From positions 248,001 to 312,000 of the forward strand of contig NZ_ONZG01000004.1 in the NCBI RefSeq assembly GCF_900302455.1: 64,000 bases of DNA, in the 5' to 3' direction. The notes below the pieces were generated by a model. The model saw nothing but the letters and a program-made list of their open reading frames with translations, was not told where the DNA came from and did no database searches. Below are positions 1-64,000 of the stretch, one piece after another; positions within the stretch are counted from its first letter, which is position 1; every line of letters starts with the position of its first letter. A program made the position numbers and the translations under genes. Source of the DNA: Falsiruegeria mediterranea M17 (GTDB lineage Bacteria > Pseudomonadota > Alphaproteobacteria > Rhodobacterales > Rhodobacteraceae).

Positions 1-1032
1 GGGATCTGGGTCGGGCACTTCAACGCGGGGCTGGTGGCTGATGGGTTTCCGTCGTCGCTGGCAATGTCGATTGACCCGGCTTTAAGGTTCAAACCAGCAA
101 CGCGGTTGGAGAATGCCTGTGCATCTGGTTCGGCCGCAGTCTTTGCAGCGCGCCAGGCGATCTTGTCGGGCGAGTGCAAGGCGGCGTTGGTGATTGGCGT
201 CGAAAAGATGACCCACTTGCCCACGCCCGAAGTGGCTGCGGCCCTTGGCCATGCGGCGTATCAAAAGGAAGAGGCGGGTCTGTCGTTTCCAGGCGTCTTT
301 GCCATGTTCGCACAGGCTTATTTCGACAAATACGGCGATCACACGCAGGCCTTGGCCAAGATTGCGGCCAAGAACCATGGCAATTCGGTCAACAACCCGC
401 TGGCGCAGTTGCAAAAGCCGATGGACGAGGCGTTTTGCGCCGAAGTGTCGGACCGCAACCCGATCATTGCAGCTCCGCTGAAAAAGACCGATTGCTCGCT
501 GGTTTCGGACGGGGCTGCGGCAATGGTGTTGGTGGCGGATGATCTGCTGGGCGATGCCCGCAAAGCGGTGCGGATGCGTGCGACTGCACAAGTGAATGAT
601 ATCATGCCGATGTCACAGCGCGACGTGCTGGCATTCGAGGGTCCGCGCCGTGCCATCCATCAGGCCTATGACCGGGCGGGCATCACCGTGAACGATCTGG
701 ATGTGGCCGAGGTGCACGACTGTTTCACCATTGCCGAATTGCTGATCTATGAGGCAATGGGGTTGGCGGCGCATGGGTATGCCGTGAATGTTCTGGAGGG
801 CGGGGTGGTCCATGCAGGTGGCAAGCTGCCGGTGAACCTGTCTGGCGGGCTCAAGGCCAAGGGACATCCGGTGGGTGCCACGGGCGTGTCGATGCACACA
901 CTGATCGCACGACAGGTGCTTGGTCAGGCAGATGCGATGCAACATCCGGGTGCCGAGCTGGGTTTGGTATTCAACATGGGCGGCTCGGGTGTCGCGAATT
1001 ACGCCTCGGTGCTCGAAGGCGTAAAGGCATGA
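1..1032 (+). CDS. Thiolase / acetyl-CoA acetyltransferase family protein (5' truncated)
   Basis: The reading frame is already open at base 1, so the N-terminus lies outside the window; the GTG at 34 is probably internal. The product resembles thiolases of the SCP-x/acetyl-CoA acetyltransferase group. The nucleophile loop ENACASGSAAV carries the acyl-accepting Cys, and the C-terminal GGLKAKGHPVGATG stretch carries the thiolase His. Such enzymes condense or cleave acyl-CoA thioesters in beta-oxidation or related pathways. The stop overlaps the start of the downstream acyl-CoA ligase (ATGA), so the two are probably translationally coupled and act on the same substrate. The exact acyl substrate cannot be read from the sequence. 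Confidence 0.9.
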   Translation, partial: GIWVGHFNAGLVADGFPSSLAMSIDPALRFKPATRLENACASGSAAVFAARQAILSGECKAALVIGVEKMTHLPTPEVAAALGHAAYQKEEAGLSFPGVFAMFAQAYFDKYGDHTQALAKIAAKNHGNSVNNPLAQLQKPMDEAFCAEVSDRNPIIAAPLKKTDCSLVSDGAAAMVLVADDLLGDARKAVRMRATAQVNDIMPMSQRDVLAFEGPRRAIHQAYDRAGITVNDLDVAEVHDCFTIAELLIYEAMGLAAHGYAVNVLEGGVVHAGGKLPVNLSGGLKAKGHPVGATGVSMHTLIARQVLGQADAMQHPGAELGLVFNMGGSGVANYASVLEGVKA

Positions 1033-2531
1033 ACATCGGCCACTGGTTGCACCGGCAGGCACAGGTCGGAGGTGACCGGCCTGCGCTGTTTCTGGGGTCA
1101 GAGCAGGTCGCGACCTATGCCGGGTTTCACAACAGCGCCGCCCGGTTGGCTGGATGGCTGCTGGCGCAAGGCGTAAGCCCTGGCGATCGTGTGGCGCTGT
1201 TCATGAAGAATTGCCCGGACTATCTGATCACGCTTTTTGCGATTTGGTATGCGGGGGCTGCTGCCGTGCCGATCAACGCCAAGCTGCACGGGCGTGAGGC
1301 GGCGTTCGTCATCGACAATGCTGAAGCAGGGTTGGCCTTTACCTCTCCGGGCTTGACGGAAGGTTTAGGTGAGGCCGGGACCAAGGCGCGTTTGATCGAC
1401 GTCACTTCGCCCATCTTTGCAGAAGCGTTGAAGGTTGATCCGCTTCCGCAACCCGCGATCCGCGCCCCGGATGATCTGGCCTGGCTGTTCTATACGTCCG
1501 GAACCACGGGCAAGCCCAAGGGCGTCATGATCACGCATCGCATGTTGATCGGCGTCTCGCTCGCGTATTTTACGGACGTCGATACAGCCTCGAAGGACGA
1601 CAGCATCTTGTATGCCGCGCCGATGAGCCATGGTGCCGGGCTTTATGCGATGTTGCATGTGCTGGTGGGCGCGCGCCATGTTTGTCCGGTGTCGGGCGGG
1701 TTCGACGAGCGTGAGATTTTCGAATTGGCGCGCCTGTTTGATCGGGTGCAGATGTTTGCCGCCCCGACGATGGTCAAGCGCATGACCGATGTGGCGCGGG
1801 CGACAGGAGAGAGCGGGCGGGGTCTGCGGACTGTGGTTTATGCAGGCGGCCCGATGTATGTCGCTGACATCACGGCAGCTGTGGAGCATTTCGGGCCTAT
1901 ATTTGTGCAGATCTATGGCCAGGGCGAATGTCCGATGGGCATCACGGCCCTGCCGCGTCACGATGTGGCCGATCGCAGCCATCCTCGTTGGCGCGAAAGA
2001 CTGGCCAGTGTGGGTCGCGCCCAATCCACGGTCGAGGTTCGCGTGGGCGATGCACAGGGCAACCCGCTGCCGCTGGGAGATGTGGGTGAGATCATGGTGC
2101 GGGGCGACGTGGTCATGCCGGGCTATTGGCAAAACGACGAGGCCAACGCCAAGACCCTTTTGGATGGTTGGCTGATGACCGGGGACATGGGGTTCATGGA
2201 TGCCGATGGCTATGTGACACTGCAGGACCGGTCCAAGGATCTGATCATCACGGGCGGTTCGAACGTTTATCCGCGGGAGGTCGAAGAGGTGTTGCTGACC
2301 CACCCGAAGGTGCAAGAGGTCTCGGTCGTGGGTCGGCCACATCCCGACTGGGGAGAGGAAGTCGTGGCCTTTGTGGTGGGTGAGGCGGATGCTGGCGAAC
2401 TGGACGAACTGTGCATCGACAGTATTGCTCGGTTCAAACGCCCCAAGGATTACATTTGCTTAACTGAGCTGCCCAAGAACAACTATGGGAAAGTGCTGAA
2501 AACCGAATTGCGCAGGCGTTTGAGTGGTTGA
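1029..2531 (+). CDS. Acyl-CoA ligase, AMP-binding (ANL) family
   Basis: A 500-residue ANL-superfamily enzyme that would activate a carboxylic acid with ATP and CoA. The P-loop motif YTSGTTGKPKG is at about residues 155-165, followed by IYGQGECPMG (the A5-like region), LMTGDMGFMDADGYV, the hinge DRSKDLIITGGSNVYPREVEE and a C-terminal KxxYGKVLKTELR catalytic-Lys motif. Length is normal. It overlaps the upstream thiolase by four bases, indicating one operon. The substrate is unknown; medium-chain or aromatic acids are typical of this subgroup. A hairpin-rich repeat (2539-2610) immediately follows and may act as terminator. Confidence 0.92.
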   Translation: MNIGHWLHRQAQVGGDRPALFLGSEQVATYAGFHNSAARLAGWLLAQGVSPGDRVALFMKNCPDYLITLFAIWYAGAAAVPINAKLHGREAAFVIDNAEAGLAFTSPGLTEGLGEAGTKARLIDVTSPIFAEALKVDPLPQPAIRAPDDLAWLFYTSGTTGKPKGVMITHRMLIGVSLAYFTDVDTASKDDSILYAAPMSHGAGLYAMLHVLVGARHVCPVSGGFDEREIFELARLFDRVQMFAAPTMVKRMTDVARATGESGRGLRTVVYAGGPMYVADITAAVEHFGPIFVQIYGQGECPMGITALPRHDVADRSHPRWRERLASVGRAQSTVEVRVGDAQGNPLPLGDVGEIMVRGDVVMPGYWQNDEANAKTLLDGWLMTGDMGFMDADGYVTLQDRSKDLIITGGSNVYPREVEEVLLTHPKVQEVSVVGRPHPDWGEEVVAFVVGEADAGELDELCIDSIARFKRPKDYICLTELPKNNYGKVLKTELRRRLSG

Positions 2532-2538
2532 GGGGAAT

Positions 2539-2610
2539 GCTCCCGCCCCCGCTGCATGCCCTGACGGGACCTGACGGGGTTGGGCCGGGCGCCTCGCTTG
2601 CGCGAGGCGC
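2539..2610. repeat. Intergenic structured repeat, copy A (short form)
   Basis: Starts with GCTCCCGCCCCCG and contains a perfect hairpin: GCGCCTCGC (2589-2597), loop TTGC, GCGAGGCGC (2602-2610). The 5' end and the TTGGGCCGGGCGCCTCGC stretch also occur in the longer copy at 37731-37900. It sits just after the acyl-CoA ligase stop, so it may double as a terminator. Confidence 0.55.
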
Positions 2611-2649
2611 GGTTGCGCAAGTCGTGACTATGCATGCCCAAGCTGACAG

Positions 2650-3516
2650 TCAGGCCGAGGCAAACCACTGTGGCAATGTTGTTTTGACCTGACCCTTGAT
2701 GCTTCGGGCGCGGATCAATCCTTTGTTTGTGTCGCGTACGGGGTCCTGGCTGAGAAGCTCATAGGCCGCCGGTTCTGCTTGGGACCAATCCTGATGGGGC
2801 AGCGCGTCCATCATGTCAAAGAACTTGCGGTTTTCGGATCCAGGATCTTGCCAGGCAGCTCCGGGCAAGCCTGGTCCTGTCGAATTGGCAATCTCGCGAC
2901 GTATTCGATTGGCTGCGGACAGGGCCTGTGTATTGGCGAACTTCAGATGCGCCAGATAGACCCCGCGCGGCATGACAAAGGGATGCCTGGCTGCAAAGCG
3001 GGGGCGAACTTCGATCCCGTGGCGCATCAATCCGACCCGCTTGCGCACCGCCCATGCCTTGCTGTAGTGGCCGGAGAACATCGCACTGCGTCGTTTGGTC
3101 AAAGCCAACTCTCCGTCTATCAACTCTGGATCGCCAGGGTGCTCGGCGACGTTCAACCCCAGGGCAAACACTGCGTTTGCCTCTTGTTGAGACAGCAGAT
3201 CGTGAAAGCCGGAGTGGTGCTCGGGTGACACGCAGATCAGTTCGTCAGCATCGGTGCGGATGACCCAGTCATACACTTCGATCAGACCGCGTTGAAAGTC
3301 ATTGAGCAACCGGTTTCGCATCGCATCAAAATGGGCAAAACCGTCACGCGGTATGGTGATCACGCTGGCCTGCGGGCATAGCCGGGCAACCTCGGGGTCT
3401 GGTCCGTGTGAAACAACGTAGAGATTTTCGTGCCCCAGATGCCTGCCGTAATGGGCATACCATTGCGACAGCGCCCAGTAATCACGGTAAACCATTGTGA
3501 TCGCGCAAATCTTCAT
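2650..3516 (-). CDS. Glycosyltransferase family 2/92-like protein
   Basis: A 288-residue protein starting at MKICAITMVYRDYWALSQW. The open frame extends 38 codons upstream, but family members begin close to this hydrophobic beta strand. The pattern VYRDYW...WYAHYG...HENLYVVSHG and the acidic motif WVIRTDADELI (a DxD-type metal/nucleotide-sugar site) are typical of the glycosyltransferases often annotated as family 2 or DUF23/family 92. It probably transfers a sugar to a surface or secreted glycan in the cytoplasm; donor and acceptor are unknown. It stands alone between the ligase operon and the Liv operon, convergent with the ligase. No membrane segment is apparent. Confidence 0.72.
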   Translation of the reverse strand: MKICAITMVYRDYWALSQWYAHYGRHLGHENLYVVSHGPDPEVARLCPQASVITIPRDGFAHFDAMRNRLLNDFQRGLIEVYDWVIRTDADELICVSPEHHSGFHDLLSQQEANAVFALGLNVAEHPGDPELIDGELALTKRRSAMFSGHYSKAWAVRKRVGLMRHGIEVRPRFAARHPFVMPRGVYLAHLKFANTQALSAANRIRREIANSTGPGLPGAAWQDPGSENRKFFDMMDALPHQDWSQAEPAAYELLSQDPVRDTNKGLIRARSIKGQVKTTLPQWFASA

Positions 3517-3659
3517 GCCCGCATTTAACGCACTTTGGAATGATTTGGGAACAGCTCGTTCCCTGAAATTGCTGGCACCCAAAAAAGTGGCCGACCCTTG
3601 GAAGGGGCCGGCCGAGACAGGTGTCCACACGAAATGTTCCGTGCGACGGGGAGTGTTCT

Positions 3660-4415
3660 TTAGATCGCCAGATATTCGGCGCGCAGTTCTTCGTTTTCCA
3701 GAACTTCGGAAGCCAAGCCGTCAAAGACGATGCCGCCCGTATCCAGGATCACGGCGCGGTCGGCCAATTCAAGCGCGCGCACCGCATTTTGTTCGACGAT
3801 AATCGTTGTCATGCCTTGTTCCTTGATGTGGATAAGGGTCTTTTCGATCTCGTCCACGATCACAGGCGCCAGACCTTCGTAGGGTTCATCCAGCAGCAGC
3901 ACCTTGATGTCCCGCGCCAAGGCGCGCGCGATGGCCAGCATCTGCTGTTCGCCACCCGAAAGGGTCACGCCCTCTTGCTTGCGGCGTTCGCCCAAGCGCG
4001 GGAAGAGGTCATACAGACGATCCAGCGACCAGCCGATCGGCGGGGCAATCTGGGCCAGTTGAAGGTTCTCCTCGACCGTCAGTCCGGGGATGATACGGCG
4101 ATCTTCGGGCACCAGGCCCAAGCCGACCGAGGCGGCCTCATAACTTGCCATGTTGTGCAAGGGTTGGTGGTCGAGCCAGATCTCGCCCTGGCGCACCTCG
4201 GGATCGCCAAGCCGTGCGATCGAGCGCAGGGTGGAGGTTTTGCCAGCGCCGTTGCGCCCCAGCAGGGCCAGAATCTCACCCTCGTGGACGTTAAAGGAAA
4301 TGCCCTGCACGATATAGCTTTCGCCATAGTACGAGTGCATGTCCCAAACCGACAGAAAGGCCGGAGCAGTCGTGGCCTGATTGGCGTTTTTGGAAAAGTC
4401 CGGTTTGACGTTCAT
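3660..4415 (-). CDS. livF: LivF-type ABC transporter ATP-binding protein
   Basis: A 251-residue nucleotide-binding subunit of a hydrophobic amino acid/amide (HAAT) importer. Walker A GRNGAGKTS, signature LSGGEQQMLAIARAL and Walker B VLLLDEPYEGLAP are all intact; the Y-E-G-L after Walker B is typical of LivF. The first 25 residues before the ABC core are longer than in Escherichia coli LivF. It is the last gene of a five-gene operon transcribed leftward (substrate-binding protein, LivH, LivM, LivG, LivF) with short intergenic gaps. It pairs with LivG to power uptake. Nearby acyl-CoA genes and an ScfR regulator suggest an organic acid or amide, not necessarily an amino acid. Confidence 0.93.
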   Translation of the reverse strand: MNVKPDFSKNANQATTAPAFLSVWDMHSYYGESYIVQGISFNVHEGEILALLGRNGAGKTSTLRSIARLGDPEVRQGEIWLDHQPLHNMASYEAASVGLGLVPEDRRIIPGLTVEENLQLAQIAPPIGWSLDRLYDLFPRLGERRKQEGVTLSGGEQQMLAIARALARDIKVLLLDEPYEGLAPVIVDEIEKTLIHIKEQGMTTIIVEQNAVRALELADRAVILDTGGIVFDGLASEVLENEELRAEYLAI

Positions 4416-4426
4416 CTGTCTTCTCC

Positions 4427-5182
4427 TTAAGCGCTCTCGCCCAGATACGCTTCGCGCACCTTGGGATGGCCTTTGATGTTTTCCGGCGTATCTTCGACCA
4501 GTGGCGTGCCCTGGGCGAGAACGGTGATGCGCTCGGCCAGAGAGAACACCACATGCATGTCATGTTCGATGATGGCGATGGTGATGTCGCGCTCGTCCTT
4601 GATCTGCTTGAGCAGGTCGATGGTGTTGTTGGTATCCGCGCGGGCCATGCCCGCTGTGGGTTCATCCAGCAGCAACAGGCGTGGTTCCTGAGACAGGCAC
4701 ATACCGATCTCAAGTCGTCGTTTATCGCCGCGTGATAGCGAGGCAGAATGCATGTGCCGCTTATCGGCCATGTTCATGTCTTCAAGCACGCTTTCGGCGC
4801 GTTCGATGATGTCCTTCTGACTACCGACCGAGGGCATGGCGTTCAGTTCGAACGCCCCGTCCCGTTTGGCAAAGCAGGGGATCATCATGTTTTCCATCAC
4901 CGTCAGATCGCCAAAGATCTCGGGCGTCTGGAACACGCGGGAAATGCCCATCTGGTTGATCTCATATGGCGCGCGGCCCAACACCGATTGACCGTCGAAC
5001 ATGACCGAACCGGTGTCGGGGATGAGCTTGCCCACCAGGCAGTTGAGCAGGGTGGATTTGCCCGCCCCGTTGGGGCCGATGATGGCGTGGACTGTGTTTT
5101 CGGCCACGCTCAGGTTCACGTCTCCCAGGGCCTGCAGGCCACCGAACCGCTTGTTGACGCCTTTGACTTCAAGAATGCCCAT
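4427..5182 (-). CDS. livG: LivG-type ABC transporter ATP-binding protein
   Basis: A 251-residue ATPase subunit partnering LivF. Walker A is GPNGAGKST, the signature is degenerate in the LivG manner (ASLSRGDKRRLEIGMCL instead of LSGGQ), and Walker B is LLLLDEPTAGMARADT, matching the DEPTAGM motif of LivG/BraF proteins. A downstream H-loop lies in ITIAIIEHDMHVVF. It lies 11 bp upstream of livF and 11 bp downstream of livM. The SRGD signature is worth noting but is close to what this subfamily shows elsewhere, so the subunit is probably active. Confidence 0.93.
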   Translation of the reverse strand: MGILEVKGVNKRFGGLQALGDVNLSVAENTVHAIIGPNGAGKSTLLNCLVGKLIPDTGSVMFDGQSVLGRAPYEINQMGISRVFQTPEIFGDLTVMENMMIPCFAKRDGAFELNAMPSVGSQKDIIERAESVLEDMNMADKRHMHSASLSRGDKRRLEIGMCLSQEPRLLLLDEPTAGMARADTNNTIDLLKQIKDERDITIAIIEHDMHVVFSLAERITVLAQGTPLVEDTPENIKGHPKVREAYLGESA

Positions 5183-5193
5183 GATGCGTCTCC

Positions 5194-6399
5194 TTATTCC
5201 GCAGGTTCGGTTTTGCCGGTGGTTTTGTCTTTGCCTTTGTTGCGCTTACCGCGCACCCAGGCTGCAAGACGTTGGCCTCCTTCGACCAGACCACCCGGCA
5301 GGAAGATCACAACCATCATGAACATCAGGCCCAGTGTCAGATGCCAACCCTTGCCCACAAAGGGGTGGATGATGGTGACGACAAAGTCCTCCAGGCCATC
5401 CGGCAGGAAGGCGAACCAACCGTGCAGGACGTTGTCGTTGATCTTCGAGAAGATGTTCTCGAAGTACTTGATGAAGCCCGCGCCCAGTACCGGTCCGATC
5501 AGCGTGCCAGCGCCGCCCAGGATGGTCATCAGGACGACCTCGCCCGATGCGGTCCACTGCATGCGCTCGGCACCTGCCAGCGGATCCATCGCAGCCATCA
5601 GGCCACCGGCCAGACCAGCATACATGCCCGAGATCACAAAGGCCGCCAGAGTGTAGGGGCGGGTGTTGAGCCCGGTGTAGTTCATCCGCTGTTGGTTCGA
5701 TTTCACCGCACGCAGCATCATGCCGAACGGCGAGCGGAAGATGCGGATCGCCAGGTAGAAAGCCACCATCATGATCACGGCACACACGTAGTAGCCCGCA
5801 TTGAAGTCAAACGCCCAAGGGCCGATTTCCATCGTGTAGGTCGAGCGCATCGACAAGCCAAATAGATGCGGCAGATCAGGTGCGTTTGCGCCCTGAAGGA
5901 TCTGCGGGTCATCGTTATAGACTTGCAGGCCGGTTTCCCCGTTGGTCAGGTTGAACTTGGGGTTCGACAGCACCGAATAGGCCAGCGCAAATGACATCTG
6001 GGCAAAGGCCAGCGTCAGGATCGAAAAGTAGATGCCCGAGCGGCGCAGGCTGACAAAGCCAATGAGCAGCGAGAAAAGGCCCGCGATGATCACCGCCAGG
6101 ATGATGGCCGGGATGATGTTGTAGCTGAGCAGTTTGAACATCCACACGGCCGAGTAGGATCCGACACCCAGGAACGCAGCATGCCCAAAGGACAGATAGC
6201 CAGTCAGACCAAACAGGATGTTGAAGCCCACGGCGAAGATACCGAAGATCACGAACCGCTGCATCAGGTCAGGATAGCCCGCGTTGAACTGCGCCATGGC
6301 GCTGTCAGTCGGGAACGGGTTGAGGATGAAGGGCGCGAGCAGCGTCAGGATTGCCACGATGGCCAGTAGAGATTTGTCTTTTTTGTCTAGACCAAACAT
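5194..6399 (-). CDS. livM: LivM-type ABC transporter permease
   Basis: A 401-residue inner-membrane permease with about nine to ten hydrophobic segments. The LivM hallmark region [21 protein letters not shown] lies near residue 65 and the EAA-like [42 protein letters not shown] in the second half. The C-terminus is a lysine-rich cytoplasmic tail ([16 protein letters not shown]). It forms the translocation pore with LivH. The 4-bp gap to livH shows a tight operon. Confidence 0.93.
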
Positions 6400-6403
6400 G
6401 TGC

Positions 6404-7426
6404 TTACTCCTCCATCACGCCTTTGCGACCCATCAACCCGCGGGGACGGGTGAGCAGGACGATGATGGCGACGAGATAGATAATGATCTGGTTGATGCCG
6501 GGGATGGTGGTGGTGGCCCAGGTGGTCGAGGCAAAGCTTTCCAGGATGCCCAGCAGGAAGCCTGCCAGAACAGCTCCGGGCAACGAGCCCATGCCGCCCA
6601 CAACAACCACAACAAAGCTGAGCACCAGGAAGTCCATGCCCATGTGATAGTTCGGCGGATTGATCGGCCCGTACATCACTCCGGCAAGGCCCGCGACGGC
6701 GGCGGCGATGCCAAACATGATGGTAAAGCGGCGGTCGATGTTGATGCCCAACAGACCCACGGTCTCGCGGTCGGCCATGCCTGCCCGGACAACCATCCCA
6801 AAGGTGGTGAACTGGAGGAAGGCAAAGATACCGCCGATGATCAGGGTCGCAAAGCAGAAGTAGACGATGCGCCAGACCGGATAGACGATGTCCATCCCAA
6901 TCAGCATCCCGACATTGGCCACGCCATTCAGGGCGTCGGGCGGCGGGGTTTGGATCGGGTTGGCACCGAAGAAATACTTGACGATTTCCTGCATGACGAT
7001 GGCCAGACCAAAGGTCACCAGGATCTGGTCGGCGTGGGGACGCTTGTAGAAATGCTTGATCAGGCCGCGTTCCATCACATAGCCGACGAGCAGCATGATC
7101 GGAATGGCAATGACCAAGGCTAGCGGAACCGCCCAGTCGATGATCCAGGCCCCGGCCTCGGGCCCGAACCAGGCCTCGACATAAGGCGTCTTGACCTTCA
7201 GCGGATTGCCCAGAAAGTCCTTTTGTGTCTCATCGATGGTCTCGAACGACAGGTTCAGCACGCGTTGTAGGGTGACGGCACAGAAAGCGCCGATCATGAA
7301 CAGCGCCCCGTGGGCAAAGTTCACCACGCCAAGCGTACCGAAGATGAGTGTCAGCCCGAGCGCAATCAGCGCATAGGCCGAGCCCTTGTCGAGCCCGTTT
7401 AGAATTTGAAGCAGGATGGCGTCCAT
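6404..7426 (-). CDS. livH: LivH-type ABC transporter permease
   Basis: A 340-residue permease. The chosen start is the ATG at 7426 ([20 protein letters not shown]), preceded by a GGTGGGG ribosome-binding site; a GTG three codons upstream is an alternative. The LivH core [30 protein letters not shown] lies at about residues 17-46, and [40 protein letters not shown] forms the EAA loop. A 40-residue insertion after the first helices ([15 protein letters not shown]...) is periplasmic and is common in subfamilies importing urea, amides or organic acids. Two hairpins separate it from the binding-protein gene upstream. Confidence 0.92.
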
Positions 7427-7468
7427 TGTCCCCACCTTTGGGTTGGCCGGTTATGGCTTATGTATTTT

Positions 7469-7536
7469 CCCCCGGACCGGGGCTCTCCCCTTCCTCGGTC
7501 CGGGGGTGGCGGAACCCTGCTCAGGGGGCAGGGTTC
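7469..7536 (-). promoter_or_regulatory. Tandem mRNA hairpins between binding-protein and permease genes
   Basis: Two perfect inverted repeats sit in the gap between the binding-protein stop (7561) and livH. One has an 11-bp stem, CCCCCGGACCG (7469-7479) with CGGTCCGGGGG (7496-7506). The other has a 9-bp stem, GAACCCTGC (7512-7520) with GCAGGGTTC (7528-7536). There is no clean U-tract. Such hairpins commonly stabilise the upstream mRNA or partly terminate, raising binding protein over permease. Confidence 0.7.
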
Positions 7537-7560
7537 TACCGTCAGGCGCACATGCGAACC

Positions 7561-8907
7561 TTATGCGCCCGGATTGCACTTGCCCAAGTCGCCACCGGCG
7601 AACATCGGGTGATCAGGCGCATAGGTAACCTGCTCAACCGGCGTCACTTCGACGATTTCCAGCGTGTCATAGGCGTTGGTCGGGTTCAGGGCCCCGCGCA
7701 CAACCAGCACATCCTTGAAGCACTGGTGGTCGTCGGCACGATACAGCGTCTTGCCGTTGCCCAAACCATCGAACTCAAAGCCTTCCAGAGCTTCGGCAAC
7801 ACCACAGGGGTTGAAGGTGCCCGCACGCTCACATGCGTCAGCATAAAGCAGAACCTGTGCATAGCAGGTCTGAGCCGAGTTTGACGGCGGCTTGCCGTAT
7901 TTCTCGCCGAACGACTTGACGAATGCTTTGGTGCCTTCGTCCTGCAGCTGCCAGTTCCAGTTCATCGAGCCCAGAACGCCTTTGATGTTTTCACCCGCAC
8001 CAGCGGCCATCAGTTCCGAATAGAGCGGAACAACGATCTTGAAGTCCTTGTTGTTCACGACCTTGTCGAGCAGGCCGAACTGGATCGCGTTGGTCAGCGA
8101 GTTGACCATGTTGCCGCCGTAGTGGTTCAGAACCAGCACGTCCGCTCCCGAGTTCAGAACCGGCGCGATGTAGGACGAGAAGTCGGTCGAGGCCAGCGGG
8201 GTTTTCACCGTGTTGACGGTCTCCCAGCCCATGGCTTCGGTCGAGGCCACAATCGACTCTTCCTGGGTCCAGCCCCAGTTGTAGTCGGCGGTCAGGTGAT
8301 AGGCGCGGCGCTCCTTGCCCATTTCTGCTGCCAGCACCGGTGCCAGTGCGGCACCCGACATGTAGGCGTTGAAGAAGTGGCGGAAGCCGTTGGCCTTCTT
8401 GTCTTTGCCGGTGGTGTCGTTGGCGTGTGTGAGACCCGCCATGAAGATGACACCAGCTTCTTGGCACAGACCCTGAACCGCAACAGCCACGCCCGAGGAC
8501 GAGCCGCCGTTGATCATGATAGCGCCGTCTTTTTCGATCATCGACTTGGCCGATGCGCGGGCTGCGTCCGATTTAGTCTGGGTGTCGCCGGTGACGAACT
8601 CGACTTTCTTGCCCAGGATGCCGTTGCCCTTGAGCGCCTTCGAGGTGAAGGTGTTCAGGCAGCCGCTGTCGCCTTCGCCGTTCAGGTGCTCGACCGCGAG
8701 CTGCTGCGCCAGCAATTCATCATTGCCTTCGTCCGCATAAGGACCGGTTTGCGGCACGTTGAAGCCCAGGGTGACAGAACCGCCTGTGGGTTCGTTGGTG
8801 TAAGCAGCCGCAGACGAGGCGGTAAAGATCGTCGGTAGTGCAACACCAGCGCCCGCAACGGCACCGGATTTCAGCACGCCACGACGTGTGACATCAGATT
8901 TGGTCAT
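7561..8907 (-). CDS. Periplasmic substrate-binding protein of Liv-type ABC transporter (Tat signal)
   Basis: A 448-residue receptor of the periplasmic-binding type I (ANF receptor/LivK-AmiC) fold. The N-terminus MTKSDVTRRGVLKSGAVAGAGVALPTIF is a twin-arginine signal, with probable cleavage after a later Ala-rich stretch. Mature features include LGFNVPQTGPYADEG, the hinge strand INGGSSSGVAVAVQGLCQEAGVIFMAG and a conserved YNWGWTQEESIV ligand loop. A C-terminal Cys pair (ADACERAGTFNPCG) resembles binding proteins for amides, urea or aromatic acids. It is the first gene of the operon and reads away from the ScfR gene, with two TTGCGCAA sites upstream. Substrate unproven. Confidence 0.9.
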   Translation of the reverse strand: MTKSDVTRRGVLKSGAVAGAGVALPTIFTASSAAAYTNEPTGGSVTLGFNVPQTGPYADEGNDELLAQQLAVEHLNGEGDSGCLNTFTSKALKGNGILGKKVEFVTGDTQTKSDAARASAKSMIEKDGAIMINGGSSSGVAVAVQGLCQEAGVIFMAGLTHANDTTGKDKKANGFRHFFNAYMSGAALAPVLAAEMGKERRAYHLTADYNWGWTQEESIVASTEAMGWETVNTVKTPLASTDFSSYIAPVLNSGADVLVLNHYGGNMVNSLTNAIQFGLLDKVVNNKDFKIVVPLYSELMAAGAGENIKGVLGSMNWNWQLQDEGTKAFVKSFGEKYGKPPSNSAQTCYAQVLLYADACERAGTFNPCGVAEALEGFEFDGLGNGKTLYRADDHQCFKDVLVVRGALNPTNAYDTLEIVEVTPVEQVTYAPDHPMFAGGDLGKCNPGA

Positions 8908-9002
8908 TCATTCCTCCCATTTCGTGATTTGCACCGGGCGGCTCCTCTTCCGCATGGCGCAGGCACATCTGTGCAAATCAATTATGGGGCGGGGTTGGAA
9001 AA

Positions 9003-9034
9003 TTGCGCAATAAGCCCTTTATTTTGCGCAATAA
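9003..9034. promoter_or_regulatory. Twin TTGCGCAATAA sites, candidate ScfR operator
   Basis: Two identical 11-bp copies of TTGCGCAATAA (9003-9013 and 9024-9034) are 21 bp apart start to start, about two helical turns. Each holds the palindrome TTGCGCAA. They lie between the binding-protein gene and the divergent ScfR-like gene. Regulators of the RamB/PrpR/ScfR type are known to bind TTTGC...GCAAA-like sites, so these are candidate operators for both genes. Confidence 0.65.
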
Positions 9035-9136
9035 TTCTGTAAATTCATACACAGGAATGTGGCGCTTTGTGTAAATAACATTACGACGCACCGCAGAAAG
9101 CCGTTGATAAGGCAACATAATATCTTGGGGGCGAAC

Positions 9137-10435
9137 ATGGTGCGTGACACCCTGACTGGCAGCCGCATACGCGAACGCAGGATGATTGCGGGTCTGCGGC
9201 AGGCCGATCTTGCACGACAAGTGGGGATTTCGGCCTCATATCTCAACCTCATCGAGCACAACAGACGCAGAATCGGCGGCAAGTTGCTGGTGGATATCGC
9301 CACAGAACTGGGTGTCGAACCCTCGATGCTGACCGAAGGGGCCGAGGCGGCGTTGATTGCCACGCTTAAAGAGGCGGCAGCAGATGCCGGTGCCGTCGCC
9401 GCCGAGGTGGACCGGGCCGAAGAGTTCGCAGGCCGTTTTCCGGGTTGGGCAGAGGTTCTGGCGCAAGAGCATCGCCGCGCCGGAGGGCTGGAGCGGACGG
9501 TTGAAACACTGTCGGACCGCCTGACACACGACCCGCATCTTGCGGCCTCGTTGCACGAAGTTCTGTCAACTGCTGCCGCGATCCGTTCCACGGCGTCGAT
9601 CCTTGCCGAAACCGGAGAGCTGGAGCCGGAGTGGCGCGACCGGTTTCACCGCAACATCAATCAGGATGCCGAGCGTCTGGCTGAAAGCTCCAAGGCGCTG
9701 GTGACCTATCTGGATGAAAGCGACAGCAGCGAAGAGCGGCGCGGCGTCCCGCTGGAAGAGGCCGAGGCCTTTATCGCGGCACAAGGCCATCACTTCCCCG
9801 CGCTCGAGGCCGGAGGCGCCGTTGGGGATCAGAAGCTGAGCGGGTTGTCGTCCTCGGCCGCACAAACCATCGCGCGCGAGATGCTGGGCATCTATCTGGC
9901 TGATGCACGCGCCATGCCCTTGGCCGATTTCATGGCAGCTGTGGAACGGCACGGGATCGACCCGCTGACCCTGTCGCGCGAATTTCACGTGGACATGCCA
10001 GCCGTGTTCCGTCGCCTTGCCAGCCTGCCGCAGGGGGCGCTGCCTCAGGACGTGGGGCTGGTGGTCTGTGATGCGTCCGGCAGCATTCTGTTTCGCAAGT
10101 CGATCCCCGGATTTGCGTTGCCGCGCTATGGCGAGAGCTGCCCGCTGTGGCCGCTCTTCACCGCGCTGAACCGACCGTTGGTGCCGATCCGCAGGCGGGT
10201 GTCGCAATTGGGGCGCACGGCGGGCGAGTTCGACTGCCTTGCAGTGTCCTGGCCGCAAGAGATGCCGGGCTTTGACCGCGATCCGGTGTACCGCTCGATC
10301 ATGTTGATCCTGCCAGTGCCGACGGCGCAGACCGGGGGCGAGGACGCGCAACCTGTTGGCAGCAGCTGCCGTGTGTGTCCCCGTGACGCCTGTGGCGCGC
10401 GCCGCGAACCCTCTATTCTGTCACAAGGGTTTTGA
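9137..10435 (+). CDS. ScfR-like XRE-family transcriptional regulator
   Basis: A 432-residue regulator. The start at 9137 (MVRDTLTGSRIRERR) has GGGGGCGA as ribosome-binding site; the frame is open from a GTG at 9059. An XRE-type helix-turn-helix spans about residues 8-65 (LRQADLARQVGISASYLNLIEHNRR). A long central helical part follows, then a C-terminal domain like the ScfR/DUF2083 family of short-chain fatty-acyl regulators. That domain ends in a Cys cluster (CRVCPRDACG, about residues 412-421) that may bind metal or sense redox. No HExxH motif is visible, so an IrrE-like peptidase function is absent or lost. It probably senses an acyl-CoA and controls the divergent importer. Confidence 0.82.
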   Translation: MVRDTLTGSRIRERRMIAGLRQADLARQVGISASYLNLIEHNRRRIGGKLLVDIATELGVEPSMLTEGAEAALIATLKEAAADAGAVAAEVDRAEEFAGRFPGWAEVLAQEHRRAGGLERTVETLSDRLTHDPHLAASLHEVLSTAAAIRSTASILAETGELEPEWRDRFHRNINQDAERLAESSKALVTYLDESDSSEERRGVPLEEAEAFIAAQGHHFPALEAGGAVGDQKLSGLSSSAAQTIAREMLGIYLADARAMPLADFMAAVERHGIDPLTLSREFHVDMPAVFRRLASLPQGALPQDVGLVVCDASGSILFRKSIPGFALPRYGESCPLWPLFTALNRPLVPIRRRVSQLGRTAGEFDCLAVSWPQEMPGFDRDPVYRSIMLILPVPTAQTGGEDAQPVGSSCRVCPRDACGARREPSILSQGF

Positions 10436-10521
10436 CAGTTCCGTGACGGCGGCGCTAAGTTGAACAAAGCCGCAGCGACGGGGGCAATCCCCCGAGCCTT
10501 TTTTGGGGAGGAAGGGCAAGC

Positions 10522-10902
10522 ATGAGCCGACGCGTAATGTTGGTCGAGGATGAACCGAACATCACCGAAGCAATCCGTTTTCTGTTGATCCGCGACGGGT
10601 GGGAAGTCGAAACCCACGCCGACGGCACAGACGCGGTCGAGGTGATCAGTTCTGCCAAGCCGGATCTGGTCATTCTGGATGTGATGTTACCGGGCAAAAG
10701 CGGGATGGAGATCCTGACGGAACTGCGCGCGCGTGACGATTTGCAGGGGTTGCCGGTGTTGATGCTGACTGCGCGTGGTCAATCCCGCGACCGGGATTTG
10801 GCTGAAAAGGCGGGCGTCAGCCGCTTCATGACCAAGCCGTTTTCCAACTCCGAAGTGCTGACAGCCGTGCGGGATCTGCACGCTCAGGCCACACAGACAT
10901 GA
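10522..10902 (+). CDS. Single-domain (REC-only) response regulator
   Basis: A 126-residue CheY-like receiver with no output domain. The acidic pocket ED-E near residues 9-11, the phospho-acceptor Asp53 in LVILDVMLPGKSG, Thr83 in MLTARGQ and Lys105 in RFMTKPFS are all present. It overlaps the next gene by four bases and forms a three-gene operon with a small membrane protein and a symporter-type histidine kinase. Lacking a DNA-binding domain, it must act by protein contact or as a phosphate relay. The SD GGGGAGGAAGGGC precedes the ATG. Confidence 0.92.
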   Translation: MSRRVMLVEDEPNITEAIRFLLIRDGWEVETHADGTDAVEVISSAKPDLVILDVMLPGKSGMEILTELRARDDLQGLPVLMLTARGQSRDRDLAEKAGVSRFMTKPFSNSEVLTAVRDLHAQATQT

Positions 10903-11216
10903 GCGCCGAGCCGGAGATCGACCCCGGCGACCCCGGTCAGGTCTCTCATCCACCGGTGTTTTTGGAACGCCAGGGCTATCGCAGACGCCGTCTGATGGAT
11001 GCGGCACGATTACTGCCGCTGATCGGGGCAGGGCTGTTTGCCGTTCCGCTCTTGTGGTCGGGCACATCAGAGACCGAAGCGCCCTATAGCCTGTCGTCCG
11101 CCATCATCTATATCTTTGGGGTCTGGGCCGGACTGATCGTTCTGGCCGCCCTGTTCGGATACGGCGCCCGCCGTTTGGGCCGCAGCTCGGATGTGCCAGG
11201 ACCGGAGCCCGACTGA
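10899..11216 (+). CDS. Small two-helix membrane protein of kinase operon
   Basis: A 105-residue protein with an acidic N-terminus (MSAEPEIDPGDPG) and two predicted membrane spans: LLPLIGAGLFAVPLLW at about 43-58 and SSAIIYIFGVWAGLIVLAALFGYG at about 70-93. The tail is short and basic, then acidic. No enzyme motif is visible. Its start overlaps the response regulator stop and its stop overlaps the kinase start (TGATG), so it is translated with the two-component pair. It may help assemble or regulate the kinase; this is inference. I do not recognise the family beyond its association with CbrA/CrbS-like kinases. Confidence 0.8.
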   Translation: MSAEPEIDPGDPGQVSHPPVFLERQGYRRRRLMDAARLLPLIGAGLFAVPLLWSGTSETEAPYSLSSAIIYIFGVWAGLIVLAALFGYGARRLGRSSDVPGPEPD

Positions 11217-13894
11217 TGGCCTCGCTCAATGTACTTGTGTTGGTGTGCCTGGGCTATGTGGCCCTGCTGTTTCTCGTGGCCTTTGCCGCTGACAGACTGG
11301 CGGCCACGGGGCGCAGCACCTGGTTGCGTTCGCCGTTGATCTATACGCTGTCGCTTTCGATCTATTGTACAGCTTGGACGTTTTATGGCGCTGTCGGGTA
11401 CGCCGCGCGGTCGGGGCTGGAGTTTGTGACCATCTATGTCGGCCCGACCCTGGTGATGATCGGGTGGTGGTGGGGCCTGCGAAAGTTGGTGCGAGTCGGG
11501 CGCAGTCAGCGCGTCACCTCGATCGCGGACCTGATTTCGTCGCGCTATGGCAAGTCGAACACGCTGGCGATTTGCGTGACCATTCTCGCCGTCATCAGCG
11601 TGACGCCCTACATAGCGCTGCAATTGCAGTCGATCACGCTGTCGTTTTCGATTTTTGCCGAGGCTGACCCCAACAATTCCTACAACGAAATTGCCAGCGT
11701 GTTCTGGGTTGCGGCGGGGCTAGCGGTTTTTGCCATTCTGTTCGGCACCCGCAACCTGGACGCCAACGAACGCCACCACGGCGTTGTCACGGCTGTGGCG
11801 ATCGAGGCGGTGGTCAAGCTGATCGCCCTGTTGGCCGTGGGGATCTTTGTGGTCTGGGGCGTTGCTGGTGGTGTCACCGACACCATGGCCCGCATCGACG
11901 CGTCCGAGATCGGGCAATGGAACATCGACCGAGGTCGGTGGGCAACGATCACCTTTCTGGCGGCAGCAGCCTTTGTCTGCCTGCCGCGCATGTTTCAGGT
12001 GATGGTGGTCGAAAACGATGACGAGCGGCACCTGCGCACCGCCGCTTGGGCTTTCCCCCTCTATCTGCTTCTTATGAGCCTCTTTGTGATTCCCATCGCA
12101 GTCGTGGGGCTCGATCTGATGCCCGAAGGGGCGAACCCGGACCTGTTCGTTTTGACTGTACCGCTGTCTCAGGGACAGCAGGGCCTGGCGATGCTGTCGT
12201 TTCTGGGTGGGTTTTCTTCGGCCACGTCGATGGTGATTGTGGCGGCCATGGCCCTGTCGACCATGGTGTCGAACCACATCGTGATGCCGATCTGGCTCAG
12301 TTCGCGGGGCTCGGGGGCGTCGGTGTCGGGTGACGTGCGGTCCGTCGTTTTGCTGGCGCGCCGCGTGTCCATCGCCGTGATCATGGCGCTTGGCTATTTC
12401 TATTATCGCTTGTCGGGTGGTGGTGCGGCTTTGGCGGCCATCGGCCTGATCGCCTTTGCCGGGATCGCTCAGATCCTGCCGGCTCTGGTGGGCGGATTGT
12501 TCTGGCGCGGGGCCACGCGCACCGGTGCCTTGGCCGGGCTGACGGTTGGCTTTGTCTTGTGGCTTTATACCCTGCTGTTGCCTGGCATCGGGGGCGAGGT
12601 GATGCCTGCTGTGGTGATGGAAAACGGCCTCTTTGGTTTGAGCTGGCTCAAGCCGCAGGCGCTTTTTGGCATCGACGGGTTGGACCCGATGGTGCATTCG
12701 GTGATGTGGAGCCTGTCGCTTAACGCTGCTGCTTTTTGTGTCGTATCACTCTTTGGCTTTCCCAGCCCAATCGAGCGGTTGCAGGCGGCGCAATTCGTCA
12801 ATGTGTTTGAACATTCTGCCGGTCCGCGTGGCTGGGTCGGATCCGTGGCCCAAAGCGAGGATCTGATGATCATGTCGCAGCGCATCCTGGGCGCGCGCGA
12901 GGCGCAGGTGTTCTTTCATGCCGAGGCACAGCGCCAGGGTGGGCGCGGGCATTTGCCCGAACCCACGCCGATGTTCTTGCAGCGGCTTGAACGCGAGTTG
13001 GCGGGGTCTGTAGGGGCCGCCACGGCGCATGCGATGATCGGTCAGATCGTGGGTGGCTCGTCCGTCTCGGTCGAGGATCTGCTGGCCGTGGCCGATGAAT
13101 CGGCGCAGTTGCTGGAATACTCCAGCCAGCTTGAGGCGAAGTCGGATGAGCTCAGCCGCACCGCGCACCAGCTGCGCGAAGCCAACGAGAAGCTGACACA
13201 GATCTCGCTGCAAAAGGATAATTTCCTGAGCCAGGTGAGCCATGAATTGCGCACGCCTATGACCTCGATCCGGGCGTTCTCGGAAATTCTGCGCGACACC
13301 GAAGGGCTGCAGCCCGACGAGCAGACCCGATATGCCACGATCATTCATGACGAGGCGCTGCGGCTGACGCGACTTTTGGACGACCTGCTGGATCTCAGCG
13401 TGCTTGAAAACGGGCAGGTGAACCTGAACATGGGCGAGGGAATGCTGGCCGAGGTTTTGGACCGGGCTGTGTCCACGGCCATGACCGGGGCATCGCGCGA
13501 GATGCGCATCCTGCGGAATGAAACAAACGAACGCATTCCGGTGCATTCGGATCTGGACCGACTGACCCAGGTGTTCATCAACCTGATCGCCAACGCGCGC
13601 AAATACTGTGACGCGACCGCGCCGGAACTGTCGATCCGCGTGCACGAGGTCGGCGGCAAGGTGGTTGTCGATATGATCGACAACGGCAGCGGCATCCCAC
13701 GTGATTCCCGCAAGCTGGTGTTCGAGAAATTCGCCCGCGTCAGCGCCGAGCGGGCCGGCGGGGCGGGGCTGGGGCTGGCCATCTGTCGCGAGATCATGCA
13801 ACGCCTTGGCGGTGACATCATTTATCTGAACGGCCATCAGGGCGCGGCGTTCCGGGTCAGCTTTCCCTCGGGGTATCAACTTGCGGCTCAATGA
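11216..13894 (+). CDS. Sodium/solute symporter-fused sensor histidine kinase (CbrA/CrbS-like)
   Basis: An 892-residue fusion. Residues about 1-510 form a PutP-like sodium/solute symporter domain with some 12-13 membrane helices (SLSIYCTAWTFYGAVGYA; GFSSATSMVIVAAMALSTMVSN). A cytoplasmic linker and coiled coil (QLEAKSDELSRTAHQLREAN) lead to a HisKA domain with the phospho-acceptor His676 in FLSQVSHELRTPMTS. A HATPase domain follows with the N box NLIANARKYC, the G1 motif DNGSGIP and the G2 region GGAGLGLAICREI. Kinases of this design (CbrA, CrbS/MxtR) regulate use of acetate, amino acids or carbon/nitrogen balance. The partner is likely the REC-only protein two genes upstream. Confidence 0.92.
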   Translation: MASLNVLVLVCLGYVALLFLVAFAADRLAATGRSTWLRSPLIYTLSLSIYCTAWTFYGAVGYAARSGLEFVTIYVGPTLVMIGWWWGLRKLVRVGRSQRVTSIADLISSRYGKSNTLAICVTILAVISVTPYIALQLQSITLSFSIFAEADPNNSYNEIASVFWVAAGLAVFAILFGTRNLDANERHHGVVTAVAIEAVVKLIALLAVGIFVVWGVAGGVTDTMARIDASEIGQWNIDRGRWATITFLAAAAFVCLPRMFQVMVVENDDERHLRTAAWAFPLYLLLMSLFVIPIAVVGLDLMPEGANPDLFVLTVPLSQGQQGLAMLSFLGGFSSATSMVIVAAMALSTMVSNHIVMPIWLSSRGSGASVSGDVRSVVLLARRVSIAVIMALGYFYYRLSGGGAALAAIGLIAFAGIAQILPALVGGLFWRGATRTGALAGLTVGFVLWLYTLLLPGIGGEVMPAVVMENGLFGLSWLKPQALFGIDGLDPMVHSVMWSLSLNAAAFCVVSLFGFPSPIERLQAAQFVNVFEHSAGPRGWVGSVAQSEDLMIMSQRILGAREAQVFFHAEAQRQGGRGHLPEPTPMFLQRLERELAGSVGAATAHAMIGQIVGGSSVSVEDLLAVADESAQLLEYSSQLEAKSDELSRTAHQLREANEKLTQISLQKDNFLSQVSHELRTPMTSIRAFSEILRDTEGLQPDEQTRYATIIHDEALRLTRLLDDLLDLSVLENGQVNLNMGEGMLAEVLDRAVSTAMTGASREMRILRNETNERIPVHSDLDRLTQVFINLIANARKYCDATAPELSIRVHEVGGKVVVDMIDNGSGIPRDSRKLVFEKFARVSAERAGGAGLGLAICREIMQRLGGDIIYLNGHQGAAFRVSFPSGYQLAAQ

Positions 13895-13946
13895 GGGGGC
13901 GTAAAGACATTCGTAACCACCTGCCGGTTAGACCGTTAGGGGACGA

Positions 13947-15113
13947 ATGGACCGACAAGGCAGGTCAGGGCTTATGCCACCAGAGGCGGACACAGATTCA
14001 GTAATTCAGCGCAAACTGGCAGTGGCGCGTGACGAAGGGCAGGGCGCTCCTCGGTCGATCCTGCGCGCAATGCGGTTGGGGCTGGCGCGCGCCGCAGCGG
14101 ACACGCTGGACTTGTCCATGACGGTGATTGGGGCAACGCAATGCAGGCGCTCGCAGGATGGGTTGCAGGATACGGTGCCGCAAGATCGCCTGTATGTCCT
14201 GTTGTCCGGACCAGATGGTTTGCTGGGCGGGGCCTGTTTCGACCGGGTCTGCGTGACCTCGGTCATACAGCAACAGACGATGGGCACGGTTTTTGCCGTT
14301 TCGGGCAACGAGCGCCCGTTCACCGGAACCGATGCGGCCATGATTGCCCCGCTTGTCGATGCGTTTTTACCCCGGGCAAAGGACCTGAGCGAAGCCCCTG
14401 TGGATCGCCTGTGTCTGGATGGGTACCAATTTGCGGCGCGGACGGATGATCGGCGCAACCTGATCCTTTCGATGGAATATGAAAGTTTCCGCCTGTTCGA
14501 CCTGACGGTCGAGATCGGCGGTGGCGTGGCACAAGGGCAGATCACCCTGATCCTGCCCGATCAACCCGAGCCCAAGGAGGCGGCCCCGGATGGTCTTGGC
14601 GAAATGTCGGGGCTGGAAAAGAGCTTTGGTGTCATGCGGGCCGAGCTCACGGCGGTCATCTCGCGCGTGCAACTGCCGCTTGCGGCCTTTGCGGGGATGC
14701 AGCCCGGGGATCTGCTGCCCTTGATCGGCGACAAACTGGACAAGACCGAGGTGCTGACGATCGAAGGTCAGCGAATTGCCGTTGCTCGGTTGGGGCAGTG
14801 CCGTGGCATGCGCGCCTTGCGCCTGAACGAACGCTTGCCGGAACTTGAGCCACCCAACCCGGATGCCGGGTTCTCCGAGCACGGGACACCGGACGCGACC
14901 GCTCTGACTTTGGTTGATCCAGACATCATCGAGCACACATCGAGTGTAGAGATTGCGGCCGATACATTGGACAGCGGTTCGGCTAGAGCTGTTCCGCCGG
15001 TCGCTGAAGTCGAACAGAACTTTGCCCATCTCAGCCCCGAGCAGGCCGTTGCCGAAATCTCGGAGCTTGCAGGTTTGCCTGCGGGATCAGACGAATTGGA
15101 TCCGGCCGGGTAA
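13947..15113 (+). CDS. FliM/FliN (SpoA)-like C-terminal domain protein
   Basis: A 388-residue protein. The ATG at 13947 has AGGGGA four bases upstream. About residues 237-295 match a SpoA/FliN-like surface-presentation domain (LPLAAFAGMQPGDLLPLIGDKLD...GMRALRLNERL). The N-terminal half (QRKLAVARDEGQGAPRSILRAMRLGLARAAADTLDLSMTV) is helical like the FliM middle region, and the acidic tail is unstructured. In flagellar motors this domain forms the C-ring. No other flagellar gene is nearby, so it may be an orphan or divergent motor component, as seen in other Rhodobacterales. It follows the histidine kinase by 52 bp and may be cotranscribed. Confidence 0.7.
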   Translation: MDRQGRSGLMPPEADTDSVIQRKLAVARDEGQGAPRSILRAMRLGLARAAADTLDLSMTVIGATQCRRSQDGLQDTVPQDRLYVLLSGPDGLLGGACFDRVCVTSVIQQQTMGTVFAVSGNERPFTGTDAAMIAPLVDAFLPRAKDLSEAPVDRLCLDGYQFAARTDDRRNLILSMEYESFRLFDLTVEIGGGVAQGQITLILPDQPEPKEAAPDGLGEMSGLEKSFGVMRAELTAVISRVQLPLAAFAGMQPGDLLPLIGDKLDKTEVLTIEGQRIAVARLGQCRGMRALRLNERLPELEPPNPDAGFSEHGTPDATALTLVDPDIIEHTSSVEIAADTLDSGSARAVPPVAEVEQNFAHLSPEQAVAEISELAGLPAGSDELDPAG

Positions 15114-15117
15114 AGCC

Positions 15118-15543
15118 TCAGCCCTTGCGCAGCTGCTCAAGCGTTGGACGTAACCCGTCAAGCTGGTAGCCCGCGGCCGAAGTTTTGGACAAGATTTCGT
15201 CCGGGGCCAGGTCCTGGCATTGGCCCAAGGCCCAAACCACGGAACAGCGTGTGCCGGACGCGCAATAGGCCAGTACCTTACCCGAACCGCATTCAGCCAT
15301 CTCGCGCTGACGGGCCACGTTGTCCTGAGACATGGTCTGGTGGGTCAGTTCCAGAACTTCGAATTCCATCCCGGCTGCACGCACGGCCTGTTCGATGGCA
15401 TCCGCCTGATGGCTTGGCGGCACTTCGGCATTCGGACGGTTACAGATGACTTTGGTATAGCCTGCCTCGGCAATGGCTGGGACGTCCTCAACCGAGATTT
15501 GCGGCGAGACGGAATAGCGGTCGGTGATCGGTCGAATATCCAT
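15118..15543 (-). CDS. TIGR01244-family sulfurtransferase / phosphatase-like protein
   Basis: A 141-residue protein of the DSP-like fold found at the N-terminus of beta-lactamase-like hydrolase (Blh) proteins and annotated TIGR01244 family sulfurtransferase. The start MDIRPITDRYSVSPQISVEDV and the motif VICNRPNAEVP are characteristic. The active-site loop YCASGTRCSVVWAL provides a Cys in a CxxGxR arrangement. It is the last gene of a leftward operon with two YeeE-type sulfur permeases and a persulfide dioxygenase-like enzyme, so it probably accepts or moves sulfane sulfur. The rightmost part of the frame is convergent with the FliM-like gene, with only 4 bp between them. Confidence 0.85.
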   Translation of the reverse strand: MDIRPITDRYSVSPQISVEDVPAIAEAGYTKVICNRPNAEVPPSHQADAIEQAVRAAGMEFEVLELTHQTMSQDNVARQREMAECGSGKVLAYCASGTRCSVVWALGQCQDLAPDEILSKTSAAGYQLDGLRPTLEQLRKG

Positions 15544-15552
15544 GGCTATTCC

Positions 15553-15984
15553 TTAGGTGGCAGCAGCGAGTCTGTCCAGTTGCGAGCCGAGTTTTGGTGC
15601 AAAACTCATACCGGCCAGCATCGAAAGCAGAAAGATCAGGCCGCCCGTGCCGCCAAACGTCAAAGAGGCCATCGCAGGGCCGGGGCAAAGGCCCGCGAGT
15701 CCCCAGCCCATGCCAAAAAGAACAGAGCCTGTGATCAGGCGATGATCCAATTCCGGGCGCGGCAAATCGGGAAAGGCCCCCCCGGTCAAAGGTGCGCCAC
15801 GTGTGGTCAGCTGCCAGGCCACAAGCATTGGCAGGATCGCGCCACCCATGACAAAGGCCAGTGTAGGATCCCATGCTCCAAACACATCAAGCCAGCCTTG
15901 GACCTTGGTTGTATCGGTCATGCCCGACAGCAAGAGACCAGCGCCGAAGAGAGACCCTGACAAAAGGGAAATCAGAATTCGCAT
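15553..15984 (-). CDS. YeeE/YedE (DUF6691) family membrane protein, second subunit
   Basis: A 143-residue membrane protein with about four helices. Its motif set (SGSLFGAGLLLSGMTDTTKVQGWLDVFGAWDPTLAFVMGG and ...GWGLAGLCPGPAMASL) is that of the PmpB/YeeE half-transporter family, whose members move thiosulfate or sulfane sulfur across the inner membrane. The conserved Cys in LAGLCPGPA is present. Its start overlaps the stop of the partner permease by one base (TGATG). With the neighbouring gene it makes a two-component version of a full YeeE channel. Confidence 0.88.
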   Translation of the reverse strand: MRILISLLSGSLFGAGLLLSGMTDTTKVQGWLDVFGAWDPTLAFVMGGAILPMLVAWQLTTRGAPLTGGAFPDLPRPELDHRLITGSVLFGMGWGLAGLCPGPAMASLTFGGTGGLIFLLSMLAGMSFAPKLGSQLDRLAAAT

Positions 15985-16418
15985 CAGATCACCCCCAGAA
16001 TGTGACGGAACAGAACCAGCGTTAGCCCGCCTGCCAGGATATAGAACACCGTCGCAACGATACCTCGCAACGAAAAGCGCGAAATGCCACAGACCCCGTG
16101 ACCCGAGGTGCAGCCATTGGCGATTCGGGTGCCCGCGCCCACCAGCAGGCCGGCGGCGATCACCGCAAACCAGTTTGAGGTCAGGTGCGTGTCCGCCTCA
16201 AGCCCCAGGATCTGGAGCATAAGCAGGGGTGTCGCAATCACACCAATCACAAAAGCGGCCCGTTCAGCGGCTGTGCCCCAGCCGGAACGGTCCACAAGGC
16301 CGCCCAGAATTCCACTCGCTCCCATGACACGGCCGTTGCCCAGCAACAGAACCGCACCGCCGGTACCGATCAGCAGCCCGCCGATCAGCCCCCATATCCA
16401 ATCCATTGGCATTGTCAT
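15984..16418 (-). CDS. YeeE/YedE family membrane protein, first subunit
   Basis: A 144-residue membrane protein with about four helices, of the PmpA/YeeE type. The motif GTRIANGCTSGHGVCGISRFSLR carries the two conserved Cys residues expected to ferry sulfur through the channel. It is paired with the overlapping downstream gene and follows the persulfide dioxygenase-like gene by 30 bp. Expected location is the inner membrane. Role by family: uptake of thiosulfate or export/import of sulfane sulfur; the direction here is not known. Confidence 0.9.
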   Translation of the reverse strand: MTMPMDWIWGLIGGLLIGTGGAVLLLGNGRVMGASGILGGLVDRSGWGTAAERAAFVIGVIATPLLMLQILGLEADTHLTSNWFAVIAAGLLVGAGTRIANGCTSGHGVCGISRFSLRGIVATVFYILAGGLTLVLFRHILGVI

Positions 16419-16448
16419 CTCCCTAGTGTTCGCGCGTTTCGTGATCGA

Positions 16449-17312
16449 TCAAAGTTTGTTGATCGGCACCTTGAGGAAGACGTCCCCCTGCTCATCTGGC
16501 TCGGGCATCCGACCGCCGCGCATATTAACTTGCAGCGACGGCAGGATCAGACGCGGCATCGCCAGCGTCGCATCGCGGGCGTCGCGCATTTCCACAAACT
16601 CTTCGATTGGTCGACCTTGACCGATGTGGATGTTCAGGGCCTTCTGCTCGCCCACCGTGGTTTCCCAGGCAAATTCATCGCGGCCCGGTGCCTTGTAGTC
16701 ATGACCCACAAAGATCCGCGTGTCGTCGGGCAATGTCAGGATCTTTTGGATCGACTGGTAGAGCGTTTCGGATGACCCGCCCGGGAAATCGCATCGCGCG
16801 GTGCCGAAGTCGGGCATGAACAGCGTATCACCGACAAATGCTGCATCCTCGATCACATAGGTCAGGCACGCGGGTGTGTGTCCGGGCGTTTCCAACACGT
16901 CGCCGCGCATCTGGCCGATGTGGAAACTGTCGCCTTGGGTAAACAGCTTGTCGAACTGGCTGCCGTCGCGCTGAAACTCGGTGCCTTCGTTGAACACTTT
17001 GCCGAATGTGTCCTGCACGACCGTGATGTTGCGACTGATGCCGATCTTACCGCCCAGCTGTTCCTGCAAATAGGGCGCGGCAGACAGGTGGTCGGCGTGC
17101 ACATGGCTTTCCAGCAACCATTCCGTCTTGAGGTCATTGTCACGCACATAGCGAATGATTTCATCCGCCGACGACGTGTCCGTCCGCCCTGCGGCCTGAT
17201 CATAGTCGAGCACGCTGTCGATGATGGCACAGGCCCGCCCTTCGGGCTCGCGCACCAGGTAGGACACGGTGAATGTCGCCTGGTCGAAAAAGGCCTTCAC
17301 GAATGGTGTCAT
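16449..17312 (-). CDS. MBL-fold persulfide dioxygenase-like protein (Blh/ETHE1 type)
   Basis: A 287-residue metallo-beta-lactamase-fold enzyme. The start at 17312 (MTPFVKAFFDQATFTVSYLV) has GGGGAGAG upstream; the open frame extends 19 codons further. Metal ligands are in HVHADH (residues 70-75), the ETPGHTPACLTYV segment, GDTLFMPDFG and VGHDYKAPGRDEFAWETTVGEQK. This is the ETHE1/Blh persulfide dioxygenase pattern, a mono-iron enzyme that oxidises glutathione persulfide to sulfite. It leads an operon with two YeeE-type permeases and a sulfurtransferase, which fits sulfide/persulfide detoxification. An AT-rich patch near 17335-17350 could hold a BigR-like operator, but no ArsR-family repressor gene is adjacent. 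Confidence 0.87.
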   Translation of the reverse strand: MTPFVKAFFDQATFTVSYLVREPEGRACAIIDSVLDYDQAAGRTDTSSADEIIRYVRDNDLKTEWLLESHVHADHLSAAPYLQEQLGGKIGISRNITVVQDTFGKVFNEGTEFQRDGSQFDKLFTQGDSFHIGQMRGDVLETPGHTPACLTYVIEDAAFVGDTLFMPDFGTARCDFPGGSSETLYQSIQKILTLPDDTRIFVGHDYKAPGRDEFAWETTVGEQKALNIHIGQGRPIEEFVEMRDARDATLAMPRLILPSLQVNMRGGRMPEPDEQGDVFLKVPINKL

Positions 17313-17576
17313 TGATCTCTCCCCGCGATTTCTACAGTTATCATATATTGGTTGTGGAATGTGTTTCAATAGGGTTTTGCCGCATCCTTGCGCAGCTTCA
17401 CTTGAGGTGGGTCAAGGTGGCTGGATTGAGGGGATGTTAGCATTGCCACATAAGCGGGCCAAATCACCTGGGCGTGCTGTGGAATTGGGCAAACGGGCAT
17501 GCATGGTCAAAATTTGGCCGGTTTTGCATTTCTGTTACCCGAATCTGGTCTATTCAACTTATAGGGGAGGACGAAA

Positions 17577-17792
17577 ATGTCAGATCAAGAACTTCTGCAA
17601 CAAGCCGAAACGATAGAGGCGCGTTTGGACGGGGCCAATCAATCCTTGCGGCTGGAACTGCAACCCAAGCTGAGCAAGGTGATCGCAAACCTGCGCGCCA
17701 ATGGGACGCATGTCCCGGCCCGGCTCAAGCAGTTGGATGCGGCGCTGTGTGACGAAGCGATCGAGGCCCGTTTCGACAACATGCCGATCTAA
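17577..17792 (+). CDS. Conserved small helical protein
   Basis: A 71-residue protein (MSDQELLQQAETIEARLDG...) preceded by a strong ribosome-binding site, AGGGGAGG, six bases from the ATG. It is helical and charged with no Cys-rich, membrane or signal segment, and ends in RFDNMPI. A promoter-like AT-rich stretch lies upstream (TTGCAT ... TATTCAACTTATA region). I do not recognise a function; it looks like a Rhodobacterales-conserved cytosolic protein. It is convergent with the next gene. Confidence 0.65.
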   Translation: MSDQELLQQAETIEARLDGANQSLRLELQPKLSKVIANLRANGTHVPARLKQLDAALCDEAIEARFDNMPI

Positions 17793-17800
17793 GGGGCGCG

Positions 17801-18019
17801 TCAGCCCAGCGAAATGCCCATGATCACCATCATGAGGCCCAGAACCGACAGAAACAGCGAGCCCAGGTTCCATGGCAGCACGCTTTGAACAGCGGCGCGC
17901 AATTCATCATCGCTCAGGCCCGCTTTGCGCGCCTTGTTCACGCGCAGAATGCACCAGATCAGGCCGACAAGCCCGGCCAGCGAAAGAGCTGCGCCGCCCC
18001 AGACAATCAATTCGAACAT
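17801..18019 (-). CDS. Small two-helix membrane protein
   Basis: A 72-residue protein starting at 18019 (MFELIVWGGAALSLAGLVGLIWCILRV), with a second span NLGSLFLSVLGLMMVIMGISLG at the C-terminus. Between them lies a basic-to-acidic loop (NKARKAGLSDDELRAAVQSVLP). The open frame continues upstream to 18157, but that extension is basic and atypical. Topology suggests both termini on the same side of the inner membrane. Function unknown. It is convergent with the 71-residue gene, 8 bp away. Confidence 0.7.
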   Translation of the reverse strand: MFELIVWGGAALSLAGLVGLIWCILRVNKARKAGLSDDELRAAVQSVLPWNLGSLFLSVLGLMMVIMGISLG

Positions 18020-18175
18020 GGTGCACCTATCGTTGTCAGTTTCGGCGTTGCGGTTAGCGGATTGGCGCCTTTTGCGCAACCCAGACCGCGACAGGGGCAA
18101 TGTGTGCTTGCGGCAGGGCCGGGGGCGATGTATCCCGCGTGACGCCTCAAATTGCACATCGACGGAGAAGTGAAC

Positions 18176-18436
18176 ATGGAAGAGTCCCAGGCCGAAGCCA
18201 ATTATCGCGTGACCGCAGGAGAATTGCGCCAGTTCGTCGAGCGGATGGAGCGGTTGGAGGCCGAGAAAAAGGACATTGCCGAGCAGCAGAAAGAGGTGAT
18301 GGCCGAAGCCAAGGCTCGTGGCTACGACACCAAGGTGATGCGCAAGGTCATCGCGCTGCGCAAGCGTGACAAGGACGACATCGCCGAAGAAGAAGCGGTG
18401 CTGGAGATGTACAAAGAAGCGCTGGGCATGACCTGA
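18176..18436 (+). CDS. gapR: GapR/DUF2312 nucleoid-associated protein
   Basis: An 86-residue DUF2312 protein. The ATG at 18176 has GGAGAAG upstream; a TTG 24 bases earlier is less likely. The coiled-coil start ELRQFVERMERLEAEKKDIAEQQKEVMAEAK and the basic second half ARGYDTKVMRKVIALRKRDKDDIAEEE are characteristic. In Caulobacter, GapR binds AT-rich, overtwisted DNA ahead of forks and polymerases. Many Alphaproteobacteria carry one or more copies; whether this is the main or a secondary copy cannot be told. Confidence 0.85.
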   Translation: MEESQAEANYRVTAGELRQFVERMERLEAEKKDIAEQQKEVMAEAKARGYDTKVMRKVIALRKRDKDDIAEEEAVLEMYKEALGMT

Positions 18437-18980
18437 ATACGGGTCATCACCTGTTCAAGCGGATTGCGGCAGGACAAACGCGCACCGAGTCTACGCGCTT
18501 GGGCTCTGCTTGGAAATAGATGGTTGGTTGGGGCGCGGTCAGTGACAGCGATGCCCCGGCTGACCACGCAACCGCCCGATCTCGCACCACAGGTTTGTCC
18601 AAATGAGTGGCCGTCGCCCCCCAACGGCCACTTGAAAGAACCAAGTTCCCAAAGAATGACAGTCGGCTGGCACGTTCCGTTTGTGAACGGGTTGCCACAT
18701 TCCAACCTTCGTTTCTGGCTGGCTTGATTAATCTGAGGCGTTGAACGCTTGGGCTTTTTCTTCTCAACGGCCAGGATCGACACAGCGTTGATGCGATGCG
18801 GATCGCCAAGGATCTTGTCTGGTCCTGACTGGATCTGGTTGCCAAGAGCCAGCGAATAGCGCGCTCAACACCAGCAATTTGACAAAAACCGAAATGTAGC
18901 CTGTTCCAAGCTGTAGGACTTGCTTGGCCTGCGGGCGGCGTCATCAGAAAACCGACAACCATCTCTCTTAAAATACAACA
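18437..18980. other. Gene-poor region with hairpin; possible degraded sequence
   Basis: No gene is supported here. One long minus-strand frame (18447-19001) exists, but its composition (rich in Ser, Arg and Leu, no domain) does not look like a folded protein. A 9-bp hairpin, AGTGGCCGT (18606-18614) with ACGGCCACT (18624-18632), is present. The stretch reads like an interspersed non-coding or decayed sequence at the left edge of the unusual 19-25 kb island. Confidence 0.4.
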
Positions 18981-19014
18981 CCGCCCCCAATTCAAATTCA
19001 AGAATTGGGGGCGG
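18981..19014 (-). terminator. Rho-independent terminator of the acidic repeat gene
   Basis: A perfect 13-bp stem, CCGCCCCCAATTC (18981-18993) with GAATTGGGGGCGG (19002-19014), lies 39 bp past the stop of the acidic repeat gene. On the minus strand it is followed by a T-rich run (GTGTTGTATTTTAAG). Confidence 0.75.
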
Positions 19015-19052
19015 CGTTAAATCATATTGGGACGAGGTCGTCCAGGAAACGA

Positions 19053-19673
19053 TCAGAGCGCTTCGTCACCCTCGTCGTCTTCGTCGCCTTCGTCGTTTTC
19101 GTCTTCTTCGTCGCCTTCGTCACCGTCGTCAGGGTCGCCTTCGTTGCCTTCGTTGCCTTCGTCGTTTTCGTCGGCTTCGTCACCTTCGTCGTCTTCGTTG
19201 TCTTCGTCGTTTTCGTTGTTTTCGTCGGCTTCGTTGTTTTCGTCACCTTCGTTCTCTTCGTCACCTTCGTCGTCTTCGTCGCCTTCGTCGCCTTCGTCGC
19301 CTTCGTTGTCTTCGTCGGCTTCGTCGTCTTCGTCGCCTTCGTTGTCTTCGTCGTCTACGCCGCCTTCGTCACCTTCGTTGCCTTCGTTGCCTTCGTTGTC
19401 TTCATCTTCTTCATCGTCCTCGTCGGACTCGTTGCCTTCGTTACCTTCGTCGTCCTCGTCGCCCTCGTTGTTTTCGTCGAATTCGTCGCCCTCGTCGTCC
19501 TCGTCGTTTTCGTTGCCTTCGTTGCCTTCATCATCCTCGTTGCCTTCATCCCCATCGACAAAGTCATTGGAGAAGCTGACAGGTGCCATGAGGGCTTGCG
19601 ATTGAAGCAAGTCATCGATCAGGGTTTGCAGGTCTTCGGCGGTCGGGATGGCGGATGTGTTAATGGCAGTCAT
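19053..19673 (-). CDS. Extremely acidic triplet-repeat protein, [x]-[D/N]-E
   Basis: A 206-residue protein starting at 19673 (MTAINTSAIPTAEDLQTLID) with GGAG nine bases upstream. Residues 1-40 form a normal amphipathic segment (DLQTLIDDLLQSQALMAPVSFSNDF). From residue 41 to about 181 the protein is 47 consecutive triplets, nearly all x-[D or N]-E with x mostly Gly, Asp or Asn. A shifted run of DEx triplets follows to the C-terminus. The repeat has no Lys, Arg, Cys or aromatic residue except one Phe. There is no Sec signal. It may bind calcium or be an export substrate of the nearby ABC/MFP genes; Asp/Asn side chains could be targets of the adjacent 2-oxoglutarate oxygenase (inference). A terminator follows the gene. 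Confidence 0.75.
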   Translation of the reverse strand: MTAINTSAIPTAEDLQTLIDDLLQSQALMAPVSFSNDFVDGDEGNEDDEGNEGNENDEDDEGDEFDENNEGDEDDEGNEGNESDEDDEEDEDNEGNEGNEGDEGGVDDEDNEGDEDDEADEDNEGDEGDEGDEDDEGDEENEGDENNEADENNENDEDNEDDEGDEADENDEGNEGNEGDPDDGDEGDEEDENDEGDEDDEGDEAL

Positions 19674-20098
19674 TTGGTATCTCCAAGTCAACTTGTCTCG
19701 AGCGCACACACAGGTGCGGACAAAGGGATTGCGTTGTTCACGGGAGGCCGACCAACCGGCAGAGCACGCCGAAAATGTGCGCGCATTGCAGTATCTGAAA
19801 ATGTGCGACCGTAATGGTCCCGTGGTTTTTTGTAGAGGATCAAAGTGATGCCATTTGGCGCCACGATCCGAAGCTGGAAAAAATATGGTTATCATGGTCC
19901 GCACTGACTGCCACTCTGTCAACAAGGAATCCGGTGATTTGACGGTAACACAGAGCCGACGCCAACCTTAGGGCGCTTCCATCGATCCTGAATGCAGCCA
20001 AGGGTTCTATGTGGGTGCTATCAATGGAGGAAGTTCGGGATGCGACAGTATACATTTCACCGGTGGATACGGTGCCGGACCCGCCGTATGTTGGAAGC
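19674..20098. other. Upstream region of the acidic repeat gene
   Basis: 425 bases with no supported gene, lying between the metalloprotease stop and the acidic repeat gene start. AT-rich patches such as GAAAAAATATGGTTATCATGG (19869-19889 region) may hold the promoter for the acidic gene. The open frame continuing upstream of the acidic gene to 19925 codes for a Cys/Arg-rich sequence unlike the rest and is not considered coding. Confidence 0.45.
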
Positions 20099-20788
20099 TC
20101 AAGTGGTCAGGGCCGATAGGGGGACCTCACCAAGAAACTGAGCAGCAAGCGTGTTTTGTTGGCGTGTGGCCAAGAGGTTCAATGCCAGGCGCCGGGCAAT
20201 TGGATAATTCCAGTCATAGTCATACTGGACATCGTTGTCTGCCAAACTCTCTTTTAACTTGGCGGAAAGCGGTCCGAGATCGCGATAGATGCTTGAACGG
20301 ATCAGATCCATCTGCGGGCGGGTACGGTGCCTTGTTTCCCAGGCCGCGCTTTGGGCGATCAGGCTCTCGCGAACATACGCGCAAAGCTCGCGCAGAACCG
20401 GCAACATGCTGTGCATTTTCGATGCCGTTATCTGGATTGCATGGCCATACTCATGTGCGAGCCGCAGAATATCCGCTGTTGTCCCGTCGCAGGGGCAAGA
20501 AACGTAGATGCGGCCGCCACCGATGTCGTGAATGGTAAAGGGCCTGAGGAATTTTGCCTTGTCCGGCGCGAACTCCGAAACGGTCGTAGCGCGCACTTTC
20601 TCTATGGCGGGAGCGAGTTCGGGGAGGTCCGCAGCGAGCACCCGAGCGATCATGTCCCAAAGCTCGGCGCCCGTGAAAGAGATCGCAGTTGGCTGCATGG
20701 CGCGGATGGCGGGGCCGGGACATTGATCGGCCAAGAGCTTGACGCAACCGTCTGCGGTCAGACCGTGAAGTTCCAGCCAGTCGGCCAT
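20099..20788 (-). CDS. Compact zinc metalloprotease (gluzincin, HEYGH)
   Basis: About 229 residues from the ATG at 20788 (MADWLELHGL); the frame is open further upstream and the true start is uncertain because no clear ribosome-binding site is seen. Residues 106-120 read ADILRLAHEYGHAIQ, an HExxH zinc site of the HE[Y/L]GHA type found in M3 oligoendopeptidases. Downstream Glu134 or Glu141 (RELCAYVRES) is placed to be the third ligand. The protein is far shorter than M3 enzymes (about 600), so it is a minimal or divergent catalytic domain. No signal peptide. Next to the acidic repeat protein and ahead of the export genes, it could cleave a leader; this is inference. Confidence 0.65.
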   Translation of the reverse strand: MADWLELHGLTADGCVKLLADQCPGPAIRAMQPTAISFTGAELWDMIARVLAADLPELAPAIEKVRATTVSEFAPDKAKFLRPFTIHDIGGGRIYVSCPCDGTTADILRLAHEYGHAIQITASKMHSMLPVLRELCAYVRESLIAQSAAWETRHRTRPQMDLIRSSIYRDLGPLSAKLKESLADNDVQYDYDWNYPIARRLALNLLATRQQNTLAAQFLGEVPLSALTT

Positions 20789-21236
20789 CGTTGACTGACC
20801 AGTTGCGGTCAAAGGCTTGAGGCACAGCCCCTTGGCGGGCTGGTTTGCATTTGTAGAGGACTGCAGGGCGGCTGGGGGTGTTGGATGCGCGCGATCTGGT
20901 TTGGAACAGCTGCGAGCGTTGCTTCGGGATCGGCTGGCCGCAAGCGCACCAGGTGATTCAAGAAGGCAGGGGTCATCTTGCCAATCATCTTTGAATACGT
21001 GTCACGTGCCATATCAACAACCTGAAGTGAAACTGGTGCTTTGCCAAGAGGGATACAGGCTGTCTATCATGTGCTTTCAGCGCTGTTTGAGGTGTCCAAT
21101 CCTATGCGCGAGACTTGAAGAGACACTCGGATGCATGCATTATTCTTGGTATATGGTATGTTCCATGTGCCGCGAGGGGCACAAGATGGTTTTTTTTTGA
21201 AGTCAAACTAATGCTATTTGAACGGACTGTAGTGAT
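20789..21236. other. Low-GC intergenic region between metalloprotease and oxygenase
   Basis: 448 bases, clearly lower in GC than the flanks towards its right end (21101-21236). A 67-codon minus-strand frame (20809-21012, MARDTYSKMIGKMTPAFLN...) has no good ribosome-binding site. The metalloprotease frame also stays open into this region, so part may encode a longer N-terminus. Promoters for the divergent protease and oxygenase genes probably lie here. A poly-T run of nine is at about 21191-21199. Confidence 0.4.
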
Positions 21237-21882
21237 ATGAAGGACGAAGACTTTAGTTTCGTACGGCGCGCGTATTTTCCGACAATGATCTTTCAGATCG
21301 ACTTGCCGAACCCGGAAAAGCTGAACGAGACGCTACTCAACAATATCCACGGCGAGCGCGAACGCGACCAAAAGTGGATTAGCCGGTCGAACATTCCGGC
21401 ATTGGGGGGGGCATAGCCACAACAATCTGCACAAATCCGAGGATTATGCAGAACTGGTGGGCTTGATTAACAATGCCACGGACAAGCTTTCGGAAAATCT
21501 GGGTTATGCCGAAACTCACAATCTGCGGATTGGCACGATGTGGTCAATCATCAACCCGCCGCGCAGCGCAAACAAGGCGCACGTACATCCCGGGTGCTTG
21601 TGGAGTGGTGTGTATTATATTCAGGCACCTGAGAAATGCGGCAACATCGAATTTGTCGAGCCGCGCACGGTTCACTTGATGAATCAGGCCAAGTATCAGC
21701 CCAACAAGAAACGCCCCAAGGAGTGTTGGACCAAGGTTCGTTTCAAACCGGTGCCAGGTCGCATGATCATATTCCCCAGTTGGCTGTACCATTCCGTCGA
21801 CACGAACATGACCGAAGAAAGCGGCGAGGCGGCCAACCGGATCATCATCAGCTTCAACCTAAATCAGGTCAAAGCAAAGTAA
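21237..21882 (+). pseudogene. 2-oxoglutarate/Fe(II) oxygenase, TIGR02466-like, with frameshift
   Basis: Two frames together give a full-length enzyme of about 214 residues. The first part starts at 21237 (MKDEDFSFVRRAYFPTMIFQIDLP) and runs to a TAG at 21414. The second frame continues from 21412 (HSHNNLHKSEDYAELVGLINN) to 21882. The break is in a run of eight G (21404-21411); family members would read GGWHSH here, consistent with loss of two bases or gain of one. The second part holds AHVHPGCLWSGVYYIQAPEKCGNIEFVEPR and PGRMIIFPSWLYHSV...NRIIISFN, the metal- and 2OG-binding pattern of TIGR02466 proteins, relatives of prolyl/aspartyl hydroxylases. It could be a true pseudogene, transcriptional slippage at G8, or a base-call error. 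Confidence 0.75.
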
Positions 21883-22052
21883 CCAGGGCTGGCAAACCAA
21901 GGTGTGTTCACATGTGCGAGGCCCATATGGCGATCTCGTCATTTTGAATTGTTTCGCAGATGTGGCACACTGTCAGCACGGGCTGGGAGTGACACGATGA
22001 AATCTGCTAAGGCCCTTGAAGGCGCAGCACGCAAGGCTGTCAGACGTGGTGG

Positions 22053-23807
22053 ATGGTTCTCAGCTCCGCGTTCGTGATCAGTTTTGCCGTGAACGTGCTC
22101 CGGCTGGCCGGGCCAATGTTCATGCTTTTGATCTATGATCGCGTTCTGACATCCAGGTCGGTCGAGACGTTGGTGGCGCTGTTTGGTCTGGTTCTGGTGC
22201 TTCTGGCGGCGCTCGGGACGCTCGACTACGCCCGCAAACGCATGCTGGCCAGATTTGGGGCACAGTTTCAGGAACAGATGGAAGACACCCTGCTGGAACA
22301 TTCCAGCCGCCACCAGCTGTTCCGGCATAACCGGGCCAAACCGAGCCTTGGTCTGGACGAAGTCGATGGACTGCGATCTTTCTTTCACTCTGGCACCCTG
22401 ATCTCCATTTTTGATTTCATCTGGACACCGATGTTTCTGGCGGTTGTCTTTGTGCTGCATCCGACGTTGGGTTGGGTGTGTGTGTCGGGCATCGGTGTGA
22501 TCATTTTGCTGGTATTGGTCCAACAGGCTTTTGTTGGCGGCCGCAGAGAACGTGCCCAGGCAGCGTCGGGGCAGATTACCGGGCTCAAGAATATTCTGAT
22601 CGCGTCGCGGGCCACAGTCCGGTCGCAGAATATGGGACCGGGGTTCAAGAACCGCTGGAAATCGGCTCGGGATACGTCGCGTGATAACGCCATCCAGCTC
22701 AAGGATTGGACCGCCTGGTTTACCAGCATGTCCAAGATTGTGGTGATGGTCATCCGCTATTCCGTGCTGGCGACGGGCGCATACCTGACCTTGCAAGGTG
22801 AATTGACCGTTGGCGCCATGGTGGCGGCGACCTTCATGGTGACGCGCGTTCTGGGCCCTGTGGACAGGTTCTTCGGCAATCTTCCGAATATGTTCCAAGC
22901 ACGGGATCAATGGCGACGGCTGCAACAGATCCTGCTCAAGCGGGCTGCGGAGATGTCTGACAACTACGCCGAGCAGGCGGCCTCACCCAAGCGGTTGATA
23001 CTGGACAATGTTTCCGTCAGATCGCCGCTTACCGGAAACCTGATCCTGCGATCCGTATCACTTTCCGCAAGTGCCGGAGAGTTCATCGAGATCACCGGCG
23101 CATCGAGCCAGGGCAAGACAGTGCTGGCCGAGACGATATTGGGAATGTGGTCCCCTTCGGCGGGCACAATACTGATTGATGGGCGGCATGCATCAAGACT
23201 GACAGATGACGAAGCTGGAAAGCTTCTAGGATACGTGCCGGAAGCCCCGACATTCGTGGCCGGAACGCTGGAAGAAAACATTGGCGGCCTCGATCCGGAT
23301 CCCAACCCTGATCAGGTCGGGCTGGCTGCCCGCAGGGCACGCATGCACGCCGCCATTTGCGCGTTGCCTGACGGATACAACACGATGATCGATGCACAGG
23401 CCAGTTGCCTGTCAACGTTTGAGCGCAATCAGCTTGCTCTGGCCCGGGCCTTCTATCACTCGCCGCGCATCCTTATTATCGACAGCCTGGATGCCGAGAT
23501 GCTGATCCGCATCCCAAGGAAACTACAGGCCACGTTCTCGACCTTGATGAAGCGTGACAATGTCACAATCATCCTCCTGTCCCGCCAATCGCTGGATCTG
23601 CCGTATACCAACCGTCGATATAACCTTGAGGATGGACGTTTGACCGAGGTGAAGTCGGTCTCGGTGAAGAGCCAGTCGCAGAATGTGAAGGTCTCGTCGA
23701 TGGGCTCGGCCGCTGTTGCCGGGGATCAAAACAAGAAAGCCAAGATCTCGGTGGTCAGCGACAAGAGTGCACCCGAGGTGCGAACGGACAAGACGGTGCA
23801 GCGGTGA
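22053..23807 (+). CDS. Type I secretion ABC permease/ATPase with degenerate catalytic motifs
   Basis: A 584-residue PrtD/LapB-like exporter without a C39 peptidase domain. Membrane part (about 1-300): LRLAGPMFMLLIYDRVLTSRSVETLVALFGL is typical of type I secretion ABCs. The ATPase keeps Walker A GASSQGKT (about 349-356). However, the Q-loop reads PEAP, the signature is LSTFERNQ (about 453) instead of LSGGQRQR, Walker B ends IIDS (no Glu, about 474), and the H-loop is LSRQ (no His). It is therefore probably unable to hydrolyse ATP normally. A better ribosome-binding site (GGGAG) and ATG lie at 21997 in another frame (MKSAKALEGAARKAVRRGG), which matches the usual N-terminus; a one-base shift near 22050 separates them. 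Confidence 0.82.
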   Translation: MVLSSAFVISFAVNVLRLAGPMFMLLIYDRVLTSRSVETLVALFGLVLVLLAALGTLDYARKRMLARFGAQFQEQMEDTLLEHSSRHQLFRHNRAKPSLGLDEVDGLRSFFHSGTLISIFDFIWTPMFLAVVFVLHPTLGWVCVSGIGVIILLVLVQQAFVGGRRERAQAASGQITGLKNILIASRATVRSQNMGPGFKNRWKSARDTSRDNAIQLKDWTAWFTSMSKIVVMVIRYSVLATGAYLTLQGELTVGAMVAATFMVTRVLGPVDRFFGNLPNMFQARDQWRRLQQILLKRAAEMSDNYAEQAASPKRLILDNVSVRSPLTGNLILRSVSLSASAGEFIEITGASSQGKTVLAETILGMWSPSAGTILIDGRHASRLTDDEAGKLLGYVPEAPTFVAGTLEENIGGLDPDPNPDQVGLAARRARMHAAICALPDGYNTMIDAQASCLSTFERNQLALARAFYHSPRILIIDSLDAEMLIRIPRKLQATFSTLMKRDNVTIILLSRQSLDLPYTNRRYNLEDGRLTEVKSVSVKSQSQNVKVSSMGSAAVAGDQNKKAKISVVSDKSAPEVRTDKTVQR

Positions 23808-23811
23808 GAAC

Positions 23812-25125
23812 ATGAAGGGTACAGATCGAAATCGAAGCACTTGGAGTACGGGACGCCCGTTGTTGATTGCGGTTATGTCTTTCGTCGTACTTGTTCTCGG
23901 GGTCATGGTCTGGTCGACAAGGGTCGACATTACCGGTGCGGTAGTCGGATCCGGCGTGGTCGAGGTCTCAACATCGATGACGGCAGTTCAACATCCGATC
24001 GGCGGGGTTGTCGAGGCGATCGAAGCCCAAAATGGCGATCAGGTGCAGGCGGGTGATCTATTGGTCAAACTGGACAGCCGACAGATCGAATCCGATCTCA
24101 ATGTGACAGAAATCGAACTGTTCGAGGTCCTGGCAAGCATAGCCCGACTTGAGGCCATTCTTGACGGCAATCGCGAATTGACGCCTCCGGCATTGCTGAC
24201 AGATGAACTGGCGGAGCGGCCTGAGGTTCAAATGATGTTGGACCGGCAACAAAAGCAGCTGACGGCGTATTTTCAAGCCCTTGATGCGGGGATCGAACTT
24301 TTGGACGAGCAGATCGTGCAGGTGCAGTCGGAAATTGCAGGGGTCGAAGCACAGCTTGCCGCCAAGATTGACGAACAGGAGTTTCTGAACCGCGAAATTC
24401 AGAATGCTCAGGAACTGGCTGAACGGAAACTGATAAAGCTGTCCGAGCTGTTTCGACTGCAGCGCCTGGATGTTTCCGTGCGCGGAGATGTCGGGCGATT
24501 TACCGCTCAGATTGCCGGACTGAAGGGGAAGGTATCCGAGCTCCATCTGAAGCGCTTGGCGATTATCCCGACGGCCTATGAAAAAGCTGAAGAAGCTCTC
24601 AGCAAGCTGCGCCCACTGCGGACACGATTCATCGAAAAACGGTTCAGCCTGATGGCCGACCTTTCCAGGCTCGAGATCCGCGCGCCAATCAATGGAAAAA
24701 TCCACGATTCTCAGGTTCAGGGGCGTCGTTCCGTTGTGGTTGCGGCAAAGCCGCTGATGATGATCGTGCCTGACGATGACCCTGTCAGGATCGGGGTCAG
24801 GGTCATCGCCGCCGATATTGACCAGATTTATGTCGGTCAGCCCGCATCACTAAAGTTCAAATCGTTCAATCGCCGCGAGACGCCTGTCATTCTGGGCGAA
24901 GTTGGCAGCATATCTGCCGATGTAATTGCGGATCCGCTTACGAAGAAACACTACTATGAAGTCAAGGTTCGTTTGTTGGACGACGAGGTGCAAAAACTGG
25001 GCGACAAAGAGTTGCTGCCCGGCATGCCAGTCGAAGCTTACATGTCCACCGAAAGCCGCACGCCGCTCAATTACGTGCTTCGTCCTATTCAAAATTATTT
25101 CGACAGGGCCTTCCGCGACACTTGA
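23812..25125 (+). CDS. HlyD-family membrane fusion protein (type I secretion)
   Basis: A 437-residue periplasmic adaptor. The ATG at 23812 lies 4 bp after the ABC gene. Residues about 17-38 (LLIAVMSFVVLVLGVMVWST) form the single inner-membrane anchor. A lipoyl/barrel-sandwich half follows (VVEAIEAQNGDQVQAGDLLVKLD), then a long coiled-coil hairpin (about 95-285, many Glu/Gln/Leu) and the second half motif LEIRAPINGKIHDSQVQGRR. The C-terminus has the conserved LLPGMPVEAYMSTESRTPLNYVLRPI. It would link the ABC to a TolC-type outer-membrane channel, which is not in the window. Confidence 0.93.
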   Translation: MKGTDRNRSTWSTGRPLLIAVMSFVVLVLGVMVWSTRVDITGAVVGSGVVEVSTSMTAVQHPIGGVVEAIEAQNGDQVQAGDLLVKLDSRQIESDLNVTEIELFEVLASIARLEAILDGNRELTPPALLTDELAERPEVQMMLDRQQKQLTAYFQALDAGIELLDEQIVQVQSEIAGVEAQLAAKIDEQEFLNREIQNAQELAERKLIKLSELFRLQRLDVSVRGDVGRFTAQIAGLKGKVSELHLKRLAIIPTAYEKAEEALSKLRPLRTRFIEKRFSLMADLSRLEIRAPINGKIHDSQVQGRRSVVVAAKPLMMIVPDDDPVRIGVRVIAADIDQIYVGQPASLKFKSFNRRETPVILGEVGSISADVIADPLTKKHYYEVKVRLLDDEVQKLGDKELLPGMPVEAYMSTESRTPLNYVLRPIQNYFDRAFRDT

Positions 25126-25195
25126 GCGTTCACGGCTATCTATCTCCATTCTGTTAGCTGTTCCGCGACAGGGGGCGTGGGCAATTGATCCGCAA

Positions 25196-26284
25196 CTAGC
25201 GCGTGGCGACATCGACACGTGCCACAGCCACGGCCTTGATGACGGCGTGCACATGCGCGCCGGGTTTCAGTGACATGGCTTCGGCTGAGCGGCGCGTGAT
25301 GCGTGCAAGCAGAAAGTCATCCCCGCTTTTGATTTGAAGGATCATGCCCGGACCGGTGCCTTGCCGGATCGAAGTGATCTCGCCCGGCAAAATGTTCAAA
25401 GCCGAGATATCTTTGGGGTAGTTTCGCGAGATCATGATGTCATGTGCAAGGATGCGCACGCGGGTTGAACTGCCTTTAGGCTGGTCGATCTTTGGCAAAA
25501 ACAGGCGTCCGCCCGACACACTAAGTTCCGTCAACCCATCCGGGTGATGGGTCTGAACGGTCGCTGGCAGAATCGAACCGGCCTCGCGCAGGCCAAATTG
25601 CCGTGCCGTTGCCGGGTCAGACAGAACCTGTTCTGCCGGGCCCGCCCGGGTCACCTTACCGTTGTCAAGCATCACCACGGATGTGGCCAGACGAGCCACC
25701 TCGGCGACCGAATGACTGACGTAGAGTGTCGGGATATCCGTGTGCTCGCGCAGCTGTTCCAGAAACGGCAGGATCTCTTCTTTTCGTGCGCTGTCCAGCG
25801 CGGCCAGGGGTTCGTCCATCAACAGCATTCGGGGACGTGACAAAAGGGCCCGGCCTATGGCTACGCGCTGCTTTTCGCCGCCTGACAACAGTCCGGGATT
25901 GCGGTCGAGCAGGGGGGCGATACCGAGAAGTGCGACAACTTCGTCAAAGCCGGGACCTTGGGCCTCGGGGTGAGCGTAGCGCGCTCCATAGAGCAGGTTA
26001 CGGCGAACCGAGAGATGCGGAAACAGGCGGCCATCCTGAAAAACATAGCCCAGTCGGCGTTTGTGTGGGGGGATGTCGATCTTCATTGCGGTGTCAAAGA
26101 TCGGCTCGCCATCCAAAATGATGCGCCCCTGATCGGGACGCAAAAGCCCGGAGACAGCGTTGATGATGCTGGTCTTGCCTGTTCCAGACGCGCCGAACAG
26201 GGCGGTGATGCCACGGGGGGCCTCGAAACTCACGTCCAGCGTGAAATCCGCCAGTTGATGCTGGATCGCGACACACAAGCTCAT
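25196..26284 (-). CDS. modC: Molybdate ABC transporter ATP-binding protein ModC
   Basis: A 362-residue ATPase. Walker A GASGTGKTS, signature LSGGEKQRVAIGRALL and Walker B MLLMDEPLAALD are intact. The C-terminal third is a MOP/TOBE domain (ALNILPGEITSIRQGTGPGMILQIKSGDDFLLARITRRSAE) that binds molybdate and may tune transport. It overlaps modB by four bases (TCAT on the plus strand). It is the last gene of modABC, transcribed leftward and convergent with the island's HlyD gene. No modE gene is seen nearby. Confidence 0.95.
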   Translation of the reverse strand: MSLCVAIQHQLADFTLDVSFEAPRGITALFGASGTGKTSIINAVSGLLRPDQGRIILDGEPIFDTAMKIDIPPHKRRLGYVFQDGRLFPHLSVRRNLLYGARYAHPEAQGPGFDEVVALLGIAPLLDRNPGLLSGGEKQRVAIGRALLSRPRMLLMDEPLAALDSARKEEILPFLEQLREHTDIPTLYVSHSVAEVARLATSVVMLDNGKVTRAGPAEQVLSDPATARQFGLREAGSILPATVQTHHPDGLTELSVSGGRLFLPKIDQPKGSSTRVRILAHDIMISRNYPKDISALNILPGEITSIRQGTGPGMILQIKSGDDFLLARITRRSAEAMSLKPGAHVHAVIKAVAVARVDVATR

Positions 26285-26976
26285 ACGCCGGACACCCGTT
26301 TCCTGGCTCGGCGTGCCAGCAGTTCTGACGCCACAAGCGCCCCCATGGCGACGATGATCGACACGATAACCAACCGAAGGGCGGGCCCCTCGCCACCGGG
26401 AACCTGCAAGAACGTGTAAATCGCTGACGGCAACGTCTGTGTCTGTCCGGGAATGTTCGAGACAAATGTGATGGTTGCGCCGAACTCTCCCATCGCTTTG
26501 GCAAAAGCCAGCACGACGCCGGTGATCACACCAGGCAAAATAAGGGGCAGGGTGACGGTGGTAAAAACCGCAAAGCGCGAGGCGCCCAAGGTCGAGGCCG
26601 CCTGTTCAAGCTTGGGATCCACGGCCTCGATCGCCAATCTGATGGCCCGCACCATCAATGGAAAGGCCATGATCGCAGCTGCAAGAACGGCGCCAGTCCA
26701 CCGAAAAGCAAGAACCAAGCCAAAGGTCTCTTCCAACCATGCACCAGCCAACCCACGCCGCCCGAAGGTCAGCAACAGCAAATAGCCGGTGACAACCGGT
26801 GGAAGGATCAACGGCAGATGGACCAAACCGTTAAGGAGTTGATGGCCGCGAAACTGCCATCGCGCAAGGGCATAGGCCGTAAGGATGCCAAGAGGCAGAC
26901 TGAGTAGAACGGCCCAAACCGACACCTTCAGCGACAGTATGACGGCCTGCCATTCCTCTTGGCCAAACCAGTCCAT
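26281..26976 (-). CDS. modB: Molybdate ABC transporter permease ModB
   Basis: A 231-residue inner-membrane permease with about five to six helices. The EAA motif region LEQAASTLGASRFAVFTTVTLPLILPGVITGVVLAFAKAMGEFGATITF is diagnostic for ModB, with GEFGATI a hallmark. It overlaps modC by four bases and shares one base with the modA stop. It forms the pore of the molybdate importer. Confidence 0.95.
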   Translation of the reverse strand: MDWFGQEEWQAVILSLKVSVWAVLLSLPLGILTAYALARWQFRGHQLLNGLVHLPLILPPVVTGYLLLLTFGRRGLAGAWLEETFGLVLAFRWTGAVLAAAIMAFPLMVRAIRLAIEAVDPKLEQAASTLGASRFAVFTTVTLPLILPGVITGVVLAFAKAMGEFGATITFVSNIPGQTQTLPSAIYTFLQVPGGEGPALRLVIVSIIVAMGALVASELLARRARKRVSGV

Positions 26977-27761
26977 TATGGCGCATCCTCGGCCAGGCCA
27001 AACCCATGTGCTTGAAAGACGGAATCAGCTTGTTGTGAGCTTAGATGATCCAGAAACGCGCGTGCTTCGGACGTGTCCCCTTCGCGCATCAGGGCCACGG
27101 GGTAGACAATTGGGGTATGCGATTCTTGCGGAAAAAGACCTACGAGCCTTACCCAGTCGCTGGCTGCAGCATCCGTGACATAGACAACACCCATGGGGGC
27201 CTCTCCGATGCCAACCAGACGCAGCGCAGCCGTCACGTTGTCGGTCTGCGCCAATCGGGTTTGCACCTCGGCCCACAGTCCCAAATGCTCCAGCGCTTGT
27301 CTGCCATAAATCCCGGCAGGCACTGCCCGCACCAAGGCGATCGCCAATCGGCCATCCCCCAAGGCCTCTGAAAGTGGGGCGCCGGGTTCCAAGGCAAGGG
27401 ACACAGGGTTGTCCACGGAAGAAATCAAAGCCAGCCGATTGGTTATCAGATTATGGCGGCTGTCTTCTGCTATGAGACCATCGGCCTCTAGGGCGTCCAT
27501 CCAGGCGGTATTGGCCGACAGAAACAACTGCGCCGGTGCGCCATGTTGTATTTGACGCGCCAGAGCCGAGCTGCCGGCATAAGACAGATTAATCTGCTGT
27601 CCGCTCTCGGCCTCATAGGTTTTGGCGATCTCGTCCAGAGCGGGTTTGAGGCTGGCGGCCGCAAAGACGGTGACGGTCTCGGCACTTGCGTGATCGGGTA
27701 CCCCAACGAAAGCAGCACCGGCCAGTATGAGGCCCAGTATGTTCCGTCGTGGGGCGGTCAT
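26976..27761 (-). CDS. modA: Molybdate-binding periplasmic protein ModA
   Basis: A 262-residue binding protein. The chosen start is the ATG at 27761 (MTAPRRNILGLILAGAAFVGVPDHASAETVTVFAAASLKPAL); AAGGAG lies eleven bases upstream, and the open frame extends 32 codons further. Residues 1-27 form a Sec signal ending in ASA. Mature motifs VTVFAAASLKPALDEIA, LSYAGSSALARQI and GAPAQLFLSAN are standard for ModA oxyanion binding. First gene of modABC. The supplied molybdenum would feed molybdopterin enzymes. Confidence 0.94.
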   Translation of the reverse strand: MTAPRRNILGLILAGAAFVGVPDHASAETVTVFAAASLKPALDEIAKTYEAESGQQINLSYAGSSALARQIQHGAPAQLFLSANTAWMDALEADGLIAEDSRHNLITNRLALISSVDNPVSLALEPGAPLSEALGDGRLAIALVRAVPAGIYGRQALEHLGLWAEVQTRLAQTDNVTAALRLVGIGEAPMGVVYVTDAAASDWVRLVGLFPQESHTPIVYPVALMREGDTSEARAFLDHLSSQQADSVFQAHGFGLAEDAP

Positions 27762-27857
27762 CGTCCGTTCTGCTCCTTTGCCGGGTTGCCACTTCAAATA
27801 TGGCAAGCGTCTCCAAATGGATTCAAGGGCAGGGCGCAACACAACGAGACCCGGCAA

Positions 27858-28733
27858 TCAGGGGGCAATCAGGGTTACGCCGGGGATGCGCTGAATGGCA
27901 AAGACATCCTCGTCATAAATGTCGGTCAACTCGTCCACCAACTCAGCCGTCCAACCTGGCAGGTCCAGTTCTTCTTCGACCTCGTCGTCGATGGCGTATT
28001 TGTCCAGAAACGCCGCTATGACACGACGCTTTTGCATCTCGGTCAGTTCTGGGTGCTGGTGCAGATAGGTGCGAAAGCGGGTCATGCCTTCGTTGCTCAT
28101 GATGTCCGACAGCAGAGAAAAGCCGCCGGTCATTTTGGTTCCATGTTCAAGGCCCGCGAACTCTCGCATGATCTGGCCCCAAAGCAACGGCGTGTCCTCG
28201 TTGCACCAGACGGTGATCGGCACATCCGGGGCGGCAGTGCGCATCCGCTGAAACACCTCCGACCAACGAAGATTGAGTGGATTGATGGAAGCCGTAATCT
28301 CTCGGATCCGCGACGGAGCAGCTGTACTCAGAGCTGCTGGAACAAATGTCGCCGGGTTGCGGATTGCCATGTAGATTTCAAGTTGGTCGAACTTGAACAG
28401 TTCGCGCAATTGTCGAACCCGAACATCGGCCAGTGGGTACAACGTGTCCCCGTCCAGCACAAAGCGCTGCGAGCCGAAGAAATGGGCGTTCGACAACAAA
28501 AGTCGGTCTGCCACCTCGTCATCCAGAATGGCATCGATCAAGACATCGCGTGCATCTTCGGATGGGGCGACCGTTTCCATGGCGGCAAAGGCGTCTTTGA
28601 ACAGGCTGCGGTACTTTCCAGGACCTGGAACGGCTATGCCGCGCTTTCCAAAGGCTTCCTTGTTGTACAACATGCATTTCAGCAGGCGTTCATCATCCGT
28701 TGCATGTGCGCCGGTGTGAAAGATGATCTGCAT
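27858..28733 (-). CDS. Sulfotransferase-like hypothetical protein
   Basis: About 291 residues from the ATG at 28733 (MQIIFHTGAHATDDERLLKCML); another in-frame start lies nine codons upstream, and neither has a good ribosome-binding site. The N-terminal strand-loop FHTGAHATDDERL resembles the phosphosulfate (P-loop-like) start of bacterial sulfotransferase-fold proteins common in Rhodobacterales. The middle includes IRNPATFVPAALS and VWCNEDTPLLWGQIM. An acidic C-terminal part (YAIDDEVEEELDLPGW) is present. No signal peptide. Enzyme activity is not proven; the gene stands alone downstream of an empty stretch and upstream of modABC. Confidence 0.6.
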   Translation of the reverse strand: MQIIFHTGAHATDDERLLKCMLYNKEAFGKRGIAVPGPGKYRSLFKDAFAAMETVAPSEDARDVLIDAILDDEVADRLLLSNAHFFGSQRFVLDGDTLYPLADVRVRQLRELFKFDQLEIYMAIRNPATFVPAALSTAAPSRIREITASINPLNLRWSEVFQRMRTAAPDVPITVWCNEDTPLLWGQIMREFAGLEHGTKMTGGFSLLSDIMSNEGMTRFRTYLHQHPELTEMQKRRVIAAFLDKYAIDDEVEEELDLPGWTAELVDELTDIYDEDVFAIQRIPGVTLIAP

Positions 28734-29059
28734 CGTTGTCTGATCTACCTCTGAAAACATCTAAGGATACTCATGAGTTACCGCGTTGCCTGATGACAGT
28801 CAAACGGGTTGCTCGTCACAAGGCGCGCGGCAAATGAGCCCGCCGACCCCGAGGCACAGCAGTTCCTGTTCCTTGGGCCGACAATTTTGGGGCGGCGGGC
28901 GGCCTTCCAAGCGACATTGCCGCCATGAACGATCTGCAGTTGACGACACGCGCGTTTGGCCTTCAACATACGCAAGCAACGCGATCAATTCGTCCGCGGT
29001 AGACGTGATTTCGGCTTTGCCTGATGGTGCAGTCCGAGAGTTTACACGAGAGGGTAACG
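28734..29059. other. Intergenic region without supported gene
   Basis: 326 bases between the DUF5666 protein stop and the sulfotransferase-like start. A 90-codon minus-strand frame (28800-29072) overlaps the end of the DUF5666 gene and has no recognisable domain or ribosome-binding site. It may be a decayed gene end, but nothing firm can be said. Confidence 0.4.
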
Positions 29060-29935
29060 TCAGGGACTGCACCCTAACCTGCCGCTGATTTCGGAATCAG
29101 GTGTCGACAGGTTGGAAGACCCAAGCAATCCATTTGAACCACAAGCGATCACGCGCTCGGATTGTAAGATCATGCCCGGCGTCTGGGTGTAAGCCACCAA
29201 CCCGCTGCCCAAAACCGTGTAAAGCCCATCGGGTTGCGGCGGAGAATGGTAGCCTTCGATTTGAACGATGCTGACCGGATTATCAAACAGTCCCTTTTCC
29301 AGTTGTGACGCCTGAATGCCACCCGCAATCGCCTCACCGTCGACCCTGACGACATCGCCCACGGAAAGATGCTGCGGCACAATCCCGGTGATGATTGTGT
29401 TGCCGACAACAGGATGGCCCTGAGCATCCGTTCCCAGATAGGTCCCGCTGATCTGGGCTTTTTGCTCGGCGCTTGGCAGTTGCGCGATATGCGACGCCTC
29501 GACGTGGTCGCCGCGCCACAACCCGCTGACCGCGATCCAATCACCCAACCGCACCTTGATACCCAGTTGGCCGATTCTGACACGGGTGCCCAAAACAATG
29601 ACGTGGTCGGATTCAATTGCAGTCACCGGGCCAATCAGTGGCAATACCTGTCGAACATGAAGCGCCTGCCACGCCTCGTCGCCTTGGGTGACGACAACGG
29701 CGACAGTCAGGCCCGGGATCAGATCCTTTGCCTCAATATCAGGAGCCGATCCCGCGACGGGCATATCGTCGTCCAACGTGATCCGGTGTCCGTTCACGAC
29801 GATGCTGCCAAGCTCAGTGATGGTGCCGACGATACCCGTTCCGATAATCCCACCTTCGCGATCATCCTCGTCCTTGGCCAAGACCTGGGATGAGGCGGCC
29901 AGCAGCAGACCAAACAGAAGTGCGCGCAGGATCAC
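29060..29935 (-). CDS. Secreted DUF5666-repeat protein
   Basis: About 291 residues. The start is taken as the GTG at 29935 (VILRALLFGLLLAASSQVLAKDEDD), because it begins a clean Sec signal peptide and sits 4 bp after the stop of the upstream DUF6502 gene. The open frame extends 71 more codons over that gene. The mature part has repeated OB-like beta units: GTITELGSIVVNGHRITLDDD, GPVTAIESDHVIVLGTRVRIG and VSGLWRGDHVEASHI, the pattern of DUF5666. Function unknown; likely periplasmic. The C-terminus is Ser/Cys-rich and less conserved. DUF5666 and DUF6502 genes often occur together. Confidence 0.7.
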   Translation of the reverse strand: MILRALLFGLLLAASSQVLAKDEDDREGGIIGTGIVGTITELGSIVVNGHRITLDDDMPVAGSAPDIEAKDLIPGLTVAVVVTQGDEAWQALHVRQVLPLIGPVTAIESDHVIVLGTRVRIGQLGIKVRLGDWIAVSGLWRGDHVEASHIAQLPSAEQKAQISGTYLGTDAQGHPVVGNTIITGIVPQHLSVGDVVRVDGEAIAGGIQASQLEKGLFDNPVSIVQIEGYHSPPQPDGLYTVLGSGLVAYTQTPGMILQSERVIACGSNGLLGSSNLSTPDSEISGRLGCSP

Positions 29936-29939
29936 GGAA

Positions 29940-30755
29940 TCAGTCCTCTTTGTCGGGGCGAGGGGAGACCAGGATGTAACTGCCCAAGACAAAGCGGTTT
30001 TCGGCATCCGCCTCGCGGTCGGATTCCTGCAAAGCGCGCGCTTCGGCATTGATATCCTGAAGGACTTTCTGAGCCTTCGCACTCGCCAGAGCTTCCAACT
30101 TGATGACCGAGGCCTCGGAAAGATGAGAGTAGCGTACGGCGCGATCAAAATTGCGCGCGTCGCCTTCGCGCGCGATCAGGTTTTGCGTTGCCGCCTCAAG
30201 ATGGGCTGACAGGGTCGCCTGATAGGCGGCAACCTGTTCTTGCGACCCGGCAGCGGGCAAAAAAGCATGGGTCAGCAGGCGAAACTTGCCGTCTGGCGTT
30301 TCGGCGACGATCCCTTGGTCGAGAAGAGTGCTCAGCACGGTACCCGGAGCCATGTCGATGTGGGCGCGTCGGATCAGGTCGTCAAAACCAGGGTGATCGC
30401 CCTCGGGTTTTCGCGCCAGGTCGCGGGGCGCGCCGCTGGCGTCCTGATATTCCGGTGAGGTCGCCCAGTGGCTGATAACCTGTGCCGCAGCGCCGGAGCG
30501 CCGCTTTTGGGGCATCTCGAGCGGGGCCGACCTAAGCCTTTTGACATCCTTGCGGTGCAGGCCTGTCAGCAGGCTGACCCGACTGTCGCTCAGTGGCGCG
30601 TCAGCATCAGTTTCCGCAGCCGTCAGAAGGGCTTGCTTGAGCGCTTCGGTCGCTGCGGCAACGGTAACGCCATTGGCCAGCATGGCCCGCGCCAAAGGTT
30701 CAAGCAAGGCGGCCAGAGCAGCTTCGAAGGGGGCTTTGGGATCTGGCGTCGGCAT
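29940..30755 (-). CDS. DUF6502 family protein
   Basis: A 271-residue cytosolic protein. The N-terminus (LAALLEPLARAMLANGVTVAAATEALKQALL) and SRVSLLTGLHRKDVKRLRS resemble a winged-helix or HTH-like start, and the rest is helical (KLEALASAKAQKVLQDINAEARAL). This is the DUF6502 pattern; no enzyme motif is visible. It precedes the DUF5666 gene in the same operon and diverges from the adenylation/TmpA-like operon across 153 bp that hold two inverted repeats. A regulatory role is possible from the HTH-like part, but unproven. Confidence 0.75.
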   Translation of the reverse strand: MPTPDPKAPFEAALAALLEPLARAMLANGVTVAAATEALKQALLTAAETDADAPLSDSRVSLLTGLHRKDVKRLRSAPLEMPQKRRSGAAAQVISHWATSPEYQDASGAPRDLARKPEGDHPGFDDLIRRAHIDMAPGTVLSTLLDQGIVAETPDGKFRLLTHAFLPAAGSQEQVAAYQATLSAHLEAATQNLIAREGDARNFDRAVRYSHLSEASVIKLEALASAKAQKVLQDINAEARALQESDREADAENRFVLGSYILVSPRPDKED

Positions 30756-30788
30756 CGGCTCGCTCTACGGGGTTCGGATCGTCCTATC

Positions 30789-30869
30789 ATTAATATTCTG
30801 TTTACACATTCAACGGTTTCGTGACGCAGCTGTGAGGTTTTGTGAATATTAATGGGAAAAATACCCATT
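30789..30869. promoter_or_regulatory. Divergent promoter region with two inverted repeats
   Basis: ATTAATATTC (30789-30798) and GAATATTAAT (30844-30853) are exact inverse copies 45 bp apart. They are followed by AATGGG-AAAAATA-CCCATT (30851-30869). The region lies between the DUF6502 gene and the adenylation gene, and is AT-rich. The pair could be two half-sites for looping, or a single operator with a distal partner. The regulator is not identified. Confidence 0.55.
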
Positions 30870-30908
30870 ATCAATTGGACGTGATCCGTCAACCAAAGGG
30901 AGAGCGTC

Positions 30909-32533
30909 ATGCAAGATGTTGCGATTGATTATTTGAAAGAGTTCGAACCGCTCGGCCAACCAGACACCGGGCCGGGGCAGTTGACCGGCCTGTCACGGCT
31001 AAGTCCACAGGACCAGGCCCGGTTCCTTTCCTTCGGTTGGGGGGCGATGGTTGCCCCGCGCCATGCCACAATCGCCGATGCGATGCGTCATCAGATGCAG
31101 GCAAACGCGGATCTGGTGGCGGTAGAATGCGCTGGGCATGCCTTGACCTACCGGGCCCTTGACGACGCGTCGAACCGGTTGGCCGCTGTGCTTGCGGCCC
31201 ATGGGGTCGGACGTGGGGACGCGGTTTGTCTGTACCTTCACCGATCGGTTGAAATGGTGGTGGGCATTGTGGCGGCGATGAAGCTGGGTGCCGCCTATGT
31301 GCCCCAGCATGTCGGCGTGGCTCCGGCAGAAATGCTGCGCCACATCGCAGATGTCACCGGTGCCAAGGTGATCTTGAGCCTGACCCCGTTGGCCGATCAG
31401 ATCCCGGTCGAGCCGCATCAGACCCTGATCACCATCGACACGGTCATGTTCGATCCGATGCTGGACGCGCCCGGCCCGGAACTGTCCCGGTACCGGGCCA
31501 CGCCGCAGGACCTGGCGATGATCCTGTTCACCTCTGGCACCACGGGCGTGCCCAACGGCCTTCAGGTGACGCATGGCAATCTGGCCAACATCCTGCTGAC
31601 GGCTCCGGGCGATTTGGGCATGGCGCCGGAGATGCGGGTGGGGCAGATCCTGTCCATCGCTTTTGACATGGCCGCGTGGGAAACGCTGGGGGCCCTGTCC
31701 AACGGTGCAACTTTGGTGATCAGGGGCAAATCCATCCAAGAGACGGCCGAGACGGTCGACGTGCTCATCGCCACGCCTTCGATCCTGAATTCGCTGGACG
31801 CGAGCCGGTGCCAACAGGTCAAGGTTGCCGCAGTTGCAGGTGAGCCCTGTCCGCGCCCACTGGCTGATACATGGTCGTCCTTCTGCACTTTCTACAACTC
31901 ATGTGGGCCGACCGAGACGACGATCATCAACACCGCCGAGCCGCACGCGCCCGACAAGCCGGTGCTGTCCATCGGACGCCAACACCCAACAACACCGTCT
32001 ACATTCTGGACGATCAGCTGCGCCCGCTCCCCATCGGTCACAAGGGAGAGATGTGGGCTGGCGGCGATTGTGTCACCACCGGATACTTGGCCAATCCCGA
32101 GCTGACGGCAGATCGCTATCGCCCCGATCCTTTCCGCCCCGGTCACGTGATGTTCCGCACCCGCGACCTGGGCCGCTGGACCGAAACCGGCGCGTTGGAG
32201 CACTTCGGCCGCGTTGACGATCTGGTCAAGGTGCGCGGTTTCCGTGTGGAACTGGATAGCGTGTCCGGTGCTTTAGAGGCGTCAGAGTGCTGCGAGCAGG
32301 CGGTGACGCTGAAATTCGACAGCCGCAATCTGGTCAGCTTCATCTCTCCGATCTGGGCCTGTCCAAAACGCGCCGCCGCATCGGTGTCGGAACGTCTGCC
32401 GTATTATTGCAGCCCCACATTTGTCATGCCGCTCGACGGCCTGCCCCGCACCCCGCGTGGCAAGTTGGACAAGCGCCTGTTGCTTAAAATGGCTGCTCAG
32501 CACATCGAAACCGCCGGTGTGGAGTTGAACTGA
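30909..32533 (+). pseudogene. Adenylation (NRPS A-domain-like, TmpB-like) protein with frameshift
   Basis: Two frames together encode one ANL enzyme of about 540 residues. Frame one (30909 on, MQDVAIDYLKEFEPL, ribosome-binding site GGGAGAG) has ALTYRALDDASNRLAAVL, GAAYVPQHVG and LFTSGTTGVPNGL (about 207-219), then fails after VLSIGR. Frame two resumes with PTPNNTVYILDDQLRPLPIGHKGEMWAGGDCVTTGYLANPELTADRY, FRTRDLGRW, VDDLVKVRGFRVEL and GLPRTPRGKLDKR. These motifs are those of amino-acid-type A domains. One C is missing near 31977-31980. No carrier or condensation domain is visible. With the next gene it resembles the fungal TmpB/TmpA pair. The frameshift may be a base-call error. Confidence 0.72.
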
Positions 32534-33846
32534 TGACAACACAGACAACAAACCTGGAAACGGCGTCCCCCAACTGGCGCCGCGTGACCCGCCATCCCGC
32601 GTTGATGGAGTATCGCCGTCTGGCAGTCCTGGTTGCCGTCGTGAACCTGGCCGTTTTGGGTGTGGGCCTGCAAGACGGGCGGTGGTTCGACGGAAATGGC
32701 ATCGCTTTGGCGGCGATAGCCGACATGGCGCTGATCAATCTGAGCCTTGGCATCCTGATCCGCCAGCAGCGGGTGGTGAACGCGCTCTTTTGGCTGGCCA
32801 CCCGCGTGCCGGTCAGTTGGCCGCTCTGGATCCGCTGGGGCGCGGGCAAGGTGTTTCATTTCGGCGGTCTGCACTCGGGCGGAACCGTTGCAGGCACGAT
32901 CTGGTTTGCGGCCCTTCTTGGCGGCATGGTCTGGAACCGGGCGCAGGGGGCAGAGTTGCCCTCTGATCTGACACTTGGGTTAAGTGCGGCGATGGTCGCG
33001 CTGCTGATGCTGATGGTGATCTCGGCCATTGGGCCGATCCGGGCAAAATTTCACAATGCGTTCGAAAAGATCCACCGATTTGCCGGCTGGACTGTCCTGG
33101 GCCTGTTTTGGGCGCAAACCGTGTCGATCACCCACGACCGCGGTGCGGTGCTGACGGAAACACCAGCGTTCTGGATGCTGTGTTTGATCACGCTCTCTAT
33201 CCTGTCGCCCTGGCTGACGCTGAAACGGGTTGACGTCGAGATCGTGAAGCCGTCGAACCATGCCGTGATTGCCCGGTTCAACTATGGCGATACGCCGTTC
33301 CCGGGTAGTTCAAACGCGATCAGTCACACGCCTTTTGGCGAATACCACAGCTTTGCCAACATCCCCGCGCCGAACGAGCCCGGTTACAGGCTTGCCATCA
33401 GTCGGGCAGGGGACTGGACCGGGGCGTTCATTGACAATCCGCCCGGCAAGGTCTGGGTCAAGGGCATCACCACCAGCGGCGTCGCCCGGATCGAAGTGCT
33501 GTTCAAAAAGGTGGTCTACGTTGGCACCGGCTCGGGCATCGGACCAATCTTGCCGCACCAGCTGGCGGGCGAAGTGCCGAACAAACTGATCTGGTCTACC
33601 CGCAGTCCTCGCAAGACCTATGGCGACTCGCTGGTGGATGAGATCGAGAGCCACACTGAGGATCCGCTGATCTGGGACACCGATGAGCGCGGCAAGCCGA
33701 ACCTGACTGCCCTGGCGCTCAAGGCGGTGCAGGACAGCGGGGCCGAGGCGGTCATCGTGATCTCGAACCGGAAACTTACCCGCAAGGTGGTGCATGACAT
33801 GGAAAGCCTGGGCATCCCTGCCTATGGCGCAATCTGGGACAGCTGA
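32533..33846 (+). CDS. TmpA-like integral membrane flavoprotein / ferric-reductase-like oxidoreductase
   Basis: A 437-residue protein. About the first 230 residues contain some six membrane helices (LAVLVAVVNLAVLGVGL; TIWFAALLGGMVW; AMVALLMLMVISAIG; FWMLCLITLSILSPWL), with His residues in KVFHFGGLHSGG and KFHNAFEKIHRFAGW that could bind heme. The cytosolic half carries YVGTGSGIGPILPHQL, an NAD(P)-binding GTGxGxxP motif of ferredoxin-reductase-like domains. This layout resembles Aspergillus TmpA, a membrane flavoprotein that acts with the adenylating enzyme TmpB in a developmental signal pathway. It overlaps the adenylation gene (TGATG), so the two are coupled. Substrate unknown. Confidence 0.72.
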   Translation: MTTQTTNLETASPNWRRVTRHPALMEYRRLAVLVAVVNLAVLGVGLQDGRWFDGNGIALAAIADMALINLSLGILIRQQRVVNALFWLATRVPVSWPLWIRWGAGKVFHFGGLHSGGTVAGTIWFAALLGGMVWNRAQGAELPSDLTLGLSAAMVALLMLMVISAIGPIRAKFHNAFEKIHRFAGWTVLGLFWAQTVSITHDRGAVLTETPAFWMLCLITLSILSPWLTLKRVDVEIVKPSNHAVIARFNYGDTPFPGSSNAISHTPFGEYHSFANIPAPNEPGYRLAISRAGDWTGAFIDNPPGKVWVKGITTSGVARIEVLFKKVVYVGTGSGIGPILPHQLAGEVPNKLIWSTRSPRKTYGDSLVDEIESHTEDPLIWDTDERGKPNLTALALKAVQDSGAEAVIVISNRKLTRKVVHDMESLGIPAYGAIWDS

Positions 33847-33847
33847 G

Positions 33848-34618
33848 ATGTTTGAGACAATCGAAACCGAAACACAGGGCCGGGTTGCAACGATCCGCTT
33901 CAACCGGCCCGACCAGTTAAATGCGCTGAACACCCAAGTGATGGAGGAGGTGTTGGAGGCCGCCACCAGCTTTGACGCGGACCCTGGCATAGGCTGCCTG
34001 ATCCTGGCGGGCAAGGGGCGCGCCTTTGCCGCCGGAGCCGACATTGGCGAGTTGGCAGTGCAGGACTACACCAGCATGCAGGCCAGCGATTTCTTTGCCG
34101 GGTGGGATCGCTTTGCCGCGCTTCGCCTGCCCAAGGTCGCCGCCATCGGGGGCTATGCCCTGGGGGGCGGGTGCGAGGTTGCGATGATGTGTGACATCCT
34201 GATCGCCTCGGAAAAGGCCAGGTTCGGCCAGCCCGAGATCAAGATCGGCTGCATTCCCGGCATCGGCGGCACCCAACGCCTGACCCGTCTGATCGGGCGG
34301 GCGCGGGCGATGGACATGATCCTGACCGGACGGATGATCGACGCGGACGAAGCCTTGGACATAGGGTTGGTCAGCCGTGTGGTGTCCGCGGATGACTTGA
34401 TGCAAGTGGCGGGCGAGGTGGCCGAAACCATCGCGGGTTACCCGCGCGATATTGCTCTGATGGCGCGGGCCTGTGTGAACATGGCCGAGCAATCCACGTT
34501 GGAAACTGGCGTGCGTTACGAGCGGCAGATGTACCATGCTCTATACGGCCTGCCGTCACAGCGCGAAGGCATGGCCGCATTCCTGGAAAAACGCGATCCG
34601 GTGTTCAACGCCGAGTAA
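33848..34618 (+). CDS. Enoyl-CoA hydratase/isomerase family protein
   Basis: A 256-residue crotonase-fold enzyme starting one base after the previous stop (TGAGATG). The oxyanion-hole motifs are present: KGRAFAAGADIGEL and the GGYALGGGCEVAMMCDILIASEKARFGQPEIKIG block, with Glu residues at the positions expected for hydratases (GCE and QPE/IGCIPG). It would hydrate 2-enoyl-CoA in beta-oxidation. The gene is tightly linked to the adenylation and TmpA-like genes, which suggests a common pathway, although hydratases are also often passengers. Confidence 0.92.
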   Translation: MFETIETETQGRVATIRFNRPDQLNALNTQVMEEVLEAATSFDADPGIGCLILAGKGRAFAAGADIGELAVQDYTSMQASDFFAGWDRFAALRLPKVAAIGGYALGGGCEVAMMCDILIASEKARFGQPEIKIGCIPGIGGTQRLTRLIGRARAMDMILTGRMIDADEALDIGLVSRVVSADDLMQVAGEVAETIAGYPRDIALMARACVNMAEQSTLETGVRYERQMYHALYGLPSQREGMAAFLEKRDPVFNAE

Positions 34619-34720
34619 CCTCGAGCCAGCGCCAGTTCCGACTTGGGGCTGGCGTTTTCTCGGCACTACTCTATCTGGTTCCAAACGGCCCCAAACCGGT
34701 CAAATGAGGAACTCCAGATC

Positions 34721-36142
34721 ATGCAGGCAAGCGACGCACCCCCCATCCTTTTGTGGTTTCGCCGGGATTTTCGCCTGTCTGATCACCCCGCCCTGGCCGA
34801 GGCCGCGCGGCAGGGGCGCCCCGTCATTCCGGTCTGCATCTTGGACGAGGTGGTTGAAGGTTACGGTGCGGCGCCAAAATGGCGGTGGGGCGAGGCGGTC
34901 GCGCAGTTTTCAAAATCGTTGGAGGCAATAGGCTCCCGGCTGATCCTGCGTCGAGGGCGGGCGCTGGACGTGCTGCAAAAGTTGGCGAAAGAAACCGGGG
35001 CAAGCGATGTCTGGTGGACCCGCGCCTATGATCCGGAGGCCATTGCGCGTGACACCGACGTCAAATCGACATTGCGGCAGTCCGGTATTGATGCCCGCAG
35101 CTTTTCTGGGCATGTCCTGTTCGAGCCCTGGACAGTGACCACAAAGGCGGGGGGCTTTTTCAAGGTTTACTCGCCCATGTGGCGGGCTGTTCGAGGCTTG
35201 GACATACCTCTGCCTGATCCCGCGCCACGCGGCCTGATGCCGCCTGCTGACTGGCCCACCAGCGATGACCAGCAAGATTGGGCGCTTGAGGCTGCGATGA
35301 ACCGAGGTGCCGGGGTTTTGGCCCAATTCGCCTGTATCGGAGAGGAGAGCGCACATGACCGGCTGACCACATTCCTAGAGGCCCGCGTGGATGACTACGC
35401 CAAGAACCGGGATTTCCCCGCGATTGATGCGACCTCGCGCCTGTCGGAAAACCTGGCTTGGGGAGAGATCGGCCCCCGCACGATCTGGCATGCCGGGCAA
35501 CGCGTCCTGCAAGAGGGGCGACCGGGGGCTGAAAAATTCCTGAAAGAGGTGGTCTGGCGCGAATTTGCCTATCACCTGATTTTTCACACACCTCATATCA
35601 CCGCAAAAAATTGGCGACCTGAATGGGACAGTTTCCCGTGGTCCGAGACAGAGGATGGTGATGTTCTGCGTTGGAAACAGGGGCGTACGGGTATCCCGCT
35701 GGTCGATGCTGCCATGCGCGAGCTTTATGTCACCGGAACCATGCACAACCGGGGTCGTATGATCGTTGGATCCTATCTGACGAAGCACATGATGACCCAT
35801 TGGCGGATCGGGTTGAACTGGTTCGAGGATTGTCTGATCGACTGGGACCCGGCCGCAAATGCCATGGGCTGGCAATGGGTGGCAGGATCCGGTCCCGATG
35901 CCGCGCCATACTTCAGGGTGTTCAACCCTGTCACCCAGGCCGACAAATTCGATGCAGGCCGCACGTACATCAACGACTACGTTGGGGAATTGTCCCCCAG
36001 CCCGTCAGACAGAGCACTTGCGTTCTATCAGGCGTGCCCTCGATCCTGGGCTCTGACACCAGATGATCCGTATCCTGCCCCTGTCGTGAACCTGGCCGTG
36101 GGTCGAGCGCGTGCGCTTGAGGCCTATGCGGCTCGTGAATGA
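34721..36142 (+). CDS. phrB: Deoxyribodipyrimidine (CPD) photolyase, class I
   Basis: A 473-residue flavoprotein. The ATG at 34721 has GAGGA about ten bases upstream; the frame is open further 5'. The N-terminal antenna Rossmann domain starts ILLWFRRDFRLSDHPAL. The C-terminal FAD domain contains RLSENLAWGEIGPRTIW, FLKEVVWREFAYHLIFHTP, WKQGRTGIPLVDAAMRELYVTGTMHNRGRMIVGSYLTKH and WDPAANAMGWQWVAGSGPDAAPYFRVFNP. These match class I photolyases that repair UV cyclobutane dimers with blue light; a cryptochrome cannot be excluded without alignment. It is monocistronic or weakly linked to neighbours. Confidence 0.94.
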   Translation: MQASDAPPILLWFRRDFRLSDHPALAEAARQGRPVIPVCILDEVVEGYGAAPKWRWGEAVAQFSKSLEAIGSRLILRRGRALDVLQKLAKETGASDVWWTRAYDPEAIARDTDVKSTLRQSGIDARSFSGHVLFEPWTVTTKAGGFFKVYSPMWRAVRGLDIPLPDPAPRGLMPPADWPTSDDQQDWALEAAMNRGAGVLAQFACIGEESAHDRLTTFLEARVDDYAKNRDFPAIDATSRLSENLAWGEIGPRTIWHAGQRVLQEGRPGAEKFLKEVVWREFAYHLIFHTPHITAKNWRPEWDSFPWSETEDGDVLRWKQGRTGIPLVDAAMRELYVTGTMHNRGRMIVGSYLTKHMMTHWRIGLNWFEDCLIDWDPAANAMGWQWVAGSGPDAAPYFRVFNPVTQADKFDAGRTYINDYVGELSPSPSDRALAFYQACPRSWALTPDDPYPAPVVNLAVGRARALEAYAARE

Positions 36143-36263
36143 GCCTGTAAGGGCGAACAACGTGAGGGTATTGTCAAAAAACCGTCATCTTCCTGTTGCC
36201 ATTGGCACGATTTGTCTTGATGACAGAGACGACTGACACCTCAAAATTGGCAAAGGTTCCTCG

Positions 36264-36956
36264 ATGAACATGCTCAAGATCGTGGCGGTGCCCATGCACC
36301 CCGAAGGCCGCAAATTCGTGGCAACATTTGCTGCTATCAGCGTTGCAGCGGGATTGCTCTTTGCGCCGCTCTTTTGGATCGGCCTCGGCTTGACGGTCTG
36401 GTGTTACTATTTCTTCCGCGACCCTGTGCGCTCGGTTCCGGTGGATGACAGGTTGCTTGTGTCTCCGGCCGATGGGGTTGTGTCCCTGATCACCGAGACC
36501 GTGGCCCCGCCCGAGCTGGAAATGGGGGATGAACCCCGCGTGCGCGTATCGGTCTTTATGAACGTGTTCAATTGCCACGTGAACCGTGCGCCGTTTTCGG
36601 GCACCGTAAGCAAGATCGTCTATCACCACGGCAAGTTCGTGAATGCCTCGCTGGACAAGGCCAGCGAGCACAACGAGCGCAACGTGTTGGCCATTCGCCG
36701 TGACGATGGCACCGATATTGCCGTGGTTCAGATTGCTGGGTTGGTCGCGCGACGCATTGTGTGCTTCGTGAAAGAGGACGAGCGTGTTACCACAGGTGGA
36801 CGGTTCGGTCTGATCCGCTTTGGCAGCCGACTGGACATCTACCTGCCGCCCGGAGTACAACCTCTGGTCACCTTGGGGCAGACAACAACCGCGGGCGAGA
36901 CCATTCTGGCCGAGCTGGGCGGAGAGCAGACGAGACGATCGGGAAATATGGTATGA
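36264..36956 (+). CDS. psd: Phosphatidylserine decarboxylase proenzyme (PSD-A type)
   Basis: A 230-residue short (archaeal-type) decarboxylase. Residues 24-55 form a hydrophobic membrane region. Conserved stretches are [33 protein letters not shown] and [31 protein letters not shown]; the Gly-Ser in FGSR is the self-cleavage site that creates the pyruvoyl group. It converts phosphatidylserine to phosphatidylethanolamine at the inner membrane. It overlaps pssA by four bases, so the two consecutive steps of phosphatidylethanolamine synthesis are coupled. Confidence 0.95.
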
Positions 36957-37684
36957 ATGCACGCTCACCCTGGCCGCAAGGCGGTCCGTTCAAGCGCAAC
37001 ATCCCCAATGCATTGACGATCTTGTCGCTGTGTTCGGGGCTGACGTCGCTGCGGATGACGCTGACCGACCGGGTGGAGCCTGCGATCTATTTTATCCTGA
37101 TCGCAATTGTGCTGGATGGTCTGGATGGCCGGGCAGCACGGCATTTGAACGCCGAAAGCCATTTCGGGGCCGAGCTGGATTCGCTGGCTGATTTCCTGTG
37201 TTTCGGCATCGCGCCGGGGATGCTGGTCTACACTTTCATGTTTCATGGCACCGACATGAGCGGCCTCGGTTGGGTGGCCTGTATGCTGCTTGTTGTGTGC
37301 TGTATGCTGCGTTTGGCGCGGTTCAACGTGTCGGGAGCTGAGCTTGCAGACTCTGGACAGCCAGTGTTTACCGGTGTTCCAGCGCCCGCGATTGCTTTTC
37401 TTGCACTGATGCCGATCTACTTGCTGCAATGCGGTTTCACCGCGACCCAGTTCTTTCACTACATCTTTGTGTTCTACCTTGCGGGTGTCAGCTATCTGGC
37501 GGTAAGCCGGATCCCGACCTTTTCACCCAAGATGGTCTCGATTCAGACCGCCGGTTCCCGCGTGATCGCGGTGTTGGGCCTGGTGGCGTTGCTCTTGATG
37601 ATGTCGGTGACTTGGTATGCCTTTGTTCTGTTGGCGGCCGTCTATCTGTTGTCGATCCCATTCTTGGCGCGGCACTTTCGATAA
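36953..37684 (+). CDS. pssA: CDP-diacylglycerol-serine O-phosphatidyltransferase
   Basis: A 243-residue membrane protein starting in the ATGA overlap with psd. The CDP-alcohol phosphatidyltransferase signature [26 protein letters not shown] (D-x2-DG-x2-AR-x8-G-x3-D-x3-D) lies near residue 50. Six to eight helices follow. It condenses CDP-diacylglycerol with serine, providing the substrate for psd. The downstream repeat (37731-37900) may serve as terminator. Confidence 0.95.
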
Positions 37685-37730
37685 GCTGTCTTCGATGTAA
37701 ACCTGTTTGCGTATTCGGGGAAAAGGGGGC

Positions 37731-37900
37731 GCTCCCGCACCCGAGCGATCCTGACTGCGTCAGCACCGCTAACGGCCTTGGGCCGGGCGCCTCGCTACGC
37801 TCGGCGGTAGCGTCTGGACGCGACCGCGCCGAGCCAAAGGCGAGGCGCCCGGCCCAACGGGAGGAAGGCATCTTTGATGCCTGATCGACGGGCGGGAGTG
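37731..37900. repeat. Intergenic structured repeat, copy B (long form)
   Basis: Bounded by GCTCCCGCACCCG on the left and GACGGGCGGGAGTG (37887-37900) on the right, which are near-inverse of each other. Inside are a perfect 16-bp stem GGGCCGGGCGCCTCGC (37780-37795) with GCGAGGCGCCCGGCCC (37840-37855), an inner 8-bp stem GCTCGGCG/CGCCGAGC, and a small hairpin GGCATC-TTT-GATGCC (37867-37881). The architecture matches copy C at 42320-42407, with different stem sequences. Confidence 0.7.
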
Positions 37901-37922
37901 CCCCGTCCAACAAGGCGCCGCG

Positions 37923-38492
37923 TCAGCGGCCTGTTGCGATCCGTTTGGCGATGTCGTTGACCAGCTGTTTCATCGCGTTGCTCTGCGCCGAGGCCACCGA
38001 GGACACGCTGTCGTCGGCCATCGGTACCGAATAGGCAAAGCGATAGGCTTTCTCCAAGTGGCCATGTGCAGGTGACGTCAGGAAATACTGCCCGGTGAAC
38101 CGAAGGTCCTGGCCGGGTATCCCGGACAGCTTGCCCACCTTCACCGTCACTTGCACATCAGGGGGCGTCTCGAATGGCCAGGGCTCGGCTGCCACGTTTG
38201 ACGACAACGCTTGATCCAGGCCAGTCGCCAGCAACTCGGTCAAGGCGCGGTCCGGTTCATCGGCCCAGAACCCGCTTTTGGTCGGGCGCAGCACGCCGTC
38301 TTCGCCCTGCAATGAAATCTCGGTGTCTTCGGCATAGGCAGGCAGGTCCAGCGTGCTGACCTCGACCGTGCGCACACCTGTGCGATAGGTGTTCACGCCG
38401 GTGATCTCGGGCAGCAGGTAGCGTTCGACCGGGCCGCTGCATCCCGCCAAAACAAGCGTCGCAACAAAAAGGGGGCGGATCAGGCGGTTCAT
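37923..38492 (-). CDS. pqiC: PqiC-type ABC transport auxiliary lipoprotein
   Basis: A 189-residue lipoprotein. The ATG at 38492 is two bases after the pqiB stop with AGGA upstream. Residues 3-18 form a signal with lipobox LVLAGC (Cys at about 18). The body (YLLPEITGVNTYRTGVRTVEVSTLDLPAYAEDTEISLQ) fits the PqiC/DUF330 family. It is expected in the periplasm, tethered to the outer membrane, where it helps PqiA/PqiB bridge the envelope for lipid transport. Confidence 0.9.
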   Translation of the reverse strand: MNRLIRPLFVATLVLAGCSGPVERYLLPEITGVNTYRTGVRTVEVSTLDLPAYAEDTEISLQGEDGVLRPTKSGFWADEPDRALTELLATGLDQALSSNVAAEPWPFETPPDVQVTVKVGKLSGIPGQDLRFTGQYFLTSPAHGHLEKAYRFAYSVPMADDSVSSVASAQSNAMKQLVNDIAKRIATGR

Positions 38493-38494
38493 GT

Positions 38495-40909
38495 TCAACG
38501 TCCTACCAGTAGAGAGTTCGGTTTGCGGCGGATGGCTTGCACCAGCGAGTTCAGAGAATTGACCGTTTTCCTCAGATCGGCAATGGCGGCCTGCACCTCG
38601 CGGTTGACAGGGGAATTGGGGCCATAGGCGCCAATCGTGGCCTCTGCCGTGTTTGCCAATTGCTCCAGCTGATCGGCCAACTTGGGCAGGTCCTTGACCG
38701 CCGCGGAAATGTTGTCGGCCGCCGTGCTGGCCGACTGCAGCGTCCGGTTCAGATTCTCGGCCGCGCCGCCTTCGCGCAATTCGTTCAACGTCGCCTGCGC
38801 CGCATCCAAGGCCCCGGCCAATGCCCCTGGCACCTTGTCCATGTCTTCGTTGTTGAGCAGATCGTCCGCTGACTGAAGCACCTTATCAGTCGAGGTCACA
38901 AGGCTGTCCAGGGGCAGGTCGTTCGCCTTGTTCACCAACCCGTCGATATCATCAACCAGCTTTGGCAAGCCGTCACTTGCGGTCGAGACATTGGCGGCTG
39001 CGGTTTTGACATCCTCAAGGGCGGATACGACATTGGCCACCGCATCAGACTCGTCGATGTCGGTCAGGATGCTGTCGACCCGTGTGACCGTTCCGCGCAA
39101 GTCCTCCAGTGTCAGCTTTGCCTGATCCAATGCACCGGACAAGGCACCGGGGATCTTGTCCATATCTTCGTTGCTGATGAAATGATCGGCGGACTTCAAG
39201 ACATCGTCAGCGGATGTGACCAGATCATTCAGCGGCAATCCATTGGCCTTGTCTACGAATTGATCAATATCCGTAAGCAGTTCGGGCAGCGTTTCTGACG
39301 CGGTCGAGATATTGGCAACGGCTGTGCGCAGATCCTTGAGCGCACCGACCATGTTGTCGACGCCCTGAGCCTCGTCAAAGCGTTTTAGAATATCGCGCAC
39401 CGAGGCGACAGTGCTGCTCAACTCATCCGGCAGCGTTTGGATGCCTTCGGATGCGGCCACCGTGTTCACGTTCTCCAACAGTGCACGAACGTCCGCAGGG
39501 ATCGCCTTTGTGTTCTCGTCAGACAGAATTTCATTCACGTCGCCCACCAGGTGTATGATGCGATCCATCAACTCTTCGATGGGCAGTTGCGCCACCCGGT
39601 CCAGTACACCCTCGGCTGCAACCGACAATGTGTCGGGCGGGGTGGGGATCGAGGGCAGGATCGGGTTGGGTGTGGCGTCGATATCCAGTGTCGCCGTTGT
39701 CGCATCGGGGTCTTCGAACAATTCGATATGCAGCCCCCCCGAGAGGAAGGAATTCGGCATCAGCCGCGCCCGCAAGCCCGACGCATCGACCATTGCGGCG
39801 ATGAGGCTGAGCGTCTCTTCCGAATCCTGGATATCGTCCAGTCCCAACCGGTTGGGCTGCACCGTGTAGGAAGCCAGAATGCGGATTTCGGGCGCGCCTT
39901 CGTCGTTGATTTCGGTGAGGGCCGACAAGTTCGTCACGAGGCCGACCTTGAGGCCGCGAAACAGCACCTCGGACCCTTCGGACAACCCTTTGAGCGATCC
40001 CTCGAAAGACGATGACAGCGTCACCGTCGAGCGCAAATTATCGTCCAGGCGGCTGTCTTCGGCCAACGCCTTAGTGGCATAAAGGTCGAACACCGCTTTT
40101 TGTTTGATAGGCTGTCCCCCCGATCGGGTTGTGTCAAATTCCACCCCGCCTTGCAGAACGGACGCCAGACTGCCGACGTTCAGTTGCAAGCCCTTGTCGT
40201 TCAACTCGACATTGATGCCGGATGCGTTCCAGAACCGCGTGCCTGTGTTGATCAGCCGATCATGCGGTGCGTTGATAAATAAGGTGATGCGTACACTATC
40301 CGAGGACTCGTCGTATTCGACTGCCTCGACCGTGCCCATGGTGACCCCTTTGTGCAGAACTGGCGCCCCGACCGAGACAGAGCCGGTCTTGGGGCTGCTC
40401 AGGATCACCTCGGTCCCCTTGGCACCGGGTTGGATGACGGGTGCTTGTTTCAGGGCCACAAAACTGCGGGCCTTTTCACCCTGTGTCGCGTCCCAATCCA
40501 CGTTGATATAGGCTCCGGACAACAAGGTGCTCAGGCCAGTGACGCCTGAGGCCGTGACTTTGGCCGTGACCAACCAAAACCGAGAGTCGGCATCCAAGTA
40601 GCGTTCCATGTTTCGGTGAATGTCGGCCTCGACAATGACGTTCTGCAGATCATCGGAAAACCGCATGTCGGCGACGGTGCCCACCACCAGGTTGCGGAAT
40701 TTGATCTGGGTCTTGCCGGGTTCGATCCCATCCGCCTCGGCAAACTGAATTTCGACCTCGACGTCCCGCTCGTTGTAGGCGTTAAATGCCAACCCCAAGG
40801 CGCCAATCATCGCCGCAATCGGTACTGTCCAGACCAGAGATATCCCCCCGAACAGGCGGGATTTGCGTTGGTGCATCTCGGGTTCCGGGATTTCAGTTTG
40901 TTCGGTCAT
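38495..40909 (-). CDS. pqiB: PqiB-like MCE-domain protein with duplicated C-terminal repeat
   Basis: An 804-residue protein, longer than Escherichia coli PqiB (about 546). The N-terminus has one membrane anchor (SLVWTVPIAAMIGALGLAF), then three MCE domains: around VEVEIQFAEADGIEPGKTQIKFRNLVVG, GTEVILSSPKTGSVSVGAPVLHKGV and EGSLKGLSEGSEVLFRGLKVG. The C-terminal half is helical and contains a duplication of about 115 residues, with near-identical cores NEDMDKIPGALSGALD and NEDMDKVPGALAGALD. Such proteins form a periplasmic channel for lipids. It overlaps pqiA2 by four bases. Confidence 0.92.
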   Translation of the reverse strand: MTEQTEIPEPEMHQRKSRLFGGISLVWTVPIAAMIGALGLAFNAYNERDVEVEIQFAEADGIEPGKTQIKFRNLVVGTVADMRFSDDLQNVIVEADIHRNMERYLDADSRFWLVTAKVTASGVTGLSTLLSGAYINVDWDATQGEKARSFVALKQAPVIQPGAKGTEVILSSPKTGSVSVGAPVLHKGVTMGTVEAVEYDESSDSVRITLFINAPHDRLINTGTRFWNASGINVELNDKGLQLNVGSLASVLQGGVEFDTTRSGGQPIKQKAVFDLYATKALAEDSRLDDNLRSTVTLSSSFEGSLKGLSEGSEVLFRGLKVGLVTNLSALTEINDEGAPEIRILASYTVQPNRLGLDDIQDSEETLSLIAAMVDASGLRARLMPNSFLSGGLHIELFEDPDATTATLDIDATPNPILPSIPTPPDTLSVAAEGVLDRVAQLPIEELMDRIIHLVGDVNEILSDENTKAIPADVRALLENVNTVAASEGIQTLPDELSSTVASVRDILKRFDEAQGVDNMVGALKDLRTAVANISTASETLPELLTDIDQFVDKANGLPLNDLVTSADDVLKSADHFISNEDMDKIPGALSGALDQAKLTLEDLRGTVTRVDSILTDIDESDAVANVVSALEDVKTAAANVSTASDGLPKLVDDIDGLVNKANDLPLDSLVTSTDKVLQSADDLLNNEDMDKVPGALAGALDAAQATLNELREGGAAENLNRTLQSASTAADNISAAVKDLPKLADQLEQLANTAEATIGAYGPNSPVNREVQAAIADLRKTVNSLNSLVQAIRRKPNSLLVGR

Positions 40910-41517
40910 TCAACGGTGTCCTTGGCGGGCGCATCCCAGATTAGTTTGGAATCGATGCGCAACGCGGCAATCATGGTGAAAATCACCGACAGTGCAAAGC
41001 AGATCGCACCGGTGCCCGGCAGGATCGAGATGACGGCGCCCAGTTTGACCAACCCGGCCAGAAGGGCCACCACGAAAACATCGATCATCGACCAGCGGCC
41101 AATGAATTCGACAAACTCATACAGCAGCAGCCGGGTCTTGTTGTCGAGTTGCCAGCGGAACTGAATGCTCAGAAGCAGGATGCCGATGACAAAGATCTTG
41201 CTGAAAGGGATCAAGAGGCTGGCGATCAGGATCACGATGGCCACGAAATAGTCGCCGGTCTGAAAGAAGATGGCGATGCCTTCGGCGATGGTGTGACCCT
41301 CGTTGTGGCCCAGAACCAGGTTCGACAAGAGCGGCAGCATGTTGGCGGGGATCAGGAACAGCGCCCCGGTGATCAGCCAGGCCCAGGTCTGTTGCAGCGA
41401 ATTGGGCAGGCGACTGTGCAGCGTCGCGGAACAGGTGCGGCAATGGGTCTGATCCCCCTCGTGCACGGTGCCGCAGGTGTGGCACCCGATCCATCCCATG
41501 TCGATGGCGCGGGTCAT
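40906..41517 (-). CDS. pqiA: PqiA second-domain membrane protein
   Basis: A 203-residue membrane protein starting at 41517 (MTRAIDMGWIGCHTCGTVHEGDQTHCRTCSATLHSR). The two CxxC pairs form a zinc-ribbon-like cytoplasmic element, then four helices follow (WLITGALFLIPANMLPLLSNL; YFVAIVILIASLLIPFSKIFVIG). It corresponds to the second half of Escherichia coli PqiA. The start overlaps the first-half gene by four bases (ATGA). It likely makes the inner-membrane platform for PqiB. Confidence 0.9.
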   Translation of the reverse strand: MTRAIDMGWIGCHTCGTVHEGDQTHCRTCSATLHSRLPNSLQQTWAWLITGALFLIPANMLPLLSNLVLGHNEGHTIAEGIAIFFQTGDYFVAIVILIASLLIPFSKIFVIGILLLSIQFRWQLDNKTRLLLYEFVEFIGRWSMIDVFVVALLAGLVKLGAVISILPGTGAICFALSVIFTMIAALRIDSKLIWDAPAKDTVE

Positions 41518-42170
41518 GAAGGCGACTTTCGGATCAGGGACCAGACGGTCCAACGACAGACGGCCGCGTTCTTGAGTGCAACGACAACGACCAACCCGCA
41601 AAACAGCCAAAAGGCGGTGCCAAAGCCGATGGTCGCCAGTCCCATCATCTTGATCAGGGCCACGACGGTGCCGACGATGAAGATCTCGGTCATGGCCCAG
41701 GGATTGAGCTTTTCGGCAAAGAGAAAGATCTGCTGCGCAGCCGGCGGGGGCGGGCGTCCCTGATGCAGGGGCCACATCACATAAATCAGCGCGATCATGC
41801 GCACGATGGGCAGGGCCAGAACAAAGGCCGCGACCATCACGGCCAGGATGTTGTACCAGCCATGCGACAGGTCAAAGATGATTTCGAGCATCGACACCTC
41901 GCCCGTAAGGCCCGCCTGAGAAATGGTCAGGAACGGGAAGCAAAGCATGGTGACCATCAGGATCGAGGCGGTGATCGACAGGGCGACCGTCCGTGTCAGC
42001 GTGTCGGGTTTGGGATCCATCAGCTTGAAATGGCACCGCGTGCAGCGCGCGATGTGACCGGCACGAACCGGAACCGCCTTGTGCAGCGTGTCACAGGCCG
42101 GGCAGGCAATCAGGGCATCGGGGTTGTGGTCGAACAGCGCCTGGTAGGTGTTTTTGTCATGATCTGTCAT
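41514..42170 (-). CDS. pqiA: PqiA first-domain membrane protein
   Basis: A 218-residue membrane protein corresponding to the first half of PqiA. The Cys pairs are in LIACPACDTLHKAVPVRAGHIARCTRCHFKL, followed by four helices (SITASILMVTMLCFPFLTI; ILAVMVAAFVLALPIVRMIALIYV). It opens the operon pqiA1-pqiA2-pqiB-pqiC, transcribed leftward. The upstream region holds structured repeat copy C, so the promoter is probably close to the start (42171-42260). Confidence 0.9.
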   Translation of the reverse strand: MTDHDKNTYQALFDHNPDALIACPACDTLHKAVPVRAGHIARCTRCHFKLMDPKPDTLTRTVALSITASILMVTMLCFPFLTISQAGLTGEVSMLEIIFDLSHGWYNILAVMVAAFVLALPIVRMIALIYVMWPLHQGRPPPPAAQQIFLFAEKLNPWAMTEIFIVGTVVALIKMMGLATIGFGTAFWLFCGLVVVVALKNAAVCRWTVWSLIRKSPS

Positions 42171-42725
42171 GTCGCGCCGGAAGAACCCTTAGAATAACAC
42201 CTGCCAAAGCCGAGACCGACCCTATTGAGAGATAAACGGTTGGGAAGACGGAGTCATCCACTTTGGACCGGTGGGCCAATCTGCGCGGCCTTTGGCCTTG
42301 CGTCCTGCGGACGGCAGGGGGGCCAGGCTCAGGCGGGCAAAGCCCGCCTGAGCCTGGCCCAACGGGAGGAGGCGTCCCGCCAGGGACGTTGACGACGGGC
42401 GGGAGTGTTTGGAGATTGCGTGGTCCAGGGGGTATCAGGCGCCTACGTTGGCCGACCGGCAGGCGCCTGCAGCGCGCCCTAAGTCGGCGCCAGTACGGTG
42501 AATACCCTGCTTTGTACACCGCCGGTCTTTGCACCCACGGCTCACGCGGCATGAATCGGGGCGTGCCGCCTACGATCTTGGCCTAGCCTACCAGATCGCC
42601 CAGCCTGGCGATATTATCGGCCCGTTCCGCCAAGGGGATGCCCCATCCGCTCACCATCGTCAGACCCGAACGCTGGGGTTGGACTGCGCGGTCGGAAATG
42701 GGGATCTGGTCGCAGGCAAGCTATG
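42171..42725. other. 555-base intergenic region between pqiA and tctA
   Basis: No gene is supported. It contains structured repeat copy C (42320-42407) and an inverted pair CAGGCGCCT (42436-42444) / AGGCGCCTG (42461-42469). The first about 100 bases probably carry the pqi promoter, and the right end follows the tctA stop. The rest is unassigned. Confidence 0.5.
42320..42407. repeat. Intergenic structured repeat, copy C
   Basis: A perfect 19-bp stem with a three-base loop: GGGCCAGGCTCAGGCGGGC (42320-42338), AAA, then the exact complement (42342-42360). It is followed by AACGGGAGGA, a second hairpin CGTCCC-GCCA-GGGACG (42373-42388), and the terminal GACGGGCGGGAGTG (42394-42407). The last element and AACGGGAGGA are shared with copy B; the stems differ but pair equally well. 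Confidence 0.7.
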
Positions 42726-44315
42726 TCATGCGGCGTGCTTCTTCTTACCTGCAGAAAACAGGATGATCCCGATTGAGGCTGCGATGAAACCGATGGAAAT
42801 GGGCGAGCTGAACAGGAACCAGGCATCTCCGCCCGTAGCGGCGAACGCCTGGCGCGCGCTCTCTTCCAGTTTGCCGCCCAGGATAAAGGCGATCACAAAG
42901 GGCAGGGGCGATATCGCCAGCAGGCGCATCACATAACCCAGTGCGCCAAAGCCAAGCGCGAACCAGATCGCCTCGATCCGAGTTTCCTGAACATAGATTG
43001 CAGTCAAGGTCAGCAACAGGACAGTGGGCAGCAGGATATGCTTTGGAATGCGCACCATAACGCCCATCGAGCGCATGAAGAGGCCGCCGATGGTCCAGTT
43101 CAGGGCATTGGCGATGAACATCGCGGTGAACAGGCCAAAAGCGATCACCAACTCGGGGTTCACCACGTCCTGGGTAAAGCGGAACACCGACGGACCGGGG
43201 TTGAAGCCGCCAATGCTTTCCGCTGCAAGGATCAGGAACACCGCCGCCGCGTTGCCGGGAATGCCCAGGCTCAGAACCGGGATTAGGTTGGCACCAGAGA
43301 CCGAGGAATTTGCAGCCTCGGTCGCGGCAATTCCCTCGGACGCGCCCTCGCCAAAGTCAGGGACGTTGGCAGACTTGGTCCGGGCGTGGCGTGCGCGGCC
43401 GACCGTGTAACCCAAGGTCGCGGCCAGGGTTGATCCGATGCCGGGCAGGGCGCCGATTGCGGTTCCGATCAGGGCCGAACGTCCGACAAAGGGCAGCAGC
43501 CGGCAAATTTCCGCGCGGGTCAGCCGCTGATTGCCTTCGTCAGTGAATTGCGGTGGCGTGCCGCTCTTGCGTTGCTGGTGCCACAGATCGGTCATTTCCT
43601 TGAAAACCGCGCCGATGATCAGAACGCCCAGGACAGAGGTGGCAATTGGAAAGCCTTGGCTCAGGTGATCGCTGCCCATCGACATGCGCGGATAGAAATC
43701 TTCTCCCGTGCCGATGTAAACCGCCAACAGGCCAAGCCCCGTGGACAGCACCCCCTTGGCAGGCGAGCCGCCGATGACGGCGCCGATGAAGCTGAGCGAG
43801 AGGATCAGCAGGGCGGTCTTTTCCGGGAAATCCAGATAGGCTTCGACCAGAAGGGCCAGAAACGGCGCGCAGATGATCAGCACGATATCCGAGAACGTAT
43901 CGCCCGACGCTGACGAGAAATGCGCCACGCGCAACGCCTTGCGGGCCTGGCCCTTTTGCGTCATCGGATAGCCGTCGAGCGTGGTCATGTAGGCATCTGG
44001 CGTGCCGGGGGTGTTGAACAGGATGGCAGGAACCGCCCCGCCAATCGTGGCGCCTTTCATCACGCCGATCAGAAAACCCATCACGGGCAACAAGGCGTCG
44101 GGCGTGTAGCCGAAGATCGAAATCAGGATGGGCAGTGCGATCGCCATGGCAATCGGCCCTGCCAGCCCGGGCGTGGCACCAACTGCAATCCCGGTCAGAA
44201 AGCCAATGAGGATCATCACCAGGGTGACGGAGACTGGCAAGCCAAAGATGGAAAACAGTTCCGGCCCTTGAAAGACGGCCAGAATACCCAACCAGATGTA
44301 GTCAAGTGTTCCCAT
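42726..44315 (-). CDS. tctA: Tripartite tricarboxylate transporter large permease TctA
   Basis: A 529-residue permease with about 12 helices. The TctA signature GFLTGIAVGATPGLAGPIAMAIALP and the second inverted copy GTAIGALPGIGSTLAATLGYTVGRARH are present, as is GATIGGAVPAILFNTPGTPDAYMTTLDGYPM. It takes up a carboxylate using an ion gradient together with TctB and the periplasmic TctC. The C-terminus is short and basic (SAGKKKHAA). It follows tctB directly. Confidence 0.94.
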   Translation of the reverse strand: MGTLDYIWLGILAVFQGPELFSIFGLPVSVTLVMILIGFLTGIAVGATPGLAGPIAMAIALPILISIFGYTPDALLPVMGFLIGVMKGATIGGAVPAILFNTPGTPDAYMTTLDGYPMTQKGQARKALRVAHFSSASGDTFSDIVLIICAPFLALLVEAYLDFPEKTALLILSLSFIGAVIGGSPAKGVLSTGLGLLAVYIGTGEDFYPRMSMGSDHLSQGFPIATSVLGVLIIGAVFKEMTDLWHQQRKSGTPPQFTDEGNQRLTRAEICRLLPFVGRSALIGTAIGALPGIGSTLAATLGYTVGRARHARTKSANVPDFGEGASEGIAATEAANSSVSGANLIPVLSLGIPGNAAAVFLILAAESIGGFNPGPSVFRFTQDVVNPELVIAFGLFTAMFIANALNWTIGGLFMRSMGVMVRIPKHILLPTVLLLTLTAIYVQETRIEAIWFALGFGALGYVMRLLAISPLPFVIAFILGGKLEESARQAFAATGGDAWFLFSSPISIGFIAASIGIILFSAGKKKHAA

Positions 44316-44879
44316 TTACACGTCTCCGTTCGGCGGAAGCAAAAGATCGTCGAACGGCAGATCGTAAATCGCCGCCATGACGCTGACCGAGACAAAGGCG
44401 ATCAGCAGCGTCCTGGCGCGTACACGTCCCTCGACCAATGAGACCAGCAGTGTGATCATCATCGTACCGCCCAGCAGAAAACCGATGTATTTCCATGGGG
44501 CGGTGTCCCGCAGCAGGCGATACTCGGCCTCGCCGCCGCTCAAAAGGTTCCAAATGCTGATCGTTGCCGGGCCCGAATAGCGCATGACCAGAACCGAAAG
44601 GATGACGGAGGCAACCAGCGCCAGGCCGAACAGTACATCCTGGGACGAGACCCTGGGTTGGTCGTCGGCGTTACGTTCGAACAGCACCAGCATGAGCCCG
44701 CCAATGGCCAGGAAACTGGCAGCGATGGTTGGAGCAAGCGCGTCACCGATGGTGACTTGTCTGCGCACTTTTTCGATCAGGCCGGTTTGGGTGTCGAGCG
44801 GGATCCAGACGAAGATGACCAATATGGCAAATGCAAGGGTCACACCGCCCAGGATCAGGTTGCCGTTGGAATGGCGCAT
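44316..44879 (-). CDS. tctB: Tripartite tricarboxylate transporter small permease TctB
   Basis: A 187-residue membrane protein with four helices (LILGGVTLAFAILVIFVWIP; TIAASFLAIGGLMLVLF; FGLALVASVILSVLVM; GFLLGGTMMITLLVSLV). This is the TctB topology; a larger-than-usual C-terminal part with an extra helix (IAFVSVSVMAAIYDLPFDDLLLP) is present. Its stop abuts the tctA start. A hairpin separates it from tctC upstream. Confidence 0.9.
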   Translation of the reverse strand: MRHSNGNLILGGVTLAFAILVIFVWIPLDTQTGLIEKVRRQVTIGDALAPTIAASFLAIGGLMLVLFERNADDQPRVSSQDVLFGLALVASVILSVLVMRYSGPATISIWNLLSGGEAEYRLLRDTAPWKYIGFLLGGTMMITLLVSLVEGRVRARTLLIAFVSVSVMAAIYDLPFDDLLLPPNGDV

Positions 44880-44907
44880 GGCTGTCCCCTGACGTCAGGT
44901 GAAAAAG

Positions 44908-44934
44908 GCGGGACTGCCAAAGGGCAAGTCCCGC
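44908..44934 (-). promoter_or_regulatory. Hairpin between tctC and tctB
   Basis: An 8-bp stem, GCGGGACT (44908-44915) with AGTCCCGC (44927-44934), lies just after the tctC stop. There is no T-tract. As in the Liv operon, it probably protects or partly terminates the binding-protein mRNA, so that tctC exceeds tctBA. Confidence 0.6.
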
Positions 44935-44949
44935 GAGTTTAGGGGAGAG

Positions 44950-45900
44950 TTATTCCGAGGCCGCGTCCAGAAGCGCGCCCGCGTTGGCATAGTCGCTTGC
45001 CATCAGTTGGGTCAGGTCGTCGCCCATGATGGTTGCTGCGCCGCCAAAGGCCTTCTTGATCAGACCTCCCGCTTTCGAGCTTTCGTCGTTGGCCACGGCT
45101 GCGATGGCTTCGGACAGGGACTTGCGCGCGTCATCGGGCATGCCAGCAGGTCCAACAAAGACGAAATACCCATCCGAATTGAAGTCGACACCCAGGTCGG
45201 CCATGGTCGGCGCCTCTGGGGTTTGCACCAGCGGCTGTGACAGGCCCGAGGCCAAGTTGACCAGATCACCTGCAGCCACGCCTTTGGCCTGGATGCCAGC
45301 CATGAAGCCCACATCCAGATCACCAGCGGTCACGCCGTTCATGACGGCCTTGCCGCCCTTGACTTGAACAATGTTGAATTCGACGCCCTGCGCCTTGCCC
45401 AACAGGTATGCCAGATCGGCCAATTTGGGGCTCATGACGCCAAAGCGAATGTCCTGTCCACCCTTGGCCGCTGCGATCATGTCGTCAAAGCTGGCCCAGC
45501 CTTTGCCCGACGGGGCCACGATGCCCATCTGAAAACCCGCAGTGGTGGTCAGGCCGGTGAAATCCTCAGGCGACATGCCTGCATTGGCGGCGGCCATGTT
45601 GTAGCCAAAGGTCTCTGTCACGGCCAGGCCGATGGCGGTGCCGTCGTTGGGCTGGCCCTTCAGCGTGTTGGCCATGTTCAACCCGCCCTTGCCGGTGACC
45701 TGCTCAGGGATGAACTTCCACCCCATTTTTTCTTCAAGCGCTTCGGCGATCAGGCGGGCCTGTGTGTCAGCGCCACCGCCTGCGCGGAAGGCGATCATCA
45801 GCTTGATGGGCCCGGGGGGCGTCCAGTCGGCGGCCATGCCCACGGTTGCAGTGACGGTCAGGCCAATTGCGGCAATTGCGGCTTTCAGTGTGCGTTTCAT
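44950..45900 (-). CDS. tctC: Tripartite tricarboxylate transporter substrate-binding protein TctC
   Basis: A 316-residue periplasmic protein. The ATG at 45900 (MKRTLKAAIAAIGLTVTATVGMAADW) has GGGAGGA upstream; residues 1-24 are a Sec signal. The mature start PPGPIKLMIAFRAGGGADTQARLIAEALEEKMGW is the TctC/Bug ligand-cradle pattern. It delivers the substrate to TctAB. It is the first gene of the operon, divergent from the MarR gene across two GTTGA...TCAAC palindromes. The substrate is probably linked to the adjacent sulfatase and FAH-family genes. Confidence 0.93.
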   Translation of the reverse strand: MKRTLKAAIAAIGLTVTATVGMAADWTPPGPIKLMIAFRAGGGADTQARLIAEALEEKMGWKFIPEQVTGKGGLNMANTLKGQPNDGTAIGLAVTETFGYNMAAANAGMSPEDFTGLTTTAGFQMGIVAPSGKGWASFDDMIAAAKGGQDIRFGVMSPKLADLAYLLGKAQGVEFNIVQVKGGKAVMNGVTAGDLDVGFMAGIQAKGVAAGDLVNLASGLSQPLVQTPEAPTMADLGVDFNSDGYFVFVGPAGMPDDARKSLSEAIAAVANDESSKAGGLIKKAFGGAATIMGDDLTQLMASDYANAGALLDAASE

Positions 45901-45947
45901 GTGTTCCTCCCTGAACGCGCTGTTTTCACAAGCCTGCGCCAGGAATG

Positions 45948-45981
45948 GTTGACTGGTCAACAAAAAAGTTGACGGATCAAC
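45948..45981. promoter_or_regulatory. Twin 14-bp palindromes, candidate MarR operator
   Basis: GTTGACTGGTCAAC (45948-45961) and GTTGACGGATCAAC (45968-45981) are both palindromic in their outer arms and are 20 bp apart, two helical turns. They lie between tctC and the divergent MarR-family gene. MarR proteins bind such palindromes, so both directions are probably repressed by the adjacent regulator. Confidence 0.7.
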
Positions 45982-46022
45982 TAAATGGTGCCACGTTGAG
46001 GATGAGATAAGGGAGGTTTCGC

Positions 46023-46505
46023 ATGTCAGCGGATCAGGTCACGGACACCGAATTCGACATTCCACTGCAGCAGATGGTGACATTCCGCCTGAGCCGGATA
46101 CACGCAAAACTCAACGCGCAAGCCGCTAGAATCCTTAAGGAAACTGCAGGCATCTCGTTGTCGCAGTGGCGCATTTTCGTGATGATCGAAACCCACGGCA
46201 AGATCACGCCTGCCCAGATTGTCAAGCGCACTGATTTCGATAAGGGGCAGGTCAGCCGGACCGTCAAAGGCATGTTGAAAGAAGGGCTGATCGTGGTTGA
46301 AGGCAGCGAATCGGATCAGCGCAGCCACACTTTGGAATTTACCGACAAAGGCTATGGGCTGTTTCAGCAGGCGCGCCCAGCCATGCGTACACGTCAGACT
46401 GCTCTGTTGGGCAGCCTGACGGCCAATGAGCGCCAGGTGATGTTCACTGCGATGGACAAGCTGGAGCTGGCAATGGAACAAATCGAAGAAGAGAGCCGGG
46501 CATGA
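46023..46505 (+). CDS. MarR-family transcriptional regulator
   Basis: A 160-residue winged-helix regulator. The core GISLSQWRIFVMIETHGKITPAQIVKRTDFDKGQVSRTVKGMLKEGLIVVEGSESDQRSHTLEFTDKG is the MarR DNA-binding domain with beta-wing at about residues 45-110. The SD GGGAGG lies upstream. Its start is preceded by two GTTGA...TCAAC palindromes, and its stop overlaps the sulfatase start (ATGA). It likely represses tctCBA and its own operon until an aromatic or organic acid ligand binds. Confidence 0.92.
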   Translation: MSADQVTDTEFDIPLQQMVTFRLSRIHAKLNAQAARILKETAGISLSQWRIFVMIETHGKITPAQIVKRTDFDKGQVSRTVKGMLKEGLIVVEGSESDQRSHTLEFTDKGYGLFQQARPAMRTRQTALLGSLTANERQVMFTAMDKLELAMEQIEEESRA

Positions 46506-47941
46506 CTGGCAATCTGTTGGTCATCATTTCGGACGAGCATCAGGCGCGGGCCATGGGCTGTGCCGGGCATCCGATTGCACAAACGCCGCATCTGGACGCT
46601 TTGGCTGCGCGTGGGACGCGGTTCACCAATGCCTATACACCGTCGCCCATCTGCGTGCCTGCGCGCGCCAGCTTTGCCACCGGGCGCTATGCGCATGAGA
46701 CGCGTTTGTGGGACAATGCCATGCCTTACGACGGGTCGATCCCGGGCTGGGGGCATGCGTTGCAGGACAAGGGCGTTCCGGTCGATAGCATCGGCAAGCT
46801 GCATTATCGCGCCGAAGAGGATCCGGCCGGATTTGATACTGAGCACATACCGATGATGGTGGCCGGGGGCGTTGGCATGGTCTGGGCCTCGATCCGAAAG
46901 GAAGACGAGCGGATCATGGGCAAAGGGCGGATGCTGGGCGATTACATCGGGCCGGGCGACAGCAAATACACAGACTACGATGCAGCTGTAACGGCGCGCA
47001 CCTTGGACTGGTTGCAGGACCGAGCCGCGAGCCACGACAAGCGTCCATGGTGTCTATATGTTGGGCTGGTGGCTCCGCATTTCCCCTTGGTGGCCCCGCA
47101 AGAGTTCTATGACCTCTATCCACACGACCAACTGCCCGAGCCAAAGCTTAACCCGCGTGACGGATACAAGCGTCATCCTTGGGTCGAAAAGCAGAACGCC
47201 TTTATGGACAGCGAAGCCAAGTTCAAGAACGAAGAGGAACGCCTGACGGCAATCGCTGCATACTATGGCCTATGCAGTTGGCTGGACCACAACGTCGGTC
47301 AGATCGTGGCTGGTCTGGAATACGCGGGCTTTGGCGACGACACCACGGTCATCTACACCTCGGATCATGGCGACAACGTCGGCGCGAGAGGGCTTTGGGG
47401 GAAATCCAACCTGTATCAGGAAAGCGCTGCCGTCCCGATGATCATGACCGGTCCGGGTGTGGGGCAGGGGACCTGCGAAACGCCCGTCAGTCTGTTGGAT
47501 GTCTCGGCCACCATTTCGGATCACTTTGGAGCGCCGCTCAAGGCCTCGGACGGGGTGCGATCGCTCTATGACATTGCCTCGGGCGCGCCGGAGCCGGAGC
47601 GCCCGGTGTTCTCGGAGTATCACGCAGCAGGTGCTGTGTCGGGGGCCTTCATGCTGCGGATTGGTCGGTGGAAATACCACCATTATGTGGGGTTCGCGCC
47701 CGAGCTGTTCGACCTGGAAGCCGACCCGGAAGAGACCCGGAACCTGGCCAATGATCCGACCCACGCCGACACGTTGGCCCGGATGGAGGCAGCGCTGCGT
47801 GAGATCTGCGACCCGGATGCGGTCAATCAACAAGCTTTCGATGATCAGGCGGCTCTGATCGCCAAACACGGGGGCCGCGAGGCTGCCCTGAAACTTGGCG
47901 CGCCCGGTGCGACGCCCCCCCCAATGATGGAAGTAAAGTAA
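46502..47941 (+). CDS. Type I sulfatase (formylglycine-dependent)
   Basis: A 479-residue sulfatase/phosphodiesterase. The modification motif CVPAR (C51 in SPICVPARASFATG) gives the formylglycine nucleophile. Metal-binding residues are in LVIISDEHQARAMG and YTSDHGDNVGARGLWGKSNLYQESAAVP; the last stretch resembles choline sulfatase-like enzymes. No signal peptide is present, so the enzyme is probably cytosolic and acts on an imported sulfate ester. It overlaps MarR by four bases and the MBL gene by one (TAATG). The maturase needed for formylglycine is not in the window. Confidence 0.9.
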   Translation: MTGNLLVIISDEHQARAMGCAGHPIAQTPHLDALAARGTRFTNAYTPSPICVPARASFATGRYAHETRLWDNAMPYDGSIPGWGHALQDKGVPVDSIGKLHYRAEEDPAGFDTEHIPMMVAGGVGMVWASIRKEDERIMGKGRMLGDYIGPGDSKYTDYDAAVTARTLDWLQDRAASHDKRPWCLYVGLVAPHFPLVAPQEFYDLYPHDQLPEPKLNPRDGYKRHPWVEKQNAFMDSEAKFKNEEERLTAIAAYYGLCSWLDHNVGQIVAGLEYAGFGDDTTVIYTSDHGDNVGARGLWGKSNLYQESAAVPMIMTGPGVGQGTCETPVSLLDVSATISDHFGAPLKASDGVRSLYDIASGAPEPERPVFSEYHAAGAVSGAFMLRIGRWKYHHYVGFAPELFDLEADPEETRNLANDPTHADTLARMEAALREICDPDAVNQQAFDDQAALIAKHGGREAALKLGAPGATPPPMMEVK

Positions 47942-48789
47942 TGAAACTGACCATTCTCGGCTCGGGCTCTCCCGAAGCATACGCCCGCCGTGCATCCACC
48001 GGTTATTTGCTGGAGATCGGCGATGACAAGATCCTGTTCGACTGCGGTGGCGGGGTGTTCGACAACCTCGTGCGGTCTGGCCGTTTGCCCAGTGACATCA
48101 CGCATCTGTTTTTCACCCATCTGCACACCGACCACATGATGGATTACGCCCGCCTCGTGCATGCCGCCTGGGACGAGGGCGCGCCGCCGCTCAAGGTCTG
48201 GGGACCCCGCCCGATTGCGCGCATGACCGAAGGCTACTTTGGCCGCGATGGCGTATTGTCACCCGACCTGTACGCCCGCACCGAACTGGCCCCCAGTCAG
48301 CAGGTCTGGGTCGCCCGTGGCGGCACCCTGCCACGTGCTTGGCCCGCGCCCGAAGTGACCGAGATCAAGCCGGGTTTTTCCTTCCAGGGCAATGGGTGGG
48401 AGTTGAAAAGCTGTGAAGTGCCGCATGCGCAGCCAGCGTTCGACTGTATGGCCTTTTCGGTCGAGGCGGGCGGCAAGAAGTTCGTCTATTCCGGTGATGC
48501 AGGCATCTGTGATGCGCTGACCGAATTGACGGCGGATGCCGATCTGTTGATCCACTGGTGTTACCGCCTGTCCACCGATGACATCCACCCCGCAATTGCC
48601 GAGTTTTCGCCGACGCCGGAACACATCGCCAAGATGGCCCAGTCTGCAGGCGTCAAAGAGCTGTTGATCACACACTTCCGCATCCACATGGACAGCGAAG
48701 AGGGGCACATCAGCGCCAAGGCAGAGTTGAAAGAGCACTTTGCAGGCCCGGCAACGATTGTCGACGATCTGGACGTTTACGAGATCTGA
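47941..48789 (+). CDS. MBL-fold metallohydrolase (RNase Z-like)
   Basis: A 282-residue metallo-beta-lactamase-fold protein. The start MKLTILGSGSPEAYARRASTGYLLEIGDDKILFDCGGG and the zinc motif THLHTDHMMDY (His60, His62, Asp64, His65) are of the RNase Z/ElaC subfamily; KKFVYSGDAGI and LLITHFRIHMDSEEG complete the site. The context (sulfatase, FAH-type hydrolase, TTT transporter) argues for a small-molecule ester or lactone hydrolase instead of tRNA processing. No exosite loop typical of true RNase Z is obvious. Confidence 0.85.
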   Translation: MKLTILGSGSPEAYARRASTGYLLEIGDDKILFDCGGGVFDNLVRSGRLPSDITHLFFTHLHTDHMMDYARLVHAAWDEGAPPLKVWGPRPIARMTEGYFGRDGVLSPDLYARTELAPSQQVWVARGGTLPRAWPAPEVTEIKPGFSFQGNGWELKSCEVPHAQPAFDCMAFSVEAGGKKFVYSGDAGICDALTELTADADLLIHWCYRLSTDDIHPAIAEFSPTPEHIAKMAQSAGVKELLITHFRIHMDSEEGHISAKAELKEHFAGPATIVDDLDVYEI

Positions 48790-48931
48790 TCGACACGGAG
48801 CCGACCGCACGCCTCTCTCCCCTCGGCGCGCGGTCGGCTCCTGTTTCTTGTGCCGGGGGCAGGTGATTGACCTCGGGGCTTTAGCGGTGATTATGCCGTC
48901 ATGCCAAAGATGGAATGAGGGAAGCACAATC

Positions 48932-49780
48932 ATGAAACTGTTGCGGTTTGGAGAGGCCGGAGCCGAAAAGCCGGGGTTGCTGGCTTTGGATGGAACCTTG
49001 CGCGATTTGTCAGGTCATGTGGCCGATATCTCGGGCGCGGCCTTGTCGGACGCGGGGCTTGAGCAGTTGCGTGCCGTTGACCCGGACAGCCTGCCCGTGG
49101 TCGAGGGCAATCCGCGCCTTGGCCCCTGTGTCGGCTCAATCGGCAAGTACATGTGTATCGGGCTGAATTATTCTGATCACGCCACCGAATCCGGGTTGCC
49201 CATCCCCGAGCACCCGATCCTGTTCATGAAGGCCAATTCTGCCATTTCTGGCCCGAATGATGCTGTGGTGATGCCGAGGGGGTCCACCAAGACCGATTGG
49301 GAGATTGAACTGGGCGTCGTGATCGGGACCAGAGCCAAATACGTCAGCGAAGCGGACGCGCTGAACCATGTGGCGGGCTATTGCATCGCCAATGATGTGT
49401 CAGAACGTGATTTTCAATTGCATCTGACGGGCCAATGGACCAAGGGCAAATCCTGCGACACCTTTGGCCCGACCGGCCCCTGGCTTGTTACTCGCGACGA
49501 GGTGCCGGACCCACAGGCCCTGTCGATGTATCTGGACGTCAACGGCCAGCGGATGCAGACCGGGAATACCGGCACCATGATTTTTTCCGTGGCACAGATC
49601 ATCTCGCACCTCAGCCAGTTGTTCACACTGCACCCCGGCGACGTCATTTCGACGGGCACACCACCGGGCGTTGGCATGGGCATCAAGCCCGAGCCGATCT
49701 ATCTGAAAGCAGATGACGTGATGGAATTGGGCATCGACGGTCTGGGGCGGCAACGCCAAGTGGTGCGCGCCGACATTTAA
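48932..49780 (+). CDS. Fumarylacetoacetate hydrolase (FAH) family protein
   Basis: A 282-residue FAH-fold enzyme. The ATG at 48932 has GAGGGAAG upstream. Motifs: KYMCIGLNYSDHATESG, PILFMKANSAISGPNDAVVMP, DWEIELGVVIGTRAKYVSEADAL (metal-binding Glu), DVSERDFQL and GDVISTGTPPGVGMG. Members include 2,4-diketo-3-deoxy-L-fuconate hydrolase, ureidoglycolate lyase and HpcE-type decarboxylase/isomerases. This close match to the sugar-acid group plus a sulfatase might mean catabolism of a sulfated sugar or aromatic. It follows the MBL gene by 142 bp and is followed by a hairpin. Confidence 0.88.
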   Translation: MKLLRFGEAGAEKPGLLALDGTLRDLSGHVADISGAALSDAGLEQLRAVDPDSLPVVEGNPRLGPCVGSIGKYMCIGLNYSDHATESGLPIPEHPILFMKANSAISGPNDAVVMPRGSTKTDWEIELGVVIGTRAKYVSEADALNHVAGYCIANDVSERDFQLHLTGQWTKGKSCDTFGPTGPWLVTRDEVPDPQALSMYLDVNGQRMQTGNTGTMIFSVAQIISHLSQLFTLHPGDVISTGTPPGVGMGIKPEPIYLKADDVMELGIDGLGRQRQVVRADI

Positions 49781-49788
49781 GGAAAGGT

Positions 49789-49813
49789 GTTGCTCTGAAT
49801 TTTTCCGAGCAAC
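49789..49813 (+). terminator. Possible terminator after FAH gene
   Basis: GTTGCTC (49789-49795) and GAGCAAC (49807-49813) form a 7-bp stem nine bases after the stop codon. The loop holds TTTTT, and no long U-tract follows, so termination strength is uncertain. Confidence 0.5.
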
Positions 49814-49911
49814 ATCAATTCTGTGGTCGAGTTTTTGCGACGTTAAGGCCAGTTCTGCCCGGATCGCTATTGACGTCCCAGACCGGCTGTTTTACCAAGC
49901 AAAAATTCTTG

Positions 49912-49985
49912 GCGGGTATGGTGAAATGGTATCATAAGAGCCTTCCAAGCTTAAGGTGCGGGTTCGATTCCCGCTACCCGCTCCA
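49912..49985 (+). tRNA. tRNA-Gly (anticodon TCC), CCA encoded
   Basis: A 74-nt cloverleaf. The acceptor GCGGGTA (49912-49918) pairs with TACCCGC (49975-49981), then T and encoded CCA. The anticodon loop CTTCCAA carries TCC (reads GGA/GGG glycine codons), and the T arm is GCGGGTTCGATTCCCGC. The D arm starts TGGTGAAATGGTATCA. It stands alone between the FAH gene and the ABC exporter. tRNA 3' ends are frequent attachment sites, but no integrase gene follows. Confidence 0.92.
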
Positions 49986-50199
49986 AGAATATCCCAGCCC
50001 AGTACGATTGCCTGAAACCCGATGAAATTCGGGCATGGATGGCCCATGTTCGTGTCTGCCTGGGGACGCGGCAAAGGGTCCCGCGGACGATCTGTCAAGT
50101 GTTGACCGCTTGACCCTTGCGCCTCTGCCAGCCATGAAACGGAACGACGCTTGGCCCAAAGGGCCAGGTCAGGGGATCACACAGAACCAAAGGCCCATC

Positions 50200-52017
50200 A
50201 TGGCAAGACAACCAGCGCACCCATCGACCACCGCTGCCCCCGGAGGAAGCGAAGAGCGCGAAGCCTCCAAGAAGATCGGTGTTTTGCAGGCTTTGTGGCC
50301 GTTCATGTTGCCGTACAAAGGGCTGATGATCGGGGCAACGATTGCATTGGTCCTGACCGCCGCGATGTCGTTGACGCTGCCTTTGGCAGTGCGCCGGGTT
50401 GTCGACAATTTCCGGATCGGCGAGGCCGAGGTGCTGAACCTGTATTTCATGGCCGCCATGGGGATTGCCGCCGTTCTGGCCGTTGGGACGGGGGTTCGAT
50501 ATGCGCTGGTAACCCGGTTGGGAGAGCGCGTGGTGGCCGACATCCGCATCGCCGTCTTTGACCGCGTGATCGGGATGAGCCCCGAGTTCTATGAAAAGAT
50601 CATGACTGGCGAGGTGCTCAGCCGGATCACTACGGACACGACTCTGATCCAATCGGTTCTGGGCTCGTCCGTATCGATTGCGCTGCGCAACATGCTGCTT
50701 TTTGCGGGCGGTATGGTGCTGATGCTGCTGACCTCGGCCAAGCTGACAGGCATGGTGCTGTTGATCGTGCCTGCCGTGGTAGTGCCGATCCTGGTGCTGG
50801 GGCGTCGTCTTCGGGTGATCAGCCGCGAGAACCAGGACTGGATCGCTGCTTCATCCGGCAACGCGGGTGAGGCGCTTGGCGCGGTACAGACGGTGCAGTC
50901 GTTCACCAACGAAAACGCCAGCCGCGAGCGGTTCGCGGATATGACCGAAACGTCTTATGTCGTCTCAAAGAAACGCATCCAGACCCGCGCTGTTCTGACC
51001 GTGATCGTGATTTTCCTGGTCTTCACCGGCATCGTCGGCGTCTTGTGGATGGGCGCCAATGACGTGCGTCAGGGAGAGATGACCGAAGGCACCCTGATCC
51101 AGTTTGTGATCTATTCCATCATCATGGCAGGCTCTGTCGCAGCCCTGTCCGAGATTTGGAGCGAGTTGCAGCGTGCCGCCGGTGCCACCGAACGGCTGGT
51201 TGAATTGCTCAACGCCCAAGATACGGTGCTGGACCCCGAGGGTCCTGTTGCTGTGCCGGACCCTGTGACGGGCGAGATCCAGTTCAACGACGTCACTTTT
51301 CGCTACCCCGCGCGGCCCGAGACGCTGGCGTTGGACGGCATGTCTTTGACGGTAAAGCCGGGTGAAACCGTGGCCTTTGTTGGCCCATCGGGCGCGGGCA
51401 AGACCACCGTGATCCAGATGATCCAGCGGTTCTATGACCCCGATCAGGGGCAGATCACCCTGGACGGCGTCGCGCTGACCGACATGCGCCGCGACAGCTT
51501 CCGTCGTGCCATCGCCATGGTGCCGCAAGACCCGGTGATCTTTGCCGCCTCGGCCCGCGAGAATATTCGATTTGGCCGACCCGGTGCCACGGATGCCGAG
51601 GTCGAGCAGGCCGCACGCGCAGCGGCGGCGCATGAATTCATCTCGGCGCTGCCTGAAGGCTATGACAGTTTTGTGGGCGAACGTGGCGTGATGCTGTCGG
51701 GCGGCCAGAAACAGCGCATCGCCATTGCCCGCGCCATCCTGCGGGATGCGCCCGTGCTGCTGCTCGACGAAGCGACCTCGGCGCTTGATGCGGAAAGCGA
51801 ACGTGCGGTGCAACAGGCCGTGGATGAGCTGAGCGAAGGGCGCACGACGCTGATTGTGGCACACCGTCTGGCGACCGTGAAAAAGGCGGACCGGATCGTT
51901 GTGATGGAAGATGGGCGGATCGTTGATCAGGGCACCCATGACGAATTGGTGGCCAGTGAAGGCCTGTATTCCCGTCTGGCCCGGCTGCAATTCACCGATG
52001 GTTTGGAGGCCGAATAA
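50200..52017 (+). CDS. MsbA/LmrA-type ABC exporter (fused permease-ATPase)
   Basis: A 605-residue half-transporter. The ATG at 50200 has AAAGG upstream; the frame continues 55 codons further. Six membrane helices span about residues 40-330. The ATPase has Walker A GPSGAGKTT, Q-loop VPQDPVIFA, signature LSGGQKQRIAIARAIL, Walker B PVLLLDEATSALD and H-loop IVAHRLATV. This is the normal, active form and contrasts with the degenerate exporter at 22-24 kb. Likely a homodimeric lipid or drug exporter in the inner membrane. Confidence 0.93.
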   Translation: MARQPAHPSTTAAPGGSEEREASKKIGVLQALWPFMLPYKGLMIGATIALVLTAAMSLTLPLAVRRVVDNFRIGEAEVLNLYFMAAMGIAAVLAVGTGVRYALVTRLGERVVADIRIAVFDRVIGMSPEFYEKIMTGEVLSRITTDTTLIQSVLGSSVSIALRNMLLFAGGMVLMLLTSAKLTGMVLLIVPAVVVPILVLGRRLRVISRENQDWIAASSGNAGEALGAVQTVQSFTNENASRERFADMTETSYVVSKKRIQTRAVLTVIVIFLVFTGIVGVLWMGANDVRQGEMTEGTLIQFVIYSIIMAGSVAALSEIWSELQRAAGATERLVELLNAQDTVLDPEGPVAVPDPVTGEIQFNDVTFRYPARPETLALDGMSLTVKPGETVAFVGPSGAGKTTVIQMIQRFYDPDQGQITLDGVALTDMRRDSFRRAIAMVPQDPVIFAASARENIRFGRPGATDAEVEQAARAAAAHEFISALPEGYDSFVGERGVMLSGGQKQRIAIARAILRDAPVLLLDEATSALDAESERAVQQAVDELSEGRTTLIVAHRLATVKKADRIVVMEDGRIVDQGTHDELVASEGLYSRLARLQFTDGLEAE

Positions 52018-52089
52018 TTCCCCCTGCCTGATCCGGGACAGGCTGCTACCCCTGCTGCGAACCTGACACGCAGAAAACGGAGTAGTGAC

Positions 52090-52518
52090 ATGGGCCTGTG
52101 GAATTTCATCAAGGACAGCGGCAAATCTATCTTTGGTGGCGATGACGCCGAACCGACAAAAGAGGCGCTGGAGCAGGAGATCGCTGATCTGGGTCTGGAC
52201 GCGACGGGTGTGGATATCACAGTTGAAGGTGACACCGTTAAGCTGACGGGGGCAGCCGCCAGCGACGAGATCAAGGAAAAGCTCATCCTGGCCGTTGGCA
52301 ACGTCGAAGGCGTCTCTGCGGTCGAGGAAGAAGTTGCTGCCGAAGGTGGCGCGCCGGTGTTCCATACTGTCGAAAAAGGCGACACCCTGTGGGCGGTTGC
52401 CGAAAAAACCCTGGGCCACGGCGCCAAGTACCAAGAGATCTTTGAGGCCAACAAACCGATGCTTAGCCACCCGGACAAGATCTATCCAGGCCAGATGCTG
52501 CGCATCCCACAGGCCTGA
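52090..52518 (+). CDS. BON-LysM domain protein (Kbp/YgaU-like)
   Basis: A 142-residue protein. Residues about 1-80 (WNFIKDSGKSIFGG...TGVDITVEGDTVKLTGAAASDEIKEKLILAVGNVEGVSAVEEE) form a BON domain, and residues about 92-142 (FHTVEKGDTLWAVAEKTLGHGAKYQEIFEANKPMLSHPDKIYPGQMLRIP) a LysM domain. This is the layout of the potassium-binding protein Kbp. No signal peptide, so it may be cytosolic like Kbp. It lies 72 bp after the ABC exporter and is convergent with the FAD oxidoreductase. Confidence 0.9.
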   Translation: MGLWNFIKDSGKSIFGGDDAEPTKEALEQEIADLGLDATGVDITVEGDTVKLTGAAASDEIKEKLILAVGNVEGVSAVEEEVAAEGGAPVFHTVEKGDTLWAVAEKTLGHGAKYQEIFEANKPMLSHPDKIYPGQMLRIPQA

Positions 52519-52550
52519 TGCCTTGACCGGGCATGACATTGCAGGCGAGG

Positions 52551-52564
52551 GGGGCTCTAGCCCC
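52551..52564. terminator. Short hairpin between convergent genes
   Basis: GGGGCT (52551-52556) and AGCCCC (52559-52564) form a 6-bp stem with a two-base loop between the BON-LysM gene and the convergent oxidoreductase gene. It overlaps the latter's stop. It may help bidirectional termination; a weak call. Confidence 0.35.
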
Positions 52565-53648
52565 TTTCGCTCGTCAGGCCAAAAGCCTTGCGATACTTGG
52601 GAATGAAAAGATCTTTGCCTTTCATCGTGCGGGTGATCCAATTCCCAACGGTGGCAAACAGCCAACTGTTGCCGATGACGGGGCCAAGCGGAATCAGGAT
52701 GGGGGCCTTCTTCCATGGGCTATAGGGCTTTTGACGTTCAACTGGTTGGCCTGCGAGAACCTTTTTCAATGTCTTGATGAGCCAGGGGTTCTGCCGGGTT
52801 GTGGCGACGATGGTCATCCCGTCGCCAACGTCGGCAAGGTCACCAGCAATGAAGAGGTTGGGATAATCAGACGGGCGCAACCACGCATCGGCCTTTAGGC
52901 GGCCGGATGACCCGACCGTAACACCTGGCACGTTTTGCAGCAGGGACGATTGCGGCTTTGATCCGATAACCGGAAAGATCAGATCAGCCTCGATCACGGT
53001 TCCATCGGTCAAGGTCACGGCCCCCTGATAGGGCTGATCCATATGGCGCAAGTCTTGCGCGCGCTGACCCAGAACCACGTTCACACCGACGCCTTCCAAC
53101 TTGCGTTTGAGCTGCGCGCCCAACTTGGCAGGGTACATGGGAAACAGCCTATCATCCGAAGAAATCAAGGTGATGGATTTGCCGGGTTGAGCCGCCGCGA
53201 TCTCGCCTGCCAGTTCCGTCCCCACGGCACCCGCACCGACAATCGCAACAGAGCGTGCCTTGGCCAGTTGGGCACTGACATCTGCCGAGGCCTGGCGAAA
53301 TTCAGCAATACTATCGCCCGAGGGTTTGAAAGGCGCCGCATAAGATGAACCGGTCGCCACAACGATAAAATCCGCCGGGTAGGCGTCACCGGTGTCCAGC
53401 GTGACGGATGATTGCGAGACCGAAACGGCGCGGCCCCGAACGACCTGACCAGATTTCAAGAGCTTATCATAGGGCAGGGTAATCTGGTCCAGCAGTGTGG
53501 GGTCAACCAGCGCCCGGATGGCGGCAGGCGGCATTACAAAGGCCTCTCGTTGTTCGATCAACGTGACATCCGCCAATTCATCCAGTGCCTGGGCCACTTC
53601 GAACCCGACATACCCGCCACCAACAATTACGATTTTCTTTTTGGCCAT
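52557..53648 (-). CDS. NAD(P)/FAD-dependent oxidoreductase (AIFM2/NDH-2-like)
   Basis: A 363-residue flavoprotein. The ATG at 53648 (MAKKKIVIVGGGYVGFEVAQAL) has GGGGGACC upstream. Two Rossmann motifs are present: GGGYVGFEVA at the N-terminus for FAD and VAIVGAGAVGTELAGEIA near residue 143 for NAD(P)H. FVVATGSSYAAP and LFIAGDLADVGDGMTIVATTRQNPWL complete the pattern of the apoptosis-inducing-factor-2/type II NADH dehydrogenase group. A C-terminal stretch (SPWKKAPILIPLGPVIG) may contact the membrane, suggesting quinone reduction. It diverges from an HxlR-type gene. Confidence 0.85.
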   Translation of the reverse strand: MAKKKIVIVGGGYVGFEVAQALDELADVTLIEQREAFVMPPAAIRALVDPTLLDQITLPYDKLLKSGQVVRGRAVSVSQSSVTLDTGDAYPADFIVVATGSSYAAPFKPSGDSIAEFRQASADVSAQLAKARSVAIVGAGAVGTELAGEIAAAQPGKSITLISSDDRLFPMYPAKLGAQLKRKLEGVGVNVVLGQRAQDLRHMDQPYQGAVTLTDGTVIEADLIFPVIGSKPQSSLLQNVPGVTVGSSGRLKADAWLRPSDYPNLFIAGDLADVGDGMTIVATTRQNPWLIKTLKKVLAGQPVERQKPYSPWKKAPILIPLGPVIGNSWLFATVGNWITRTMKGKDLFIPKYRKAFGLTSERG

Positions 53649-53722
53649 CTGGTCCCCCATTGCGGCACGACGTTCTGGGAGCTAGGTAGTTTTGTGGGAT
53701 CAACTGAACAAGTACGATCATT

Positions 53723-54082
53723 TTGGATACTGTCGTGAAACATGAAGAGCTGGAACATCATTGCCAGATCGAGGCGCTGATCACCGCCATCTCGGGGCGG
53801 TGGAAACTGTTGATCATCTATTGGCTTGCGCAAGGAAGCTGCCGGTTCAATCAGCTTCAGCGCAATCTGGGGCGCATCACGCACCGCACATTGACGCGCC
53901 AATTGACCGAGCTGCAAGAGGCTGGATTTGTCTTGCGCAAGGACTTCAAATCCATACCCCCGCATGTCGAATACAGTCTGACCGAACTGGGCCAAAGCCT
54001 GATCCCGCTGTTGCGAGAAATGCATGACTGGGCGGCGCAGAATGCGGACAAGCTGCCGCCCCCCAGCGGTTTTCCAAAATAG
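53723..54082 (+). CDS. HxlR-family transcriptional regulator
   Basis: A winged-helix regulator of about 115-119 residues. Start is uncertain: a TTG at 53723 (MDTVVKHEELEHHC) or a GTG at 53735 with GGA upstream. The core CQIEALITAISGRWKLLIIYWLAQGSCRFNQLQRNLGRITHRTLTRQLTELQEAGFV is HxlR-type. A single N-terminal Cys in HHCQIEAL sits where redox-sensing HxlR proteins have theirs. It diverges from the FAD oxidoreductase, which it probably regulates in response to oxidative or electrophilic stress. Confidence 0.88.
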   Translation: MDTVVKHEELEHHCQIEALITAISGRWKLLIIYWLAQGSCRFNQLQRNLGRITHRTLTRQLTELQEAGFVLRKDFKSIPPHVEYSLTELGQSLIPLLREMHDWAAQNADKLPPPSGFPK

Positions 54083-54268
54083 AGGCAGGCTTCTGGCCCC
54101 CCCATTTGCCTTTCGCCGTAGCGTCAAACCTCGGGTTGCGTGACGTCACTCATGTTGATTTTTTGATCACCGGTTAAGCGCTTGCTTGCACAAGTGTGGG
54201 AGAGGCCGCATCTTGTGCTTAAGGATGAACTTTGCCCGGGGAACGGGCAGACGTTGGGAGGAATACGG

Positions 54269-56158
54269 ATGACATTTGCAACCGTCGCTGATCGTACGCG
54301 CATGGAAAATGAAATGAGCTGGGAAGAACGGGACGTTCCCGTTACCCTGCACCAGATGCTGTCGCGCACGGCCGGAAATTTTCCGTCCCGCCCCGCCATG
54401 AGCTATCAACTGCTGTCGGGCCCCACTGACAAGGCCGAGACGCTCAGCTGGCAAGAGCTGCTGGAAAAGACCAACCAGGCTGCGAACTTGTTCCGGTCTC
54501 TGGGTGTCGGCGAAAACGATGTCGTTGCGTATATCCTGCCCAATTGTAACGAAACGCTACTGACGTTCCTGGGCGGCGCGGTAGCGGGTATCGTCAACCC
54601 GATCAATCCGCTGCTGGAACCAGAGCAAATCGCCTCGATCCTACGCGAGACCGGTGCCAAGGTTGTTGTCACGCTGAAGCCTTTCCCCAAGACTGATGTG
54701 GCCCAGAAAGTGGCCGAGGCCGTGCGCCACGCGCCCGGTGTGAACACCGTGCTCGAGGTCGATCTGAACCGCTATCTGACACCGCCCAAGTCGTGGATCG
54801 TACCGCTGATCCGACCCAAGCTGGAGAACAAGGATCAGGTTGCGCATGCGGACTACAAGAACTTCAACAAAGAGCTGAGCAAACAGCCCAGGACGCTGGC
54901 CTTTGCCGACAGCACCAAAGACCGGGTCGCCTGCTATTTCCATACTGGTGGCACCACCGGCATGCCCAAGGTGGCGCAGCACAAGTATTCGGGCCTGATC
55001 TACAACGCCTGGCTCGCCTCTGAACTGCTTTACACCGAGCAGGACGTGATCATGTGCCCGCTGCCCCTGTTCCACGTCTTTGCCTGCCACGTGATCGTCA
55101 TGGCGGCTGTGGCATCCGGTGCGCATGTGGTGTTCCCCACGCCGCAGGGGTATCGCGGCGATGGTGTGTTCGACAATTTCTGGAAGCTGATCGAACGTTG
55201 GAAAGTGACGTTCATCATCACAGTTCCCACCGCAATTTCGGCCAAGATGCAGCGCCCGGTGGATGCGGATATTTCGACTGTGAAAACCGCCTTCTCGGGG
55301 TCGGCCCCGCTGCCGATCGAGCTGTTCCGCCGCTTTGAGGAAGCCACCAATATCAAGATCATCGAAGGCTATGGCCTGACCGAGGCGACCTGTCTGGTGT
55401 CCTGTAATCCCGTCGATGGTGAAAAGAAAATCGGCTCGATCGGGATCACATTCCCCTACACGGACGTCAGGATCTTCAACAACACACCCGACGGTCCGGT
55501 TGAGGCAGGAGTGGATGAGATCGGCGAGATCTGCATCTCGAACCCCGGCATCTACGCGGGCAACACCTATACCGAGGCCGAAAAGAACGTCGATCTCTAC
55601 CATTTCGACAAGTACCTGCGCACCGGTGACTTGGGTCGCGTGGATGGCGATGGGTATCTGTGGATCACTGGCCGCGCCAAGGACCTGATCATTCGCGGCG
55701 GTCACAACATCGACCCCGCCGAGATCGAGGAAGCCCTGCTGGGGCATGAGGCGGTGGCCTTTGCCGGGGCGATTGGTCAGCCAGACGCGCATTCCGGCGA
55801 GGTGCCTTGTGCCTTTGTCGAACTGGTCGAAGGTGCCTCTGTCACACCCGAAGAGCTGATGGAATACTGCAAGGTCCACGTGCATGAACGCGCCGCGCAG
55901 CCCAAGCACATGACTATTCTGGACGAACTGCCCAAGACCGCAGTCGGCAAGGTGTTCAAACCTGACCTGCGCAAAAACGCCATCACTCGCGTTTACAACA
56001 GTGAGTTGGAAGAGGCCGGCATTGCCGCCCGCGTGGTCTCGGTCATCGACGACAAAAAGCGCGGCCTTGTTGCGCAGCTTGACGCGAACGGCAGCTCGGA
56101 CGACGATGTCGCCAAGGTCTTGGGTGGTCACACCCGACCATGGGAGTGGGCAGCCTGA
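54269..56158 (+). CDS. Acyl-CoA synthetase (AMP-binding family)
   Basis: A 629-residue ANL enzyme. The ATG at 54269 (MTFATVADRTRMENEMSWEERDVP) has GGGAGGA upstream. P-loop FHTGGTTGMPKVAQ, A5 IIEGYGLTEATCLV, LRTGDLGRVDGDGYLWITGRAKDLIIRGGHNIDPAEIE and the C-terminal TAVGKVFKPDLR are all present. The extra C-terminal 60 residues (NAITRVYNSELEEAGIAARVVSV...) occur in a group of longer acyl-CoA synthetases. Substrate unknown. It is followed 11 bp later by an esterase-like hydrolase gene, and then an OYE-family gene. Confidence 0.92.
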   Translation: MTFATVADRTRMENEMSWEERDVPVTLHQMLSRTAGNFPSRPAMSYQLLSGPTDKAETLSWQELLEKTNQAANLFRSLGVGENDVVAYILPNCNETLLTFLGGAVAGIVNPINPLLEPEQIASILRETGAKVVVTLKPFPKTDVAQKVAEAVRHAPGVNTVLEVDLNRYLTPPKSWIVPLIRPKLENKDQVAHADYKNFNKELSKQPRTLAFADSTKDRVACYFHTGGTTGMPKVAQHKYSGLIYNAWLASELLYTEQDVIMCPLPLFHVFACHVIVMAAVASGAHVVFPTPQGYRGDGVFDNFWKLIERWKVTFIITVPTAISAKMQRPVDADISTVKTAFSGSAPLPIELFRRFEEATNIKIIEGYGLTEATCLVSCNPVDGEKKIGSIGITFPYTDVRIFNNTPDGPVEAGVDEIGEICISNPGIYAGNTYTEAEKNVDLYHFDKYLRTGDLGRVDGDGYLWITGRAKDLIIRGGHNIDPAEIEEALLGHEAVAFAGAIGQPDAHSGEVPCAFVELVEGASVTPEELMEYCKVHVHERAAQPKHMTILDELPKTAVGKVFKPDLRKNAITRVYNSELEEAGIAARVVSVIDDKKRGLVAQLDANGSSDDDVAKVLGGHTRPWEWAA

Positions 56159-56169
56159 GCGGAGGGCCA

Positions 56170-57093
56170 ATGGACTACAACAGTCTGATCGACGAAGAGA
56201 CCTGGGCGTTCATCGCCCAGACCATAGAAAGTTACCCTGAAGACGCCGTCGAGCTGTCCATTGAAGGACAGCGGCAGGTCTATGATGACATGTGCCGCGT
56301 CTTTCATCAGGGGTATCCCGATGGGGTCGAAGCGACGGATGTTCAGGCCAATGGCGTCCCGGTTCGTGTCTACACTGCCGGTCAACCCACCCGCACCGTG
56401 GTCTACTACCATGGCGGCGGGTTTGTTGTTGGAGGCTTGGAAAGCCACGACGACGTCTGCGCCGAAATCTGCGTCCAGACGGGGTATCGCGTGGTAGCGG
56501 TGGATTACCGCCTGTGCCCCGAATTCCGTCATCCGGTGCAGTTCCAGGACAGCTGGGCCGCGACCGAATGGGCGGCGTCAGAGTTTGGCGATCCACTGAT
56601 CTTGGCCGGTGACAGCGCAGGCGGAAATCTGGCTGCTTGCGTGGCGCATCATTCACGCGGACGTCTGGACAATGTTCTGGGGCAAGTGTTGATCTATCCA
56701 GGCCTGGGCGGGGATATGACCAAGGGCTCATATCTGGAGCACGACAAGGCGCCGCTGCTGACATTGGACGAGATCAAGTTCTATCAGACGGTGCGCTTCC
56801 ACGGCGACGAACCGGTGGGCGATCCGACCTACGCGCCCCTGCATGACACTGATTTCTCGGGCCTGCCGCCTACCGTGGTCTTTACCGCCGACTGTGACCC
56901 ACTGCGCGACGATGGCCGCGATTACCGTGACCGCCTGCAAGAGGCGGGTGTCAAAGCGCATTGGATCAACGAAGACGGCCTGATCCACGGCTACCTGCGC
57001 GCCCGCACCACCGTCGGCCGCGCCCGAGACAGCTTTGAACGTATCTCGATCGCAATCGAGGCCTTGGGGCAGGGGATCTGGGCCTACGATTGA
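56170..57093 (+). CDS. Alpha/beta hydrolase, HSL-like esterase
   Basis: A 307-residue esterase. The ATG at 56170 (MDYNSLIDEETWAF) has GGAGGG four bases upstream. The HSL-family oxyanion motif HGGGF is at 81-85, and the nucleophile elbow GDSAGG places Ser149. Asp (VVFTADCDPLRDDG) and His (LIHGYLRAR) complete the triad. Cytosolic. It probably hydrolyses an ester whose acid product is activated by the acyl-CoA synthetase directly upstream; this link is inference. Confidence 0.92.
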   Translation: MDYNSLIDEETWAFIAQTIESYPEDAVELSIEGQRQVYDDMCRVFHQGYPDGVEATDVQANGVPVRVYTAGQPTRTVVYYHGGGFVVGGLESHDDVCAEICVQTGYRVVAVDYRLCPEFRHPVQFQDSWAATEWAASEFGDPLILAGDSAGGNLAACVAHHSRGRLDNVLGQVLIYPGLGGDMTKGSYLEHDKAPLLTLDEIKFYQTVRFHGDEPVGDPTYAPLHDTDFSGLPPTVVFTADCDPLRDDGRDYRDRLQEAGVKAHWINEDGLIHGYLRARTTVGRARDSFERISIAIEALGQGIWAYD

Positions 57094-57167
57094 AAAGCGT
57101 CGTGCATCGCGGCTGTGGGGTCGCGATGCTGCAGACAATCCGGTCTTGACTGACTATCTTCAAAATC

Positions 57168-58367
57168 ATGACCGACCCTAAATCTTCCGTTCTCTTCGAA
57201 CCTCTCACATTGCCATGCGGCGTCGTCTTAAAAAACAGGATCGCAAAGTCCGCCATGTCGGACTCCCTCGGCGATGGATGTGGCAACCCGACCGACGTCC
57301 AAGTCAGCCTGTATAAACGTTGGGCGCAAGGTGGTCTGGCTTTGTCGATCATTGGAGAGGTGCAGGGCTCACCCCATTTTGCCGAAAAACCTGGCAATCT
57401 GGTTCTGAACTCTTCTGCCGATCTTGAAGGTTTTCGCGCCCTTGCGGTAGCGGGCAGAGCCGACAATGCAAACCTTTGGATACAACTTGGCCATGCGGGC
57501 GCGATGGCGGATGGGCCGATTAGCTCTCCCAAAGGGCCTAGTGCATTGGACCTGCCGGGGTTGAAATGTGCGGAGCTAACGCTTGACGAGATACTTGCGA
57601 TCCCTGCGGAATTCGCGCGCACCGCAGTGCTGGCAAAAGAGGTTGGGTTTGGCGGAGTAGAAATCCACGCCGCGCATGGGTTCTTGCTCAACCAGTTCTT
57701 ATCGCCGTTGTTCAACAAGCGAACCGATGCGTATGGCGGGTCTTTGGAGAACCGAATGCGCCTGCTGCTTGAGGTCGTGGATGCGGTCAGAGAAGCCGTT
57801 GGCCCGCAGTACCCGGTGGGGATCAAACTGAACGCCACTGATCAGTTGGAAGGGGGCTTTCAGCAAGACGAGGCCCTGAAAGTGATCGCGGCGCTGGACG
57901 ACAAAGCGATTGACCTGATCGACATAAGCGGCGGGACCTATTTTCCTGGCGCGCCGTCCTCGTCTGACCGGGCGGGAACGGGCCCGTATTTTGTGGAATT
58001 TGCACAACGCGCGCGGACCAAGACAAAAATCCCGTTGATGGTAACGGGCGGGTTCAAGACCTTTGATCAGGCCGAGGCCGCTGTGTCAGAGGGCCAAGCA
58101 GATATTGTCGGTCTTGCCCGTGCATTGGTTGTTGATCCTGACCTTCCCACCAAGTGGCAAGAAGGCCGGGACAAACACCCGTTGTTTCCCCGGTTCAGCG
58201 CCCCGCCGGAAGGTGGGGTGACCGCCTGGTACACGATGCAGATCACGCAGATCGCGAGTGGCGGCGCGCAGTTGCGAGCTGATGAATTGCGCGATGTGAT
58301 CGAGGTCTACGAAGTTCGGGATCGTAAAAGGCACGCGATCTGGAAGGAGCACTTTGGAATCAGGTGA
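57168..58367 (+). CDS. NADH:flavin oxidoreductase, Old Yellow Enzyme family
   Basis: A 399-residue FMN enzyme with a TIM barrel. LFEPLTLPCGVVLKNRIAKSAMSD starts the fold; WIQLGHAG, GGVEIHAAHGFLLNQFLSPLFNKRTDAYGGSLENR and VTGGFKTFDQAEAAVSEGQADIVGLARALVVDP are typical. The HAAH pair corresponds to the substrate-binding His residues. It has no 4Fe-4S/FAD C-terminal extension, so it is a classic short OYE, reducing an activated C=C bond. It lies 74 bp after the esterase and may be in the same transcript. Confidence 0.92.
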   Translation: MTDPKSSVLFEPLTLPCGVVLKNRIAKSAMSDSLGDGCGNPTDVQVSLYKRWAQGGLALSIIGEVQGSPHFAEKPGNLVLNSSADLEGFRALAVAGRADNANLWIQLGHAGAMADGPISSPKGPSALDLPGLKCAELTLDEILAIPAEFARTAVLAKEVGFGGVEIHAAHGFLLNQFLSPLFNKRTDAYGGSLENRMRLLLEVVDAVREAVGPQYPVGIKLNATDQLEGGFQQDEALKVIAALDDKAIDLIDISGGTYFPGAPSSSDRAGTGPYFVEFAQRARTKTKIPLMVTGGFKTFDQAEAAVSEGQADIVGLARALVVDPDLPTKWQEGRDKHPLFPRFSAPPEGGVTAWYTMQITQIASGGAQLRADELRDVIEVYEVRDRKRHAIWKEHFGIR

Positions 58368-58409
58368 ATCGATCCCAAAGCGTTCCTTTGCCTTTCCAGT
58401 TTACAAATG

Positions 58410-59264
58410 TCAGAGAGACGCCAGCCAATCCTTGATGGCCTCTGAATACATCTCGGGTTTCTGAAACATCGAAAAATGGCTGGTCCCGTCCAAGACTAAA
58501 AGTTTAGCGTCCGGAATATTCCTGGCGATGGCCGCTGAATGCGCGTGCAGGATCGCCTGGTCATGTTCGCTGTGAACCACCAAGGTTGGGACGGTGATCG
58601 ATTTGATCGTTTCCAACCCGTCCGCCTTGTCGGCAAACCACATCTCGGACACACCTGCCACGAAGCCTTCGAACCCGTCTGGGGTAGGTGACATCTTGGC
58701 GTAATCTCCTGCCATCATGCCAACGTAGCCGCCGAACACCTCATTGGTTTGGACCGATGGATCGACACCTGCCAGAGTGACATTGCCTGCGTGTGCGAAA
58801 TGGCTGGCCAAGCGATCGGGCGCAGTTTTGGAAATTTCGTAACCGATGTTGGCGCCATCCGACCAGCCCACCAAATGCACCTGCTCCACGTTCAGCGAGT
58901 CCAGGAGGGCCAGATAGTCCTGCGCCAGGAGGCTGATGGAATAGGTGCTACCGTCGTTGGTGGTGCGCCCATGTCCTCGGGTGTCGGCCACGATCACCCG
59001 GTGATCCTGCGACAGCTCCGCGACCTGCGACGCCCAGATGTCACCATGCGCCAACCCGCCGTGGATCATCAGGATCGGTGCCCCGTCTCCATCGCCGTAG
59101 CTGGCAAAATACATGTCTATCCCGTTCACGGATGCGGTTCCGCTGTCGGTTGCCTCGGGCATGGCAGGGGGCGTGGGGATGGTTTTCCACACCTCTTCTG
59201 CAACGGCGAGCTGCGCCGTCCCAAGGATGGTTGTCACGGCGGCAAAGGCGAGTGTCTTGAGCAT
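58410..59264 (-). CDS. Secreted alpha/beta hydrolase
   Basis: A 284-residue hydrolase. The ATG at 59264 has GGGAGGA upstream. Residues 1-22 (MLKTLAFAAVTTILGTAQLAVA) form a Sec signal, so the enzyme acts in the periplasm. HGGLAHG is the oxyanion region, VGWSDGANIGYE places the nucleophile (here GWSDG: Ser), and TSHFSMFQKPE the catalytic His. The acid is in VVHSEHDQAI. It diverges from an AraC-type gene that probably regulates it. Confidence 0.9.
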   Translation of the reverse strand: MLKTLAFAAVTTILGTAQLAVAEEVWKTIPTPPAMPEATDSGTASVNGIDMYFASYGDGDGAPILMIHGGLAHGDIWASQVAELSQDHRVIVADTRGHGRTTNDGSTYSISLLAQDYLALLDSLNVEQVHLVGWSDGANIGYEISKTAPDRLASHFAHAGNVTLAGVDPSVQTNEVFGGYVGMMAGDYAKMSPTPDGFEGFVAGVSEMWFADKADGLETIKSITVPTLVVHSEHDQAILHAHSAAIARNIPDAKLLVLDGTSHFSMFQKPEMYSEAIKDWLASL

Positions 59265-59388
59265 GATGGTCCTCCCGAAACGCTCTGATGTTGATCTTGG
59301 CACCGAAACTGGTGCTACATTCCCCTATGTTACGCGGGGATCGGGCCCGCGCGTTATCGCGCCTGTGCAGGAGGTTGGGAGGGAGCAT

Positions 59389-60396
59389 TTGAAAAATACC
59401 GCTGCATTATCAAATGCCTGCATGCCGGGCTACGTGCTTAGCGCGAACCCTGGGTTGATATGGGACGCGCGCTATAGCGATTTCGACGCACAGTCGCAGC
59501 GGCTCGTCGGGCACGACCAAAGCTATGTCCAGCTGTCGCCCGGAACCTTTGAGGGGCGTTTTCTGTCCTGCACCCTAGGGCCGGATATCGCCATTCACAT
59601 CGAACATTGCAATCAAGCGTTGGAACAGCAGTTGTCGGGACACTCGACAGCTCTGTCGATTGGGGTGGCCATCCAAGGGCGGCAGAGCTTTCTCGCCAAT
59701 GGTGAAGGGTTGTCGCCTGACGACATTCTCTTCATTCCACCCGGCAGCGATCTGCATCTGCTCAGCCCAGTGAACGGGGCGGTCTTGGCGATCACGGTGC
59801 AGGACAGCTGCCTTGCATCGTATGCCGACCTTTCGGACCCCTTGCGGACCTACCTGCATGAGACGCCCGAGGTCCGCATTCTGCGCAATCCCCAATTGGC
59901 CCGCCGCATTCGCGAGGATGTGGTGCAGGCCATAGAAGGGTGCAACCGCGTGGACTGTTCCCAACAAGAGGCCGCGCGCATCGGGCACGCCTTGCTGACA
60001 GGCCTGTTTGCGAAACTGTCCATCGACCTATGCGCCCTGCCAGGGGGCGATCACGGGCAGATCCGGCAGTCTTATGATCGGTTCATGGCCTGTCGGGACA
60101 CGATCCTGAGGGGCTGGGAACAGGTGCATGATCTGGACGCGTTGACGGATCAGACAGGTATCAAGCGGCGATCGCTTCAGCAGGCGTTTACCTCGCATGT
60201 CTCGGCCGGGCCGCTGACCTATCATCGGATCATCCGGCTGCATCTGGTGCGCCGGGCGTTGTTAGATGAGACCTTTCAAAGCGACAGCATCGGCGATATC
60301 GCCGCGCGGTTCGGGTTCTGGAACTGGAGCCAGTTCACCCAGCATTACCGCAGTCATTTCGGCGAGGTGCCGTCACAAACGCGGGCTGTGAATTGA
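59389..60396 (+). CDS. AraC-family transcriptional regulator
   Basis: About 335 residues. The start is taken as the TTG at 59389 (LKNTAALSNACMPGYVLS) because GGGAGGG lies just upstream; the frame is open to 59113, but an earlier start would overlap the divergent gene and its promoter, and an ATG at 59422 is an alternative. The N-terminal part is a sensing domain (VAIQGRQSFLANGEGLSPDDILFIPPGSDLHLL, cupin-like). The C-terminal about 100 residues hold two helix-turn-helix units (DQTGIKRRSLQQAFTSHV; GDIAARFGFWNWSQFTQHYRSHFGEVPSQTR). Probably activates the divergent secreted hydrolase. Confidence 0.88.
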   Translation: MKNTAALSNACMPGYVLSANPGLIWDARYSDFDAQSQRLVGHDQSYVQLSPGTFEGRFLSCTLGPDIAIHIEHCNQALEQQLSGHSTALSIGVAIQGRQSFLANGEGLSPDDILFIPPGSDLHLLSPVNGAVLAITVQDSCLASYADLSDPLRTYLHETPEVRILRNPQLARRIREDVVQAIEGCNRVDCSQQEAARIGHALLTGLFAKLSIDLCALPGGDHGQIRQSYDRFMACRDTILRGWEQVHDLDALTDQTGIKRRSLQQAFTSHVSAGPLTYHRIIRLHLVRRALLDETFQSDSIGDIAARFGFWNWSQFTQHYRSHFGEVPSQTRAVN

Positions 60397-60431
60397 AAGG
60401 GGAGGGCCGTTTGGCACTCCCCTGAAGTGAC

Positions 60432-61268
60432 TTACTTGAGGAAGGGTTCAGCCTTCATCGTGTCGGCCACCGGGGCGCCCATCATCGACAGGATCGTCGG
60501 GGCCAGTTGCAGCTGGTCGATCACATAGTCCTCGGCCGGGCCTTCGGCTTCGCCGAAGTAATACAGCGCCGTTTCCTGCTGCAGGGGCCCGCGTCCGCCG
60601 TGGTGGCCACGTTCGTCCTGACCATGATCGGCTGTGACGATCACGTCATAACCCAACTGCCGCCAACGCGGTATGAAGGGGGCCAGCATTTCGTCCATCA
60701 CAAAACAAGCGTGGTCCATCTGCTGGCAGTCGTGGAAAAAGCGGTGCCCCATGCTGTCGAGTGTGCAGGTGTGCAGGATGCCATAGTCCAGCCCGAACCG
60801 CAGGGCCAGATTGGTGAGCGTTCCAAACAGATCCACATCCGACGGGGTCATCTGGTTGTCGTGGCCATAGCCTGTCATCGAATGAAAGCGGCCGTGGTTG
60901 ATCGTCTTGCTCTCGGGCTCGTCATATTCGATGTCGCGGACATAATCGAACGGGTGGCGGTTGAAAAACTGCGACCAGAAGCTGTGGGTCACAGCACCCG
61001 TCACGCCGCCACCTTCGCGCACCTGGCTAAAGATGTCCTTGTGGCTCAGCCGGAACACGTTGCCGTTTCCGGTGCAGCTGTGCTCGGCAGGGGCCACGCC
61101 CGTGTGGATCGAGGCATAGCAGCTGGCCGAGATCGACGGTAGCACGGCGCGCAGCTTCCACACGCGGGCGTCTCCGCTGTCGACCCACCCTTCGAGGTTG
61201 CCGAACAAACGGCGGAAGTTGCGCCAGGGCACACCGTCGAGAATGATCAAAAGAACTTTCCGGTCCAT
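60432..61268 (-). CDS. Type I phosphodiesterase/nucleotide pyrophosphatase family protein
   Basis: A 278-residue alkaline-phosphatase-superfamily enzyme. VLLIILDGVPWRNFRRLF gives the first metal-binding Asp, LPSISASCYASIHTGVAPAEHSCTGN the catalytic Ser/Thr region, and DVIVTADHGQDERGHHGGRGP the second metal site. LHTCTLDSMGHRFFHDCQQMD gives further ligands. No signal peptide, so it is cytosolic. Substrate (phosphodiester, phosphonate or sulfate) unknown. It is convergent with the AraC gene and has ribosome-binding site AGGAGAT. Confidence 0.88.
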   Translation of the reverse strand: MDRKVLLIILDGVPWRNFRRLFGNLEGWVDSGDARVWKLRAVLPSISASCYASIHTGVAPAEHSCTGNGNVFRLSHKDIFSQVREGGGVTGAVTHSFWSQFFNRHPFDYVRDIEYDEPESKTINHGRFHSMTGYGHDNQMTPSDVDLFGTLTNLALRFGLDYGILHTCTLDSMGHRFFHDCQQMDHACFVMDEMLAPFIPRWRQLGYDVIVTADHGQDERGHHGGRGPLQQETALYYFGEAEGPAEDYVIDQLQLAPTILSMMGAPVADTMKAEPFLK

Positions 61269-61352
61269 CGCGATCTCCTTTTCGCGTCACGGGTTTTGTC
61301 GACCTTAGGGGGCCTGTTGGGCCGTGCAGGTCCATTCACGCCCCCAATAGTA

Positions 61353-61391
61353 AAATCCCGACGCCTGCCAAGGTGCAAAACGCCGGGATTT
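61353..61391. terminator. Hairpin with AT-rich ends upstream of the phosphodiesterase gene
   Basis: AAATCCCGACG (61353-61363) and CGCCGGGATTT (61381-61391) pair at 10 of 11 positions with A/T tails on both sides, giving a T-run in either direction. It lies between the secreted hypothetical gene (61519) and the phosphodiesterase start, so it probably terminates the former (minus strand). Confidence 0.6.
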
Positions 61392-61518
61392 CAAATCTTC
61401 ATCGAAGTGTCACGGAATACCAGCAAAAAAACGGACAGGTATAGATTGGTTCAGGTTTTTGGACTGCTGGAAATCAAGGCGGCCAAGTTGCTTGCTTGCT
61501 CTTCTTGATCCTCGTGTT

Positions 61519-62220
61519 TTAGTTGTTTCGCTCAACCAGTTTTTCAAACTTGCTTCGGGCATAGGACGGGGTGCGGCGGGTCAAATAGACGATTTGATAC
61601 CGCGCGTTATGCACAACAAGTGTAAATCTGTCGTTACCTTCATTTTGGTAATACCCTTTTAGCTTGCCAAAGTTCTTGCACGTCATGTCGACGGACTTCT
61701 GGCTTGGGGTGGTGCCAAAGCTACACTGCTTTGTGAAACGTCTGTCGAAGACATCCCAAGATCTGTCATCGTAGGAGTTGGTTTCGATGAGCGCTGGAGC
61801 TTCGGAAATCGAGCCGGTAGACAGATCACGAACCATCATGAACGCCGCCTGCACCCGGTTATTGTAGGCCGCGTTTTTTGGATGATCCGTTAGAGCTCTG
61901 TTTTCCATGACGAATCCACTGTTCTCTACACAGTGTTCCACTTCGGCGTTGGTGAACCCGACAGCCTGCATCCGGCGAGCTAGATCATTGCGAAACGCGC
62001 GTTTGGCATCCTTGTTCGCACTTGGCCGCGAGCTCCACCAAAACAAGGAGGGGCAGTAGGGTTTTGTGCTCGCGTAGACGCTCTTCACGTTCTTGCTCTT
62101 CATGTACGAGAGATACTCTTCAATGAATTCAGAGTTCTTGGCCAGAGTGTTCAGCTGTTGCGCAAGGGTGGGAGCAGCTGAGAGTGCGAGTGTGGCGCAC
62201 AAGATAATTCGGAAAAACAA
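61519..62220 (-). CDS. Secreted hypothetical protein
   Basis: About 233 residues starting with a TTG at 62220 (MFFRIILCATLALSAAPTLAQQLN); no ATG is available, because an in-frame stop lies just upstream. Residues 1-20 are a Sec signal ending in TLAQ. The mature protein has four Cys residues (PYCPSLF, EHCVENS, KQCSFG, MTCKNF), likely two disulfides. Base composition is lower in GC than neighbours, suggesting transfer. I do not recognise the family. It lies between a dipeptide-type ABC gene and a phosphodiesterase gene. Confidence 0.65.
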   Translation of the reverse strand: MFFRIILCATLALSAAPTLAQQLNTLAKNSEFIEEYLSYMKSKNVKSVYASTKPYCPSLFWWSSRPSANKDAKRAFRNDLARRMQAVGFTNAEVEHCVENSGFVMENRALTDHPKNAAYNNRVQAAFMMVRDLSTGSISEAPALIETNSYDDRSWDVFDRRFTKQCSFGTTPSQKSVDMTCKNFGKLKGYYQNEGNDRFTLVVHNARYQIVYLTRRTPSYARSKFEKLVERNN

Positions 62221-62260
62221 CTGTAGGATCCATTACATTCGCAATACACTTTAAAATAAT

Positions 62261-62296
62261 ATTGGCGCATTTTGTATTCAAGCAAAATGCGCCAAT
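62261..62296 (-). terminator. Rho-independent-like terminator of the ABC operon
   Basis: A perfect 14-bp stem, ATTGGCGCATTTTG (62261-62274) with CAAAATGCGCCAAT (62283-62296), and an 8-base loop. It lies about 40 bases past the ABC ATPase stop. On the minus strand it is followed by an AT-rich run (ATTATTTTAAAG). Confidence 0.8.
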
Positions 62297-62335
62297 TTCA
62301 GTGCACTTTCCCAATTTGGGGGTATCGGCTCTGGA

Positions 62336-63973
62336 TCAGTTGCCGGCACTCTCCATCTTGCGGTTGGCGACCACCTCTTCCAGCCAGCCCAGGCGCATCT
62401 CGGGAACCGAGCTGAGCAGGAGGTCGGTGTAGTCGTCGAACGGCGGGCTGAGCACCTCGGACTTTGACCCATAGCGCGCAACACGGCCCTGATACATCAC
62501 CGCGATGCTGTCGCTGATCGCGCGGACCGTCGCCAGATCGTGAGTGATGAACAGATAGGCCACATTCTCGATCTTCTGCAAATCCAGCAGCAGCTTGAGA
62601 ATGCCGTCCGCCACCAGCGGGTCGAGCGCCGATGTCACCTCGTCACAAATGATCATCTTGGGCTTGGCCGCCAATGAGCGCGCGATACAGACACGCTGTT
62701 TCTGCCCTCCTGACAGCTCCGCCGGATAGCGATCCATGAACTTTTCGCCCAGTTCGATCTCGTCCAGAAGATCAATAAGCCGCTTGCGCTTTTCTTCTCC
62801 CCGCAGGCCGAAGTAGAACTCCAGCGGACGCCCGATGATGGTGCCAACCGTCTGGCGCGGGTTCATCGCCGTGTCCGCCATCTGATAGATCATCTGCAAT
62901 TCACGCAGATCTTCCAGCGAACGGCCAGCCAGATCATTACTGAGCGTGCGCCCGGCAAAGTCGATCTGCCCGTCGCGCGGTGGCAACAGGCCGGTGATGA
63001 CGCGGGCAAGTGTCGATTTGCCTGACCCGGATTCGCCCACCACGGCTAGGGTCTGACCGGGGTGCAAATCGACGTTGACGTTGTGCAGAACGTCAAAGTT
63101 GGTCCCTTTGTAGCGTGCAGTGATATTCTTGACGCTCAGCACCGGTTCCGGGGTCGGGGCCTTCTCCTCGTGCTCGATCGACCGAACTGAGACCAGCGCC
63201 TGCGTGTATTCATCCTGCGGGCGGTTGATGATCTGGTCGGTGTCCCCGTATTCGATGGTGTTGCCCATTCGCAGAACCATGATGTCGTCGCTTACCTGCG
63301 CCACAACCGCCAGGTCGTGGGTGATGTAGAGCGCGGCAACACCGGTGTCTGCGATGGCCTCTTTGATCGCCATCAGAACGTCGATTTGCGTGGTCACGTC
63401 CAGAGCCGTTGTCGGCTCGTCAAACACCACCAGATCAGGCTCGGGGCAGAGCGCAAGAGCGGTCATGCAACGTTGCAACTGACCACCGGATACCTGGTGC
63501 GGATACCGCTCTCCGATGTTGTCCGGATCGGGCAGACCCAGCTTGGCAAAAAGCGTGCGTGCACGCTGTTCGGCGTCCTTGCGGCTGAACTTCTTCTGTT
63601 CTACTGCCGCTTCAATCACCTGATCCATGATCTTCTTGGCAGGGTTGAACGAGGCCGCCGCCGACTGCGACACGTATGTCACTTCGGCGCCGCGCAGCTT
63701 GCGGATGTCCTTGATCCCGGTTTTCAGGATGTCACGGCCATTGACCCAAACCTCGCCTCCGGTGATCTTCACACCGCCCCGGCCATAAGCCATCGAGGCC
63801 AGACCGATGGTGGATTTACCAGCCCCGGATTCCCCGATCAGACCCAGCACCTTGCCGCGCTCGAGGTCGAAGTCGACCCCGTGCACGATGTCGATGTCAT
63901 GAGGCTTTTCGCCCGGCGGATAGACCGTCGCACCGATCTTGAGGCCGCGTACTTTCAGCAGAGTGTCGCTCAT
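62336..63973 (-). CDS. Dipeptide/oligopeptide-type ABC transporter, fused ATP-binding protein
   Basis: A 545-residue protein with two full ABC ATPase domains (DppD and DppF fused, as in YejF/GsiA). First domain: Walker A GESGAGKST near residue 48, signature VSGGQLQRCMTALALC, Walker B LVVFDEPTTALD. Second: Walker A GESGSGKST near 318, signature LSGGQKQRVCIARSLA, Walker B MIICDEVTSALD. Each has the D-I/V-tail typical of oligopeptide transporters. It is the last gene of a leftward operon; upstream permease genes lie beyond base 64000. A strong hairpin follows the stop. Confidence 0.93.
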   Translation of the reverse strand: MSDTLLKVRGLKIGATVYPPGEKPHDIDIVHGVDFDLERGKVLGLIGESGAGKSTIGLASMAYGRGGVKITGGEVWVNGRDILKTGIKDIRKLRGAEVTYVSQSAAASFNPAKKIMDQVIEAAVEQKKFSRKDAEQRARTLFAKLGLPDPDNIGERYPHQVSGGQLQRCMTALALCPEPDLVVFDEPTTALDVTTQIDVLMAIKEAIADTGVAALYITHDLAVVAQVSDDIMVLRMGNTIEYGDTDQIINRPQDEYTQALVSVRSIEHEEKAPTPEPVLSVKNITARYKGTNFDVLHNVNVDLHPGQTLAVVGESGSGKSTLARVITGLLPPRDGQIDFAGRTLSNDLAGRSLEDLRELQMIYQMADTAMNPRQTVGTIIGRPLEFYFGLRGEEKRKRLIDLLDEIELGEKFMDRYPAELSGGQKQRVCIARSLAAKPKMIICDEVTSALDPLVADGILKLLLDLQKIENVAYLFITHDLATVRAISDSIAVMYQGRVARYGSKSEVLSPPFDDYTDLLLSSVPEMRLGWLEEVVANRKMESAGN

Positions 63974-64000
63974 CCGCGGCCTCCTTTCAGAGATGTGGTC

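Follow-up and report, generated by a model that had tools for sequence, protein, structure and literature searches.

A gene island of Falsiruegeria mediterranea and its relatives as a candidate pathway for giant polyanionic [x]-[D/N]-E repeat proteins

The gene block described here is probably a dedicated pathway that makes a giant polyanionic [x]-[D/N]-E repeat protein, is likely to hydroxylate it on Asp/Asn, and exports it. It occurs in some marine members of the Roseobacter group. The gene content of the block, its conservation, the co-occurrence of its genes, its gain as an island and the purifying selection on it were established directly; hydroxylation, cleavage and export we infer. The analysis started from a 64,000-nucleotide stretch of Falsiruegeria mediterranea M17 (contig NZ_ONZG01000004.1, positions 248,001-312,000, forward strand), hereafter the window. 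All five predicted genes, encoding a repeat protein, a HEYGH protein, a TIGR02466 oxygenase, a PrtD-like ABC protein and a HlyD adaptor, are present in the island (Table 1).

Table 1. Features of the island, in window coordinates
Feature	Position	Strand	Remarks
Island	18431-25197		6.77 kb; in the window and Tropicibacter sp. R16_0; 22 bp instead in the same-genus genome G073
xDE-repeat protein, 206 aa	19053-19673	minus	~40-aa leader (about 19554-19673), then [x][D/N]E triplets
Minimal M3-like HExxH (HEYGH) protein, 237 aa	20099-20812	minus	TTG start aligned with R16_0 ATG
TIGR02466-family 2OG-Fe(II) oxygenase	21237-21882	plus	pieces about 21237-21413 and 21406-21879
PrtD-like type I secretion-like ABC permease/ATPase	21997-23807	plus	degenerate ATPase motifs; frame open from 22053
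HlyD-family membrane fusion protein, 437 aa	23812-25125	plus	TIGR01843 297.3 bits, above the cut-off of 208.65

Tropicibacter sp. R16_0 carries an insert at the same site as the window island. That copy is intact; the one in the window is frameshifted twice and its array is short. In G073 the site is empty: stretches matching window 15012-18430 and 25198-28709 stand 22 bp apart (blastn of the G073 region), which supports the original prediction of acquisition by transfer. The GC content of the island (0.551) is below that of both 10-kb flanks (0.606 and 0.601), and the dip predicted near 21.1-21.2 kb was found, with a minimum of 0.480 at 21000-21499. The AMP-binding gene at window 30909-32533 is likewise split by a frame change.

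The window repeat protein is, as predicted, a nearly pure [x]-[D/N]-E repeat, with 49 in-register triplets. It contains no Lys or Arg and has a pI of 4.05, and the array DNA has a 9-bp period with 53.7 copies (TRF). The 290-residue open reading frame first assigned to it starts too early, since the leader of the R16_0 protein places the start at 19673 and the length at 206 residues. The leader resembles those in R16_0, G025 and G038; it also resembles that of a 79-residue open reading frame elsewhere in the same genome. The R16_0 protein has 1,005 residues, as against 206 in the window, and candidate triplets number 279 in R16_0 and 668 in one G005 protein. In 16 repeat proteins with 3,912 triplets, the middle position is Asp in 2,207 and Asn in 1,705, a count conditional on [D/N]E, and the two residues alternate within every one of the 16. 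Asp and Asn have in common the CH2 group that is attacked by Asp/Asn hydroxylases. A metal-binding or turn role would produce the same alternation. The first position is Gly in ~65% of triplets and the third is Glu, with both Glu codons in use.

The RTX nonapeptide motif is GGxGxDxxx. An RTX reading of the window repeat protein was rejected, as no such nonapeptides were seen in its sequence and it had no Pfam match. Bacterial collagen-like proteins (SclB, Lcl) share the triplet periodicity, and matches to collagen models stayed below cut-off. However, Gly occupies only ~65% of first positions, with Asp/Asn-Glu elsewhere, so no collagen helix is expected, and the collagen reading was also rejected. 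2OG enzymes also hydroxylate animal collagen, another triplet repeat.

The oxygenase was predicted to be TIGR02466-like and frameshifted, and both points were borne out. A G-run near 21405 breaks the frame, and the C-terminal piece alone scored 171.2 bits against TIGR02466 (E 2.3e-50, cut-off 62.5) and matched PF13759 (E 2.6e-23). Both pieces share 95-96% identity with the unbroken R16_0 protein, and the G106 oxygenase likewise exceeded the TIGR02466 cut-off (189.8 bits). Alignment with the solved TIGR02466/PF13759 members 2rg4 and 3bvc, both deposited as uncharacterized, showed the motifs HxHP...H and R.I.SFN in common. The AlphaFold model built for the R16_0 oxygenase from a single sequence (pLDDT 38.9) was too poor to use.

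Of 394 genomes of the bacterial family, 266 have a TIGR02466 member. One subfamily has 45% identity or more to the R16_0 oxygenase, other copies being at 42% or less; the widespread copies are ~23-35% identical to the subfamily, with another group at up to 42%. Unlike other TIGR02466/PF13759 proteins, this distinct subfamily, to which the window and R16_0 enzymes belong, is tied to xDE repeats. It was found in 19 of the 394 genomes, specifically in 11 of 11 true-repeat genomes versus 8 of 383 others (Fisher p ~1e-16). The true-repeat set comprises the 14 genomes that matched the repeat protein less three with other simple repeats (EGH, TEP, GNQ). The predicted action of the oxygenase on the repeats is supported as far as genomic association goes. 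Among the eight subfamily genomes that have no true array, G119, G220 and G215 retain other genes of the second architecture (type B, below), and G380, G067, G312, G317 and G171 carry none of these. G171 has a 604-residue protein with NEGNEGNE runs, all NEG runs being short, near the subfamily oxygenase. G102 has repeats and the oxygenase; there, a different protein of 308 residues, which contains DEG/NEG runs, is encoded 80 bp away from the subfamily oxygenase, and no ABC/HlyD genes were found within the 11.9 kb examined. In the oxygenase tree, type A and type B loci each form a single clade (100/98 and 97/99, respectively). The plasmid search gave a single relative of the oxygenase, carried by a plasmid of Pseudooceanicola algae (44% identity, no array nearby). 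In a phylum-level draw of 398 genomes, the one match was to the genome of the window itself; the 21 genomes listed out of the 398 all belong to the same family.

The prediction that the ABC/HlyD pair contains a degenerate ABC protein was confirmed. Relative to R16_0 the window ABC gene has a frame change near its start; the reading frame from 22053 scored 355 bits against TIGR01842 (PrtD; E 6.6e-106), below the cut-off of 510.15. Canonical ABC ATPases are marked by Walker A, LSGGQ, the Walker B Glu and the H-loop His. The window protein reads GASSQGKT, LSTFE, IIDSLD and SRQ, which departs from this set, and proteins of its branch lack LSGGQ, the Walker B Glu and the H-loop His. The degeneracy is clear in the window, R16_0, G025 and G038; G283 holds an intermediate state, and in G326 the motifs are canonical. 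The window-type ABC lacks key ATPase residues, yet it is under strong purifying selection: dN/dS values relative to R16_0 are 0.043 for the ABC, 0.042 for the oxygenase piece and 0.026 for HlyD, and three neighbouring genes gave 0.031-0.039. The plasmid search gave 66 records with ABC relatives, all below 60% identity; among the 25 matches listed, the annotated ones are type I permeases.

The HEYGH protein was predicted to be a minimal protease. A protein with M3-like similarity by profile is present; it had no Pfam match, and TIGR02290 gave 12.3 bits against a cut-off of 561.7. A profile of six homologues matched oligoendopeptidase F structures (3ahm, E 3.2e-4; also 2h1j), and H120, E121, H124, E142 and E149 are invariant in the six sequences. 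The protein matched only 5 of 248 genomes. Homologues are found in R16_0, G025 and G038, and in G326 fused to HlyC; in G283 and the type-B genomes only weak matches inside longer open reading frames turned up. Of the five matching genomes, G219 was dropped, the protein hit looking like a FAD-binding dehydrogenase subunit. With a dN/dS of 0.26 relative to R16_0, the HEYGH protein is less constrained than the ABC, the oxygenase piece and HlyD. Its AlphaFold model (pLDDT 50.5, two sequences) was too poor to use, and no relatives were found in the plasmid search.

All five genes are found again in Tropicibacter sp. R16_0, G025 and G038. Since other genera have both the set and the repeat, the finding is not a chance one. 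G283 has the repeat protein, oxygenase, ABC and HlyD without an HExxH gene, and G326 has a variant set. These four components stand together in all six genomes (window, R16_0, G025, G038, G283 and G326; type A), a co-location that is partly by definition since the genomes were grouped by this content; five of the six have an HExxH relative. The homologues do adjoin one another elsewhere; the outcome that would have spoken against the prediction, homologues that are never neighbours, was not seen.

A second architecture (type B) was found in G005, G106, G108, G128 and G255. It combines double-glycine-leader repeat proteins with Cys-rich tails (about 600 to 2,463 residues), a C39 peptidase, a homologue of radical SAM/SPASM maturases and an oxygenase of the same subfamily as in type A, and also encodes a HlyD-like protein. 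The maturase homologues scored 459.7-486.2 bits against TIGR04463 in the five genomes, below the cut-off of 525. The radical SAM gene adjoins the repeat gene in G005, G106 and G128, where a maturase gene thus lies beside a leader-plus-core precursor as in RiPP loci, and is not adjacent in G255. Gly-Gly leaders are found in genomes with a C39 peptidase, and Cys31, His105 and Asp121, which we take to be catalytic, are invariant in four C39 sequences. Pfam matched no ABC ATPase domain in the type-B C39 and 410-residue proteins, and the plasmid search gave no C39 relatives. The xDE-type sequence is linked to the oxygenase with differing partners and at differing sites.

In the pathway that we propose, the leader of ~40 residues would direct the chain to the oxygenase, which would modify the array; beta-hydroxylation of the middle-position Asp/Asn in many triplets is the likeliest form of this. 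The ABC/HlyD pair would then export the array. The HEYGH protein, as a minimal M3 metallopeptidase relative, might remove the leader or process the substrate in some other way; in type B a comparable job could fall to the C39 peptidase, cutting after Gly-Gly, and the radical SAM/SPASM enzyme may work on the Cys-rich tail. Two features of the window count against the pathway, namely an ABC without the residues needed for ATP hydrolysis, and an oxygenase and ABC that are out of frame. So do the eight subfamily genomes with no true array, the plasmid copy with none nearby, and the weaker constraint and sparse matches of the HEYGH protein.

Of the other explanations, we regard it as somewhat unlikely that decay has turned the window copy into a remnant without function. 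In favour are two genes with frame changes relative to R16_0 and an array protein of 206 rather than 1,005 residues. Nevertheless, the ABC, the oxygenase piece and HlyD have dN/dS values as low as those of the three neighbouring genes, tandem arrays can collapse in assemblies, and, as the AMP-binding gene is also split, assembly error is as likely as decay for the frame changes. The array might instead be a calcium-binding or gel-forming exopolymer that leaves the cell through ABC/HlyD, with hydroxylation minor and the oxygenase modifying Glu, Gly or a few sites. The predominance of Gly and Glu at the outer triplet positions fits this, as does the fact that the literature searched names no activity for the TIGR02466 family; the Asp/Asn alternation in all 16 proteins is what would be expected of an Asp/Asn hydroxylase target, and we consider the exopolymer account unlikely.

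HEXXH proteins that hydroxylate Asp, His or Gln runs in RiPPs are on record (PMC12636437), and by this precedent the HEYGH protein could be an alpha-ketoglutarate oxygenase and a second array hydroxylase. We think this quite improbable, because its profile similarity goes to M3 oligoendopeptidase F, because the same profile weakly matches open frames of 608-807 residues, presumed peptidases, in 14 of 16 genomes, and because no NCBIfam model of such oxygenases matched at E up to 1, in a library that may hold none. It is very unlikely that the genes adjoin merely through shared travel while the oxygenase serves a housekeeping substrate. The abundance of TIGR02466 members and the existence of array-less subfamily members would agree with this, but the widespread copies are distant from the subfamily, and the xDE linkage repeats with different partners at different sites.

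The proposed pathway resembles known systems in part. As in type I secretion of the PrtD/HlyD type, an ABC and a membrane fusion protein are encoded beside the repeat-protein gene, whereas the island product has no RTX nonapeptides and has an N-terminal leader-like segment, and the window-branch ABC is degenerate. Type B resembles RiPP pathways (TIGR04463 radical SAM/SPASM, C39) in its maturase homologue, Gly-Gly leader, Cys-rich tail and C39 peptidase; it differs in a maturase below the TIGR04463 cut-off and in precursors of about 600-2,460 residues. A description of this gene block was not found in the open-licence literature searched.

As a speculation to which we give little credence, the product could be a poly-hydroxylated polyanion in which beta-hydroxy-Asp/Asn residues number in the hundreds, and the window-branch ABC might no longer hydrolyse ATP. 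Because negative charge is pushed outward by the membrane potential, this potential would then drive export of a chain with ~110 to 610 net negative charges, making this an electrophoretic protein exporter. The conserved exporter-like ABC without the usual ATPase residues would make membrane passage of such chains directly testable. The TIGR02466 family, which is without a substrate in the literature searched, gains a concrete candidate substrate motif. The findings also suggest a type of secreted biopolymer, a polyanion that is encoded by a gene and can reach 2,463 residues, of which we found no description in the open-licence literature searched.

The block comprises the genes for the repeat protein, the HEYGH protein, an oxygenase, an ABC protein and an HlyD protein, all listed in the table. 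The window repeat protein has 49 in-register triplets, a net charge of -112 and neither Lys nor Arg. Among named relatives, the nearest found is Tropicibacter sp. R16_0 (Roseobacteraceae; locus L006), which has all five genes; its oxygenase is intact (215 aa), and its repeat protein, 1,005 aa long, contains 279 in-register triplets. In a genome of the same genus, G073, the counterparts of the window's flanks adjoin with only 22 bp between them, and the intervening segment is therefore missing. The insertion site is also empty in G038 (79 bp there), whose own copy of the block is on a different contig, and the R16_0 insert occupies the same site as the window island. The GC content of the island is 0.551 versus 0.606 and 0.601 in its flanks.

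Coordinates and properties of the features discussed (window coordinates unless a contig or locus is named)
Feature	Position	Size	Family or character
Block of five genes	19053-25125		
xDE-repeat protein		206 aa	[x]-[D/N]-E triplets
HEYGH protein (P0002)		237 aa	
Oxygenase			TIGR02466/PF13759
ABC protein			PrtD-like
HlyD protein			HlyD family
Segment missing from G073	18431-25197		
Flanks with G073 counterparts	15012-18430; 25198-28709		
AMP-binding gene	30909-32533 (+)		adenylation-type, by eye; two overlapping ORFs in different frames, split near 31970
xDE ORF elsewhere in window genome	G000:C17 about 197807-198046 (L058 9807-10046)	79 aa	
Window genome match to type-B HExxH protein	G000:C48:201733-202467		~46 kb ahead of window start
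G326 fusion protein	L046 8008-9570		M3-like HExxH + HlyC (RTX acyltransferase)
G063 protein	L039 9502-10707	401 aa	

A search of 394 genomes of the family, sampled at close to one per genus, gave repeat-protein matches in 14, and true xDE sequence was present in 11 of the matching genomes. The other three, with EGH, TEP or GNQ repeats, were not counted as having true arrays. G102 was included in the 11 because of a 308-aa protein carrying 26 [D/N]E pairs. G326 owes its place to two proteins, one of 753 aa with 63 pairs and one of 862 aa with 65. In both genomes the repeats are less pure than in the other nine. TIGR02466 as a whole has a base rate of 266 in 394 genomes. Within it, the R16_0 oxygenase belongs to a discrete subfamily, whose members have at least 45% identity to R16_0 whereas other copies have at most 42% (59 genomes examined). 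This subfamily was found in 19 of 394 genomes sampled likewise, including all 11 with true repeats. The association has a Fisher p of 1e-16, or 3e-14 when all 14 matches are counted, values that serve only as a guide, since genomes within a single family do not count as independent samples.

The loci fall into two architectures, each with its own clade in the oxygenase tree (supports 100/98 for type A and 97/99 for type B). Type A was defined by its content of repeat protein, oxygenase, ABC and HlyD, so the presence of all four in every member is partly by definition; the type comprises the window, R16_0, G025, G038 and G283, with G326 as a variant. A relative of the HEYGH protein with an HExxH motif is present in five of these six. 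In G326 the motif is HEIAH and the domain is fused to an HlyC acyltransferase domain; two NEG/DEG-run proteins flank the fusion. The end of the G063 protein is HlyC-like by eye, with no Pfam match. G102 is of neither type in the stretch examined.

Type B was found in G005, G106 and G128 and, in altered form, in G108, where the repeat gene is short or broken, and G255, whose oxygenase, repeat genes and maturase operon are at separate places. The order is Rce1-like, radical SAM/SPASM, repeat protein, HlyD-like, C39 peptidase and a 410-aa protein. On the opposite strand come the oxygenase and an HExxH protein whose start, judged by eye, resembles a signal sequence; G005 carries this HExxH gene on a different contig. 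The nearest family of the radical SAM/SPASM protein is TIGR04463, and genes like it (459.7-486.2 bits) occur in exactly the five type-B genomes among 28 tested, no match in the remaining 23 reaching 80 bits. The type-B HExxH protein was matched in 13 of the 19 subfamily genomes versus 1 of 40 others, a hand-picked comparison set. G025 and G038, both of type A, also have relatives of it inside their loci, and the window genome has a match outside the window on the contig that carries the window, C48. A GG[MA]P leader is present in 10 of 12 type-B repeat proteins; G005b reads GGMAADP instead, and the G108 protein is truncated by a contig end. All 11 aligned proteins have a Cys-rich tail with 3 or 4 Cys, the twelfth, G108b, having been left out of the alignment. 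Only one of the four G005 repeat proteins (855 to 2,463 aa) is encoded inside the operon, so a single operon may serve several substrates.

A true array is missing from 8 of the 19 subfamily genomes, which counts against linking repeat and oxygenase. G119 and G220 retain type-B genes at contig edges. The G215 type-B operon (L095) is broken, with the HlyD-like gene in three ORFs and C39 a fragment, apparently a stage of loss; its oxygenase and HExxH genes are still open. In G171, a 604-aa protein near the oxygenase contains short NEG runs. No xDE array was found in the stretches examined of G067, G312, G317 and G380, the last on a contig of only 10 kb, and a plasmid-borne oxygenase copy stands without an array nearby. 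Array-less members also fall inside the oxygenase clades, G380 in one and G119, G220 and G215 in the other. On G067 contig C56 (L093, L103), where xDE runs were not found, the oxygenase of the subfamily lies beside a protein of >3,000 aa together with M50-like (HEFGH region), HlyD-like and SecA-like proteins, all read by eye.

Sixteen repeat proteins from the window, R16_0 and eight genomes contain 3,912 in-register triplets, covering 44-83% of each protein. Gly (65%), Asp (12%) and Asn (12%) occupy the first position, and Asp (2,207) and Asn (1,705) the middle; since only triplets with [D/N]E were counted, the figures describe the residue in first place and the balance of Asp to Asn, not how pure the array is. 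The Glu codons are GAA (2,279) and GAG (1,633). Because both are used and their ratio varies between genomes, the repeat is maintained at the protein level. The xDE ORF elsewhere in the window genome, with a type-A-like leader, a short xDE stretch and GGAGG ahead of an internal TTG, is a possible second substrate.

The ABC proteins of the window, R16_0, G025 and G038 have G[AT]SSQGKT and LS[TN]FE motifs, a Walker B that lacks its Glu, and an Arg where the H-loop His would stand, and presumably hydrolyze ATP poorly or not at all, judging from ABC proteins in general; G283 is intermediate and G326 canonical. Relative to R16_0, dN/dS is 0.043 for the window ABC, 0.042 for the oxygenase piece and 0.026 for HlyD, with 0.031 to 0.039 for three neighboring genes, 0.26 for the HEYGH protein and 0.39 for the repeat-protein leader (45 codons). 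The low ABC value indicates that the degenerate protein is maintained by selection.

A search of 248 genomes with the HEYGH protein matched the window genome, G025, G038, G063 and G219, the last discarded as spurious. Combined into a profile, six homologues match structures of oligoendopeptidase F (3ahm, E 3e-4). In 16 subfamily genomes this profile gave one weak match apiece, 14 of them in open frames of 608-807 aa, presumably M3 peptidases; a strong G326 match is additional, and that sequence is itself part of the profile. On sequence grounds the protein is likeliest a minimal M3-type domain. Since HEXXH proteins are described as 2OG-dependent hydroxylases of RiPP pathways (PMC12636437), we retain such a hydroxylase, rather than a protease, as an improbable alternative. 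The window copy itself has frame changes in oxygenase and ABC relative to R16_0, and its array is short; it may be a decaying remnant, though this is less likely than not. The AMP-binding gene is split between frames like the oxygenase and ABC genes, which suggests indel errors in the assembly and makes sequencing or assembly error a plausible source of the frame changes.

The analysis demonstrates the gene set, its conservation, the association, the island and the selection. In our judgment the repeat protein, the oxygenase and the exporter probably belong to a single pathway; the chances are about even that the hydroxylated residues are Asp/Asn. The oxygenase, guided by the leader, would modify Asp/Asn of the array, after which the leader would be removed and the array protein exported. 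The result would be a polyanion bearing hydroxyl groups, located on the cell surface or in sea water, and it could bind calcium or iron.
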